A stretch of 64,000 nucleotides of DNA, taken from Eutreptiella sp. 'Long Island Sound 2002' (Eukaryota > Euglenozoa > Euglenophyceae > Eutreptiales > Eutreptiaceae). This document shows, piece by piece, positions 1 to 64,000 of the stretch. The stretch covers positions 120,003,199 to 120,067,198 of the forward strand of contig OZ038380.1 of the NCBI GenBank assembly GCA_964036045.1, read 5' to 3'. Under the pieces are notes generated by a model. It ran no database searches and was not told where the DNA came from. It was given only the letters and a program-made list of their open reading frames with translations. A program made the translations under genes and the position numbers. Numbering within the stretch: the first letter of the stretch is position 1; the number at the start of each line of letters is the position of its first letter.

Positions 1-29
1 CTGAGGAAGAGGATCGGATCGTCCAAGCG

Positions 30-1392
30 GTGCAAGCTGTGGGTGCCAAGTCAAGAAGAGACCGCGGGTTGCAGCTCACGGAGTATGGTATGGCGCCGCA
101 GGTGTATGCCAGGATGATCCAGACGCTGGGAGCCGAAGCGCCCGACACGGACGTCTTCGATTCCCGGGATGCCCCACTTTTGCGGAAGTGTAGGAAGCAT
201 TGGCATCGAGGAGACTCAGCCTGGCACAGGCATTGGGGTTTGAAGGAGTGGGGGCCCATGTATTGGCATGGCTCCCTGGAAAATACCAGACGTACGGTGG
301 AGAAGATCGTCGCGGATAGGGCGAAGGGGACCCTGGTCATAACCGGCATAAGATCCACCCCATGTCCGCTGGAAGATCTCAAGTCGACGCTGGACTCCAT
401 CACCCTGAACAAGATGTCATTCGGGCCAGAAGAAGGATTGTTCATCGACGCCAAGGGCTTATCAATGCCCTCCCCGGGTCAAGCGTGGGGTACCAAGGCT
501 TTCCTGGTGGCTAGGGCGCAAGCCCAGCCCATGGGTGATGAAGCATTCATCCGTAGGGTTGAGGCGGTGCCCATGCGGGTCATGTTTGAGCCCAAGGAGA
601 GGGCAGATCAGCCAATTGATGGCATTGACATCCCCTCCCACTCCAAGATCGACCACATCGTCAACTATATGCGGATGGGGATGCACGACCGTGTGGCAGC
701 CAAGAAGGGGCGGGACATGGTCACATCTCCGCATTGGTGGGATGACAAGATGTTGGTCACCGGCAAGTATGAGAAGGATGAGTTCGTGGCGAGCGTCATG
801 GGTCACATCGCGGACCAATATGATGGTCCGGTTGGGTCGGACCCGCCGACATGGGATTTTCCAAGAATAGGGGCCAGTAGCGACAAGAACCAGGCCGATG
901 CTGCAAATAACCGAAGATTATCGGTGGGAAGAGCTCCCCACGACAATGAAGACGGCATATCGGACGAGGAGAAGTCTGACTCGGACCCGGAAGAGGCCTA
1001 TACGGCAGTGCGGTCGGTTGGTTCGATACCGAAGCAAGCGGCTGAAGAGGCCGAGGAGAACCCGAAGGTCGCCGAGCTGAAGGAGAGGCTGATCAATGCC
1101 TATCCGCGGCTATGCAGTGGCGTCGCCAACAAGAACCCTCCGGATCGTGGGAGGTTTGGCACAGCGAAGATCAAGCGGAAGCCGAACCCCAAGATCTATC
1201 GTCATCGGGAGTACCAACTTCAGGGCGATCGGGCCGAGGCCATGAAGAAGTTGTTGGCCGAGTTTTTTGAGCGGGGCTGGATCGAACCCTCCGACAGTGA
1301 GTGGGCCAGCCCAGCCTTTATCCTGCCCAAGAAGGAGAAGGGCGAGTGGAGGTTGGTGGTGGATTACAGGGGTTCGAACGAGCAAACCGAGC
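30..1392 (+). pseudogene. gypsy pol: N-terminal region and first part of reverse transcriptase
   Basis: This is the longest frame at the left end (about 455 codons before it loses homology). The first 280 residues include a Trp/His-rich stretch (KHWHRGDSAWHRHWGLKEWG) that I cannot assign. An acidic linker follows (residues about 310-340, SDEEKSDSDPEEAY). Residues about 410-450 are the RT finger region: GWIEPSDSEWASPAF, then GEWRLVVDYRGSNEQT, the gypsy-type match to 'LVVDYRxLNxxT'. The frame is lost just after NEQT near 1392, and the RT palm continues in frame 2, so one indel separates the halves. The start codon at 30 is only the first ATG in the window; the real start is probably upstream. 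Confidence 0.85.
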
Positions 1393-2425
1393 ACGCTCGT
1401 ACTCGCTTCCTCTGATCGACACCATCCTCCAAAAGCAACGGAAAAAGCGGATCTTTACGGTGTTAGACCTGAAACACGGCTATCACCAGATGCCGTTACA
1501 CCCGGACTCCAGGCCCTGCACAGCGATGTCGACGCCGCTGGGGCCCATGCATTGGAAAGTGGTGCCTATGGGCGCCACGAACGGCAACGCCGCTTTCCAG
1601 CGCATGATGGAGGACCTACTCGGTCCTGTCCGGGACTGTGCCGACCCCTTTGTGGATGACATCATCATCGGGTCCGGCACGGAGGACATGACTGAGGACG
1701 AGCTCATCGAAGCGCATGAGAACGATCTGCGCCGAGTGCTCAGCGAGCTGGACAAGCACAACATGGTGTGCAAGCCCACCAAAGCCTCACTCTTCGTGAA
1801 GGAAGTGGAGTTCGCGGGTCTCGTGGTTGATCACGGGCAACGCCGTCCCATGCCTGGGAAGCTGGCGTCCCTGCATCACTGGGAAAAGCCCCAGACCATC
1901 AGCGAACTCCGATCCTTCATGGGGTTCTGCAACTACTATTCGGGCTATGTCCGGATGTATGCAGAACTGTCGGGGCCGCTGCATAAGATGCTGCAGGTGG
2001 GCAAGTTCGATGGTCGGAAGGGGAGCAAGACGCAGCTTGCCTGGACCCCTGAAGCCGAAGATGCGTTCAGCCGCCTGAAGGAGCAACTCCTGGGGCAGCT
2101 GGGGCTATTCCTGGTGGACCCGGACAAGGGATTCGTGCTACGGACAGACGCCTTGGACTATGCTGTGGGGGCAGTCCTCGAGCAGATCCGGGACGACGGG
2201 TCGCACGTACCCGTGGCGTTTTGGAGCCGGATCCTGGCCGAGGGCCAACGTCGAACCTGGACCGCGAGGGAGAGGGAGACGTACGCCATTGTTTGTGCGC
2301 TCAGGAAGTGGTCTGGCCACATCGGATTGCCACCGGTGGTGGTTCGCAGGGACCATCAGTCCTTGCAGAGTTGGCACAGGGAGCACGTCGACACCCCTTC
2401 GGGACCGGCGGCAAGGAGGGCCCCG
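1393..2425 (+). pseudogene. gypsy pol: reverse transcriptase palm and RNase H domain
   Basis: Frame 2 carries SYSLPLIDTILQ, the palm motif LDLKHGYHQMPL, and the catalytic FVDDIIIGSG at about 1648-1677, so both RT aspartates are intact. The thumb/connection follows (ISELRSFMGFCNYYSGYV), then RNase H (FVLRTDALDYAVGAVLEQ, about 2134-2190, and a further RERETYAIVCALRKW motif). The role is reverse transcription of the element's RNA and removal of the template strand. The domain is full length, but the frame breaks near 2425 and RNase H finishes in frame 0. The minus-strand copy at 6042-7200 shares most of these motifs. Confidence 0.92.
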
Positions 2426-2650
2426 ATGGCATGAGACGTTCGCCAAGTTCGACTTCAGCGTCGTGTACGTCCCGGGGCAGGACAACACTGTGGCGGATTG
2501 CCTCAGCCGATGGGCCTACCCCGCGGGCAAGGTATGGATGGACATATCCAGCCATGGGGACGCCGAGGAGACGGAGGAGGCCAAACGCATCATCGAGATG
2601 GAGAAGGCCATGGAGCAAGAGGGGGTCAAGTGCTTTGTGGTGATGGCAAC
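2426..2650 (+). pseudogene. gypsy pol: RNase H C-terminus and linker
   Basis: Frame 0 supplies the end of RNase H: FDFSVVYVPGQDNTVADCLS matches the gypsy consensus 'VxYxPGxxNxVADxLSR' and contains the last catalytic Asp. An acidic/basic linker follows (DAEETEEAKRIIEMEKAMEQ). Homology then moves back to frame 2 near 2650, giving two frameshifts within 250 bp. Confidence 0.8.
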
Positions 2651-3562
2651 CGTACGGACCTGGTCAAGTTCCGGGGTGCCCGAGTCCAAGCTATTCGAGA
2701 GAAAACCCTCGAGCAATGGATAGTGGCCCCTGTAGAGCTAGTCAGGTTGGTGCTTACAGAGGACTGGTCGGATGACTACGCGGCATCCGAGCACTGGAGC
2801 AGGTACTGGAATGCCGTGAGCGCCCCGTCGGACGACGAATGGCCTGAGGGCTTGACCGAAAATGGGGATAAACTCTTCCTCAAGGACAGGCTATTGGTCC
2901 CAGAGAACCGAATGGAGGAGCTCATTGATCACTGGCATAACGCCCAGCTCATGCATCCTGGTCGGGACAAGATGCAGCAGGACCTGGAGTGGCGCTTCAA
3001 ATTCCCACCGGGGTACTACGCCATCCTGGACAAGTACTGCAGCGACTGCGCCGTGTGTCGGGCCACAAACAGCCCCAACCACTCCACGGCGGGCAACCCG
3101 GTGTATACGGCTATACCGGAGGCCCCTATGCGGTCCGTGGCCATGGATGTGTTCGCCATGCCGGAGGTCACCGTGGAAGGAGAGACCTATGATTGTATCA
3201 TCCTGGCGGTGGACAGGCAGAGCGGGTATATCGTGGCAGTCCCGGGCAAGAAGTCCAAGGAGAAGGACAAGGAGGACAAGCATGGATCGGGTCCGCAGGC
3301 CAAGACCGTCGCCAACGCCATGATCAGGCATTGGCTGACGATTTTTGATGTCCCAGCTGTCATCCGCAGCGATCAGGGCAGTTAATTCGTGGGGACGTGG
3401 TTCAAGACGATGTGCAAGCACATGGGGACTCGGCACGCCAAGACCGTGGCGTATCACAGCTGGTCAAATGGCCGGGCTGAGGTGGCCGGGCGGCAGATGT
3501 TCGAGAAGTTCCGCCAGCTGCACATTGACGAACCGGGCCGGAACTGGTATAATTCGCTGTGA
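2651..3562 (+). pseudogene. gypsy pol: integrase (HHCC zinc region and DDE core)
   Basis: Frame 2 has an HHCC-type zinc region (HWHNAQLMHPGRDK followed by YCSDCAVCRATN). The catalytic core follows: DVFAMPEVTVEGETYDCIIL, then AVDRQSGYIVAV (first Asp region), AVIRSDQGS (second Asp), and NGRAEVAGRQ (Glu). The integrase would insert element cDNA into the genome. A TAA codon at 3383-3385 interrupts the conserved 'SDQGxxFV' motif, and a TGA at 3560-3562 interrupts the end of the core. The reading frame is otherwise continuous, so these are two point nonsense mutations, not shifts. Confidence 0.88.
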
Positions 3563-3990
3563 GGAGTGCTCCAGGCATACCATGACCTTCCGGGGCCCAC
3601 TGGACTGTCGCCCCATCGTATCCTGTTCCTACAGGATCGAGTGTCAAGCATTCTCCCGTGGTTGAACCATGGCAAAGTGGCCCGGGATGCGAACGCTATG
3701 ATGGCTGAGGCGGACGACACGGCGACCAAGGTGTGCAAAGCACTTCAGGTTGAGCATGAGAAGAGGGCCAAGTACTTCAAGCAGAGAAAGGTCCAGAAAA
3801 GTGCTCTCCAAGACACCGTATGGGTGGAGCGGCACCATAGGGATGTGCAGTCCAGGCATCGGCAGGCGTCCTGGTATGTGCCGGGGCTAATCGTGCGGAA
3901 GGTCGGGCAGGATGTGTATGCAGTTCGTGTGGGGGATAACAAGGTCCTGAACCGCGACCATACCCAGCTTCGTTCCCGAGCACCAGACCG
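3563..3990 (+). pseudogene. gypsy pol: C-terminal tail after integrase core
   Basis: The same frame continues past the TGA: TGLSPHRILFLQDRVSSILP is the usual region after the integrase core, then a Lys/Glu/Gln-rich helix (EKRAKYFKQRKVQKS). A short segment, SWYVPGLIVRKVGQDVYAVR, resembles the SH3/chromo-like C-terminal fold of gypsy integrases. Coding similarity stops at about 3985, exactly where the 65-bp tandem repeat starts. The apparent ORF to 4057 therefore ends in repeat sequence and not in a native C-terminus. Confidence 0.75.
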
Positions 3991-5455
3991 TGAACAGGAG
4001 CCAAGGGGCCAGGACACCGTACGCGCAACACAACACACCGAGCGGGCACACCGGTGAACAGGAGCCAAGTGACCCAGGACACCGCCCATGCAACACAACA
4101 CACCAAGCGGGCGCACCGGTGAACAGGAGCCAAGGGGCCCAGGACACCGTACACGCAACACAACACACCGAGCGGTCACACGGGTGACCAGAGGCCAAGG
4201 GGCCCAGGACACCGCACACGCACCACAACACACCAAGGGGGCACACCGGTGAACAGGAGCCAAGGGGGCCAGGACACTGTACGCGCACCACAACACACCG
4301 AGCGGGCGCACCGGTGAACAAGAGCCCAATTACCCAGGACACCGTGCACGCAACACAGCACACCGAGCTGGCGCACCGGTGAACAGGAGCCAAGGGGCCC
4401 AGGACACCGTACACGCAAAACAACAAACCGAGCGGGCGCACCGGTGAAGAGGAGCCAAGTTACCCAGGACACCGCACACGAAACACAACACACCGAGCGG
4501 GCACACCGGTGAACAGGAGCCAAGTGGCCTGGGACACCGCACACGCACCACAATACACCGAGCGGGCACAGTGGTGAACAGGAGCCAAGGGGCCCAGGAC
4601 ACCGCGCACACAACACAACACACAGAGCGGGCACACCGGTGAACGGGAGCCAAGTGGCCCAGGACACCGCACACCCAACACAGCACACCGAGCGGGCACA
4701 CCGATGAACAGGAGCCAGTTGGCCCAGGACACCGCACACGCAACATAGCACACCGAGCGGGCACACCGGTGAACGGGAGCCAAGTGGCCCAGGAGACCGC
4801 GCACGCAAAGCAAAAGACAGAGCGGGCACACCGGTGAACAGGAGCCAGGAGGCCTAGAACACCGCACACGCAACACAACAAACCACGCGGGCACACCGGT
4901 GAACAGGAGCCAAGTGGCCCAGGACACGGCACACGCAAAGCAACACACCGAGCGGGCACACCGGTGAACAGGAGCCAAGGGGCCCAGGACACCGCACACG
5001 CAGCACAACAAACCAGGCGGGCACACCAGTGAACAGGAGCCAAGGGGCCCAGGACACCGCACACGCCACACAACACACCGAGCGGGCAAACCGGTGAACA
5101 GGGGCCATTTGGCCCAGGACACCGCACACGCCGCACAACAAACCACGCGGGCACACCGGTGAACAGGAGCCAAGGGGCCCGGGACACAGCACATGCAACA
5201 CAACACACCAAGCTGGCACACCGGTGAACAGGAGCCAAGTGGCCAAGGACACCGCACACGCAAAGCAACGCACCGAGCGGGCACACCGGTGAACAGGAGC
5301 CAAGAAGCCCCGGACACCGCACACGCAAAGCAACGCACCGAGCGGGCACACCGGTGAACAGGAGCCAAGTGGCCCAGGACACCGCACAAGCAAAGCAACG
5401 CACCAAGCGGACACACCGGTGAACAGAAGCCAAGTGGCCTAGGACACCGCACACA
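3991..5455 (+). repeat. 65-bp minisatellite, about 22 copies
   Basis: Units start with GAACAGGAGCCAAG at 3992, 4056, 4121 and 4186, and so on, giving spacings of 64-65 bp. Unit landmarks are CCCAGGACACCGC, CAACACAACACACC and GAGCGGGCACACCGGT. The minus strand is free of stop codons in all frames, so apparent ORFs of 426 and 487 codons there are not genes. The reverse complement of the same unit fills 62266-64000. Confidence 0.95.
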
Positions 5456-6041
5456 CGTGCACACGTAGGGCGCGATTGACAGGAAAGAACCAACACCCCA
5501 TGGGTCGGATGCACTGGGGCGACCCAGCCAATACACCGGGCCAGCAGCAGGGGCGGTACCCCAAGGCCACTGGTCCGAGCCCGGCCAGGCTGCATCGGGG
5601 ACCATGGCAAACGTCACCCGGAGCCATGGAAGCAACCGTTGACAGGCGAGCCGGTACACAGTCCAGGAAGGGGTCGCCTGCCAAGCAGAGAGGCCCCGCA
5701 ACTCAAGCCACAAGGGTGAGGCGGTCGTACCGTAGACTAGCGGGAGCAATACTCCTTGTGGTGAGAGATACTCCACACCGCTGGGCAGCCCCCAGAGCTG
5801 CCGCCCAAAGGAGGGGGCATGTGGCCCTACCCATGGACACATGTGGGGACACCCTCCCACCTGGGACACATGGACCGGGTGGCCGCGACAATGCCTTCCC
5901 AAGCACATGCGGGAGCGGCTCAAGAGGCACCTGACATGGGGCAGTGGGAGGGACAGGACGTCCCCTTGGTAAGACCTTCTTCCTGCATTGTCAAAGGAGG
6001 CATCCCGAGCTTCCGAAGATACCTACCTACCTACCTACCTT
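5456..6041 (+). mobile_element. 3' end of a (TACC)n-tailed retroposon (copy A)
   Basis: This is about 590 bp of non-repetitive sequence downstream of the 65-bp array, ending in GATACC(TACC)n at about 6021-6041. The same sequence, inverted, occurs at 61680-62265. Its terminal part (GGCACCTGACATGGGGCAGT) matches the 3' UTR of the large LINE-like element near 53912-53935 (GGCACGTGAACTAGGGCAGT). It therefore looks like the 3' UTR and tail of a related LINE, with the minisatellite as an upstream part of the same unit. It abuts the gypsy fragment at 6042 directly. Confidence 0.7.
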
Positions 6042-7200
6042 GCGTAAAGCGTAGATTATGGTGTATGTCTCCTTTTCCCCTGCAGTCCAATTGCGGCGTT
6101 GCCCCTCCGCCAAAACTCTACTCGAAAAGGCCACTGGGACATGGGAACCATCCTCTTGGATCTGCTCCAGGACTGCTCCCACGGCATAATCTGATGCATC
6201 GGTGCGGAGCACAAATCCTTTGACAGGATTGATAAGGAATAATCCCAACTTTCCCAGGAGAGTTCTCTTGAGCCTCTCGGGCACTTCTTCCACCTATTTG
6301 GTCCAAGCCAGCTTTTTCTTGCTCCCTTTGCGCCCGTGAAACGTTCCAACTTGCAGCATCTTGTGCAATGGTCCCGAGAGTTCGGCATACATTCATAAGT
6401 AAGCAGAATAATAATTGCCGAATCCCATGAACAACTGCAGCTCGCTGATGGTGGTTGGTTGCTCTCAATGGTTCAAGGCGGCCCATTTGCGTGGCATCTG
6501 CCTGCATTCCCCATGACCAGCCACCTGTCCTGCAAACTCAACCTCCTTCTTGAATAAGGATGCCTTTGTCGGCTTGCTTACCATTTGGTGGCGATCTAGA
6601 ACGTCGAGCACTCGTCTCGAGTCTTTCTCCTGAGCGTTGATGAATTCATCCTCCGACATGTCCTCCTTGCCAGACCCAATAATGATGTCATCCACGAACG
6701 GGTCAGCGCAATCCCGAAAAGGGCCAAGCAGATCCTCCGTCATGCGTTGGAATGCCGCGTTGTCATTCTTCGCTCCCATCGGCACGACTTTCCATTGCAT
6801 GGGGCAGAGTGGCGTACTAATTGCCGTACACCCCCTGGAGTCCTCATGCAGCGGCATCTGGTGATAGCCATGTGTGAGATAGAACACCGTGAAGATGCGC
6901 CTTTGGGCCTGTTTTTGCAGGATAGTGTCAAGTAAGGGAAGAGAGTACGAATCAGGTTTGAGGTTTGAGGTTCCACCTTTCGGCCACTAGGCGCTCTTCG
7001 GCCCGGGGGTGCCACCTGGTCGGGCAAGGTGATATCCTCCCCACCTGGACCTAACAGGGGCCTTTCATGACTCACTTCCTGCCTGGTGGTGCAGTCTCCC
7101 GGGTTCACGGGGCTCGGAGCCCTGCCCTCCCCAGCTTCCTCATTTCGCCACTCGCTGGTCAGTGCGTCGCTTAGCAACTGTGGTTGCAGGCGGTTACCCA
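6042..7200 (-). pseudogene. second gypsy-like pol fragment: reverse transcriptase to RNase H
   Basis: Read on the minus strand from about 7200 to 6042: YLTHGYHQMPLHEDS, then FVDDIIIGSGKEDMSEDEF (catalytic DD intact), then GKLGLFLINPVKGFVLRTDA, SDYAVGAVLEQIQEDGSHV and KETYTIIYALRK. It is the same family as the left-end copy, with most residues identical in the RT core, but at least three frame changes separate the blocks. The fragment is cut right after ALRK, where the (TACC)n tail of copy A begins, so RNase H end and integrase are missing. The 5' limit near 7200 is approximate because upstream homology fades. Confidence 0.88.
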
Positions 7201-7610
7201 CTACGCTACCCCCCCTGATGCGTGTTGGCCTGGGCTGCCGGCGCTGCCGGGCCCGTGCTACTGGCTTGTCTCAGGTGGGACCCCCATGGGCTGGCGCGGA
7301 GGCTGCCTAGCGGCGGGGCTGGTGCGTAGCACTGTGTGCTACTACTGCCTTGGCGGGTTCAGTGCCCTGGTCGTGTGTTTCTGCGGCGCTCACGGCAGGT
7401 CCTGGGGTGGGGGCAGGTGCCCGTTCTCGCTTCTCCCCTGGGGATCCTCCCTTCCCTCGCGTCCCTCGCGGTGCGTGTTGCGGGTTGTCCTGCCCGGGTG
7501 TCCCTTCCCTTCGCCTGCCTGTACGCCATTCCATGCGGTCTGTGCGTTCCGCGGGCTCGGTCCGGTTGCCCGTTGGGTCCGGACCGCGTGTCTGCTTCTT
7601 GTGTGTGCGC
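7201..7610. other. G/C-rich stretch, nothing recognised
   Basis: G+T-rich on the plus strand with no domain, no repeat periodicity and no consistent frame. The long overlapping ORFs that enter it from the right come from the following A/C-rich tract. Confidence 0.5.
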
Positions 7611-8473
7611 TAATAAGACAGCAGAGCACGACAGCACAGCACCACCCGACAGCACAGCACGACAGAACACAACACAGAGGAGCAGGGCACCACAAGAAAC
7701 AACACCAACCACAGCAAAGCGGGCCACGCGGCAGGACAGGGACACCGACACCGAAACACGCCACCAGAGGACAACCGCGGGCAATCGGACCCAGCACCGC
7801 ACCATAGAACACCACAGGAACGAGCACAACACACAGCAACGCACCACAGCACCAAGCACCAGAAACAGCGCAGACCACACGGACAGCACAACGCAAGCGC
7901 ACCAGCACAGCTCAGCACCGCACAGCACAGAGCGGAGAGGACAGGGAACGCACAGCACGACACCCAAGGACACACACAGCACACACACACAGCACAAAGC
8001 GCAGCGGCGAACAACAGCACGCACCCAGAGACAACGGCAAGACACACCCAGCACAGAGCACACAACGCGGGGGAACACCGGAAAACACAGCGCCGGGAAG
8101 CACAGGACCCAAGGGCGACGGACAGCGCCCGAGGGCACAACGAACCAAGCAGCGGCACGGAACGAGCGAAACAACACAACACAGCACACAACGGCACAAC
8201 GCCGGGCGGAGCAAAGGGCAGCAACACGGCGCAGCACCGCACCTAGGGACACAGCACAGCATAGCACACGAAATGGCAGACCAAAACCAGACAGCAAAAC
8301 ACAATGCGAACAACGCAGCCGGACAACACGACCAGAGACGCGGCCCAACAGGCAGCAGCAACCAGCAGCACAGCACAACGCACAAAAAGCTGCCCCAAAG
8401 AACACCGCACAGCCGGCAGCAACCCACAACAAAGCAAGGCAAGGCACCACAGCACGACAGGCAGCACAGAGGA
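7611..8473 (+). repeat. A/C-rich low-complexity tract
   Basis: The plus strand is almost devoid of T and built from irregular CACAGCAC/CAACAC words. The strand bias leaves both a 383-codon plus ORF and a 385-codon minus ORF open over the same DNA, so neither is believable. Similar tracts follow the 47-bp repeat at 13.64-14.94 kb and 35.35-36.2 kb. Confidence 0.75.
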
Positions 8474-8950
8474 AGGTAGGTAGATAGGTGCACTCGGCCG
8501 TGGAGAGGCGCCCCATGAGTTCCGCTGGCGTTGCCGCTGTGACGAACAGGAAGAGGCTCCGCGCTTGAAGAGGGGAGGCAACTTACATCCCGCTAGACCT
8601 GACTGCTGGCCCCAAACAAAGCGGCCCCAGGTAACATTGGGAGGGCTGGTTGCCGCCAGCGTGATCTACTTGTCTCGCCGGGAGGGTGTGCCCCGGTGCT
8701 TGCGCACGTCCCCTTCTTTGGGCGGAACGCTAGGGGTTCACCGGACTTCCTGGCGTATCCTGTTCCCAAGGGGTGCATGCATGTTCTTGGTACTGGGGTT
8801 CCGAGGTGCTTGGGTGTTGCACGCTCCGCCTCGAGTCCCAAAGCAGCGGAGGCCTTAGGACAGAGCCGTACCCCCGGGGCCGGCTCTCGTTTGGCCGGGT
8901 CACCTGCATGGCATGGGCTGCCTCAGTGCCCGGGCTATGGACACTGGGCT
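8474..8950 (-). mobile_element. probable 3' end of another tetranucleotide-tailed retroposon (copy B)
   Basis: The plus strand reads GGTAGGTAGATAGGTG at 8474-8489, so the minus strand ends in CACCTATCTACCTACC. The large LINE ends in GACCTATCTACCT at 53994-54006, which is nearly the same tail. The adjoining sequence up to about 8950 would be its 3' UTR. I see no coding domain. Element limits are uncertain. Confidence 0.45.
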
Positions 8951-8984
8951 TCCTACTATTGTGTGGCGCTTGTGTTTGGGTTTG

Positions 8985-9785
8985 GGTTTCGCGGAAACCC
9001 CGCCACTCCTGGCTGGGGTCTTGGATGGGTGTGCTTGGGTACGGGTTTTGGCTTCACCCCTACCTTCCCAGCTACGGCTTGTGGTGTGTACGGTTGGACT
9101 TGGGTTTTGGTTTGTGCCCCGCATTCATGGCTGCGGTTTTGGGGTGTGCGTGGTTGTGTGCGCGCTCCGCCTGTACCGCGCCATTTCTGGCTCGGGTGTG
9201 CGGTGTGGGTGTGTGTGCTTGGGCTCAAGCTTCGGCGTTGCCCCGCCACTCCTGGCTGGGGTGTTTGGGGGTGTGCGTGTTTGTGTGCGCGCTCCGTCTA
9301 TATCCCGCCACTCCTGGCTGGGTTGTGCGGTGTGGGTGTGTGTGCTTCGGCTCGGGTTTTGGCTGCGCCCCGTGACTTCTGGCTGGCGTGTTGGGCTGTG
9401 TGCGTGCCTGGGTGCGCGCTCCGCTTGTACCCCGCCACTCCTGGCTGGGCTGTGCGGCGCCGCTGTGTTTGTTTGAGCTCGGGTTCCGGCTGCGCCACGC
9501 CACTCCTGGCTGAGGTGTTGGGGTGTGTGTCTGTTAGTGTATGCACTCCGCTTGTGCCCCGCCACTCCTGGCTCGGGTGTGCAGTGTTGATGTGTGTGCT
9601 TGGGCTCGGCTTTCGGCTGCGGCCCGCCACTCCTGGCTGGGGTGTTGGGGTGTCTGTGTGTTTGTGTGTGTGCTCCGCTTGTACTCCACCACTCCTGGCC
9701 GGGGTGTGTGGCGTGGGTGTGTGTATTTGGGCTCGTGTTTTGGCTGCGCCCTGCCGCTCCTGGCTTAGGCATTGGGGTGTGTGTC
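8985..9785 (-). repeat. dimeric ~127-bp satellite, left (inverted) arm
   Basis: Half-units of 62-66 bp each carry CGCCACTCCTGGCTGGG. Two alternating half-unit types give a ~127-bp dimer: one with a GCTTGTACC side, the other with GGCTCGGGTTTTGGC. About 13 half-units are present. They are the reverse complement of 10637-11478. Confidence 0.85.
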
Positions 9786-10636
9786 TGTTTGTGTGCGCAC
9801 TCAGGGCCGGTACACCACGGAACACGGAACGCCACAGCCAACAGGGGCGCACAAAAAAAAACGCAGGAGCAACCACCAACAGGGCAACCCCAGCCCGTAG
9901 GGGGCCTAGCGGACAAAGAGAGCACCGAGACCGGCCACAGGAAAAGGTGAGGCGCATCAAAAGGCGCCTGGGAAGCCCGCCTGCCCGACCTGGCGGAGAG
10001 AGCCACATACAGGCACACACGCACAGGACCCAGCCATGACGTCCTCCGACCTGAAGGAAGCGGTGTCGGCGTCCACACAAAACAGCCCTGGTGCAGTGGC
10101 CGAGTTCCTGGTCGCAACACGGACGGCACGGGAAAACAGGACGCGTCAGTGATCGGGTCTACACACGCAACCCATGGCAGCGCAAGCAGCCAAAGACCGA
10201 CGCCGGAGGGACCCCCCAGGGACAACCCCATCGCGGGCCCCGAACGGGTATGACGCGGGGCGCGCCCACCGCAGCTGATTCGGCAGCGGCCACGGGTAGG
10301 CACAAAGACCCGGGTTCTGGGCCGGCCTCCAGGTGCCTCGCGCAGCCGCCAAGTAAATCCGGGGGCGTAAGCGCCCGTGGTGGGGAAAGGCAACACGGCG
10401 TCAGGAAAGCCAACCGGAGCACCGACAGCAACCGGACCGGAAGAGGCGCGGCACACAAATGCGGGGCCACGAGCCACGCCTGAGAGGCACGCCGCCGGCC
10501 ACAAACAAGGCACACGGACAGGTGCCAAGCAACAACGGCCACCATGTGCCGCAAACTTGGGCAGCGCGCACAACCCGCAACGAACCACGGCACAGGAACA
10601 GGCGCCGGGCGACACCTAGCCCGCACACCGCACGCC
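9786..10636. other. spacer between the two inverted satellite arms
   Basis: A/C/G-rich sequence with a short A run near 9849. No domain or repeat was recognised. A 496-codon minus ORF crossing it reads partly through satellite and has no recognisable motif. Confidence 0.5.
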
Positions 10637-11478
10637 CCAGCCAGGAGCAGCAGGGTACAAGCGGAGCGCGCACACAAACACACATACAACCCAACACCCC
10701 AGCCAGGAGTGGTGGGGCGCAGCCAAGCCCTGAGCCCAAGCACACACACCCACACCGCACACCCCAGCCAGGAGTGGCGGGGTACAAGCGGAGCGGGCAC
10801 ACAAACACTCACACACCCCAACACCCCAGCCAGCAGTGGCAGGGCGCAGCCGGCACCCGAGCCCAAACACACACACCCACACCGCACACCCCAGCCACGA
10901 GTTGCGAGGCGCAGCCAAAACCGGAGCTCAAGCACACACACCCACACCGCACAGCCCAGCCAGGAGTGGCGGGTTACAAGCGGAGAGCGCACCCAAACAC
11001 ACACACACACCAACACCCCAGCCAGGAGTGGCGGGGCGCAGCCAAAACCTGAGCCCAAGCACACAACTCCACACCACACACCTCAGCAAGGAGTGGCGGG
11101 TTAAAAGCGGAGCACGCACACAAACAGACACACACTCCAACACCCCCGCCAGGAATGGTGGGGCGCAGCCGAACCCCAAGCCCAAGCAAACACACCCGCA
11201 CCGCACGCCCCGGCCAGGAGTGGCAGGGACCAAGCGGAGGGAGCACACAGACACACACACACCCCAACACCCCAGCCACGAGTGGCGGGGCGCAGCCGAA
11301 TTCAAAGTTCAAACACACACACCCACGCCGCACACGCAAACCAGTAGTTGCGGGCTACAAGCTGAGCGCGTACACAAAAACCCACACACACCCCAAAACC
11401 CTAGCCAGGAGTGGCGGGGCGCAGCCGCAACCCGAGACCAAGCACACCACCCACACCGCACACCCCGGCCAGGAGTCG
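10637..11478 (+). repeat. dimeric ~127-bp satellite, right arm
   Basis: About 14 half-units, each with CCCCAGCCAGGAGTGGCGGG at intervals of about 59-68 bp, alternate between a GTACAAGCGGAGCG type and a GCGCAGCC...CCCGAGCCC type. Opposite orientation to 8985-9785. Confidence 0.88.
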
Positions 11479-12840
11479 TGGGTGGCAACTTTTGAGGAAT
11501 GCCCCATCAAAGGGACATCATACACGGTACATTACACTGTTTCTCAAGGGTACCTACAGTGTGATAGGCTTCTATGAACTGAGGAGAATGTTCTTGGTAG
11601 GTTTAATGCATTTTCTGAGTCAATTTTGAGAATATTTGAGCCTTTTTCCTTGGTCCTACTAGCTTGATCAACTAGTACTCCAGGCGGGAGTAAGAAAAAG
11701 TCACTGCCATGTCCTCCTTTTGGGGGCCTGATCCAGGCCAAGCCCCCCTTAAAACCCTTTTGTTGTGGCTAAGAATAACTTAAGTATTTTTATCACTCTT
11801 TTGAAGCTTTAAGTACACTTTCTCAAAGTAACTAGGGTTATAACCGTAGCCCCCCATGAAGTTCGGCCCTACCACTCAACTGAGCGGAGGTATCTTCCCT
11901 CATGGAGGATATACAGAAAGAGAATAAGCATTTCATGCCTTAGGCCTTGGAGGTTAGGCCTAGTGGTTTCCCACCCCAAGACCCCTATACTCAATTGTTT
12001 CTACCACTTATTATGGTTCTACTTTTTGACTGTTTCTTAATTCAGTTGCTTGGCCAATTCATAATCTGTGTCTTACCTAACTCCTATGCCCCACATTCCT
12101 AACCAGCACCATTTCACCCAGAAGAGTGCATATGAAGTGCTTGATGCTAACCTGGAGACTAGAGTCAGGCCAGTTTTCACATAAAATCTTTTGTTTTATC
12201 CATTTGTGATTGAATCGTTGTATTTATACCTGCTTTGTCCATCTGCAGCCCTTCTGTGTTACACTGGATTTCAAACTATTCTTTGGTTGGATCCAGATCC
12301 TGTTCTTGCTCTAGTTGCTGCTTTGGCTTTGGGATTTCCACATCAAAATCCTGCAGCATTTCATCAAAATATCTAGGGCACTAATCAAGGACATCTTTCT
12401 GGCAGAACATCTGGTGCCTTCCGATGCCATACTCCCGCACGCCATCCTCGACGCTTAGTACTCTCACCCCCCTGTACACTGCTCACTTATTGTCCGTCCT
12501 GACCTTCCAGCCTTTCGTCACCACCACTTCGTGACACCATGCCCTGTCCCTCTACGCCCTGCTCTGCCCCAGGTACGGCTGCACCAGAACCAGGTACCAT
12601 ACCCTGTCTGCTGGCAACCCCTGGACCGTCAGTCTGATCCTCCTCGCACCTTCTGCACACTTGTGGACCATGACAACTATGGGTGCCTCCTCGTGGGGCC
12701 TCCCCGCGTCCATCATCTGGGATCTCACCGCCACTCCATCATTCTCCTCCTGCAGTCCTCGCACTCTGCCCGCCTGACAGTTTGGACTGAATAAAGGAAA
12801 ATGAAGAAAAAGACGCATTAAAAAGAAAAAAAAACGCAGA
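11479..12840. other. single-copy-looking sequence, possible A-tailed retroposon end
   Basis: The composition is ordinary compared with the surrounding minisatellites. No protein domain was found. It ends in an AATAAA hexamer near 12790 followed by an A-rich run (12795-12837), which could be a polyadenylated 3' end on the plus strand. I could not identify a family or a target duplication. Confidence 0.35.
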
Positions 12841-13570
12841 AATTGTTCCTTTCGGACCTCAAATTCCCCCCATGAATATTTGCGCAACTGTTTGGTGAGG
12901 TCAGCGGAAAATACATACAGCCCGCAAAAGGAACAATGAGAAGCCTAAACAAGACAGAGTGAACTCCGTGCGTGCCCCAAACACCGGCAAAGTGCGTGCT
13001 GTAGCGATAGAACAAGGTAAATGAATGAACACCAAGAAGAAGAAGAAGAGCGCAAGCAAACACGTATGTTACGTCGCGGCGAGGTATGAAGCCGCCGCAC
13101 CAATGCATGCACGTGAACGAAGAAGTACAACTACGAGGCCATCACAGAGAATGCAACACATGAGAGTGCTGAGTGAACAAGGGGGGCAAGGTGCACACAC
13201 AAATCAAGAGACCAAACATAACGAAATAAACGCGCTTGCTCTTGGGAGCCGACAAAACCAACTAGTCCCAGCGAAGGATAACGAGAGATGAAGCAAGCCA
13301 AAATATATGAGAAGCGCTTACTCTTGTGCGCCGTCAAAAGTAAAGAGTACGGGCACAGGACCCCGGGAAACAAGCGCCATACGCAAATATGGCGCCGGCA
13401 TACATGCATTCACACGCTATCTGTTGTCCACGAAAAAAATGATCAACGTCACAGAGAAGAGGAACAAGGCGGCAACCAACCCGAATACACCAACGGCCAC
13501 ACAGTTGAACTTTAAGGCACTGCCACAATATCCCAGAGCACGACACACCAACCAACGGGCAGAAGGGGTT
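12841..13570. other. unrecognised intergenic sequence
   Basis: No periodicity, no domain and only short ORFs. Confidence 0.4.
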
Positions 13571-13638
13571 TGCATTGCAGGAGTGCCACTGCCCACTGCC
13601 CCCAGGCAATGAGGCAGTGCATTGCAGGAGTTGCACTG
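13571..13638 (+). repeat. 47-bp repeat, about 1.4 copies (minimal array)
   Basis: TGCATTGCAG begins at 13571 and again at 13618, 47 bp apart, with the CACTGCC/GGCAGTG core between them. It is the same unit as the large 24.5-35.2 kb array. It is followed by the same flank, GCACTGGTCCGGCTAT, found at 35348-35363. Confidence 0.92.
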
Positions 13639-14940
13639 GTCCGGCTATACAACAGCACACTTACACACAGCGCGCACGCCACAAACACAGCCACGCCCGT
13701 CTACCTGTACCACATCCCTGCCATTGCCATCTGGTGACAGCGCCTTTGGCACAACATACCAACCGACAATGTGACCTAAAACCACGCGCTACGACGCAAC
13801 AGCACAACACACAAAACGGCAACGCACCATACCAACACCACATGACTCGACGCAACACACCACAAGACCACACCACACGAAACACGCGAACGCAACACCA
13901 CACAAACCAACAAAACACAACGCACCACAACATAACACAACATAACATGACACGACACCACAGAATACACCACTACACAACTCAACGCAGCAAAGGCGCA
14001 CATAACACAACGCGGAGTAACAAGACACAACACACCGCAAAGCGGGACCAAATAACAAAACGACCAAACACACAACACCCAACGTACCACGACAAGACAC
14101 GACACAACACAGCACAGTACCCAGCAACACAACGCAACAAAACGCAACAAAACACAAGACACAACAACACGGCATGTCACACCGCACCACGACGCGCAAC
14201 ACCTCACACGACACACGAGCGCGACACAACGTATAACAACATAACACAACACAACACAACACCACACGACGCAGCAAGGTGCGACAACACGCAACGCACC
14301 GTAACACAACACCACACAACGTGCCGCAACATAGCACGACACAACACAACATGACACATCACCACGTACCACAACAACACACAACATGACACAACGTGAC
14401 GCCCCACAACACAATGCAGCACCACACAACACGACATAACACAGCACACCACATCAGGGCACACCACGTTGCAACATACAACACGGCGCTAAACAACACA
14501 GCAAGGCGCAAAACACTGCCACACACCCCCGCACCACACCACGACATGACAAAACACAACATACCACTCCAAACTGCGCCAAGGCGCATAGCAGCAGGAC
14601 CACACTGAATGCCACGAAAGAAACCACTACACAAAACAACACGATACAACAAGACACATAACAACACAACAGAACAGAACGCAACACCACACAACGCAAC
14701 ACAACACACTACAACACACTACAACGCAAGGGAACGCAACACCATACCACACAACACAGCACAGCGAGACAACGGAGCACAAGATGTGACGCAACACCAC
14801 ACAACACGACACCACACACCGCCATGTAACGCAACGCACCGCACAACGCAACACCACGCAACGCACGACATAAAGACAGAACGCGAAGCACCAAATGATA
14901 CGACGACACAGCACAACACAACACGGCACCCTGAGTACTC
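13639..14940 (+). repeat. conserved flank plus A/C-rich tract downstream of the 47-bp repeat
   Basis: The first ~140 bp (13632-13775) are homologous to 35350-35485, sharing GGTCCGGCTAT, CACTTACACACAGCGCGCAC and a TTTGGCACAACA-like end. The rest is built from ACAAC/ACACAAC words with almost no T on the plus strand. All ORFs, for example 259 codons (+) and 223 codons (-), are low-complexity artefacts. Confidence 0.75.
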
Positions 14941-16441
14941 CCCAGCTCTAGGCACGGGCTGGGTGCCGGGTGCAAAGCCCCAGACGACAGGGCCCGGGCA
15001 CTGCCAATAGGCAGTGTACTAACAGTGTCGGGTGCGCGCACGTCCCAGTGCCCAGCGCCATCCCGAGGGACCCCGCGGCCCCTAGTACGGGCCGCCTCGG
15101 CCCTGGGAACGGTCAGGGACCCCCACTAGAGGACAGCTGACCTAGCCTCCCCCTCCTCTCTTCCCCCTGCACGCCCGCCCACGCACCGCGCCCACACGGA
15201 AGCCCAGACACGCCCCCCCCCCCGCGCTTCTCCCCCAGCCCCCCAACAGCCGCCCCTACTCGCGCCCCGTTGGCCCCTCCCCCCTGCGCTGCCTCCTCTC
15301 CTTGCACCCTGCTGCCTCACCTATCCTAAAACCCTCCCTGACCCTACTCCTCTTGCAGGCTGGCAGCGCCCATGCGGCGCGCCCCAAGGGCCCGGCATCG
15401 GCGGCCGGCCGCTTGAGGGTATCTTCAGTGGCGCTGCAGGGCCAACAGGGGTATGATGGGTGTGCGATTGCGTGCGAGTTTTTGAGAGACTACGGGACCC
15501 CCACGGGACGGCCTGCGTCGGGGCTGGTGATTTCCTGTTTTTGTTCTGTTTGCTCCTGTTCTTTCCTCCCTGTTATTTGCCGGACTGCCTTTAGGGGTGC
15601 ATAGCCTCATGCAGGAGCCTTCGGGCCTGTTATCTGCTTCCTTTCGGGTTTTTGCTTTATTTGTTGTAGGCAGAGCGAGAAGAGCGGCACCTCAGCGCCA
15701 GGAGTGCCTGTGGCCTCAGACATGCGCAGGGGGCCTCAACTATGACCCCCTGCCCTGCGATTAGAAGCCTGAGGGGCCGTCCAGAGAGCGGCTGCCAGCA
15801 TAGTGCCGGAAGGGCAGCCTGGCCCCGCTGGTGGAGCAGTTCGAGGCCACGCTGCCCTTATACGCTCCAGGCCCAACGACCGCAGTTTTTGAATTGTAAG
15901 TGGATCGGAAAGTGGATTCTGGATTTGAGGAATGGTGGGATTTATTTGACTGTCAAGTTACTCATGGAGCCATCCCTGTCCCCGTCCGGCTGGACGGCCC
16001 AGTATCGGTATCTGACATCCTTTGAGGTACGGTATAAGGTCCTCCGGCCACCGGCCCGGCGCCAACAACAGCAAGGGCGTCCGGGAGGGGTAACAGGTAA
16101 ATAATGCTTAACCGGGTAAATTGCCGTCTCCGGGTGCCAGCTTAGTGCGCAGCCCCCAGAGCCGAACCCGACCGGCCGTACTGAGGCGAGCCCAGAAATG
16201 GGTATGGCAGGCCAGACTTTAAGTGCTGGTAGCCACGAGTCAGTACACTCCGTGGGATAATAAGGCCTACGGGGGCCCCAAATACTGTTACGTTCGGGAG
16301 TTAAGCCCCGTCGGTATTTAGGGTGGTTCGTGGTTAAGAGGACTCACGTTGAGTCCCTGATACTGCTACCCCGGAGTTATGACCCGCGTCACTGCTGCCC
16401 TACTTCCTTGCTGCCTAGCGTAATGAGACTAGGGGTAAGGG
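14941..16441. other. unrecognised sequence between A/C tract and 94-bp array
   Basis: It contains a pyrimidine-rich patch (about 15140-15350) and a short G/C-rich ORF. No domain or tandem repeat was seen. Confidence 0.4.
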
Positions 16442-16730
16442 GCCTTGAAGGAAGGTGGCTCCCCACGGGTCCTGCTGGAGGCTCCGAACACCCCCTGGGC
16501 AGGACTTCCCGTGCCCTCCAGGCTGGTGCGCCCCGTTCACTGTAGACGGTGGCCCCCCCATCCGCCTTGCAGGAGGCTCCGAACACCCCCTGGGCGGGAC
16601 TCCCTGTGCCCCCCGGGTCGGTGCGCCCGGTTCTCTGAAAGACATGGCACCCCCTCGACCTGGCAGAAGGCTCCGAGCACCCCCTGGGCAGGACTCCCCG
16701 TCCCCCCCAGGTCGGTGCGCCCAGTTCTCT
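16442..16730 (+). repeat. 94-bp tandem array, left remnant (3 units)
   Basis: GGCTCCGAACACCCCCTGGG recurs with GCTCCG at 16481, 16575 and 16669 (94-bp steps), together with GGTGCGCCCGGTTCTCTGAA. The array stops in mid-unit at TTCTCT, where the DNA transposon is inserted, and resumes at 23643 in register. Confidence 0.93.
16726..16730 (+). repeat. target-site duplication, left (TCTCT)
   Basis: TCTCT precedes the left inverted repeat and is repeated at 23638-23642 after the right one. The uninterrupted array unit has GTTCTCTGA, so excising element plus one TCTCT restores it. Confidence 0.9.
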
Positions 16731-16752
16731 CTTAGCCCACGCAAACCGCACC
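16731..16752 (+). repeat. left terminal inverted repeat, 22 bp
   Basis: It pairs with 23616-23637 at 21 of 22 positions; the mismatch is at position 17 (C versus T in the same orientation). Looser similarity continues for about 90 bp. Confidence 0.92.
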
Positions 16753-16926
16753 TTGTTTTGCGCGCCGAATGCACAGAAAAGGACCGGTTCGCAACAGGGC
16801 AAAAAAACTATTTTTTTGGATGTTTGATGAACGTGATTTTAGACGTAGTGAAAAAAATTGCATTCTTAGTTTTGTGCAACTCCGTGTTCCCCAATGTGAC
16901 GTTCTTTACATTTCTCTGGCGTTCTG

Positions 16927-16948
16927 AGTGCGCGGGGCCTCGCGCACT
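16927..16948. repeat. palindrome copy 1
   Basis: Half-site AGTGCGCGGGG followed by CCTCGCGCACT; one mismatch from perfect symmetry. Not assigned to an intron. Confidence 0.9.
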
Positions 16949-17150
16949 CAAGATATTCAAAGTTGAGTTTATCACGAAACCTAAAAACCTGTAAGGACTG
17001 GCGTTTGCGGAAATACGCAGCTCCCACATGGTATTAAAAGTATGATAGTGTTGCCCAAGGAGCATTGGAAGTGTATGACTGTCAGACTTCCCATGTTAGG
17101 GGATACACATGTACTGTAAAGTGAGAGTAAAATACAAATTGAGGCATCCG

Positions 17151-17174
17151 GAGTGCGCGAGGCCTCGCGCACTC
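17151..17174. repeat. palindrome copy 2 (perfect, 24 bp)
   Basis: GAGTGCGCGAGG followed by its exact reverse complement. A TTTGCAG acceptor-like site lies about 35 bp downstream. Confidence 0.92.
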
Positions 17175-17337
17175 AGGTCACGTTATGCATTGAATTTGCA
17201 GAATTGAAATAACGCGTACAATTGTAGGTACAGTACCAGACGGACAAACACATTTGACTTTTTCAGGTGTATGTGTGTGTAGACACCATGTTGGTCAGAT
17301 ATAACGAGGTATAGAACATTGTCCCACGGAAACAATC

Positions 17338-17359
17338 AGTGCGCGAGGCCTCGCGCACT
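17338..17359. repeat. palindrome copy 3 (perfect, 22 bp)
   Basis: AGTGCGCGAGG followed by its exact reverse complement, upstream of the first coding region. Confidence 0.92.
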
Positions 17360-17824
17360 TAAACGACAGAGAAAAATGAAAAAGCAGACAGGTCACGCTA
17401 CGCCGGTATTTACATTCCCTTTCACAGCTACCACCTGTGACAGTCGGTTATACATTGGTAACATTCGTCATATTTTTCACGGGATCAGGGAAATAATTTG
17501 CTTTTTTCGAACAGCCACTCAATGGCAGACGTGTCCAGTTCTAATAGCGGCCGTAGCCTTCGCTGCCCGATAGATATGGTTTTTTTTTCAACTGGGTTTA
17601 AAGACGGAAACAGAATAAAAAGATTGTGGTTGCAAAAACGGTTTTCGATTACTGGGAACAGAGCGCACGCAGACACCAAATACAATCTGCGGCGGCAGCA
17701 CGCACACCAGAAATGACGACAGGAAAAGGCCAGATGTTTTTAAACACGCTTTTTTTAAAGATCGCTGTGCGAAACGATAACCAAAATATGTGCGGAAATC
17801 TAATTCCACAGAGAAAGACGCAAA

Positions 17825-18157
17825 ATGCCACTTCGAGCCAGAAAATCCGTAACGCATCGAATCATAGCACAAGTAAGCAAAGGAGCAGCAGCACTATGAG
17901 AGGCATGCGCGGCAGAACCAGCATACCAGACAGCAGACGACCCATGGAAAGGAGTGAAACGAAACGACCTGGCGGCGCAACTGGTTTTAACATTTGCACA
18001 GCGACTCAGGTTCAACAAAAGAACGCGCCACAGTTTTTTTTTTCCCACGGCGTTGGCCGCCACCCAACGCGCCAGTGTTTACCAGCAGCTAAAAGGCAGG
18101 AAGACAAGCGCTGGGTGCGCATTTTGCGACAGGAGGGCTGGAACCTGTGCCTGTTGA
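17825..18157 (+). pseudogene. transposon gene 1, N-terminal fragment
   Basis: From the ATG at 17825 the frame reads MPLRARKSVTHRIIAQVSKG. It hits one TGA (17897-17899), then continues with protein-like sequence (RNDLAAQLVLTFAQRLRFNK) to a Cys cluster (CAFCDRRAGTCAC) and a second TGA at 18155-18157. The placement of Cys residues suggests a small zinc-binding site, but I do not recognise the family. Whether it joins the 18318-19471 frame by splicing is unresolved; no clean GT-AG pair was found between them. It is either a separate small gene or the 5' exon of the transposase-position gene. Confidence 0.4.
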
Positions 18158-18317
18158 TGCGTCAACGGGCAGTACCAAACAGGAAAAAACCAGAAAAAAA
18201 ACAGGGTACCTAACGCAAACAGAAGGACGAACAAAAGTACGACTTGGGCAAGCAGACACTGCCGCAGATACAGTGGACTAACAGGCAGCAGCAGCACTTA
18301 AAGCAACATGGTCACTG

Positions 18318-19471
18318 GTGCTTTCGTCGTGTTGCGTGCTGTGGATAGACAACTGGTACCGGGCACAATACACGGCACACCCAGACGAAAGTGACCGGTC
18401 ACCAAACTGTACTGCAATGGCAGTACTTCAACTAAAGCAGAGCCCCACGTATTGCGCAGGACATCCAGCCATTGAGGACCCGGCAGCACGGATAACGACA
18501 GTCGCAAGGGGTCTGCAACAGCGTGAACGAAGAATCCCCCAGACTTTGCGTGACATGGGGTATGCAGATGGGTGTGCACCAGACACCGGAAACGTGAGAG
18601 CACCGTTGGATGTGAGGAGGGATGCAAGGACTGTGCAGGCACCGGTGTGGCGCCCGTTTGCCCTGTCAAAACAAAAGCTAACTGGTGGTGTTGGTCTGTT
18701 AAACTTGTTACACTTTGCAAAGGACGTAGCCCAACAGACAAACAGAGTTTTACCGCTGTTGGTTGAGGAAAACATACGCTACAGGATACTAAAGTTGTTG
18801 TACGGTGCAAAGAACCAACGATGGAACATGCGTGCGTACCTGCGTTACGTGCCTGTAGTTTACGGTGTCTGGCATGCCTACAAGTTCGTTGTTACTCATA
18901 TTTTTGGGGTGTTCTGGCCTATTCTAACCTATCTACGGAGAGGTCTGCTACGACCTGGTTCCACCATACTATACTATTATACCCCAAACTGATAGTTCAC
19001 GAAAAAACTATTGCTGCGCTGATGCTTGCGACACCCCGAATATTACGCCCGTATCGGCGCAAGGCACAAGCTGCAACCGCGATCAGCGGTTGTGACGCTG
19101 CGCATGCCAACAGGGCAGCAGTGGCAAACGCAGTTCTGCATTTGTTGTCCGAATGGTGCCCGTTGTTGTTGTACTTGGGCCACGTGGTATGGGAATGCAA
19201 CTGGTCAGGGGAAAACAACGGTACAGGGTCACGAGCTCAGGAGGTGTTGCAGTTGAGTTTGTGTCTGTTGAGGAGGCTGCGTCGAGGACCGTGTGACACT
19301 GTACTGAAGTACGAACGCACGATCATGTGCACATTGTTGTACAACAGCAAGTGGCACCACGACCTGCCCGGTCAGGCACACTCAGAGGAGTTTGGAGAAG
19401 GGATGTTGAGCAAGTTGGTGCGGGACAAGGCGAGAAACACGCGTTCTGTTACTGTTGAGGAGGTGGAGTAG
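18318..19471 (+). pseudogene. transposon gene 1, main body; transposase candidate by position
   Basis: Frame 0 runs from 18318 to about 18942 and frame 2 from 18996 to a TAG at 19471. They can be joined by a 53-bp GT-AG intron (18943-18995, phase 1), giving about 366 codons. Recognisable blocks are KQKLTGGVGLLNLLHFAKDV, RYVPVVYGVWHAYKFVVTHI and CDTVLKYERTIMCTLLYNSK. The GVWHAYK segment inside a hydrophobic helix resembles the His-containing blocks of several eukaryotic transposases, but I cannot assign a catalytic triad or a superfamily. The 5' boundary is not established; the ATG at 18318 may be fortuitous. The proposed intron lacks the palindrome found in all three introns of gene 2. Its location inside a TIR element makes transposase the best guess. 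Confidence 0.45.
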
Positions 19472-19501
19472 CATTAGTTGTTACTAAAGGTTGGTCCTGG
19501 T

Positions 19502-19866
19502 GGCAAACACGTGGGGGTGCAGAACGTTCCCAAGAACCTGGTACATAGGATGCGATGACGACTGACAAGATATTTGACGAGAGAGCGGATTTGCACGGCC
19601 TATGTGGAATGGAAGTGGGACAGAGTAAGCACCGTTGCAACTTCGTGGCCGCGGAGGTTACCAAGATTTCCACCCTCACCTACACAACCTCTTGGTCACG
19701 ATCACTACCGGCTACTTGGTCACAGCGTACTAGATGCCCTCATTAACCAGAAAAACAATCGCACCAACAAACTGAAACAGAAATTGGATGCTGTTGTGGG
19801 GCGGAGAACAGATATGGATGCCGACAGACAGGAAGCAGCAACACGCAACGTGCGGCAACGCTTGCG
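19502..19866 (+). pseudogene. short coding remnant downstream of gene 1
   Basis: Frame 2, the frame of the preceding exon, continues with protein-like sequence (GGKHVGVQNVPKNLVHRMR, then after a TGA, RTDMDADRQEAATRNVRQRL). It ends at a good donor, GTAAGT, at 19867. This may be the last exon of gene 1, with the stops at 19469 and 19556 being mutations or unresolved introns. No family was recognised. Confidence 0.3.
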
Positions 19867-19881
19867 GTAAGTGACGCCCGC

Positions 19882-19903
19882 AGTGCGCAAGGCCTCGCGC
19901 ACT
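19882..19903. repeat. palindrome copy 4
   Basis: AGTGCGCAAGG followed by CCTCGCGCACT; one mismatch. It lies 15 bp after a GTAAGT donor. Confidence 0.9.
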
Positions 19904-19938
19904 AAACGTTACGAAAAACAGGTATGCAATGCGATATG

Positions 19939-19960
19939 AGTGCGCAAGGCCTCACGCACT
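19939..19960. repeat. palindrome copy 5
   Basis: AGTGCGCAAGG followed by CCTCACGCACT; two mismatches. Confidence 0.85.
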
Positions 19961-20119
19961 GAGTAGTTCGCTAAGTGCCGTAGATTAAGTCACAACAAGG
20001 ACAGTTGTGGAACAGATTTGCGGAAACGACCTGCAAAATACCGTTTCGACTGTTTTCAGAATTCAAATGACCGTGTGTCATGTCATGCAATTTGCCTTTT
20101 TTAGGTATTGTTTGGCATC

Positions 20120-23072
20120 ATGAGTGAACGAGGGTCGCCAGAACGTCCAGCAACACACACAGAGGCCATGGAGTCGTCACTAGGGACCGACCAAGGGGAC
20201 ATGCCGAAGAAAGGACGCAAGAAGAAGGGTGAGAAGAAGCCAATACCGGAGATGAAGCTCACAGCCGATGTGCAACAGTGGCTGCGGCAGGAGAATGGTA
20301 AAGTGGTGAAGGTAAAGATTGCTGATTTGAGAATTGACAAGACCAAGGAGCGCGGACAGATCCGATCCATCAACTATGACGACGTTGCCAGGAAAGTGAC
20401 GGGATACCTAGCACTGCCACCAGCTGGACCGTTGCGCGTAACGGCGTCGGAGGATAGTGGTATGACTCGCTTCGCGTTCGATCGAAGACGTTTCTTCTCT
20501 TTGCTTCGGTTCATGATTTGCTTTGCAGATGGCTCACTTTACGTTCTGAATGGTCAACATGGCACAGAAACATGCAGAAAGATTCAGGAACTGCCTCTCG
20601 CAGAAGGCAAAGAATTGGGGGACTGGCAGGAGTTTTGCTACGTTGACATTCTGAAGTACGAAACGCCTTGGAGGATCCGGGCCAAGGTTGCAGGATTGCA
20701 ACAAGCGGGCAGCCAGTCTGTGACGTGGATTCCGCTGTCTGAGGCGCTGGACAACATGTTGTTGTACATTGAGGACCAGAAGCGGGAAAAAGAGCCACTG
20801 GATTTCGAGCGGTTCAAGATTGCTGTTGTCCAGGCTGCCGTCAACTCTGCGTTTCTTGCACCCGAGGTTTTGGAGGAAGCAGGACACACAGTATGTATTC
20901 GTGTATCGCACGGTTACAGTGCGCGAGGCCTCGCGCACTCCATGACACTGTTTTCCCTCGCAGGACTCAACATTCAAGAACTGGAGGGAAATCTTCCCCC
21001 TGGCGTATTACTGCGGTCGTGAGGCGGTTACTGGCATGAGAAACCTCGAGAATAAGAGCAGGAAAGACAAAGTTACAAGGAACGCCTTCAAGAAGCTGGA
21101 GGGGCTGCATCTACCGAGCTTATTGCAGAAAGTCTATGCGCACATGAACCTGAAGGACTCGACCTTACGCACCACCCAGAACTACATTGATGCGCATATT
21201 ACGGATCAATGGGTTTATTTCCATCTTTACCATCCGGACAATAAGCAGTAGGTCAACCAGACCGCAGGTATGCGTCAGTGTTGCAGCTTCAGTGCGCGAG
21301 GGCTCGCGCACTCAACCACCATTTTCACATCCGTACAGCTGCTGATGCGAAGATCCGAGAAGAGGTCGCAGCACTGGGCACGCCGCAACTGAAAATTGGG
21401 CTGGGAAATTGGGGTTACTGGCCGGACGCATCAAGTACGAAGTACCGGTCGCCGTGGCCAAAATGGAAGACGTTGACCAATGCACCTCTGTGGCGGACTG
21501 AGGACAAGGGCGCACCTCCATTACCGCAGACGCTGGCCGTGCGGAAACAACTGCAAAGGAAGACCGAGGCACCATCATTGGAACCGTCACAGACACAGCG
21601 GACTACTGGCGATGTGATCAATGTCTCTAAGCAGGACGAGCAAGGGAGCAAATTCTCTTTGACGGCCTGCCGCATTGAGGATATCCAAGAGACACCGCCA
21701 GCCCGTTTCGGGGATCTGCAGTACCCGTTGTGGGTCATCAACGTTGACCTTTTCGTTGAATATGACACTGCAGGATTTTTTCCGAAGTGGCTGTACGATG
21801 TGATGATGCTGGAGAAAGACCTCATTTTCTATGGCGAGGCTGATGTTGTGCACCGTATTGGCCGCGACATACAGAGGCTCTGGCGTATGGAGAAGGACAA
21901 GGATCCAACCAGAGTGCCATTCTACCATGTTCGGTTGCCGGTATACTCTTGGTTATCGGGTCCCGTGACCAGGAGTACGTATCAGTTCGACGAGCACTGT
22001 ATGTGGATCAGAACAACAAGTCGCTGGGATAAGCAGGTATATCTGCTTTACTCGCCTGTTACGATGCCGTTGTGTGCGCGAGGCCTCGCGCACTGCTGCC
22101 TCCATTATTTGTCTTTATACATCACATTCACAGTTGCCGAACTATGTGTCGTATTCTGCTGGACATTTCAAAGAGATGCAGACCAAGAACCTTGGTGGTT
22201 TCATGCCTCTGATTCACGTGCTGTGGTACCTGGACAAATATCTTTTGAGCAGTGGGTATTCTGATGCAGTGGTTGGTGTGGACGACACGCCTGCCATGGC
22301 CGCAAAGATTGCGATGTCCGACCTCCGTACTAAAGTGGCTTTTCTGGCTGTGTCAGCGATCAAGCAAAAGGACCTTGGGAATGCCGTTGGAGGTGCTCTG
22401 CAGCATGCAATCGTCATGCGGTACATGTTGGAGGATGATCAGACGGAACAGGGAACAACAGCTGCAACTTGGGATACTCAAGAGGACTGGCTTCAGCGTG
22501 GCATTCCACTGTGTGTTCTGGACAGCAACCGAGGGCATGAAGGGCACCGGCAGGTGCATGCTGCAGAGGCCGTCCAGGAAGATGTCGTGACTGAGGCTTC
22601 CGCTGAGGACACTGAGCCTGTCGCGCCTGCACCTACCTTGCCAATGCAAGCCAAGGTGAAGAGGACTGCCAAAGTTATACCAATTCAGGGTACTGCAGCC
22701 GGAAAGGGAACCCCCTCGAGTAGCAAGAAGCAGGCAAAAGGAAAGGAGAAGGAATCTAACAAGCCCGCAGAATCAGACGACGACGATGCCGACGAGGAGG
22801 AGGAAGAAGACGATCCGGAGCAAGTACTGGAGACCCAGCAGAAGCGCAAGCGGGCCCCAGCGACTCACTTCGATGCAAGCCCCGAATCTGGTAAGGAACA
22901 GCCGAAGAAGAAAGCGAAGACTGCTGTCACCGCTAGTGCAGAGTTCAAGCCGCCCTCGCGTTCTGGTGCCCAGCCGTCTCGTGGTACCGTTGCCTCTCCA
23001 AGTGGGACAAGTGCGGTGGCAAGAAGCCTGGGTTCCAGGTTGGCTAAGGTTGCGGGACTGAAGAAGAAATAA
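20120..23072 (+). CDS. transposon gene 2: four-exon protein with ParB/DGQHR-like motif
   Basis: Exons 20120-20890, 20964-21267, 21339-22036 and 22134-23072 join in phases 0, 1 and 0 to 2712 nt (903 codons plus stop). All introns are GT-AG with CAG/ACAG acceptors. The N-terminus is Lys-rich (KKGRKKKGEKK, likely nuclear). Residues about 140-155 read SLYVLNGQHGTETCRKIQE, which resembles the D/N-G-Q/H-H-R core of the ParB/sulfiredoxin/DndB-type fold. A central region has GNWGYWPDASSTKY and a hydrophobic block, ARFGDLQYPLWVINVDLFVE. The C-terminus is disordered, with an acidic run (DDDDADEEEEEDD) and basic stretches. One in-frame TAG at 21249-21251 (exon 2) means this copy is nonsense-mutated or needs readthrough. 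Function is unknown; DNA binding is an inference. The ATG at 20120 was chosen because the frame upstream has no other ATG and begins at a splice acceptor-like TTTAG. Confidence 0.75.
20891..20963 (+). other. gene 2 intron 1 (73 bp, phase 0) with palindrome
   Basis: GTATGTATTC donor, CCCTCGCAG acceptor. The palindrome occupies 20918-20939, about the middle. Confidence 0.9.
20918..20939. repeat. palindrome copy 6 (perfect, intron 1)
   Basis: AGTGCGCGAGG followed by its exact reverse complement, 27 bp from the donor and 24 bp from the acceptor. Confidence 0.95.
21268..21338 (+). other. gene 2 intron 2 (71 bp, phase 1) with palindrome
   Basis: GTATGCGTCAG donor, CATCCGTACAG acceptor. Phase 1 fits both neighbouring exons. 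The palindrome is at 21291-21312. Confidence 0.88.
21291..21312. repeat. palindrome copy 7 (intron 2)
   Basis: AGTGCGCGAGG followed by GCTCGCGCACT; one central mismatch. Confidence 0.93.
22037..22133 (+). other. gene 2 intron 3 (97 bp, phase 0) with palindrome
   Basis: GTATATCTGC donor, CACATTCACAG acceptor. The palindrome is at 22073-22094. Confidence 0.9.
22073..22094. repeat. palindrome copy 8 (intron 3)
   Basis: The GTGCGCGAGG core and its reverse complement are perfect; only the outermost A-T pair is lost. Confidence 0.93.
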
Positions 23073-23114
23073 GTCACCATTAACCCAAGTGTTTCGCCTC
23101 TTTTTGCGGTCATG

Positions 23115-23136
23115 TGTGCGCGAGGCCTCGCGCACT
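23115..23136. repeat. palindrome copy 9
   Basis: Perfect 20-bp core (GTGCGCGAGG plus reverse complement), 43 bp after the gene 2 stop codon. Confidence 0.92.
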
Positions 23137-23273
23137 CGCTTTCGACGCGAATGCAATTATATGCCCTTATGAGCTTGTACATTTTTGCCGAGCTTTCATT
23201 TCAGCGTTTGTATGTTGTGCACTTCCTGTCCTTTTCTTGTTGCCTTCTTTACACAATTGTTTCGATGACCTTG

Positions 23274-23295
23274 AGTGCGCAAGGCCTCGTGCACT
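23274..23295. repeat. palindrome copy 10
   Basis: AGTGCGCAAGG followed by CCTCGTGCACT; two mismatches. Confidence 0.88.
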
Positions 23296-23615
23296 CGGGG
23301 ACATAAAAAAGCAATTTATTTCGCAGGACAAACATAGGTGCAACTGGAGACCCGGGGAATGTCATTTTTGAAAATGAGCTCCCGAACAGGCACGCATTAG
23401 TTGGGTTTTGAAATACAAAAGCGACACCATTGGTAAAACACACCCTTCAAATCAGACAAAATAATAGTTTATTTTAATAAACAAACAGTGACAAAAAGCA
23501 GCAAATTGGGTAAAATTGTATTTTTTCGGTGGTATCTGAGTCATGTGTGCTGCAAATGTCAAAAAAAAATAGTTTTTCGGGCGGTCATTTTTCAGGTCCT
23601 TCTCTTCCAAAAGCG

Positions 23616-23637
23616 GGTGCAGTTTGCGTGGGCTAAG
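23616..23637 (-). repeat. right terminal inverted repeat, 22 bp
   Basis: GGTGCAGTTTGCGTGGGC then TAAG; reverse complement of 16731-16752 with one mismatch. Confidence 0.92.
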
Positions 23638-23642
23638 TCTCT
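23638..23642 (+). repeat. target-site duplication, right (TCTCT)
   Basis: Directly follows the right inverted repeat. The next bases, GAC, continue the 94-bp array unit. Confidence 0.9.
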
Positions 23643-24490
23643 GACAAAAATGGTCCCCCATAGGCCTTGCAGGAGGCTACGAACACCCCCTGGGCAGGAC
23701 TCCCCGTCCCCTCCAGGCGGGTGCGCCCGGTTCTCTGAAGGAGATGGCCCCCCCTTGACCTGGCAGAAAGCTCCGAACACCCCCTGGGCACGCCCCCCCT
23801 GTCCCCCACAGGCCGGTGCGCCCCGTTCTCCGAAGCAGATGGCCCCCCATTGGCCTGGGAGGAGGCTCCGACCAGCCCCTGGGCTGGACTCCCCGCCCCC
23901 CCAGGCCGGTGCTCCCGGTTATTAGAAGAGGATGGCTCTGCGTGGGCATTGCAGGAGGCTCCGAACACCCCCTGGGCCGGACTCCCTGGTCCCCCCGGGC
24001 GGGCTCGCCCGGTTCTCCGAAGATGACGCCTCCCCATACGCCCTGAAGAATGCTCCGGCCAGTCCCTGGGCAGGACCCCGTGTTCCCCGCAGGCCGGTGC
24101 TCCCGGTTCTCGGAAGATGCTGGCTCCCCATGGGCCTTGCAGGAGGCTCCGACCACCCCCTGGGCTGGACTCCCCGTCCCCCCCAAGGCTGGTGCACCCG
24201 GTTCTCCGAAGATGATGGCCCCCCATAGGCCCTGAAGGATGCCCCGACCACCCACTGGGGTGGACTCTGCATCCCCCAAGGCCGGTGCGCACGGTAGTAC
24301 ATCCCCAAAGCCCCTGCAGGACACTCCGACCACCACCTGGGCAGGACTCCCCATCCCCCCAGGCCGGTGCGCCGGGTAGTACATCCCCACAGGCCCTGCA
24401 GGACACTCCGACCACCCCCTGGGCAGGACTCCCCGTCCCCCCAGGCCGGTGTGCCCGGTTCTGCCTCCCCACAGGCCCTGCATGACACTC
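23643..24490 (+). repeat. 94-bp tandem array, right part (about 9 units)
   Basis: GCTCCG landmarks at 23675, 23770, 23864, 23957 and 24053, and so on (93-96 bp steps). The last units degenerate into the 47-bp array at about 24490. The minus strand is largely stop-free, producing spurious ORFs of about 300 codons. Confidence 0.92.
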
Positions 24491-24497
24491 GGAACAC

Positions 24498-27477
24498 TCA
24501 TTGCAGGAGTTGCACTGCCCACTGCCCCCAGGCAGTGAGGCAGTGCATTGCATAAGTTCCACTGCCCGCTGCTCTCAGGCAGTGAGGCAGTGGGTTGCAG
24601 AAGTTGCGCTGCCCACTGCCCCCAAGCAGTGGGGCAGTGCATTGCAGGCGTTGCACTGTCCAGTGCCACCAGACGGTGCGGCAGTGTTTTGCAGGAGTTG
24701 CACTGCTCACTGCCCCCAGGGCAGTGGGGCAGTGCATTACAGGAGTTGCACTGTTCACTGCCCCCAGGCCGTGAGGCAGTGCATTGCAGGAGTTGCACTG
24801 CCCATTGCCCCCAGGCAGTGAGGCAGTGCGTTGCAGGAGTTGCGCTGCCCATTGCCCCCAGGCGGTGCTGCAGCGTATTGCAGGAGTTGCACTGCCCACT
24901 GCCCCCGGGTAATGGGGCAGTGCGTCGCAGGAGTTGCACTTCCCACTGCCCCCAGGCAGTGGGGCAGTGCATTGCAAGAGTTGCACTGTCCATTCCTCCC
25001 AGGCAGCGAGGCAGTGCATTGCAGGAGTTGCACTGCCCACTGCCCCGAGGCAGTGGGGCAGTGCATTGCAGGAATTGCGCTGCCCACTGCCCCGTGACAG
25101 TGCGGCAGTGTATTGCAGGAGCTGCAACGCCCACTGCCCCCAGGAAGTGGGGCAGTGCATTGCAGAAGTTCCACTGCCCACTGCCCTCAGGGCAGTGAGG
25201 CAGTGCATTGCAGAAGTTGCACAGTCCAATGCCCCCAGGGCAGTGAGGCATTGCATTGTAGCAGTGCCACTGCTGACTGCCCCCAGGTAGTGAGACAGTG
25301 CATTGCAGGAGTTGCACTGCCCACTACCCCAAGGCGGTGCGGCAGTGTATTGCAGGTGTTGCACTGCCCACTGCTCCCAAGGCAGTGAGGCAGTGCATTG
25401 CAGGAATTCCACTGCCCCCTGCCCCCAGACAGTGGGGCAGTGCATTGGTGAACGTTGCACTGCCCACTGCCCCCAGGCAGCGAGGCAGTGCATTGCAGGA
25501 GTTGCACTGCCCACTGCCCCCAGGCGGTGAGGCAGTGCATTGGAGGAGTTGCACTGTCCACTGCCCCCGGGCAGTGAGGCAGTGCATTGCAGGAGTTCCA
25601 ATGCCCACTGCCCCCAGGCAGTGAGGCAGTGCATTTCATGAGTTCCACTGCCCACTGCTCCCAGGCAGTGAGGCAGTGCATTGCGGGACTTGCGCTGCCC
25701 ACTGCCCCCAGGCAGTGCGGCAGTGCATTGCAGGAGTTACACTGCCCACTGCCCCCAGGCAGTGGGGCAGTGCATTGCAGGCATTGCACTGTCCACTGCC
25801 CCCAGGGCAGTGAGGCAGTGCATTGCAGGAGTTGCACTGCCCACCGCCCCAGGGCAGTGAGGCAGTGCATTGCAGGAATTGCGCTGCCCAATGCCCCCAG
25901 ACAGTGCGGCAGTGCATTGCCAGTTGCAATGCTAACTGCCCCCTGGCAGTGGGGCAGTGCATTGCAGGAGTTGCGCTGCCCCTCGCCCCCAGGCAGTCAG
26001 CCAGTGGATTGCAGGAGGTCCACTGCCCAGCGCCCCGAGGGAAGGGGGCCGTGCATTGCACGAGTTGCACTGTCCACTGCCCCCAGGCAGTGACCCGGTG
26101 CATTGCAGGAGTTTCACTGCCCACTGCCCCCAGACAGTGAGGCAGTGCATTCGAGGAGCTGCACTGCCCACTGGCACCAGGCAGTGCGGCAGTGTATTGC
26201 CGGAGGTCCACTGCCCACTGCCCCCAGGCAGTGGGGTAGTGCATTGCAGGAGTTGCAGTGCGCACTGCCCCCAGGCAGTGAGGCAGTGCATTGCAGAAGT
26301 TGCACTGTCCACTGCCCCCAGGCAGTGATTTAGTGCATTGCAGGACTTGCACTGCCCACTGCTCCCAGGCAGTGAGGCAGTGCATTGCAGGACGTGCACT
26401 GCCAACTGCCCCAGGCCAGTGAGGCAGTGCATTGCAGGAGTTGCACTGCCCACTGCCCCCAGGCAGTGCGGCAGTGTATTGCCGGAGGTCCACTGCCCAC
26501 TCCCCCCAAGCAGTGGGGTTATGCATTGCAGGAGTTGCGCTGCCCACTGCCCTCAGGCAGTGAGGCAGTGCATTGCCGAAGTTGCACTGTCCACTGACCC
26601 CAGGCAGTGAGGCAGTGCATTGCAGGAGTTGCACTGCTCACTGCTCCCAGGCAGTGAGGCAGTGCATTGCAGCAGTTGCACTGCCCACTGCTCCAAGGCA
26701 GTGAGGCGGTGCATTGCAGGAGTTCCACTGCCCACTGCCCCCAGGCAGTGAGGCAGTGCATTGCAGGAGTTCCACTGCCCACTGCCCCAGGGCAGTGAGG
26801 CAGTGCAGTGCAGAAACTGCAATGCCCACTGCCCCCAGGCAGTGAGGCAGTGCATTGCAGGAGTTGCACTGCCCACTGGCTCCCGGCAGTGAGGCAGTGC
26901 ATTGCGGGAGTTGCACTGCCCACTGCTCCCAGGCAGTGAGGCAGTGCATTGCGGGAGTTGCACTTCCAACTGCCCCAGGGCAGTGAGGCAGTGCATTGTG
27001 GGAATTCCACTGCCCAATGCCCAAGGGCAGTGAGGCAGTGCATTGCAGGAGCTGCACTGCCTACTGCCCCCAGGCAGTGAGGCAGTGTATTGCCGGAGTT
27101 GCACTGCCCACTGACCCCAGGCAGTGCGGCAGTGTATTGCCGGAGGTCCACTGCCCACTGCCCCAAGGCAGTGGGGTAGTGCATTGCAGGAGTTGCACTG
27201 CCCACTGCTCCCAGGCTGTGAGGCGGTGTATTGCAGGAGTTCCACTGCCCACTGCCCCCAGGGCAGTGAGGCAGTGCATTGCATGAGTTCCACTGCCTAC
27301 TGCCCCAGGGCAGTGAGGCAGTGCATTGCAGAAATTGCACTGCCCACTGCGCCCAGGCAGTAAGGCAGTGCATTGCAGGAGTTGCACTGCCCGCTGCCCC
27401 CAGTCAGTGAGGCGGTGCATTGTAGGAGATGCGCTGCCCTCTGCCCCCAGGCAGTGAGGCAGTGCGTTGCGGGAGTT
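24498..27477 (+). repeat. 47-bp repeat array, block 1 (about 63 units)
   Basis: The unit is GCATTGCAGGAGTTGCACTG, then CCCACTGCCCCCAGGCAGTG, then AGGCAGT; starts at 24781 and 24828 illustrate the 47-bp step. Each unit contains CACTGCCCACTGCC, a CCCA loop and GGCAGTGAGGCAGTG, a self-complementary stem with one bulge. The minus strand lacks stops in all three frames (546-codon spurious ORF). Confidence 0.96.
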
Positions 27478-28973
27478 TTTTCTTTTTTTACGTAGACCAG
27501 TTCGAAACAAAGTTCTGGGCCGGGGCACCACCCCATGCTGAGTACATTGGAAAGGGGTATAACATACAAGAAGGGAGGTAAGTTCGAGGGTCATGGGTCA
27601 TGCATGGCAGTTGTGTGTAAGGTTAGCCCTCTCCCTTCTTAATTCGCTTTTTGGGTGGTGCTGAGGAAGGTTTGGGTAGAGGCCTTGACCAATATTATGG
27701 TGAAGGTGGTGTGGGGGAGGGTCGTGCTGGTGGTGGTGGTGCTGTGCGCTGCAGGAATGATTGAGGTCTAGTTGACTGTGACCTGGAGCTGGGCTGTGAC
27801 CTCTTTCTCACCTTCAGTGGTATGGGTGGCGGTGGAGTGTACCCCTGTGGTGCACGCCGTTTTCTATGCTTAGGAAGGAAAGAAGTGCTTTAGTTGGAGT
27901 TTGGTGTGCTGAAGTGGTTGATTCCTGAGCGAACGGTTGGAAGTGACGGAGGGGGGTGGTCCTGCAGCCACTGGTGACAGGTGTGGACCGCTGTGGTAAT
28001 GGCTGGACGTCTGTGAACCAGAAATGCAGAGAGCTGCTCTGGCGTCATTCCCATCGAGGCTTTAAGCTTGGCATGCAGTGAAGCTGGCACAAGTGTGCAA
28101 ATAAGGTTTCGTTTATCGCCGGGACGTGCGGACGACCACCAGGGGAGCACAAGTTGCAAGGTACTCGAAGGCCAGGCTCTCAGGAAAAGGTCTTGCAGGA
28201 ACTAAAGCGAAGTGCAGTGACTCAGCATAGATAATGGGTCCAAAGGGTGAAATTCATGGCACATTTAACATCGGTAGGAGAACATGTCGTGGTGAGACGG
28301 GAAACCTTCCACCCACAAGGTCGCGGATGTCCAGAGAAATGGCAGATTGTCCAGCTTGGATGAGTGACGGTACCAGTCATAGCTACAGAAGTGATCGAGT
28401 GCAGAGTGAAAATGCATTGGGGAGACATGCGACAGATCTTTGTTTTTTAGTTTGTTCGTGAGTGGAATCCCATTGAGAGATATGCAACCTTTCGGGGGGG
28501 GTGAGATCAGGTTAGGATGTGGGGGGCAGCTGTAGTAGATCCATTTTGCAAGCGCATCAGCGACTTCATTTCCCAAAAAACCCGCGTGGACCTTTATCCG
28601 GGCGACTTCTACTACTGCCTGGATATTGTGTAATTCTCTTTTGAAGGCTACCAACCAGTTGTAACGAGGTGTCTCTGACTTAGGTTGAGTCGGGCGCTGT
28701 GAAGGCTGATCGTCTGCTGCTTTACCGAACACAGAAACTACCTCAGAGTTATCTGAAAGGATGCAGATGTGCTTGGCTGGGAAGTGAAGCCTGATGAAGC
28801 GCAAACAGGAAAGAAGTACCCAAAAACTCTGCATCACCCGACCCGCGAAAGGGGGAAGGGATGGCAATGGCGAATGTAGGGGCATTGTGCGGGAAAAAAA
28901 CTGCCGCTGCGCCAGTGAGTGAGTTTTTCTTCCGAACCATCAATGTAAACCCGTAATGCTTGAAGGGGTGCGC
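27478..28973 (-). mobile_element. 5'-truncated LINE fragment with poly(A) tail inserted in the 47-bp array
   Basis: On the minus strand it ends in TAAAAAAAGAAAAAA next to the array (27478-27490). The array word GGAGTT is duplicated at 27472-27477 and 28974-28979, a likely target-site duplication. The 5' end (right side) starts inside an RNase H domain. The region 27491-28260 is the 3' part and carries only a weak 89-codon frame (27890-28159). Confidence 0.8.
28265..28973 (-). pseudogene. LINE RNase H domain
   Basis: Read leftward: VYIDGSEEKLTHW (first catalytic Asp), a frame change near 28880, then HICILSDNSEVV (second Asp) and KVHAGFLGNEVADALAKW (the GNExAD end motif with the last Asp). These are RNase HI hallmarks as found at the C-terminus of I/Jockey/Tad-type non-LTR elements. 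The following ~90 residues (KGCISLNGIPLTNKLKNK) are typical post-RNase H linker. The upstream RT has been lost by 5' truncation. Confidence 0.82.
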
Positions 28974-29118
28974 GGAGTTGCACTGCCCGCTGCCCCCAGG
29001 CAGTCGGGCAGTGCATTGCAAGAGTTCCACTGCCCACTGCCCCAGGGCAGTCCGGCAGTGCATTGCAGAAGCTGCACTGTCCACTGCCCCAAAACAGTGA
29101 GGAAGTGCATTGCGGGAG
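28974..29118 (+). repeat. 47-bp repeat array, block 2 (about 3 units)
   Basis: A short island of the same array between two retroposon insertions. Confidence 0.93.
29106..29118 (+). repeat. 13-bp target-site duplication, left
   Basis: TGCATTGCGGGAG, repeated exactly at 29913-29925. Confidence 0.9.
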
Positions 29119-29912
29119 TAAGTAAGTAAGTAAGTAAGGGCGGCCGCGGCTGCAGCCTCATCTGACATCTCCCTGTTTGTTTTACATGGTGGCCGCCTCT
29201 GGCGGGAAGAAGAGCTCACCACCATCAGTTCCCCTGGTGACCCCTGTCTCACATCCCGGCCGAGAACTGCAACCAGGTTCCCTTGGGGCATGACCGGCGG
29301 TAGGCTCCCTTCAGTCGCTGCCCTCACGATTTCAGCTCCTTCAGGTCACCCTTTGAAGGATCCCCCGGCCTTCCCCCCCTAGCACAGCCTATTAGGCGCC
29401 TGCAGGCGGGTTTCCTGTGGATAGCCCTCGCCGACAGCTGAGCATTTCTCTCTGTCAACCACATTCCACCACTCCCCATCCCTCACGGGTTGGACTACCC
29501 ACTCGGCTCCCGGATGCACTTGGGTGTCGTCCATCCACGGCTGGAGGCCAGGGGGCGACCCTTTCCATGTTCCCCCTGGTCCCGCTCACGCGTGAACCTA
29601 AGTGTACTCAGGCCATTGACCCAGGGCATCTCAAGGTCAACCCTCACCCCTGCGGACACCTCACGTCCGTCCCGGAGTTCAGGGCATTTTCCTGACTTCC
29701 CGTGGGCAGGTTCCCCATGGTTGGCCCATGGTTCACCACTCCATGGCGACTGGTTTCCCAATCCCATGGGGCTGTTGCTTGGCGCTTTCGGTCTCCCTGC
29801 CCATCCCATGTCCCATTCCCCTTTGCCTCATCCCGGCACCTGCCCGTTTCGAGCTTCCCATGGACTCCCTACCCCGTCAGGCCGTTGTGCGGCCCTAGCC
29901 ACACGCACTTCC
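29119..29912 (-). mobile_element. 794-bp (TTAC)n-tailed retroposon inserted in the 47-bp array
   Basis: Its 3' end on the minus strand is (TTAC)n; the plus strand reads TAAGTAAGTAAGTAAG from 29119. A perfect 13-bp target duplication flanks it. The minus strand near the tail can be read as REMSDEAAAAAALTYLLTYS, an Ala run followed by translated tail. A 105-codon minus frame (29495-29809) has no recognised domain. It is probably a 5'-truncated LINE or a non-autonomous derivative. Confidence 0.85.
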
Positions 29913-32900
29913 TGCATTGCGGGAGATCCACTGCCCACTTCCCCGGGGCAGTGAGACAGTGAATTGCAGAAGTTGCGCCGCCCACTGCCCGGAGGCACTG
30001 AGGCAGTGCAGGGCAGGAGTTGCACTGTCCACCGCCCCCAGGCAGTGAGGCAGTGCATTGCAGGAGTTCCACTGCCCACTGCCCCCAGGCAGTGAGGCAG
30101 TGCAGTGCAGGAGTTGCACTGTCCACTGCCCCCAGGCAGTGAGGCAGTGCATTGCAGGAGTTCCACTGCCCACTGCCCCCACGGCAGTGAGGCAGTGCAT
30201 TGCAGGAGTTGCACTGTCCACTGCCCCCAGCCAGTGAGGCAGTGCAGTGCAGGAGTTGCACTGTCCACTGCCCCCAGGCAGTGAGGCAGTGCATTGCAGG
30301 AGTTGCACTGCCAACTGCCCCAGGGCAGTGGGACAGTGCCTTGCAGAAGTTGCACTGCCCGGTCCCCCCAGGCAGTGGGGTAGTGCATTGCATGAGTTCC
30401 ACTGCCCCCTACCCAGGGCAGTGAGGCAGTGCATTGCAGAAGCTGCACTGTCCACTGCCCCCAGGCAGTGAGGCAGTGCATTGCAGGAGTTCTCCTGCCA
30501 ACTACCCCAGGGCAATGAGGCAGTGCATGACAGGCATTGCGCTGCCCACTGCCCCCAGGCAGTGAGGCAGTGCATTGCAGGAGTGTTACTGCCCACTGCC
30601 CCAGGGCAGTGAGGCAGTGCATTGCCGGAGTTGCGCTGCCCATTGTTCCCAGGCACTGAGGCAGTGCATTGCACGAGTTCCACTGCCCACTGCCCCCAGG
30701 CGCTGAGACAGTGCATTGCAGGAGTTGCACTGTCCACTGCCCCCAGGCAGTGAGGCGGTGCATTGCAGGAGTTGCACTGTCCACTGCCCCCAGGCTGTGA
30801 GGCAGTGCACTGCAGGAGCTGCAGTGCCTACTGCTCCCAGGCAGTCAGGCGGTGCATTGCAGGAGTTCCACTGCCCACTGTCCTTAGGCAGTGAGGCAGT
30901 GCATTGCAGAAATTGCACTGCCTACTGCCCCCAGGCAGTGAGGCAGTGCATTGCAGGAGTTGCACTGCCTGCTGCCCCCAGTCAGTCAGGCAGTGCATTG
31001 CGGGAGTTCCACTGCCCACTGCCCCTAGGCAGTGGGGCAGTGCGTTGCAGGAGTTGCACTGCTCACTGCCCCAGGGCAGTGTGGCAGTGTATTGCAGAAG
31101 CTGCACTGTCCAGTGCCCCGAAACAGTGCGGCAGTGCATTGCGGGAGTTCCACTACCCACTGCCCCAGGGCAGTAAGGCAGTGCATTGCAGGAGTTGCGC
31201 TGCCCACTGCCCCCAAGCAGTCAGGCAGTGCATTGCAGGAGTTTCACTGCCCACTGCCCCAGGATAGTGAGGCAGTGCATTGCAGAAGTTGCACTGCCCA
31301 CTGCCCCCAGGCAGTGGGGTAGTGCATTTCAGGGGTTCGACTGCCCTCTGCCGCAGGGCAGTGAGGCAGTGCATTGCAGAAGCTGCACTGTCCACTGCCC
31401 CGAGGCAGTGAGACAGTGCATTGCAGGAGTTGCACCGCCTACTGCCCCCAGGCAGTGAGGCAGTGCATTGCGGGAATTCCACTGCCCACTGCCCCAGGGC
31501 AGTGAGGCAGTGCATTGCAGGAGTTGCGCTGCACACTGCCCCCAGGGCGGTGGGGCATTGCATTGCAGGAGTTGCACTGACCACTGCCCCAAGGGCAGTG
31601 AGGCTGTCCATTGCAGGGGTTCAACTGCCCACTGCCCCAGGGCAGTGAGACAGTGCATTGCAGAAGTTCCACTGCCCACTGCCCCCAGGGCAGTGAAGCA
31701 GTGTGTTGCAGGAGTTGCACTGTCCAGTGCCCCAGGGCAGTGAGGCAGTGCATTGCATAAGTTCCACTGCCCACTGCTCCCAGGCAGTGGGGCAGTGCAT
31801 TGCAGGAGTTGCACTGCCCACTGCCCCCAGGCAGTGAGGTAGTGGATGGCAGGAGTTGCACCGCCTGCTGCCCCCAGGTGGTGAGGTGGTGTATTGCAGG
31901 AGGTCCACTGCCCACTGCCCCAAGGCATGGGGGCAGTGCATTAGGGGATGTGCACTGCCCGCTGTTCGCAAGCAATGAGGCATTGTATTGCAAGCGTTCG
32001 ACTGCCCAATGCGAGAGGAAGTGCATTACAGGAGTTCCACTCGCGACTGCCCCCAGGCAGTTGTGCAGTGCATTGCAGGAGTTGCACTGTTCACTGCCCC
32101 CAGGCAGTGCGGCAGTGCATTGCATGAGTTCCACTGCCCACTGCCCCAAGGGCAGTGCGGCAGTGCTTTGCAGGAGTTGCGCTGCCCACTGCCCCCAGGC
32201 AGTGGGGCAGTGCATTGCAGGAGGTCCACTGCCCACTGCCCCCAGGGCAGTGAGGGAGTGCATTGCAGGGGTTCCACTGCCCACTGCCCTCAGACAGTGA
32301 GGCAGTGCATTGCAGGACATCCACTGCCCACTGCCCCCAGACAGTGGGGCAGCCCATTGAAGGAGGTCCACTGCCCACTGCCCCCAGGCAGTGAGGTAGT
32401 CTGTTGCAGGAGGTCCACCGCCCACTGCCCCGGGGCAGTGGGGCAGTGCATTGAAGGAGGTCCACTGCCCACTGCCCCCAGGCAGTGAGGCAGTGTATTG
32501 CAGGAGGTCCACTGCCCACTGCCCCCAGGCAGTGGGGCGGTGTATTGCAGGAGGTCCACTGCCCACTGCCCGCAGGCATTGGGGCAGTGCATTGGGGGAT
32601 GTGCATTGCCCGCTGCTTCCAAGCAATGAGGCAGTGTATTGCGGGAATTCCACTGCCCACTGCGAGAGGCAGTGCATTACAGGAGTTCCACTGCCCACTG
32701 CCCCAAGGCAGTGGGGCAGTGTATTGCAGGAGTTGCACTGCTCACTGCCCCCAAGCAGTGCCGCAGTGCATTGCAGGAGTTGCACTGCCCACTGCCCCCA
32801 GGCAGTGAGGCAGTGCATTGCAGGAGGTCCACTGCCCACTGCCCCCAGACAGTGAGCCAGTGCATTGCAGGAAGTCCACTGCCCACTGCCCCCAGGCAGT

Positions 32901-35215
32901 GGGGCAGTGCATTGAAGGAAGACCACTGCCCACTGCCCCCTGGCAGTGAGGCAGTGTGTTGCAGGAGGTCTACTGCCCACTGCCCCGGGGCAGTGGGGCA
33001 GTGCATTGAAGGAGGTCCACTGCCCACTGCCCCCAGGCAGTGAGGCAGTGTATTGCAGGTAGTCCACGGCCCACTGACCCCAGGCAGTGAGGCGGTGTGT
33101 TGCAGGAGGTCCACTGCCCACTGCCCCCAGGGCAGTGAGGCAGTGTATTGCAGGAAGTCCACTGCCCCCTGCCCCCAGGCATGGGGGCAGTGCATTGGGG
33201 GATGTGCACTGCTTGCTGCCCCGGAGCAATGAGGCAGTGTATTGCGGGAGTTCCACTGCCCACTGGGTGAGGCAATGCATTACAGAAGTTCCACTGCCCA
33301 CTGCCCGGAGGCAGTGGGGTAGGGTATTGCAGGAGTTGCACTGCCCACTGCCCCGAGGCAGTGAGGCAGTGGATTGCAGGAGTTGTGCTGCCCACTGCCC
33401 CCAGGGCAGTGAGGCAGTGGATTGCAGGAGGTCCACTGCCCACTGCCCCAAAGCAGTGGGGCATTGCATTGCAGGAGGTCCACTGCCCACTGCCCCCAGG
33501 CAGTGTGGCAGTGCATTGCAGGAGTTTCACTGCCCACTGCCCCGAAGCGGTGAGGCAGTGCATTGCAGAAGGTCCACTGCCCACTGCCCCCAGTCAGTGG
33601 GGCAGTGCAATGCAGGAGGTCCGCTGCCCGTTGCCCCCCTGCAGTGAGGTAGTGTATTGCAGGAGGTCCACTGCCCACTACCCCCAGGCAGTGATGCAGT
33701 GTATAGCAGGAGTTCCACTGCCCACCGCCCCCAGGCGGTGGGGCAGTGCATTGCGGAAGGTCCACTGCCGACTGCCCCAAGGCAGTCGGGCAGTCCATTG
33801 CAGGAGTTCATCTGCCCACTGCCCCCAGGCAATGAGGCAGTGCATTGCAGGAGATCCACTGCCCCCTGCTTCAGGCAGTGGAGCAGCGTATTGCAAAATC
33901 CCACTGCCCACTGCGCCCAGGCAGTGAGGCAGTACGTTGCAGGAGGTCCACTGCCCACTGCCCCCAAGCAGTAAGGCAGTGTGTTGCAGGAGGTCCACTG
34001 CCAACAGCCCCCAGGCTGATGGGCAGTGCATTGAAAGAGGTCCACTGCCCACTGCCTGCAGGCAGTGAGGCTGTGTATTGCAGGAGTTCCACTGCCCACT
34101 GCCCCCAGGGCAGTGAGGCAGTGTATTGCAGGAAGTCCACTGCCCCCTGCCCCGGGGCATGGGGGCAGTGCATTGGGAGATGTGCACTGCCCGCTGCCCC
34201 CAAGCAATGAGGCAGTGTATTGCGGGAGTTCCACTGCCCACTGTGTGAGGCAGTGTATTACAGGAATTCCACTGCCCACTGCCCAAAGGCAGTGGGGCAG
34301 TGTATTGCAGGAGTTGCCCTGTCCACTGCCCCCAGGCAGTGAGGCAGTGGATTGCAGGAGTTGCGCTGCCCACTGCCCCAAAGCAGTCAGGCAGTGGATT
34401 GCAGGAGTTCCACTGCCCCCTGCCCCCAGGCAGTGAGGCAGTGCATTGCAGGTGGTCAACTCCCCACTGCCTCCAAGCAGTGAGGCAGTGCATTGCGGGA
34501 GGTCCTCTGCCCACTGCCCAGAGGCAGTGGGGCAGTGCATTGCAGGAGGTTCGCTGCCCGTTGCCCCCGGGCAGTGAGGTAGTGTATTGCAGGAGGTCCA
34601 CTGCCCACTGCCCCGGGGCAGTGAGGCAGTGTATGGCAGGAGTTCCAATGCCCACCGCCTCAGGCAGTGAGGCAGTGCATTGCAGAAGTTGCACCGCCCA
34701 CTGCCCCCAGGCAGTGGGGAGGTGCATTGCGGAAGGTCCACTGCCGGCTGCCCCAAGGCAGTGGGGCAGTCTATTGCAGGAGTTAATCTGCCCACTGCCC
34801 CTTGGCAGTGAGGCAGTGCATTTCAGGAGATCCACTGCCCCCTGCCAACAGGGCAGTGGAGCAGCGCATTGCAAAAGTCCCACTGCCCACTGCCCCCAGG
34901 CAGTGAGGCAGTGCGTCGCAGGAGGTCCACTGCCCACTGCCCCCAGGCCGTGGCGCAGTGCGCCGCAGGAGTACCACTGTCCACTGCCCCAGGCAGGGCG
35001 GCAGTGTATTTCAGGAGATGCCCAGCCCACTGCCCCAAGGGAGGGAGGCAGTGAGTGGCGCGAGTACCACTCCCCACTGCCCTCAGGCAATGCGGCAGTG
35101 CGAAGCACGATTTCCACTCCCCACAGCCCCGAGGCTGCCTGGCAGTGCGTTACACTGCCCACTGCCCTCTGCCCACAACAACAGTGCAGCAGGGCACACA
35201 CAGTGCAGTGCATTG
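29913..35215 (+). repeat. 47-bp repeat array, block 3 (about 112 units)
   Basis: Same unit as block 1. Variants with GGAGGTCCACTGCC dominate from about 31.9 kb on, giving local subfamilies. A ~960-bp block seems duplicated within it: 32.59-33.24 resembles 31.93-32.05 and 33.19-34.28, with GGGGGATGTGCACTGCC-like units. The minus strand is open for up to 683 codons. The last ~130 bp to about 35345 are degenerate. Confidence 0.95.
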
Positions 35216-37191
35216 CAGAGCACCAAGCAGTGCGGACCCACACAGAAGGCACTGGTGGTGCAGTGCGGCACACAGGGTGCAGCCGGCAAATGAGACCCTG
35301 TGTGACTGCGCGCAGGCGTCGGCAAGGCAGTGTCGGCCAAGTGCGAGAGTGCACTGGTCCGGCTATGCCACAACACACTTACACACAGCGCGCACACAAC
35401 ACACACAGCCCAGCCCGCTTACCTGTACCCGTGGGTAGACATCCCGACCTTTGCCATTTGGTAACAGCACCTACGGCACAACACAACACGACACCAAAGA
35501 CCTAAACGCGACAGAAAAAGACGCAACGGAACAATACCCGAGGCCCACAGGACCCCAGAAACACAGGACGACATCACCGGACAGGGGGCACCCCAGCGGG
35601 GCACGCCAAGACACAATAAGATGCCACATCACACAGCAGGGTACACAACGCAACGCCACACGACCACCAGAGAAACTTGCCAAAACAGCCATCAAACACG
35701 AAACCAGACAACACAAAACGGCAACGCACCGCGTGTTACCACAAGACCGGACGAGACAAGCCACGACATACAACCACACAACACCACGCAACCAACAAGC
35801 ACACCGACACAACACAACGTACCAACAAGACATGAAACAGCGTGACCACACGCACCACTACGCAACAAAACAGCCAGAGCGCCACAATGCATGCGAGAAG
35901 ACCAACATGCCCCATGTATCACAGCTCTTCCACATGACGCCATCTCCGCCACGAGCAGGCGCTGCATCGTAGGCCGGCCACCGTACAGCAAAGAGGCCGC
36001 TGACTTGGCGCACCCGGACAGGGAGCCAGGCCAAGCCCAAACGCCTAAGCGGCGTATACATGCAGAGCAACAGCGCGACACGCAGGCATGCCGCCCGTCA
36101 CACACACATATGAGACAGCGCAGACCACAGCGCAGGCACACAAAGCTGCGCGCAGGACACAGGGGGATGTGCACACACACAACGCACCACACAAACACAG
36201 TGTGCAATTGAACAGAATCAAGCCACCAGCCGCCACACTCAGCGGAAGGCCGCTTCGATAGAGCCGAGCACGCCAACACAGACCGCGCCCCGGCCACCCA
36301 GTGCAGAAGACCAAGGCATGGCGGAAGTGGAAGCCAACATAAGGTACAGCCAGCACCAGATCAGCATTCCGCTAATCACGGGTTCCGTGCGCGCTGAGTG
36401 CAGCTCCAGCACGAGCTGGCCGGCTACCGCCGCCTGCAGCTGTGAAGAACAGGTCCACAGGACAACCACACCGAACTGGCCGACGGGGGACCCGCAACGA
36501 AGGCAAAACCCATCCCAACACACCAACTATAGTTACCGCGCAATTGAGTACACTGCCAACACAACCTCAACATGCAAGCGGACACCATGCCCAGACCGTA
36601 CCGAGTACAGACTCAAAACACCATCTACAGCACCAAGCCGCTACCACCAGCACTGTGCCCCGACACAACGAACGACCCACAACAACAACAACAACAAGTG
36701 ACAGCGCTGACCACAGAGGCGGTGCATTCACCGGATGACCACACACGTGACTCACAAAGGCAAACTGGCTCACGCAACAAGCCAGACACACCATCCAACA
36801 GACAAATGACACCGTCCCAGACATCCACCAACAGCAGTATCACGGACGTGGACGCCACCAACAACCCACCTCAACAAGAAAGTGCCGCCCCCTGACACTG
36901 CCCAGCAGCCTGGACATCCACAATGACACCATGAAGCTGGACACCGACCCGGTACGGGACAGCATACAACGCGTCGTGCGATTAGCGACAGAAGCACGTG
37001 CTTCCCAACAGAACACATGGAGTCTGTATGGAGCGCTCGATGCAGCACAAAGGCGAATGATGGGGGCGGACGACAGGGGCCCAGGCCCAAGGGCGTACGC
37101 CCAAAGACTGCGGCGATGCATGCAAGAAGCCCACAAACAACCACCAACAGGAGTGATTACGGAGGGATAACGGTCCAAGACCGCGCGTTGG
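35216..37191 (+). other. conserved flank and A/C-rich leader
   Basis: 35350-35485 matches 13632-13775. From about 35.48 to 37.2 kb the plus strand is A/C-rich with few T. No domain was found. I read it as the likely 5' region of the large LINE-like element, but no start point can be fixed. Confidence 0.5.
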
Positions 37192-37542
37192 ATGAAACGC
37201 ACGGAGGCACGGCACGCGCAAGAGGCCTTGGACCAGTTCCTGGATTCCGATGACCCACCGCCGGCTGAGTGCGAAGAGGCAACGCTCATCCTTGTCCTGA
37301 CGCTACACAGCTTGACATGGGGCCACACCATTACAGTCCATGACAAAACAGGCCCGCCCTACGCACGCACGGCAAACTGCAGACCAACCACAGCAACTGT
37401 GGATGAGGTCCACTTGGACTGGGCACCTGGACAGGGCGGCAATGAATACATCGTGGCACACACGATACACAACAGAAACTCACCAACGAAGGCGGAAGAC
37501 CCAGAACGAACCGAAACCCAACCAACTGGACCGGCACCTTAA
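37192..37542 (+). pseudogene. LINE-associated ORF fragment, unknown
   Basis: 116 codons. The most protein-like part is TVDEVHLDWAPGQGGNEYIV. No family was recognised. Codon use matches the downstream LINE modules. Confidence 0.35.
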
Positions 37543-37926
37543 CAATGGACGGTGTACAGGTTCCTGGCCCATGCACGCACCCTGGCGGAACACAGCATCC
37601 AGCCATACACCGACGTCACATACGTGGTGCAAATGTTGCAGGACTGGCACAAATACGAGACGGAGGTAGTGGAAGGACAAAAAGGACCACCAGCGACCAC
37701 ACCCCCCCGCAACATGGGACGACCTGGTACTTGAGGGGGACATCGGCGCGCAGGCCGAGACCATTTGGCGCACGGAGCCAAGACACCCCTTCGCCCACAG
37801 CTATGAACCTGCCATCGTGAATGCAATCCTGGCCTACAACAGCTGGACCACCAACAACATCTCCACTTCCATTCAGCATCCGAAGACCCACATGAGTGGC
37901 ACCCCACTCGGGCCCCCGTACTAGAG
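37543..37926 (+). pseudogene. LINE-associated coding remnant, two frames
   Basis: One frame reads YRFLAHARTLAEHSIQPYTD and MLQDWHKYETEVVEGQKGPP. After about 37725 another frame reads AILAYNSWTTNNISTSIQHP. A decayed continuation of the same coding region, unknown domain. Confidence 0.3.
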
Positions 37927-38580
37927 GTGTACCTTCACGAAGATGCGGACATCGGGACACATACCATCACTGACCTCAAACCGGCAACACCACAACCCAT
38001 ACCGGAGCCGTACATACCCCCAAATCAACAACGACCAACACCCTCAACAGGAGACGACTCCCCTCTAAGAGAACAGGACCGGCCAGTCCGAAGAGACGCC
38101 GAACCTACCACCACAGTCCAACACATGCCAAAGCCCCTCACCAACCACCACATCCCAGACAACTACCAACTGCCACCTGACGGAAACCACACCCGCCGCA
38201 CAACCCCTATGTTGACGCTGCCGACAAGCACCATTAACTTGAAAGGGATCCTCCCCGGGGTGGTCGCAGTAGAAGCTATCCACCTCATTACAACTAAACC
38301 GATAACACTACCGCCAACTGAACACCTGTTCATTACCATACAGGGTACGGCCACCATCGAAGGCGACACCCGCGAAGACGATGACCAAATGCCCCAAGCA
38401 AGACCCACGCAGGCCATCTGGGTGACAGCAACCACGGACGCCGACGTTGCCATTGACCCAGACTTGGAATGGTCCGCCATCCATTATACCGTAGAGAGTG
38501 CAGTAGGGGACCCAAAGACGACCAACTGGCAACAGCGATGGACCACAGAGATGGAACAACTGAACGACGCCGCCCATTGA
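37927..38580 (+). pseudogene. LINE-associated ORF, 217 codons, unknown
   Basis: The first half is Pro/Gln/Thr-rich. The second half alternates hydrophobic and polar residues (GVVAVEAIHLITTKPITLPP, LFITIQGTATIEGD), suggesting beta strands. No recognised motif. It may belong to ORF1 of the element. Confidence 0.35.
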
Positions 38581-39368
38581 TGACACACTCAGCCCACAAA
38601 CAGGGAACCCGCAAAACGAGCCACCCAAACGTGTCTCAGCACCGCCGGACATACCGCCCGGCACTACTTGACCACCATACACCGGGAAGCGGTGTCCCAA
38701 ATCAAGAGGACACCCTCCCCAGACCTGCCAGACACCAACAACGTCCACTAACCGGAGGCCCTTCGCCGCATACTGAAGTTTCCTGACGGCCGCAGGCATG
38801 GTGGCTCTGGTGGTAGAACCCACCCTGCCACCCTCCGTCACAGCACTGACCAACGCGGTCCAGGCCATGGCACGGAGGGGAGGGACCCCACTAGAATGGA
38901 CACCCAACCCCCTAGTGAAGCAATGAATCCACCACAACGCCAACAAGACACAGCAAACGCGGCGCCAAAGACACCGACCGCTGTGGGACAAAGACGGTAC
39001 TCTCCAACCCCACAGCCCATGCATGGTGCACTTCGTCCTTGAGGCCCACAAGGCAAACTGGAGAGGCACGGATGTACAGCTCACCCACAATCCGGCACAC
39101 ACGCACCTCCAGTAAACTATCCCCACCTCCAATGCCCTCGTCACCTACAGCACAACCCAGCATTCCACGTTCCCACTACGCCCGGACACCGAGGGCGTAG
39201 TCTTACACGGTACATACCAGGGCGCAGTACAGCGACCTACCCGACACCACATGGCACCCAAAACGCGCCTGGCACCAACCACTTCACAAAAAACGCGTAC
39301 CCCGACAAGGCGCCACCTAATCCGCGGGAAGCACCGCACAGGGTGACAGAACCGCAACCGCCAACATC
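38581..39368 (+). other. decayed coding stretch within the LINE, no clear frame
   Basis: Short protein-like runs in changing frames (ALRRILKFPDG; MVALVVEPTLPPSVTALTNA). No domain. Confidence 0.35.
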
Positions 39369-40406
39369 GTGAACTCGGCCCTCGCAAATGCAGGAATGCC
39401 ACTCATTGACACGGGACACCCCATCCTGGACGACGCCACCCACCGCAGAACGTGGGGAAGCGTCCGAAGGGCCCTGCACCAAGACATCGACCGCGACCAA
39501 GCCACCTGCCTTGATGAGGGCTCTGTTACTATCCGAGCGGGCAGATGGCTAAACAGCCTGAACCCTAAGAAGCTCCGCAGGGTGGCGGGACCCTACATCC
39601 TCTACCCCGTACCACACGGTATGGACGGTCCTTGCCCAGGGCTCCGGACTGGGTACCCCCCATGTGGCCACCCATGCTCCCATGCTCTGTTCCAGCCACT
39701 GCCCCCCGAGCCCGCACCGCTCCCGGGGATCTACCTCAACAGGATCCCCGGAACCAAATGGGTACACCTGAAGGCAGGGGACACCCTCGGCCAAGCTATA
39801 CCACTGCACCAAGTGTACCACATGGCGATAGGCCCGCGGCTAACCGACACAAACAAGCCGCAACACCCACTGGCAGGACACGGAGCGCGAGAACCAACAG
39901 ACCCGAACGCCCCGGGCCCCAACAGGGCGCTCCTGCACCTCACCATGAAACTCACGGCCCAGCTCCCGACGGCCTTGGAGGGACATTTTTTTGCGGGGGG
40001 CCTCACAGACGATGTCATCACCCTGGTGGCGAATACCCTGGCAGCATTCACGAACACATGGGATGACGCCGTGGGACACCCCACAGCACGCAAGGACAGA
40101 ACTCAGGAGAAGAAGGACATCCTGACGCCGGAACTGATGGACCAACTGCTACAACTCAGGACACTCAACAGCCCACCAGAGCAATGTATGCCACGAATCA
40201 GGCTGAAGGTCACGGACTGGACGGTCCTCGACCACACCACAGACGGCCCTACGGTTACAAACACGACGCTCCCTACCACGTGGCTAACCCTGGCCCACAA
40301 CGTAGCGGCTTACGTGCGCAGGCATGGGATGACACAGGCGCAACGCTGGATGTCATGGCCCCCGGACGAGAAACATATTATCAGAAGCCGCACTGACAAT
40401 CTGTGA
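39369..40406 (+). CDS. intact 345-codon ORF upstream of the endonuclease, unknown function
   Basis: The longest undamaged frame in the element. Landmarks: RRTWGSVRRALHQDIDRDQA, LNPKKLRRVAGPYILYPVPH, LPGIYLNRIPGTKWVHLKAG, DDVITLVANTLAAFTNTWDD and TLPTTWLTLAHNVAAYVRRH. No zinc knuckle, RRM or coiled coil typical of LINE ORF1 was seen. Position and composition fit an ORF1-like or N-terminal ORF2 segment. That it has stayed open while its neighbours are broken may be chance, or may reflect low stop density in A/C-rich DNA. Confidence 0.45.
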   Translation: MNSALANAGMPLIDTGHPILDDATHRRTWGSVRRALHQDIDRDQATCLDEGSVTIRAGRWLNSLNPKKLRRVAGPYILYPVPHGMDGPCPGLRTGYPPCGHPCSHALFQPLPPEPAPLPGIYLNRIPGTKWVHLKAGDTLGQAIPLHQVYHMAIGPRLTDTNKPQHPLAGHGAREPTDPNAPGPNRALLHLTMKLTAQLPTALEGHFFAGGLTDDVITLVANTLAAFTNTWDDAVGHPTARKDRTQEKKDILTPELMDQLLQLRTLNSPPEQCMPRIRLKVTDWTVLDHTTDGPTVTNTTLPTTWLTLAHNVAAYVRRHGMTQAQRWMSWPPDEKHIIRSRTDNL

Positions 40407-41112
40407 CCTACGCCAACAAGATGCGGGGCATGCACTGGCCCAGGGAAGGGCACGGAACGGAGCACAGCATCTTCCAAAGCCGCAACCCGGCCCCCCAGGC
40501 AGCGCCAGAGCAGGTGCCGCCCAAGCAACGGCCCGACTGAAGGGGGAAGGGGCACCGGTCCGGCGGGCCAAACGACCTAAGCCGGCACCAAAAGCTGCGC
40601 CGCCCCAGGGCCGAGCTGAAACCACAAGCCCAGAACTGCCCAAACTTCACACCTGAAGAACGCGAGGCTATGCACCCCAAATACCCTGACGGGGCGGAAG
40701 TGCAAGGGGTCTACGTCTGTTAGCTGAAGGCACAATCCAAAACAATGGGCGCCGAATGGCCACACCGGGCAAACACGGCGACCTAAAAGTGAAAATCGCA
40801 TGGCAACCTTTACTCGAGTGGGGCGAGAAAGCGGCCACATCCAACTTTGAGCTGTGAAACGACAGGCCGTTCCCGGAGTGCCCGCTGAAATCCTGCACAC
40901 CAGAACCAGGTGGCGCCTGGGTCAGTCTGGACAGGGGACAAACCGGAGGCCTGGCTGGAGGAGCCTGACATCCCAGAGGAAAGAACGCCTGGCTCACAAG
41001 CTACGCTACACAACCTCCGCTAGGACAATGACTCCGGGCCGAACGGATCCAACGGGAAACCACCACCGCCAAACCACCCAGCGGCAAGGTCAGAGACGCA
41101 CTCGTCGATCTG
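40407..41112 (+). other. decayed coding stretch before the endonuclease
   Basis: Several short frames with charged protein-like sequence; no domain assigned. Confidence 0.35.
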
Positions 41113-41730
41113 ATGTCGCTGAACGAGCCAGGGGTCGTGCACGACCCAGCGAAGGCCTTAAACCTCCAGGACATACTCATCATGGCGGGATGTTACCCCA
41201 CTGCCATGCGGTGGCAGGAACCGGCGCTCAAGACCCGCACCGACACACCGAAGCTCACACCCATCCTCACCGGAACAGGGTACCAATACCACTGCAACTT
41301 GTGTGAGAGGCGTACCTATGTCTGACAAGCGCGAAATTCGCGTCCACGTCCACCAACACCTAGGCATTGAAGGCCGACTGGTGGCATATGAACTCGTGGG
41401 CCCCACCGGGAAACTCAACGTCATCAACGTGCATGTTCTGTTCGGCGACGCCACAGACAGGTTCCTCGAGCACCTCATGGAGGCCTACCGGCAATTGGCC
41501 ATGATAGGCCCCACCATCAGCATAGACGAACGTCAATGGCGCCCACACAATGGACGACCAAGAAGCGCGACCGACACCGGAGGACACAGCCATCAGGATG
41601 GCCATGCAGCACTTGGGCCTGCGGGACCTCACGACCTCCCTAAGAGGCCAGGCCTCGCAGCGGCCCCCGCAGCTGGATGCAACAGATTCATGCATCAACC
41701 TTTGATATGCAGATCCAACACAAGTGGAGG
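41113..41730 (+). pseudogene. LINE AP-type endonuclease domain (frameshifted)
   Basis: Three frames together give an exonuclease-endonuclease-phosphatase fold. 41113-41320 covers ALNLQDILIMAGCYP and ILTGTGYQYHCNLCERR. 41320-41535 covers GRLVAYELVGPTGKLNVINV then HVLFGDATDRFLEHLMEAYR (the 'xINVYxP...R..F...L' block). The third frame carries a GDxN-like VNGAH and AIRMAMQHLGLRDLTTSLRG (the 'D..GL.DL' block). The enzyme would nick target DNA for target-primed reverse transcription. The GDFN Asp is disturbed by the shift near 41525. Confidence 0.72.
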
Positions 41731-42330
41731 TAACAGGGACACAGTACCACGACTCACCTTCCAAGGCCACTAGACGTCGCCCACCGGAGGTGCAGCTCAA
41801 GGTGTTACAGGTCCCTCCAGCCCCCTCAGACAGTAGGGAGCAGGCCGCGCAACCCCCCATCCGCCCCCCGGAGGAACACGACACACCCCAGTGGATGGCA
41901 TACTACCGCACAGTGGACTGCATCCTCAGCCACCAGAGCGACCCGGACCTGAACCTCACCATGAGACAAGCGGCAGCGGTGTGTGGCCTCCACGAGGGGG
42001 GCAAGCAGGAGCAAGAGACTACAACCCCACACCGGGACCTAAGCTCCATGGCCAGCGCCATATGGTGTGATCAACGAGACCTACATACGGCCATCCACTC
42101 CCACGACACAGGGAACCAATAACACAACCACCGCATTGCGGCACGGCTGGAAGCCACACGGCGGCACCTCAGGGGGTGGCACAAGCGTCGCGCCAAGGAC
42201 TTGGCGCAGGAGCAACAAAGGTACCTCCAAAAACCCAGACCGTACGAGTCACTGAAGCACGTGGACAAGATCTTGGGAGAAACGGGCCATGGGGGATCAG
42301 GGCGGCGCGCCTACAGGACCGCACAGTGAC
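41731..42330 (+). pseudogene. endonuclease C-terminus and linker to reverse transcriptase
   Basis: Frame 0 continues after a TGA: SCINL, stop, YADPTQVEVTGTQYHDSPSK, then ATRRRPPEVQL, which sits where LINE endonucleases have the catalytic S-D-H; here Arg replaces His. A helical linker follows (WMAYYRTVDCILSHQSDPDL), a TAA at 42120-42122, then RIAARLEATRRHLRGWHKRR and YESLKHVDKILGETG to about 42330. This arrangement is normal for APE-class LINE ORF2. Confidence 0.65.
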
Positions 42331-42488
42331 CAATGACCGCAAGGTGGTCATCCAGGAGGTGTTAACCAGCTTCAAACGCCAACACCATGCAGAGGACGGA
42401 GTGCTATCCCACTACACTAAGCACCTGATATCACACCTACCGCAACTGCACAACCGAGCACAACGACACGACGTGCACCGCACCCGCT

Positions 42489-44208
42489 CACCTTTCGGGA
42501 ATTGGATGAGGTGTTGCACAAACTGAAACCAGGGAAAACGCCAGGAGTAGATGGCCCACCTGCCGAGCTCTACTGTCCACCCCGGCTCCACCTGAAGAGG
42601 CACCTGACGGCGGGCCTCTGGGACATGGCCATAGGGAGGGCAGACATACCACCGGACGGGGCGAACCTTGTACACTCCTTGTACAAGAAAGGAGACTGGG
42701 CAGACCCGGACAACGGGAGGCCCATCCCGTGCGCCACCACGGAGGCAAAGCTCATCCGGATGCTCATCATGAAACGAGTGGCCCCAGTAGTGTACCGGGC
42801 CATCCCACCCACGATGTGGGGAGCAATACCGAGACACTCACCACTGGAGGCCACCTTTATGCAGGACGCAGTGGTGTATATGTACCCCGTCAGTCTCATC
42901 ATCACATCCCTGGACGACAAAGGGGCTATTTCCAACACCCCACACAGTCTTCTACAGGCCATCTGGGACCACAATGGACTTCCCTCTCAAGGAACTCTCC
43001 AGGTGTACCTCTCCATCCGCCTATAAGCGGTACAAACCGATGTTGGCACAACCCCGTGGACCCAGCCCAGCAGTGGAGTCCCGCATAGAGGCGCAGAGGG
43101 CCCATTCCTGTTCTTCCTCCTCACCCTCCCACTGGCCTGCTGCATACAGTGCACCTACACAAATGTAGCATTGTACCCCCTACGTACCACACTGCTGGCG
43201 TTCGCAAATGACATGGCCGTCGCTACCGCCACTGCCCGCCAGTCCCTCCCAGACGCCCCAGACAACGTCAGGGCTAATCAGGTACTCCACGATGTTACCA
43301 GCTACCTGCAAAGCACCCAGCTCCTGGTACACAACATCAAGTTAGCCACCCTGGTACACAATGCACCACCCCCACCTGTCCGCCCCGGTGACGCACACAT
43401 GACCCCAACGGACAATGCAACCTACCTTGGGATTCAACAGGCGGCCACACCAGAAGGGGTCACCCTACCACCCAATCTGGAACGCCAACCAACGCGCACC
43501 GTAGTCATCGTGCACATAGCAGCGCTGTCCACCCAGGCCCTGGCGTACTTTCTACAAGCCGTGCCAAATGAAACTATCAGGTTCCAGGCCCTGCACTTGA
43601 CACACCCCAAACACATGCTGCAAAGGGCCGTCACCACAGTTCGACGTGTGTGGGCCATCCAACGCCACGGGCCCACTTCCCTCCCTGCAGAGGTCCGGGC
43701 AGCATCAGCGCCATACTACGGGGACGGCACCAACCACCTGGTCCATAGCGCATACACTGCGCACACCACAACCCACCTACATCGCCTCGTGCACAACCAG
43801 GAACCGGAGGTACAGGAAGTCTTCAGACTAACACTACGAGAAGCCCAGCACCGCCGCAACACACGTCCCCAATACATCCTCGACCAACGGAGCCTCCCCA
43901 CAACAGTGGGAACACGCATTTGGAACCACCTACAGCTGCTGCTGCCACACCACAGTCATGTCATTCAAATGAACCAAAAATGCGAGGAGACAGGCTCCAT
44001 AGCCGTCCTACACACCGATGTGGGCCGGGGACCCAAAGGGGAGACCACCACCCTGTATCAGGTGGGCACCACACTACACCTCGTGAGGGTGACACCCAAC
44101 CAAATGCTATTTCTCCAGCGGGCGGGCACCCAGCACGTCCCATTCCTGACGCACCCCACCTGGCCAATCAAATGCTCCTGGAAAACAACCTGCGACAGGC
44201 GGCTGTAG
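42489..44208 (+). pseudogene. LINE reverse transcriptase, near full length, one nonsense codon
   Basis: A single frame (frame 1) runs from about 42489 to the TAA-terminated end at 44208, with one internal TAA at 43024-43026. Motifs: DEVLHKLKPGKTPGVDGPPA; LYKKGDWADPDNGRPI; box A ITSLDDKGAISNTPHSLL with the catalytic Asp; box B SGVPHRGAEGP (usual PQG altered); box C LLAFANDMAVAT, where the first Asp of the usual A/F-A-D-D is Asn; box D VHNIKLATLVHN; box E TYLGIQ. The thumb region follows (LSTQALAYFLQAVPNETIRF). It copies element RNA at the nicked target. The box C change should abolish activity. Confidence 0.88.
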
Positions 44209-45094
44209 CAGCCGATTGCCCGCAGACCACCGATGGCGAGATCCGTGAAGCCTACAACCTGTTTTGGGGCACTCACAAGCAACCCCTACCACAAAGCCCC
44301 CCGACAAGAAACCAGGCCAACCACCGGCGATCAGAACAAGTGGCGTACGTTCCGGAAACCACGATACCGGCAGCCCTCCCTTTTGCACCCAACGGCATCG
44401 AAGTCACCGTACGTGGCCGGCAAAGCACAGGGCAACTTATGGATGCCACCCCCACCAACAGCACGCCAGTTCTGCCCACCGCGGCTACCGCAGGACCGGC
44501 TGACAGCCATACCCACCACATGCTGGCGATGCGGACCGGATGCGCTGGCCACAACGTGGCCAATCCTTCAACCGTTGGCGCGCCAGAAGCACACACCGAC
44601 AGCCCATGCTACTCCGGAACAGCAGCTGTGGCTACACACACACTTCGAACCGGCCCCAGCGGGTACGTTAGCCACGGTGATTTGGCAGCTGAATACCCAG
44701 GCAGAGTGGCGTGTCCACCGAGGGGCATTCCGCACCAGACACCCCGCCCTCACCTACCCAGTACTGGCGAAACACCGCAGCAAGACGCCGGAGGCGCCTG
44801 CGTATCCCACAAAACAGCGCTGTCTCAAGCAAAATGCCAGAAACACAAACCATTGAATAGACCACGTACCACCCACAACGGGCATACCTACTCCAATACA
44901 TACACAACTACCTCATACAAGGGCACGGAAGGAACCGCGAGTGTGTGGAGATGAATGCGGCGGCAACGGAGATTGTCAACCAAGGAATCCGGGTTTACGC
45001 CGTCCCCCGGATCAAGCCAGCCAGCACAAGGCCCTGGGCCACCACAGAGAGATGAGCACACGTCCACGCATATCAACCTACATCCCCGTGCAGC
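44209..45094 (+). pseudogene. LINE connection region between RT and RNase H
   Basis: Frame 1 from 44233 to 44856 has 207 codons, ending in LWLHTHFEPAPAGTLATVIW and EWRVHRGAFRTRHPALTYPV. Frame changes follow to the RNase H start. No catalytic motif, as expected for a connection segment. Confidence 0.5.
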
Positions 45095-45600
45095 ATGCCC
45101 CGGCCAGACGACCAGATATCCGTCATATCTCAGGACACCTCTGGCAGGACGGGACTCACAGCGGCAGCCGGAGGGGCGGCTATGGCAATACGGCAAGACA
45201 AAACGGGCCAGCTACGGCAGAACCACATGACGGCAACCACCATTTTCGGGGCCTCATCGCACGGTGAACTGAGAGACACTAGCAAGCATTGTGGACACCG
45301 TTACCGCCATCTCCAAGATACCACAAAGTCAGCCCCACCACGTATGGGTCGTAACTGACGCAGCCGTGGACTTCCAGATCGTACGGCACCTCACCAAACA
45401 ACCACTGCACAAGGCGACAGACTCCAACCCAGGCATGCAAACACTACACCTGTGGGTGGCATTGCGGAACCTGCCAGGGCACTTTGTCTTACAATTAATA
45501 AAACGAGAGTTCCTACGCTTCAACCTAGGCAATTACATACCCACAACAAATTCGCGGAGCACCTACCAACCCCAGACGAGCCCCCGCTACACGACCACAT
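45095..45600 (+). pseudogene. LINE RNase H domain
   Basis: Frame 2 reads ISVISQDTSGRTGLTAAAGG then IFGASSHGELR (first Asp and Glu of the RNase HI triad). Frame 0 from 45291 continues TVTAISKIPQSQPHHVWVVT then DAAVDFQIVRHLTKQPLH (second Asp), ALRNLPGHFVLQLIK and a degraded end motif around NLGN. Together they span a complete RNase HI fold across one frameshift near 45290. It removes RNA from the cDNA hybrid. Confidence 0.72.
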
Positions 45601-46125
45601 GCACACCCACCTCCAACACCTACCCCCCATCTCGCACGCCGGGGAGCCGCCAACCTTGGTGCCTGACGAGGTGGTCTACAATGACACGTGGCGGACATAC
45701 CACTACCCACAGCCTCCCAGAACTATGGCCGACATCCGGGGCAGCCACGCGGCCACCACCCCCATGACCCGCCTCCAACGGGATTGCAAATGACGCTGGA
45801 CTACTCGGCCCTGGAACCATGCCTACTGCCAGTACACCTGCAGAAACGTCGAGCTCAGCTCTTGCTTGAGCAGCTACCCCTACTTGACAGAGTGACAGGA
45901 TGGTACAGCAGGAAGGGTGTTGACATACCGCCCGAATACACCATATGCCCATGCCACATGCACACACCGGAGACGTGTGATGACTTCACGAGATGCCCAC
46001 TGGCCCGGGACGGAGTACACCTGACAATTTGGAAACCCGAGGACGGGATCGTGCAACACGCCGGATGGGGCCCGACAACCCCGCCGGCCAGCGAGGTACG
46101 CCGCCTGATGCCAAGGAAGCCGTAA
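45601..46125 (+). pseudogene. LINE C-terminal zinc-knuckle region
   Basis: Frame 1 from about 45688 has LEPCLLPVHLQKRRAQLLLE and YSRKGVDIPPEYTICPCHMH then TPETCDDFTRCPLARDGVHL. The C-x-C ... H ... C-P spacing matches the Cys/His cluster that often closes RNase H-bearing LINE ORF2 proteins. Probably RNA binding. Confidence 0.65.
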
Positions 46126-46476
46126 TACCGGGGGCGGTGCTACTGGAGGTCTATCGAGTCCTCGCTGACCATGCACCCGGCACAAAGGCCACGGTGAGCC
46201 ACATGCAACTCACAGCCATCAAGCGTGCGGACGCACAGCTGCAACATTGTACCCAGCTATACACACAGGGAGCGCAGCACGCCCCGGACGACCGACGAAC
46301 CTACTACAACCTGATGATACACTACAAATCGGTCCAGCTGACAGATTCACGCACCACACGGGGACCATCAGGAGCCTGACCACACCACAGCACACCACTC
46401 GATGCAATACACGAGCCAATGGCAGGCGCGCCCCTAAACCAGCTGGTCCCTGCCCGCTGTATGCACTGTCCTCAGG
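46126..46476 (+). pseudogene. helical segment after the zinc knuckle
   Basis: Frame 0: LEVYRVLADHAPGTKATVSH, MQLTAIKRADAQLQHCTQLY and DDRRTYYNLMIHY, ending at a TGA near 46379. It likely continues the ORF2 C-terminus. If the region is two elements, the boundary is about here. Confidence 0.45.
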
Positions 46477-46791
46477 ATGCCCACGGGCAAAGCCCCCCAT
46501 CCGGGCGGACCGGAGGAACGGTGCATCATATGCCTCGAACCGGGGCGGCTCGGCCATCAACTTGGCTGTGGCGGCACCGAGACGCTGCATTGCTTTTGCA
46601 GTCAGTTCGTGGACAAGCTGCACCAGTGCCCCATGTGCAGGCAGCGGCACCCCCTGTGCACCAGACCACCCCCCAGGGAAACCAAACACGACGACCTCAA
46701 GCTGGCCATAATCAGGATGCTGGCCACCCAGAACATCTGGGCCCCCCACGATCACATTTGGGGCGGGACAGCCCAGATGTCGAGTGGCTAG
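46477..46791 (+). pseudogene. RING-like zinc finger module
   Basis: In 104 codons the frame reads ERCIICLEPGRLGHQLGCGG then TETLHCFCSQFVDKLHQ and CPMCRQRHPLC. The pattern C-x2-C ... C-x6-H-C-x-C ... C-x2-C resembles a C3HC4 RING, with a longer loop between the third Cys and the His. RING proteins are usually ubiquitin or SUMO ligases. Within a LINE this is unexpected. Composition matches the rest of the element. No matching upstream start is needed if it is part of a polyprotein. Confidence 0.6.
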
Positions 46792-49700
46792 AGACACTGC
46801 AGGTCCTGACGCCACCGCCAGCCCGCCCGCCCTTCGGACAGGGGCGCTGGCAGGAACCGGCAGGCAACAACCCCACCAACCACGCCCCGGACCACGAGCC
46901 CTATGACACGATGCCACAGGCGAGCTGCTGAGCACCCTGGACCAGACTGGAATGAAGCTTCACAACTACAGGGCCCTCACCGTTGCCCTAACCAGCCGTT
47001 TCCCATTTGCCTTCGGATGGCTGCTGGGCGATAGCGAATGGCTCATGGGCCTCGCCTGAAACGCCCACGGCCAAGAGTGGGAAGACCTGTTCTGGCGCAG
47101 TGGAGGGCTGCGCCCAAACACCATCCACAGGGTCATGGGGGCATGGTTGATATGGCGACAGATCCCTGTCCCCGAGTGGCTACGAGCTGTAGTCGCACGG
47201 GCCCAACAGCCGTCTGTGCCCCCACCACAACCTGGCACCTATGGAAATGTGGCCGTGGCCCGCACAGCCCAAGGTGTTGCAGCCCTGCCACACTATGGAT
47301 CCAGCTCCAGCACCCCGAGCCGACCAGGCGAGTCCGAATACAGCCCGCCCCCTTGGCGAGACCAGTACCATGGATATCCCAGCTCCCCGAGTGCTTTCAT
47401 TCGGACCCAGCCGAGGCCGCGGAGGGCAGCCGGGGCAACGGGGGCTCTGGAACCATCACGGGCCGACCCGCTGAGGCCCCGGCAGGAGCCTGCGGCCATA
47501 CGAGCGGCACGCCGCCACCCACCAATGCCGCAGCATCACCCGGGCTCCGCCAGCGACCAGCCACAGGGCACGGCCACTGGGGACCGGGGCAATCCAGCAC
47601 CTCCAAACGGGGAGTGATAACCTCTGACCTGAAGAACCCCCTAACATCACGAACCCACAACCAGAGGCCGCGCCGAGCCCCACAAGACGACAAACCGCGA
47701 CGACGACCAGAGACTGACTCACGCCAAGACTCCCTGACACAACCGACAACATCGGAGACGCCCATCAATCACCCAACCACGAGCTCAGCCTCGGCATGGC
47801 GCCGGCGTGTGCCCCGCGCACCGATGCACCAACAAGGGCGCAACACCACTTGCCTCATCCCGCAACACCACAGCTGCAAGCGCCAACACTGGCTCAGACT
47901 TTGCAGGGGGGCATACCGCCCCGGAACCACGGCCGAACCAACTGCGGCGCCGACTACAGACGGGATGCAGTCGGTCACCAGCATATCAGACAACACGCCA
48001 CCGGGGCCACATAGCCCAGGGGCCCACCCGGAGGCCCAGGCTCCGGACGACACAAGTGCGCTACCCACACCACCGCCCAGCCCAAAACGGGACGACCCCA
48101 CGGGGAACACTGAGGCCGGACCCCAGGAGACGGCACAAGGGGACAGCCAGAAAAGACTGGAAGCGCGGCGCGCTGAACTCATAGCCCCCATGTCCTAGGC
48201 GGAAGAGGATAGGATGGACGGATATCTGATACACTACGACACGGACAAGGAGCTGGACTCGAGGACACTAGGGATGGGACCGCCGGGGACCATCAGGGTC
48301 AGTATTCGCCGACACGACATGGATGCGGAGAGACCCGGGGACCCTCAGCAACCAACCTCCGGGACACATGCAGGGGAGCCCAGTGGCACTGCCCGCCCAC
48401 CACAATCCACAACCAAGGATGCAGACGCCCGCAGTTGCGCCGCGGCGGACCCAGGCCCCGACACCCAGACACTGCCCGCGGCCTCTCCGGGAACGGCGGA
48501 CACAGCGGGGGAAGCACCCTGCTCGCAGGCCACCAACCAGCCAGAGGCGGTGACGTGCGCTGTCCAGGCACCAAGGGGCAGCGGACACAGGGATGCAGGG
48601 GGACAGGGGACCACGTGCACCACAAACGCCCCCCCGGCTGTACTGCACGGGGATCGGGCCGTGGGAGCCACTGAAGGCGCCCACCCGCCACAATCCCCGG
48701 CCGCGGGAACGCTGTACACCTCGGTGGGGCCATGAGCACTGCACGTGCGGGGACATACGACAATCCACCGCCCGGGGCCCCAGAGACAAAGGACATCCTG
48801 GCGTCTGTCCTCAACCCTCCGCACCAACAGCGGACCAAGGAACGCACGCAGACGAGCACCTCCACGACGATGAGTCCTTCGCCGCCTTCATGGGGACTGG
48901 GCCCCAATCACGGGGCCAACAACCACATCCGCGCTGCGGCGCGTGTCGCACGACGCGGAGCGCACAAGCCCTGCGCGGAATTTTGCGTCCGCGTCCCAGC
49001 ACGCGCATCTTCGCCGCAACCATGCCGCCTTGGGATCGGCGGCAGAAACCCAGGCGGCCACCACGGGGGACGGTCAAACAGGAGGGCAGCAAGAAGGGGT
49101 GGCCAATCAGCGCCCAGGCACACAGGACGCGCCGGTCCATGGGGTCCAGGCGCCGGCAGAGACGGGCACCATCAGTCGACCGGTGGAGGGAGTGACCCCA
49201 TGAATGACCCGACAACCTAGACAGGAGAGCCTGGACCATGCAAAATCCGAAGGGGCCACAGCGGAGGCGGATCGCGCAGCGGCCCTTGACCTGGACCTGT
49301 GGAACCCCCAATATCTGACGTGGAGCAGCTCACCATCCAAGTCCGGACCCCGTAGATCCTCATGGACGTACACCACATCAGGACCAGCACCCGCACCATG
49401 GCGGACGTCATATTTAACCTCCGTGAAGGGCAACACTCCCCGCCCCCCACCCTGGAAGACCCCGGCGAGTGGCGGTATGACGCTGACCGACTCATGTCCA
49501 ACAGGGGTGCCTAAACCCCAGATGACCTAAACCGGTTGCATTGGCGGTGGCACCACAGAGCGGTCCTCCCCATCCGAGAGGCCCTGATTCCAACAATCCA
49601 GACCCCGCTTCCCCGAGGCGCACCAGCGGTCTTCGATTGCCCAGGGGCCTTTGAGGCAGGTGGCACGGCCCGGCCACTCGCAGAGCCCGCACAGACAACA

Positions 49701-50754
49701 AACCAGAATGGCAGCCGCATGTGATCCGCAACGGAGCCGGCTCCGGCCGTTCGCCCACCACTGGCCGGACCATGGCAACCAGTGCGCCTCGGATGCAGCA
49801 GCGGGGCGACACTCTCCTCGGAAACCGCAGCCACCGCGGGGACAAGGAGGTCGGCGAACGCCAAACACCTACCGCACACCGCCCTAAGCAGCCCGACAGG
49901 TGACCTCCCATGCCAGCGACGACAGCAACCCGTCAGAACAGAGCGGGCGACACCGCCGGCGAATGTCACCCAAAGCCGAATTCCAGCGACCGACGGAAAG
50001 GCCCCGAACAGACCGCACGCCCATCCCCACCATTATCCCACCCACTGAACATGCACGTTTGGCAGCGCTCAGCGCGCACATCGAGACCGCAGAAGCCATG
50101 GCGGCTCCAACACCGCTTCCCCCCATGCAAGGACGATCCCTACGGAAACAGGAACACACGAACCATCGGCAGCCCGCATACGGCGACACTGATATCAGCA
50201 CCATCGCTGCACCTCTCGCATGATGGAAACCCCACAGCAACTCCACAACAACGGCCAGAGCGCCCGCACGCAGCACCACACACACCAGAGTACGCGGCAA
50301 GGGGGACCAGGAGCTACGAGGCAGCGACCACCGAAGTCAAAATGGCTGTGACACCACCGACTGTGGCCGAGCCAGCCCCGCGCGGTGACCCCGACGCGGC
50401 ACGCGCCGCACCTCCCACCCGGGCTGCGGTGCAAGTACACAATGACCCCAGCGACGCGAAGTCCACCACCAATGAGGCCATGACGGAAAGCCGGGGGTCG
50501 GGGACTTCCGAGACCACTCCCCTCGCTGCCGCACACCACAGCCTGGCGCCCTCGCAGTCCGGGCCCGATGCTGCAAACATGCACACGGAGCCTAACGATG
50601 ACGCGTCAGGGGACAATCCCTCGCCGGACACCCTTGCGGCCCGGGGCAGGGAAATCATGCCTCCCCACTCCTCAGACCACCGAACGCGGGGGACAACCTC
50701 GACCTGGAGGAAGTGCGAAGGGTATACGACATCTACCACTGAACGCCCTCACAA
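46792..50754 (+). pseudogene. Pro/Thr/Ala/Gly-rich coding region, several broken frames
   Basis: Long frames at 47038-48198, 48214-48735, 48732-49220 and 49910-50764 are low-complexity and unconserved-looking. The DNA is A/C/G-rich and stop-poor, so frame choice is uncertain. A protein-like island occurs at about 46930-47230 (YRALTVALTSRFPFAFGWLL; IHRVMGAWLIWRQIPVPEWL). No domain was recognised. It may be a disordered linker between the RING and protease-like modules. Confidence 0.4.
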
Positions 50755-51855
50755 AACCTGGTAGACGCCCTCCGAGAACAAGTCAAGGCCCTTTGTGGCG
50801 ACCGACGATTCGCGGCAGCCCTCCTCCTACGCGGGACTACCAACATCCGCGTGCAGCACCTCCAGGGGCTTCTCGCCCTTGGACAAGAGAGCACGGACGA
50901 CCTCGTCGACCTGTGGATCTGGTGGTTCAACTGCCAGCAGCCAGACCAGGGGCGGGTATGGGTCTTGCACCTGGCCTGAACACACGCGGCCATCGCCCGG
51001 CCGACCGAGCCCCGACCTGCACCCAACCCCGGAGGCCGGACACGAGCCTCACCGCCACTCAACGCTAACGCCCTCAACATCCCGCCAGACGGAGGCTTTG
51101 CGTACTGGGAAAGCAGGATTGCCAGGGAGAGGGGACAAAACCTCCGGACGATGACAGAGCGCTACATGCAAACGGCAGGGCCAGAGGCGCACGCGGAGCC
51201 GCCGCCGTGAGACGCCCCCAGCACAGTCGCCATGGTGGTGTTGAAAAACGGCCAGTACTACCAGGTGAGGATCAGGCCACGACCGCCGGACATTTTTTTC
51301 GGCTGGGAGGCTGCTGACTCCATGCTGCCCAGGGACGTGGGCCTGCCGGATGACCGCAGTCCCCTACTCCTGGGCCAACCCCCAGACCTCCTGACGGCCA
51401 TTGTGTCTGGTGCGGCCGGCACATGGCACCCAGGACAAACCCTCTACTGCCCGTGGCGGTGGGCCCAATGGAGGTTGCCGCATACCAGGGACTGGTCAGC
51501 GGCATGGAGGTTCCACCTGGATGGCCGGCAGCAGACGGAGGCCATTGCACCCCACGAACGGACGGCCCGGCGGCCCGCCTCAGACAGGCTATGTGCCGTC
51601 CTTGCGATCCACCAGATCCGGACGCTGGCGGCGGAGCAGGTGTCACCCGCCATCCACACGGAGGACGAAGCGCGAGCAGCAGAAACAGCCATCTGCAGCG
51701 CCCTCACCAGACAACCGGGTAACCCCCACGCCCTGACTTTTCCGATGCCCTTACAGGCGACACGCCACAGGCCAGACCCCCGGGACGCGCGGATCACCGA
51801 GACTGCGGCCATACCCCACCCGTCACCATGCGACCACAGGGGCCGACGGACATGA
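50755..51855 (+). pseudogene. Ulp1-like (C48-type) cysteine-protease candidate
   Basis: One frame (frame 1) runs for 366 codons with two nonsense codons (TGA at 50977-50979 and 51208-51210). The first part, LLLRGTTNIRVQHLQGLLAL then STDDLVDLWIWWFN, is like the Ulp1 N-terminal 'W L xD xxI xxxxxxL' block. The second part, VAMVVLKNGQYYQVRIRP then WEAADSMLP, sits where Ulp1 proteases have the catalytic His and Asp (Gln is in the His position). The last block, SDRLCAVLAIHQIRTLAAEQ, matches the 'D-C-G-xx-xx' Cys region with Ala for Gly. If correct, a SUMO-type protease was encoded by the element and this copy is inactive. The assignment rests on spacing and motifs only. Confidence 0.42.
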
Positions 51856-53620
51856 CCGCAACCCCGCCTGCCCACCAGAGCAGACCACCGGAGCGGCACC
51901 ATTGAGACCACCCCCTCACAAACCCACCCACTATACGCGAGCGCCTCTGCTATTCAGCTATGGTGCGTACCCGTGAGACGCCGGCTCTCGCCAAACCCGC
52001 ATGATGTATCCCGAGCGGTACCGAGGGTGCCCACGACGCATCCAGTGCACCAGGCCAGTAAGCTGATCGGACGACCTGCAGCCCGGGAACGCCAAGAAAG
52101 CTATGCAGGATTGCACACGCCACGCTGTGCAGCCTGGGCCTGCCTGCCTGCCGCACCATGGCCAAGAACAGGAGGATACGGGGGGACCCACGGTCCACTT
52201 CGCAGTCCCCGTCACCGTGACTTTCTGGTGGGGCACCCCCTTGCGAGGCCGGAATATCTATGCCACGACGAGGGGCAGCTCGCCACCACAAAAATGCTCC
52301 CAGGCGCGGGGATGGGAGGCCCACCAAGTGGATACAACCAGAACAACGCCGCGGCAGACCAGCGCATTGCGCCGCGAGGCGTGCACATCTGGAGAACCCG
52401 GCCGCTGGGCCACCCTTGTCCGTGTGAGGCCGGACACAGCACCTCAAAGAGGGCTGACGGGAGCCCGAAGAGCCAAGCGCCCATATACCAGCCGGCCCCC
52501 GCCGGCGGTGCTAAGGAAAGCTACATTGGACATCCGTTTGCACAGGTAACCTTCAGGAATGTTATCCACTGGGGCAGAGTACAGAGGGCCAGGTAGGCCA
52601 GGGGTATTGGGGCCGCAGGCCCACGTAGGGCCGCAGACCAGAACAGTACCGGCCCAACGTCACCTAAGGCCCTTAGGCCCCAATGGGCCGACACGACCCA
52701 GCCGGAACTGCACAGTACATTTGCACGGGCACAAGGGGGCACTGAGCGATGTGAGGGAGCACCATACCCCGGGCATCGGGGGTAAGGAGGGGTATGCCAG
52801 GGGATGCACAACACCGCGCACGCCAGATGCCCCAGGACTCCCAAAGGGAGCGGGGGAGGCACCGACCGGGGGGGCGATGCAACGAATGGTGTTGTACATG
52901 CGCTGCAAACACGTGAGGACAGGGGACCCACAATGGCGACAGAAGTCAGTGCAGCGAGGGATAGTGATGCTGAGAGGGTGCGAGGCCGAGGGCAGGCGAC
53001 TCGATACTACCTTGGCGGGCCCGGCCACCACTGGCTGCACCTCAGTGACCTGCATGAACCGCTGAGTACGGCGAAACACCCACCACCACATCCGGGGCCA
53101 ATTAAGGCGGCCGCATGGGCAAGCACTGGCTACGACGTGGCAGGCCCCCTGACAGGCACGCCGACCACAGGGCGGCCAGCACATAGCCATTGGTCAACTG
53201 ACTGGCACGAGCCACACAGAACCTAACTACCGGCACCAGGACCCACCAAAACGACCATGCCGACGCCGGCAGCAGCACAACAGGCCTAACGGCAAACAAG
53301 CCGACCATGCCGCGGCTGGCACTGCCAGACACCGCCAACGCTGCTATAGAACCAACACCTGGACTGCAAACAGACGACACACAAACCGGCGAGCACCGAA
53401 CCAGCCGGACATGCAGGGGTCAAAGCGGGAACGGCAACCTCAGGACGGGCGACACCATGGTGCGCCACGCCCGCCAACGACCACACCCGTGAGCGCAACA
53501 ACGCACCACACCTCTACCACCATACAACCCACCAACCAACGACAACAACCTGCTACGAAGCACCGGCCCCCGGGGAGAGCGCAAGCTCAACCGGGTCAGG
53601 AGGTGTGAGTACCCGTCACG
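51856..53620 (+). other. 3' part of the LINE, coding not recognised
   Basis: Frames at 51973-52596 (207 codons) and 52559-53065 (168 codons) are low-complexity. No domain. It may include the C-terminus and the start of the 3' UTR. Confidence 0.35.
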
Positions 53621-54006
53621 GCAAGGGAGTCCTGTAGCACGTGCCTCTGCAAGTTGCCTCACGCCTACTGAAAACCAACCGGGGTTGGGGTTCCTGCAGG
53701 ACATGGCCTCTGGCCTAACGCCTGGCCCCTGGGCCCCAAAATCAGGTGGTTGATGAGGAGATGCAATGAGACCCACCCCTTTGTATCATCCGCCCGAAGG
53801 AGAGTGATGTGAAACCTCGGTCCACATGGGTTACCTCTCTGGGCAGAACCCGATGCAGGGTAGTGCTGGCAGCCGCCGAGCCCTTCTCCCATATGGGGGA
53901 GCCGCTTTTTGGGGGCACGTGAACTAGGGCAGTGGGTGGGTGAGCCAAAGCCCAAAGGGAAGACCCCCCTTGGGGCAACCCCAGTCCCGACATGACCTAT
54001 CTACCT
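53621..54006 (+). other. 3' UTR and tail of the large LINE
   Basis: Non-coding. GGCACGTGAACTAGGGCAGT (about 53915) matches the 3' ends of copies A (5456-6041) and C (61680-62265). It ends GACCTATCTACCT at 54006. The next bases, CTCAG, look like a splice acceptor of the following gene, so the insertion may lie in its intron. Confidence 0.65.
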
Positions 54007-54344
54007 CTCAGTTCGATAGAAAGAGGCCAAGGAGAAGGCAGTTTCGGCAGCGAGAGCAGGAGAAAGCTGACCTCGCGAGGGTTCAATATGCTCTGAAGAC
54101 GATGGAATCGCAGCCGAAGGAGGTGCAAGACAAACTGACAGAGAAGAAAGCGTCTGGTGGTCACAGGACCGACATGGATTGAGACACCAGAAACACAAGT
54201 ACAGCAAGTCCGAGCGCAGCAACAGTCATGGGAGCGTCTGCGGCGAACCAGGCGTGCAACAGGGGCGACATGGGGATGGGTAATGGCATGGGCATGGGCA
54301 TGGGCCTGGAGATGGGCATGGCGGGCTCTGCTGGTGGTCCCATG
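54007..54344 (+). CDS. Met/Gly-rich protein gene, upstream exon(s)
   Basis: After an acceptor-like CTCAG the frame reads DRKRPRRRQFRQREQEKADL and RVQYALKTMESQPKEVQDKL, a basic, helical segment. It meets a TGA at 54180-54182 that may be intronic or a mutation. In the same frame it becomes MGASAANQACNRGDMGMGNG and then Met/Gly repeats ending SAGGPM at 54344. There the LTR element is inserted. Removing the element restores the frame into 56710. The family is unknown; Met/Gly-rich tails occur in several unrelated RNA-binding or chaperone proteins. Probably a host gene, since it has no transposon features. Confidence 0.5.
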
Positions 54345-54345
54345 G

Positions 54346-55349
54346 TGAAGCAGAATCGGTAACGATGGCTGCGTTTGCATTTTTGTAGCAGAGCTTAGCG
54401 TCGCGAAGCCTTCTGGAGCATAGCGCGAAGTTCACGCAAATGACGCAATGTTGCATCAAGAGAGTGACTGAAGGCAGCCAATAGCTGCCGTTACGTGTTT
54501 TTATTTGGCATTTATTTTTTATATAGTTAAATTGTGTAGCGTAATATATGCGATTTGCGTCGTGTATGTTAACTCAGTTTGTTACGGAATCTGTTTGTCG
54601 TTGACGTTCAGGTTTGTGTCATATGGGAGGACCGTCCAAGGTTCTCAGAATTATTTGTAGGACGACACTGGCCTGAACGCCGCATCCCTCGTCCTGGGGC
54701 AGCATGCCAGGGCATGGTGGACGCAAGCAACGCCCTCGTTGAGGGCCAAAGGTCGTGAAATACACCGGCGGCGCTTAGCATCGTGGCAAGAGCGCCCTCG
54801 TCGAGGGCCTACGGCTATTGGCCAAGGCGCTCAGCATCCTGGAAGCTGAAAACTGGAAGGTCTCAGCCTATGATAGATTCACTGAAAGAAACCCTCGATA
54901 CAGGTTAGACCTCCTGTGGATTTGGTGCGCTGCGTTTGCTATTGGGTGCCAGCAAGGGTTGGACGATCCAAGGGTTTTGTATCTTTGCATGAGCAGCAGG
55001 ATATTTTATTATCAGAATCAATCTGTGGTTCAAAAAGCTTGTAAGGAGTTCAGCTTTTCTCACGTGAAAGCAAAGCAGGACTAAGAGTGCGGCGGCAAAG
55101 TATGCAGAAATACCAAGGGATCAGCATCTTGTTTTTCTCACGTCAAAGCAAAGCAAGGCTTGTTCTTCTCACGTCAAAGCAAAGCAAGGCCAAGACAACC
55201 TGTGATAGCAAAATGGCAGACAAAACAGTGGTGCACGAAAGGGAAAATCAGTGCAAGGCAGAGATCAAAGAAACAAGTTCAGCGCAGTGTCCCGTGGGTC
55301 TCAAGAGTCGAAGGCCTCACGCTCCGCAAGGCCCCACGGTACCGCTTCA
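54346..55349 (+). repeat. 5' LTR
   Basis: About 1004 bp, TGAAGC...GCTTCA. It differs from the 3' LTR by scattered substitutions only. It contains the repeated word CACGTCAAAGCAAAGCAAGG near 55140 and 55170. Confidence 0.85.
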
Positions 55350-55705
55350 AAATAATTCTGAAGGAGCGTCTAGCCGCCTTAGACGCGTCCGAGCATGTGT
55401 TGCAAGCAGCCGCGTGTGGAGTGGACAACAAGACCGAAGATTTCCGACTCCTTCGAGGGGTACACGTTCCGTGCCAGCGTGTACACAGTATGGGTGCTCC
55501 CGACAATGGTCCACAGTTACAGCGCGTGGTGAAGAAAGGTGCACAAGACCAGCATCTGTGCTGCACGGAAGCCATGATGCGTCAGAGGGGAGAACGTCGA
55601 TGCAGGCCTTCGTTCAACCTTCGAGGTCTCAGCGAGAGTCGCCAAGTAACGCTGGAGAAGCCCGTCTTCGCGGCCGACAACCTGGCTAAGCTCTTAGGAG
55701 GGGCG
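55350..55705 (+). CDS. LTR-element internal ORF (C-terminal part), unknown
   Basis: A frame that begins in the 5' LTR (55160) stays open through the whole interior to its TGA, which is the first codon of the 3' LTR: HVLQAAACGVDNKTEDFRLL, VHSMGAPDNGPQLQRVVKKG, VTLEKPVFAADNLAKLLGGA. No known domain and no gag zinc knuckle. It could be a captured host fragment or a reduced gag. Confidence 0.4.
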
Positions 55706-56709
55706 TGAAGCAGAATCGGTAACGATCCCTGCGTTTGCATTTTTGTAGCAGAGCTTAGCGTCGCGAAGGCTTCTGGCGCATAGCGCGAAGTTCACGCAAA
55801 TGACGCAATTTTGCATCAGGAGAGTGCCTGAAGGCAGCCAATAGCTGCCGTTACGTGTTTTTATTTGGCATTTATTTTTTATATAGTTAAATTCTGTAGC
55901 GTAATATATGCGATTTGCGTCGTGTATGTTAACTCAGTTTGTTACGGAATCTGTTTGTCGTTGACGTTCAGGTTTGTGTGATATGGGAGGACCGTCCAAG
56001 GTTCTCAGAATTATTTGTAGGCTGACACTGGCCTGAACGCCGCATCCCTCGTCCTGGGGCAGCATGCCAGGGCATCGTGGACGAAAGCAACGCCCTCGTT
56101 GAGGGCCAAAGGTCGTGAAATACACCGGCGGCGCTCTGCATCGTGGCAAGAGCGTCCTCGTTGAGGGCCTACGGCTATTGGCCAAGGCGCTGAGCATCGT
56201 GGAAGCTGAAAACTGGAAGGTCCCAGCCTATGATGGATTCACTGAAAGAAACCCTCGATACAGGTTAGACCTCCTGTGGATTTGGTGCGCTGCGTTTGCT
56301 ATTGGGTGCCAGCAAGGCTTGGACGATCCAAGGGTTTTGTATCTTTGCATGAGCAGCAGGATATTTTCTTATCAAAATCAATCTGTGGTTCAAAAAGCTC
56401 TCAAGAAGTTCAGCTTTTCTCACGTGAAAGCAAAGCAGGACTAAGAGTGCAGCGGCAGAGTATGCAGCAATACCAAGGGATCAGCATCTTGTTTTTCTCA
56501 CGTCAAAGCAAAGCAAGGCTTGTTTTTCTCACGTCAAAGCAAAGCAAGGCCAAGACAAGCTGTGATAGCAAAATGGCAGACAAAACAGTGGTGCACGAAA
56601 GGGAAAATCAGTGCAAGGCACAGATCAAAGAAACAAGTTCAGCGCAGTGTCCAGTGGGTCTCAAGGGTCGAAGGACTCACGCTCCGCGAGGCCCCACGGT
56701 ACCGCTTCA
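55706..56709 (+). repeat. 3' LTR
   Basis: Same length as the 5' LTR. Preceded by the polypurine tract AGGAGGGGCG. Confidence 0.85.
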
Positions 56710-57065
56710 ATGAGTAGCAAGGGCAACATGGGTCTGGGTATGGGGCCGGGACAAGGTATGGGGCTGGGGCAGCGTATGCCGCCGGGGCAGGGTATGGGCA
56801 TGGGTATGGGCATGGTGCCGGGCATGGCCACCGGCATGGGAATGGGCCCGAGAATGGGCCCTGGAATGAGGAACATGGGCAGCATGCACAACATGGGATG
56901 GTAACTGGCATGGCCATGGGCATGGGCCTGGGGATGGGCATGGCTTGCTCCGCTGGTGGTCACACGGGCAACATGGGTCTGGTTATGTGGCCGGGACAAG
57001 GTATGGGGCTCGGGCAGGGTATGCCGCCAGGGCAGGGTATGGGTATGGCTATGGGCATGGTTTTG
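56710..57065 (+). CDS. Met/Gly-rich protein gene, exon after the LTR insertion
   Basis: It continues SSKGNMGLGMGPGQGMGLGQ, RMPPGQGMGMGMGMVPGMAT and GMGMGPRMGPGMRNMG, to NMGW and a stop at 56902-56904. The following DNA (56905-57065) repeats the same Met/Gly block, including SAGGHTGNMGLVMWPGQGMG, so the region was duplicated in tandem. A third partial copy is at 59101-59170. The stop after NMGW may be the native C-terminus. Confidence 0.5.
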
Positions 57066-59100
57066 GGCAGGTTTTGTTTTGTTTTGTTTTATGAAAACCG
57101 CTTTGGCCAGGGCTGTACTGGTCCCCTGCTTGAGATTACCCATCTTCTCTTCGGTGGTGCGCTTTCCCTACCTTCTTATTACGCGTGCCTTTTCCCCGCC
57201 CTTTTTTTTCAACATTTTCATGTCTTCTTGACGTTGTACGGCCAAAGAAAAAATAATCAACCTGCCACTGGCTCGTACCGGCGGGTACTGCTTCTGCTTT
57301 TTCTCATATCTCTCTGACAGATCTTGTTTCTGCTGTAAATTGATTGTTGCACCTGTTTTTGTGTGATCCTGATTCTTCCTTCCCCTGCCTACCCCCTGCA
57401 CACGACATGCACTGCACCATTCGCTCAACTGATGGCTCTGCTGCTGCACTGTATTTCTTGGGCCTTTGTGTCGCTTCGGCGCATCAGCACCAGGGCCTGC
57501 TACGTTGTGGCAGTGCTCTGTGCAGAGAATCTTTGACTGTCTGTGATGTTACAACGTCCCACTGCTGCATGGTGGCTCAGTGGTGTGCTGCCCGTGCTAG
57601 GGAATGCTCTGCTGCACTCTGGCTGATTCTGCTATCTGGATTACCTGCTAATCTGAAACTGTGCACCACGTTTGACTTGCTGGACATACATACAACTGCT
57701 CCCTTCTGTGGGGACTTGAACGTTGACAGGACGTTTTATATACGTCACCTGGGCTTCTTGGCCTGTTGCTGGACATTTTAGATACTGCACCTGGGCATCC
57801 GTGTCTGTTGCTGGCTGCTGTTACTGGTCTGAGGTCGTTCATCATCTCGTTTTTTGCTGCTGCCCTTGTTTGGGGTAAGCCTTGGTGCCTTCATTTGGGC
57901 CTCTGTGTCCTTTGGCCCACGTGGAGCTGCGGGCGTACCTCATGGCAGATCCCTTGCTTCCTTTTCCTCTGGTCTCGCGAAGTCCTGCACAAGAGTCACA
58001 GCGTTCCTCCACACATCTGGCTGCACTCCTTTTACCGTATCCCGCTCTCTGATCACCCACATGACGAACTGCTCATTTCTCTCCAGACACTAAGCTGCAG
58101 GCCATTATCCATTCCGCACCCTGTTGATTCCCACGCACTGCCAACCACACACCAGTACACCCCTCTCCCCTGTGATCCTGTGCTTTGCGCTTCCCGTATA
58201 ACCTGACATTCTTCTCCTCCATCTTCTCCTACTCTCCTGGTCCATTCTGCTGCTCCTATGCCTTCTGGAGATTGCACCAGTAGTGCCACCACTGTATCTG
58301 CTCGTGGCCTTGTTGCTGAGATGAGGGTCCACCATGTGTGGAGGGCCATGGGTTTGATTGCTCTTTTCCGTTTTTTCACTTCACCTACTGCTATTTTCCA
58401 GTTGGCTCTTGCTTGCCAGTCTGCCAGTAGTCTGTTGTGCTTGTCCGTCTTTATCTCTGGTTCCTCCGCTGCATACACTATAGCATATGCCGCTTCAGGG
58501 CTTCTGAACACAAATGATTTTGGGTGCTGCACCCCCACTCTCGCTAGTGGCACCGTTATTCCTTGCACCGGACCTATGCCGGGCCACACCGGCCAAACTG
58601 TTCTGTTGGACTGTTTCTGTGGTTGCAGTGCACTCGCTCTGGAGGGATGTGACCATACTATGTCCACTTGTTGTTTCCCCTGTATCCGAAGCCCCCCCCC
58701 ATGTTGCAGTGATACGTCCTGCCTGTACTCCCTGACTGATGAGTATCTGGCACACCTCCTGCACCCATATGTATATCCTCGTTTTGGTCACTATGCATTC
58801 ATGAACTTGATGGTGCCTGACGCTCTCACACCACAGCCCACTTTGTCACAGTGTTGCTGCTTTCCTTCCCATTCCCACTCTGATGCCTCTGCATACGGAC
58901 TCCATGTTCTGATTTTTCCCTAGTCACTTATGCTCGGTGGCTGTACCCTTTGCCATGCCCTCTGTGGCTCCTTTCCTTCGAGGAACACTCTGGTCAATGT
59001 ATGCTGCTGTGGTGCTGATGTCCTGTCCCTTTCTTCACTGAGCAGTGCTTACGTTGTTGGCTGCAGGAGGTATTTTTTTTTTGTCGATGATGACCTCAAT
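57066..59100 (-). mobile_element. about 2-kb A-rich-tailed insertion in the Met/Gly region
   Basis: The plus strand has TTTTGTTTTGTTTTGTTTTA at about 57077-57096, so the minus strand ends in an (AAAAC)n tail. On the other side the Met/Gly coding resumes at about 59101 (ATGGTGCCAGGCATGGGCAC), matching the unit that was interrupted (GGCATGGTGCCGGGCATGG at 56811-56829). It therefore looks like a minus-strand retroposon inserted into a repeat unit. The exact ends and target duplication were not fixed. Confidence 0.55.
57842..58950 (-). pseudogene. protein-like minus-strand region inside the 2-kb insertion
   Basis: The 204-codon minus frame (58053-58667) is charged and balanced: KTDKHNRLLADWQARANWKI, KKRKRAIKPMALHTWWTLIS, VVALLVQSPEGIGAAEWTRR. 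After its stop, protein-like sequence continues in a neighbouring frame (RERDTVKGVQPDVWRNAVTL). The plus frames over the same DNA (146 and 221 codons) are Cys/Ser/Leu-rich and look like antisense. No family recognised; it may be a LINE ORF1 or another retroposon protein. Confidence 0.35.
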
Positions 59101-59170
59101 GATGATGGTGCCAGGCATGGGCACCGGCATGGGAATGGGTCCGGGATTGGATCCCGGAATGGGGAATGGG
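59101..59170 (+). pseudogene. Met/Gly-rich gene, third partial copy
   Basis: The frame reads MVPGMGTGMGMGPGLDPGMG then NGIGDGNI, the same motif order as 56811-56880. Confidence 0.5.
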
Positions 59171-59276
59171 ATCGGTGATGGGAATATTTCTTGGGTCTGA
59201 GGATATTAGATAGCTGTCCACACAAGCAGTGTGTCCTGTCTTGGTTCTCAAGTGGGGCCCTGTTTTCAAACGCAGA

Positions 59277-59880
59277 GTGATGTGGCCACATTTTTTTGCT
59301 CATTTCTTCTGCAGTGCATGGTGTTTCCAACCCGCAGCATCCCAACACATCTGTTCCTGCATTGTATGCTCATTTTCTGCAGCTTTGGTAGTCTGTGCAG
59401 TCGTTCCCAAATTTCAGTTTTCTTGACGAGTGGTTTTGCCTGGCAGAATATCTGTAGTGCTTCGTGCCACCCACCTGCCCGTGCATTGCTGCAGTGTTTG
59501 ACAGCCAAAGTGATCACGCCAGTCCTTTCTGCTCCTTTCTTTGGCAGTGCATTGTGGTTCGCAGCTGCAGCATCCCAACACATCTGTTTCTGCATTGTAC
59601 TCTGGTTTTCTGCAGCTCTCGTAGTCTGCCCAGTCATTCCCAAATTTCAGTTTCCTTGACGAGTGGTTTTGCCTGGCAGAATACATGTAGTGCATTGTCC
59701 GTAACACCTGCCCGTGCATTGCTGCAATGTTTGACAGCAAAAGTGATCTTGCTAGGCTTTTCTGCTCATTTCTTCCGCAGTGCACATCCATTCCTGCATT
59801 ATACCTGCATTGTATTTCGAATTCCCAATTCCGGAAGCATTCCTCGCTCAGACGTTGTTCAGCTGCATTAGTCAGTGCAG
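59277..59880 (+). repeat. 233-bp tandem repeat, about 2.5 copies
   Basis: Landmark GTGATGTGG/GTGATCACG/GTGATCTTG at 59277, 59510 and 59743 (233 bp apart). Each unit has GACGAGTGGTTTTGCCTGGC and CAGCATCCCAACACATCTGT. No gene. Confidence 0.88.
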
Positions 59881-59896
59881 ACGATGTAGACAAAAA

Positions 59897-60280
59897 AGTG
59901 AATTGCCTGGGAGAGGTGGTTCTCAGGCACTACTCGGAGGATGCACTATTTGCCCTTTTGCGCATTCCAAATGTTTTCAGATGCTTGGTCAACATGGGCG
60001 GACCAGGGTGCCCAGTCAGTCCAAAATTTAAGATTCATTGCTCATACTTTGTTCGCAAGCATTTTATCAGTGCACAAAGAAGAGTGAGTTACCCTGGGGG
60101 AGGTCTTCTCAGGCACTGCTCAGTGAGTGCACAATTTTGCCCAGAATATCATGCCCAAGTGGTTCCTCTTTTCGAATGTTGTCAAATGATCAGTCAACAT
60201 GTGCAGACCAGAGTGCACACAGGGATGGATGCAGGTTCTGTATTTCTCAAGGTGGTCCCCTTCTCCACAAAGAAGACGGC
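59897..60280 (+). repeat. 185-bp tandem repeat, two copies
   Basis: AGTGAATTGCCTGGGAGAGG at 59897 and AGTGAGTTACCCTGGGGGAG at about 60082, both followed by TTCTCAGGCACT. Confidence 0.75.
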
Positions 60281-61675
60281 TGCGTATGCACCAAGGCTTT
60301 GCGATTTTTGATGAAAAATCGGCCAAAAATGGCCGTTCCTTGGTCAAAAAATGATTTTGCTTGGCTTGAGACAAGCAGCTGAAGACTGTCCCTATTTTTA
60401 GGGTGCTGAATGCGAAAAGCAGGTTGTAGGGGCACACAGATCACGAAACGACCATCTACAGAATCCGTATGCACCAAAATGTGCCATTTTTCATGAAAAA
60501 ATGGCCAGAAAATAGCCGTTATTTCGGTCAGCAATTGCCTTCTTCAATCTTCAGACAAGCATGTAGATCACAAAGAAACATTTTACAGCATGCGTATGCA
60601 GCATGCGTATGCACTGAAAGTGGCCGTTTTTCATGAAAAAATGGCCAAAAATGGCCGTGTTTTGGTCAAAAATTGCATTATTTTGGCCTAAGACAAGCAG
60701 GTGAAGCCCCTCCCCCCTGTTTTGAGGGTGCTAGATGCAGAAGAGCAGGTTGTAGAGGCATAGATATCACGAAAACACAATTTACAGCATGCATATGCAC
60801 GAAAATGTGCCGTTTTTCATGAAAAAAGGCGGAAAACGGCCGTTGTGTCGTCAAGAATTGAGGTTTTTGAGCTTCAGACAAGCATTTGAAGACCCACTTC
60901 CTAATCTGAGAGTGCTGGTGCAAGCAAGCAGGCTGTAGCGGCATGAGGATCACAAAAAAACACCTTGGAGCATGCGTATTGACCAAAGGTTGCCATTTTT
61001 CATGACAAAACGGCCAAAAGTAGCCGTTTTTTTGTAAAAATTGATTTTTTTTTGCTTCAGACAAGCAGTTGAAGACCCCCCTTTTTTTGAGGATGTTGAA
61101 TGCTAAAAAGCAGGCTATAGGCACACAGATCACGAACCATCCATTTACAGAATCAATAAGCACAAAAGTTTGCCATTTTTCCTGAAAAAATGGCCAGAAA
61201 TGCCCGTTTTTTGGTCAACAATTGAGTTCTTTTGCTTTCAGAAAGCATTTTGAGAACCCTCTTTTCTTGTTGTGAGGGTGCTGGATGCAACCAATCATGT
61301 TGTGGAGCCATCAAGATCGGAGAAAATCAATTTACAGCATGCGTATGCACCAAACCTTGCCATTTTTCATGAGAAAACGGCCAACAATGGCCGTTTTTTG
61401 GTCAAAAATTGTTTTTTTTGGCTTCAGACGAGCAGTTGAGGACCCCCCCCCTATTTTGGGGGTGCTGGATGCGCAAATGCAGGTTGTGGAGGCATATGGA
61501 TCATGAAAACACAATTCACAGCATGCACATGAACCAAAATATGCCGTTTTTCATGAAACAAAGGCCAAAAACGGCCGCTTCTTGGTCAAAAATTGCGCCT
61601 TTTAGGGTCGGATAAGCAGTTGAAGACCCCGCCCCCCTCTTTTGAAGGTGCTGAAAACGCAGCTTGTAGAGGTAC
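60281..61675 (+). repeat. 184-bp satellite with TTTTTCATGAAAAA core, about 8 units
   Basis: The self-complementary word TTTTTCATGAAAAA, or close variants, lies at about 60304, 60486, 60627, 60811, 60996, 61176, 61362 and 61546: steps of 180-186 bp with one shortened unit (141 bp). It is usually inside a larger hairpin (GCCATTTTTC...GAAAAAATGGCC). Other shared words: CAGCATGCGTATGCAC and GGCCAAAAATGGCCGTTTT. No gene. Confidence 0.9.
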
Positions 61676-61679
61676 AAGT

Positions 61680-62265
61680 GTAGGTAGGTAGGTATCTTTG
61701 GGAGCTAGGGAGGCCTCCCTTGATGATGCACGAAGAAGCTCTTACCAAGGGGACGTCCTGTCCCTCCCACTGCCCTAGTTCAGGTGCCTCTTAAGCCGCT
61801 CCAGCAGGTGCTTCAGAAGGCAGTGTTGCGGCAGCCCAGTCCAGGTGTCCTGGCCGGGAGGCTGTCCCAACATGCTCCCATGGGTAGGGCCACATGCCCC
61901 CTCCTTTGGGCGGCAGCTCTGGGGGCTGCCCAGCCGTCTGAAGTAACTCTCACCCCAGGGGGTATTGCTCCCGCGAGTCTACAGTACGACCACGTCACCC
62001 CTGTGGCTTAAGTTGCGGGGCCGCATTGCTTGGCAGTCGACCCCGTCCCGGACTGTGTACCGCCTCGCCTGTCACCGGTTGCTTCCAGGGGTCCGGGTGA
62101 TGTTTGCCATTGTTCTCGATGGACATGCGGCCTTGGGTCAGCAACCCTGCGGCTGGCCCGGTGGGTTGGCTAGGCCGCCCCAGTGCGCCCGACCGATGGG
62201 GTGTGGTTTGTTGTTTCCCGTCCCTGGGCCGCCCTACGTGCGCATGTGTGTGAGGTGTCCTCGAC
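61680..62265 (-). mobile_element. 3' end of a (TACC)n-tailed retroposon (copy C)
   Basis: The plus strand starts TAGGTAGGTAGGTATC. The minus strand therefore ends in GATACCTACCTACCTA, as does copy A. The adjoining 590 bp match copy A throughout. Its GGCACCTGAACTAGGGCAGT word matches the large LINE 3' UTR. Confidence 0.72.
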
Positions 62266-64000
62266 CTCTTTGCTCCTGTTCACCGGTGTGCTCGCTCTGA
62301 GCGTTGTGTTGCGTGTGCAGTGTCCTGGGCCACCTGGCTCCTGCTCACCCGTGAGCCTGCTCTGTGCGTTATGCTGCTTATGCGGTGTCCTGGGCCACTT
62401 GGCTCCTGTTCGCCGGTCTGCTCGCTCGGTGCGTTGTGTTACGTGTGCCATGTCCCAGGCCACTTGGCTCCAGCTCACCAGTGTGCCCGCTCGGTGGGTT
62501 GTGTTGCTTGTGTGGTGTCCTTGGCCACTTGGCTCCTCTGCGGCGGTGTGCGCGCTTGATGCGTTGTGTTGCGCTCGCGGTGTCCTCGGCCACTTGGCTC
62601 CTGTTCACCGGTATGCTCGCTCGGTGCTCTTTGGTGCGTGTGCGCTGTCCTAGACCACTTGGCTCCTGTTCACCGGTGTGCTTGCTCGGTGCGTTGTGTT
62701 GCGTGTGCGGTGTCCTGGACCACTTGGCCCCTTTTCACCGGTGTGCGCGCCCGGTGCGTTGTGTTGCGTGTGTTGTGTCCTAGGCCACTTGGGTGCTGTT
62801 CAGCGGTGTGCTCGCTCGCTGCGTTGTGTTGCGTGCGCGGTGTCCTCGGCAACTTGGCTCCCGTTCACCGGTGTGCTCGCTTGGTGCCTTGTGTTGCGTG
62901 GGCGTTGTCATAGGCCACTTGGCTCCCTTTCACCGGTGTGCTCGCTCTGTGCGTTGAATTGCATGTGCGGTGTCCTGGTGCCAAATAGTTCCTAGTCAGC
63001 GGTGTGCGCGCGCGGTGCGTTGTGTTGCGTGCGCGGTGTCTTGGGCCACTTGGCTCCTAGTCACCGGTGTGCGCGCTCGGTGCATTGTGTTGCTTGCGCA
63101 GTGTCGTGGGTGACTGGGCTCCTCTTCAGCAGTGTGCTCACTCGGTGCGTTGTGTTGCCTCCGCAGTGTCCTGGCCCACTTGACCCTCGTTCACCGGTGT
63201 GCTCGATTGGTTCGTTGTGTCGCGTGTGCAGTGTCTCAGGCCGCTTGGCTCCTGTTCACCGGTGTGCTCGCTCGGTGCGTTGTGTTGCGTGGGCGGTGTC
63301 CTAGGCCACTTGGCTCCTGTCCAGCGGTGTGCTCGCTCGGTGCGTTGTGTTTGGTGTGCGGTGTTCTAGGCCACTTGGCTCCTGTTTTTACCGGTCTGCA
63401 TGCTGGGAGCATTGTGTTGCGTGTGCGGTGTCCTGGGCCACTTGGCTCATGTTCAGCAGTGTGATCGCTCAGTGCATTTTGTTGCGTGTGCAGTATGGTG
63501 GCCCACCTGGCTCCTGTTCACCGGTGTGCCCGCTCGCTGTGTGCTGCTGTGTGTGCGGTGTGCTGGGCCACTTGGCTCCTGTTCACCGGTGTGCTCGCTC
63601 GGAACGTTTGGTCGCGTGCGCGGTGTCCTGGGCCACTTGGCGCCTGTTCACCGCTGTGCTCGCCCCGTGTGTCGTGTTGCGTGTGCAGTGCCCTGCGCCA
63701 CTTCGCTCCTGTTCCCTGGTGTGCTTGTCGGTGTGTGATGTTGCATGCTTGGTGTCCTGGGTCACTTGGCTCCTGATCAGCTGTGTGCGCGCTCGCTGCG
63801 TTGTGTCTTGTGTCCCGTGTCCTGCGCCATTAGGTTCCTGTTCAACGGTGTGCTTGTTTGGTGTGCTGTGTTGCATTTGCGGTGTCCTGGGCCACTTGGC
63901 TCCGGTCAACCGGTCTGCCTGCTCGGTGTGTGTTGCCGCGTGTGCGGTGTCCTCCGCCACTTGGCTCCTGTTCACCGGTGTGCTCGCTCAGTGCGTTGTG
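62266..64000 (-). repeat. 65-bp minisatellite, inverted copy (about 26 units, runs off the window)
   Basis: GGCTCCTGTTCACCGGTGTG and GTGTCCTGGGCCACTTG recur every 64-67 bp. Reverse complement of the 3991-5455 unit. The plus-strand ORFs here are repeat artefacts. Confidence 0.95.

Follow-up and report, generated by a model that had tools for sequence, protein, structure and literature searches.

A DNA transposon of Eutreptiella with ten palindromes at fixed places in its non-coding sequence

Described systems and how the element compares

VANDAL21 of Arabidopsis is a multi-gene DNA transposon with a sequence-specific anti-silencing protein, VANC21; VANC motifs recur many times in non-coding regions including introns, are specific to a family and vary between related families (PMC5735166; PMC10398659). 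In CACTA/EnSpm elements the transposase is accompanied by a second protein, TnpA, which binds repeated cis motifs, some of them palindromic (PMC2613891). For Sola-1, it has been proposed that an accessory prokaryote-like DNA-binding protein acts on the transposon that carries it (PMC12477816).

The transposon described here resembles VANDAL21 in having a family-specific motif that is repeated in non-coding regions, introns included, and that takes a variant form in a related family. The two differ in the make-up of the motif: VANC motifs are short (YAGTATTAY), run in the same orientation and are tandem, whereas our element has single 22-bp dyads spaced along its length. Gene 1 of the element had no match to a MULE/VANDAL transposase in Pfam, which is a profile miss only. 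The CACTA element described with TnpA has CACTA termini and a 3-bp target site duplication (TSD), compared with CTTAGCC termini and a 5-bp TSD here (PMC2613891). CACTA/EnSpm membership was rejected on these two features together with the lack of a tnp2-type transposase match in Pfam. The element's sites, unlike those of CACTA/EnSpm, are not confined to the ends. Unlike the Sola-1 accessory protein, the pieces of gene 2 gave no detectable ParB or methyltransferase domain in Pfam or NCBIfam.

The 5-bp TSD is shared with Ginger2/TDD, Transib/ProtoRAG and hAT5. Transib/ProtoRAG elements have 5-bp TSDs and Transib/RAG termini are of the CAC type; membership of this group was rejected given CTTAGCC termini and no RAG1-like match in Pfam. 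Pfam likewise returned no hAT (hAT5) transposase match for the 672-aa frame of gene 1 and no Ginger2/TDD Gypsy-integrase-like transposase, and the element could still be a very distant member of either. As far as Pfam, NCBIfam, PHROGs and PDB can say, the family looks unassigned to known superfamilies. Among the matches listed in a string search of the open-licence literature, neither the palindrome core nor the TIR string occurs; the string AGTGCGCGAGG is in one unrelated Drosophila paper and TTGCGCGAGG in the others. A topical search of that literature gave no paper.

The element, its genes and its copies

The window, which is the whole 64-kb stretch of DNA that was analysed, contains an old, degenerate full-length copy of 6,907 bp (16731..23637, forward strand), whose limits follow from its terminal inverted repeats (TIRs), its TSD and a comparison with the 17 other full-length copies aligned to it. 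The left TIR (22 bp, 16731..16752, forward strand) and the right TIR (22 bp, 23616..23637, reverse strand, the reverse complement of the left) agree at 21 of 22 bases, and the TSD, TCTCT, was read from the sequence at 16726..16730 and 23638..23642. A sequence-only reading had proposed these repeats and this duplication, and its coordinates proved exact. There were no further TIR matches in the window at ≤3 mismatches and none in 100 shuffles. A 94/95-bp tandem array stops at 16730 and is detected again from 23650; read by eye, it picks up in register on the far side of the element, as had also been proposed. The window copy is broken. Its CpG observed/expected ratio is 0.91, against 0.66 for the window, and this lack of depletion gives no pointer to heavy methylation. 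Scans of the window for tRNAs and against Rfam found nothing.

Gene 1 (17825..19870, forward strand), the presumed transposase gene, is broken in the window copy. It forms a single 672-codon open frame in 8 of the 18 full-length copies, and this frame is open at 66 of 66 scored places, top of 8,566 candidates. Gene 2 (20120..23072, forward strand) has four exons (20120-20890, 20964-21267, 21339-22036 and 22134-23072) encoding about 904 aa, with an in-frame stop at 21249-21251 in the window copy. Its predicted introns 1 (20891..20963) and 2 (21268..21338), both on the forward strand, are bounded by GT..AG in 18 of 18 aligned copies; predicted intron 3 (22037..22133, forward strand) has GT..AG, and GT..AT in at least one of the 18. 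Judging by dN/dS (0.12-0.47 for gene 1, 0.27-0.57 for gene 2), both genes are under constraint, gene 1 being the more constrained of the two.

The two proteins had been said to fit no nameable superfamily, and this stood in so far as neither had a credible match in Pfam, NCBIfam, PHROGs or PDB. The few listings at E 0.02-5 were at chance level and all under curated cut-offs where these are given; for the 672-aa frame, Pfam to E = 5 gave one such listing and no transposase. In neither protein did these four libraries recognise a DNA-binding or transposase domain, and no DDE/D catalytic triad could be assigned in gene 1. No viral, phage, plasmid or prokaryotic relatives were found, apart from one chance-level match (E = 7). 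Gene 2 has an NGQHG/SGQHS motif that is also kept in a divergent relative; presumably this conserved (N/S)GQH motif recalls ParB/DGQHR proteins, a likeness supported by no search. Single-sequence AlphaFold models were unusable (mean pLDDT 36.6 and 42.0).

When the host genome assembly (2.28 Gb) was searched, the TIR matched 2,217 ends at ≤1 mismatch (1,120 + 1,097; control 1, 1 + 0) and the palindrome gave 7,782 occurrences (control 0). There are over a thousand copies in the host genome, short ones counted. An exact 5-bp TSD was present in 35 of the 37 copies with both ends read and missing in the other two, and a 6-bp match was seen in none of 25 copies checked. As its inverted repeats occur on many dispersed copies with a fixed 5-bp TSD, the element is a TIR cut-and-paste DNA transposon (class II). 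All ten palindromes sit at the same places in 17 of 18 full-length copies, and nine in the remaining one. The sequence-only reading, which had pictured many copies sharing TIRs, 5-bp duplications and palindromes at fixed places, is borne out by these counts. A chance origin of the TIRs and palindromes is ruled out by the zero matches in shuffles, and a local or single-copy feature by the genome-wide counts of both. Fifty of the 7,782 palindrome places were listed, and these fall in 19 regions, every one of them containing one or more TIRs; in 18 of the 19 the palindrome-TIR distance, by reading, is as expected. Across these 50 places the palindrome goes with the element, and an independent genome-wide repeat is ruled out for them. 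A closely related set comprises ten copies 0-1.07% apart, two of them without any difference; from this, and from the fully open 672-aa frame, we conclude that the element is, by sequence comparison, recently active in its host.

The palindromes: placement, constraint and a variant in a relative

Each palindrome consists of two 10-bp arms (AGTGCGCGAG / CTCGCGCACT) flanking a variable central dinucleotide. A pattern search at ≤3 mismatches found ten in the window, every one within the element, and 0 in 100 shuffles. The earlier claim that none lies elsewhere in the 64 kb therefore holds; that of ten copies of one palindrome holds as to number, but in this old copy only three are perfect and seven have 1-2 mismatches. 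Palindrome 1 is subterminal on the left (16927..16948), 2 and 3 are in 5' non-coding sequence (17152..17173 and 17338..17359), 4 and 5 lie between the genes (19882..19903 and 19939..19960), 6, 7 and 8 are inside introns 1, 2 and 3 of gene 2, one in each (20918..20939, 21291..21312 and 22073..22094), 9 is in 3' non-coding sequence (23115..23136) and 10 is subterminal on the right (23274..23295). The exons of both genes are free of palindromes (0 of 10), for which random independent placement would give (0.289)^10 = 4e-6. Half of the ten, the two intergenic and the three intronic ones, are more than 1.5 kb from either element end. The window copy also has a 52-bp duplicated segment with a palindrome, at 22043 and 23244.

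Substitution patterns show the palindromes to be under selection in full-length copies. Pairwise divergence among seven copies was 0.037 in palindromes versus 0.077, a level reached by 0 of 500 random block sets, and the lower value holds in CpG and in non-CpG columns alike. Inherited variants occupy 4 of 220 palindrome columns versus 211 of 1,887 other columns (Fisher p = 8e-7), so that palindromes are about six-fold poorer in inherited changes. Private changes are also somewhat fewer (37 in 220 palindrome columns versus 513 in 1,887), so that selection on inherited copies need not account for the whole of the difference.

Short copies of 1.2 kb have interiors unrelated to the long element and keep its ends and three palindromes; four that were compared with it had little in common with it beyond these. 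All 15 short copies, 11 picked by TIR alone, have the three palindromes; in most copies these lie about 197 bp from one end and, measured from the other, at about 343 and 500 bp, at sites corresponding to outer sites of the long element. Across 13 short copies palindromes diverge by 0.041 versus 0.051 elsewhere, only a weak difference, and at one of the three sites at least 10 of the 13 have a change within an arm. A 121-bp duplicated segment carrying a palindrome was seen in short copies.

The divergent relative (L052/L053) keeps both genes, gene 1 being 38-46% identical and gene 2 about 32%, and has palindromes at places corresponding to those of the window family. Its dyad, of TTGCGC type, is a variant with a paired outer-base change, G:C to T:A, and has 7,587 genomic occurrences at ≤1 mismatch, with repeated spacings; the first 50 variant places all lie 22 kb or more away from the 50 listed window-type places. 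The genome appears to hold two families with two dyad variants. A CTGCGC-type dyad had 0 exact matches in the host assembly. Another locus (L051), picked for its motif, turned out to be a short gene 1 remnant beside a tandem array.

What the palindromes may do

We favor, as a rather probable explanation, a two-gene cut-and-paste transposon whose palindromes are bound by its own dimeric protein, most likely that of gene 2, in a regulatory or anti-silencing role like that of VANC or TnpA. The gene 1 product would be the transposase and the palindromes would be sites required in cis, to which a dimeric DNA-binding protein encoded by the element binds; such a cis role is suggested by the retention of three palindromes in every short copy. 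Sites near the ends may help to mark them for transposition, and through the other non-coding sites, including those in introns, the protein, probably the gene 2 product, may coat the whole element so that its genes stay expressed against host silencing.

Gene 1 could be the palindrome binder itself. The palindromes would then be sites for the gene 1 transposase or for assembly of a transposition complex, gene 2 would have another role and the internal sites would be extra. Short copies keep palindromes only towards their ends, like the outer sites of the long element, a pattern as compatible with end recognition as with anti-silencing, and of the two proteins that of gene 1 is under the stronger constraint. 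However, with five of ten sites more than 1.5 kb from the ends, end recognition alone is insufficient, and we regard this explanation as unlikely, if one to be taken seriously. We consider it improbable that the palindromes bind a host promoter or enhancer factor that the element exploits. Any dimeric binder would yield equal conservation, but all 50 listed palindromes (of 7,782) are in regions with element ends, with no host use seen, and the variant dyad of the relative points to a co-evolving reader encoded by the element.

Each intron of gene 2 contains one perfect or near-perfect hairpin, as might be expected if the palindromes acted as RNA hairpins in the transcript, whether as a splicing aid, for stability or as a small-RNA source; several sites, however, lie upstream of gene 1 or downstream of gene 2, or in short copies without genes, and this explanation too strikes us as quite improbable. 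The relative's G:C to T:A pair suits readout as DNA or as RNA and decides nothing between them. That some palindromes lie in visibly duplicated segments (121 bp and 52 bp) would suit functionless by-products, arising from internal duplications or as a small mobile unit of their own. Against this are the scarcity of inherited changes in palindromes and the conservation of their placement in a relative so divergent in gene 1, and we hold it to be very improbable indeed.

A few plant systems (VANC, TnpA) are known to have transposon-encoded self-recognition. The element described here adds a case that is recently active and high in copy number, with presumed sites that are long, cannot be mistaken and can be counted across the genome. 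With such sites, and with the apparent dyad variants of the two families, one can test directly how a transposon protein and its sites co-evolve, and likewise how elements escape silencing.

Copy number, activity and state of the element

The element (16731-23637) is bounded by 22-bp inverted repeats (TIRs), identical at 21 of 22 positions, and a TCTCT duplication, and it sits within a 94-bp tandem array that flanks it on both sides, as the sequence-only reading had it. A second subterminal motif, about AAAAACTATTTTTTT, is common to both ends (16801-16819 and 23561-23579). Searches of the 2.28-Gb assembly holding the window returned 1,120 + 1,097 matches to the TIR (at most one mismatch; reversed-pattern control 1 + 0) and 7,782 to the palindrome (at most two mismatches; control 0), the latter possibly taking in some sites of a second family, since those can be two mismatches away. 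By the same reading, a palindrome spread genome-wide independently of the element would have spoken against the interpretation; we found a TIR in all of the 19 regions taken to cover the 50 palindrome places among the matches listed. Judged by eye, the TIR-palindrome distance is 187-343 bp in 18 of these regions, matching the window, and the sole TIR of the remaining one (L009) lies approximately 1.5 kb from the palindrome. A further 25 copies were chosen by TIR pairs among the 100 TIR ends listed. Exact 5-bp target site duplications (TSDs) flank 35 of the 37 copies having both ends (12 + 25), the exceptions being L007 (one base off) and L027 (no match); a 6-bp match was seen in 0 of 25 copies tested. 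High TIR copy number and 5-bp duplications together bear out the transposon reading: the element is a multi-copy transposon that has been active recently. Ten of the 18 full-length copies (6.4-7.0 kb, window copy included) form a young group with a mutual divergence of 0-1.07%, and the 0.00% difference at aligned sites between L027, the copy with no TSD match, and L026, a copy roughly 17 Mb away on C1, provides evidence for very recent movement.

Gene 1 (17825-19870) lies upstream of gene 2 (20120-23072; four predicted exons, ~904 aa). Gene 1 has a 672-codon frame that runs without interruption at 66 of 66 scored places (the best 66 of 8,566 first-look candidates) and is whole in eight of the 18 full-length copies; gene 2 is open in 11. 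Eight comparisons per gene against one young copy put pairwise dN/dS at 0.12-0.47 (gene 1) and 0.27-0.57 (gene 2), values pushed up by dead copies, and these ratios therefore indicate past purifying selection on both genes.

The window copy itself is old. It diverges from the other full-length copies by 5.8-14.9%, its gene 1 frame is lost and its gene 2 carries an in-frame stop (21249-21251) absent from the seven other copies displayed. Its gene 1 also holds ~44 extra bp (18033-18076) that are missing from 16 other aligned full-length copies, L011 being deleted across this region.

Elsewhere in the window there is a Gypsy-type reverse transcriptase/RNase H open frame (1301-2434; Pfam RVT_1, RT_RNaseH), 65-bp tandem arrays (3990-5454 and 62248-64000) and, to the right of the element, a 10.6-kb array of a 47-bp unit (24499-35135; ~226 copies). 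Two perfect 22-bp palindromes around TGCCCCGGGGCA within this last array (32421-32442 and 32976-32997) are unrelated to that of the element. Two matches under the Pfam cut-offs are possibly retrotransposon remains: a weak one to RNase H (28268-28939, minus strand; E = 0.007) and one to reverse transcriptase (42421-43023, plus strand; E = 0.13).

Placement and conservation of the palindromes

Ten palindromes had been claimed for the element and none for the rest of the 64 kb, and both counts stand at up to three mismatches (shuffles gave none); in the window copy three are perfect and seven have one or two mismatches, with CpG transitions making up five of the nine. Each of the three predicted gene 2 introns holds one; the other seven comprise three 5' of gene 1, two in the intergenic spacer and two 3' of gene 2. 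None falls in a coding exon, whereas a random 22-mer would avoid the exons with probability 0.289. Their places are fixed, as predicted: all ten are present in 17 of 18 full-length copies and nine in L005. The 180 site-by-copy cells comprise 97 exact sites, 67 with one mismatch, 13 with two, two with three and one gapped. In long copies, fixed departures most often affect the outermost base and the middle dinucleotide, for which GC, GG, GA and CC were observed overall; the site is therefore best described as a pair of 10-bp arms flanking two free central bases, a layout that would suit a dimeric protein. The regions around palindromes 8 and 10 (22043-22094 and 23244-23295) are 79% alike across 52 bp, so local duplication may spread some palindromes. 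One 8.27-kb copy (L039) has twelve, with a spacing that suggests an internal duplication of ~1.4 kb.

Palindromes diverge less than their surroundings. Among seven copies (the divergent L013 left out) palindromes showed a divergence of 0.037, whereas random non-coding blocks averaged 0.077, and of 500 sets of ten such blocks drawn at random none had a value that low. The difference holds at CpG columns (0.064 versus 0.139) and non-CpG columns (0.021 versus 0.064). Variants common to at least two of eight old copies, and therefore probably inherited, occupy four of 220 palindrome columns as opposed to 211 of the 1,887 remaining non-coding columns (Fisher p = 8e-7); private changes show a smaller depletion (37 in 220 versus 513 in 1,887).

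Fifteen copies are only 1.16-1.21 kb long, each with both TIRs and three palindromes, and the TIR was the sole criterion in selecting 11 of them. In the first four examined, similarity to the long element is confined to the ends, the palindromes and short adjoining stretches (up to ~80 bp at one end); therefore, cis sequences, not genes, are common to both forms, and such sharing ordinarily points to what the machinery would need. Most have one palindrome ~197 bp from one terminus and, measured from the opposite terminus, two more at ~343 and 500 bp, in agreement with the long element; L047 instead has the left-end triplet. Among 13 mutually alignable short copies the difference in divergence is weak (0.041 versus 0.051 elsewhere), and one site carries a change inside an arm in at least ten of the 13, unlike the long-copy pattern. 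Short copies also show a duplicated ~121-bp segment around a palindrome and, near one end, a motif resembling AAAAACTATTTTTTT in opposite orientation. Two of them ~46 kb apart (L042 and L043) share the TSD CTACA, through chance or local duplication.

A proposed role for the dyads

It is very likely that some protein reads the dyads. We lean somewhat towards the gene 2 product as the putative reader: it would bind dyads as a dimer and coat the element, the outer palindromes assisting transposition and the internal ones keeping the element's genes on. That anti-silencing is the main role is a more tentative proposal. In Arabidopsis VANDAL21, the transposon's protein VANC21 occupies short motifs in its non-coding regions, introns included, with accompanying loss of DNA methylation (PMC5735166, PMC10398659), which makes it the closest working analogue; another is TnpA of CACTA elements, a protein that binds subterminal repeats (PMC2613891). 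In every compartment, divergence at CpG columns is 1.6 to 3 times that at other columns, a pattern to be expected from methylation of inserted copies, but CpG observed/expected in the window copy is not low (0.91), which counts against methylation.

A divergent relative and the affiliation of the element

Searching for codon variants of the gene 1 motif WIDNWY located 41 places, L013 among them, and two were examined further. One (L051) is only a remnant; the other (L052/L053) is a broken yet recognisable element whose gene 1 is 46% and 38% identical across two pieces and whose gene 2 is ~32% identical. A perfect 18-bp dyad directly follows its gene 1, a second lies 55 bp beyond (57 in the window), a third falls inside a gap, possibly an intron, in gene 2, and a further one, half decayed, is close to the intron 1 place. 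The better arms read TTGCGCGAG or similar, versus GTGCGCGAG. The dyad TTGCGCGAGGCCTCGCGCAA has 7,587 genome matches (at most one mismatch; control 0), exact window-type sites being left out because they differ at two bases, and a CTGCGC variant has no exact match; with thresholds of two, one and zero mismatches, the three counts are not strictly comparable. Spacings recur among the first 50 TTGCGCGAGGCCTCGCGCAA places (286 four times, 814-816 six times, 982 twice, 2115-2118 three times), none of which lies within 22 kb of the 50 window-type places among the matches listed. It is therefore likely that this assembly holds another high-copy family with a dyad variant of its own, L052/L053 being a candidate member.

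Queried in pieces, the window exons and frames had no credible match in Pfam, NCBIfam, PHROGs or PDB, nor did the uninterrupted gene 1 frame in Pfam or PDB or pieces of the relative in Pfam, in keeping with the lack of a superfamily match claimed from sequence. A GQH motif in gene 2, kept in the relative (NGQHG/SGQHS), is reminiscent of ParB/DGQHR proteins, a resemblance that no Pfam or NCBIfam match to gene 2 pieces backs. Ginger2/TDD, hAT5 and Transib/ProtoRAG elements likewise have 5-bp TSDs, but gene 1 matches no transposase model in Pfam. Overall, the finding is real and the sequence-only reading of it is supported. The element is a class II transposon, an already known kind; its palindrome system and proteins without a profile match would make it a new variant at least and, judged by Pfam, NCBIfam, PHROGs and PDB profiles and structures, possibly a new superfamily.
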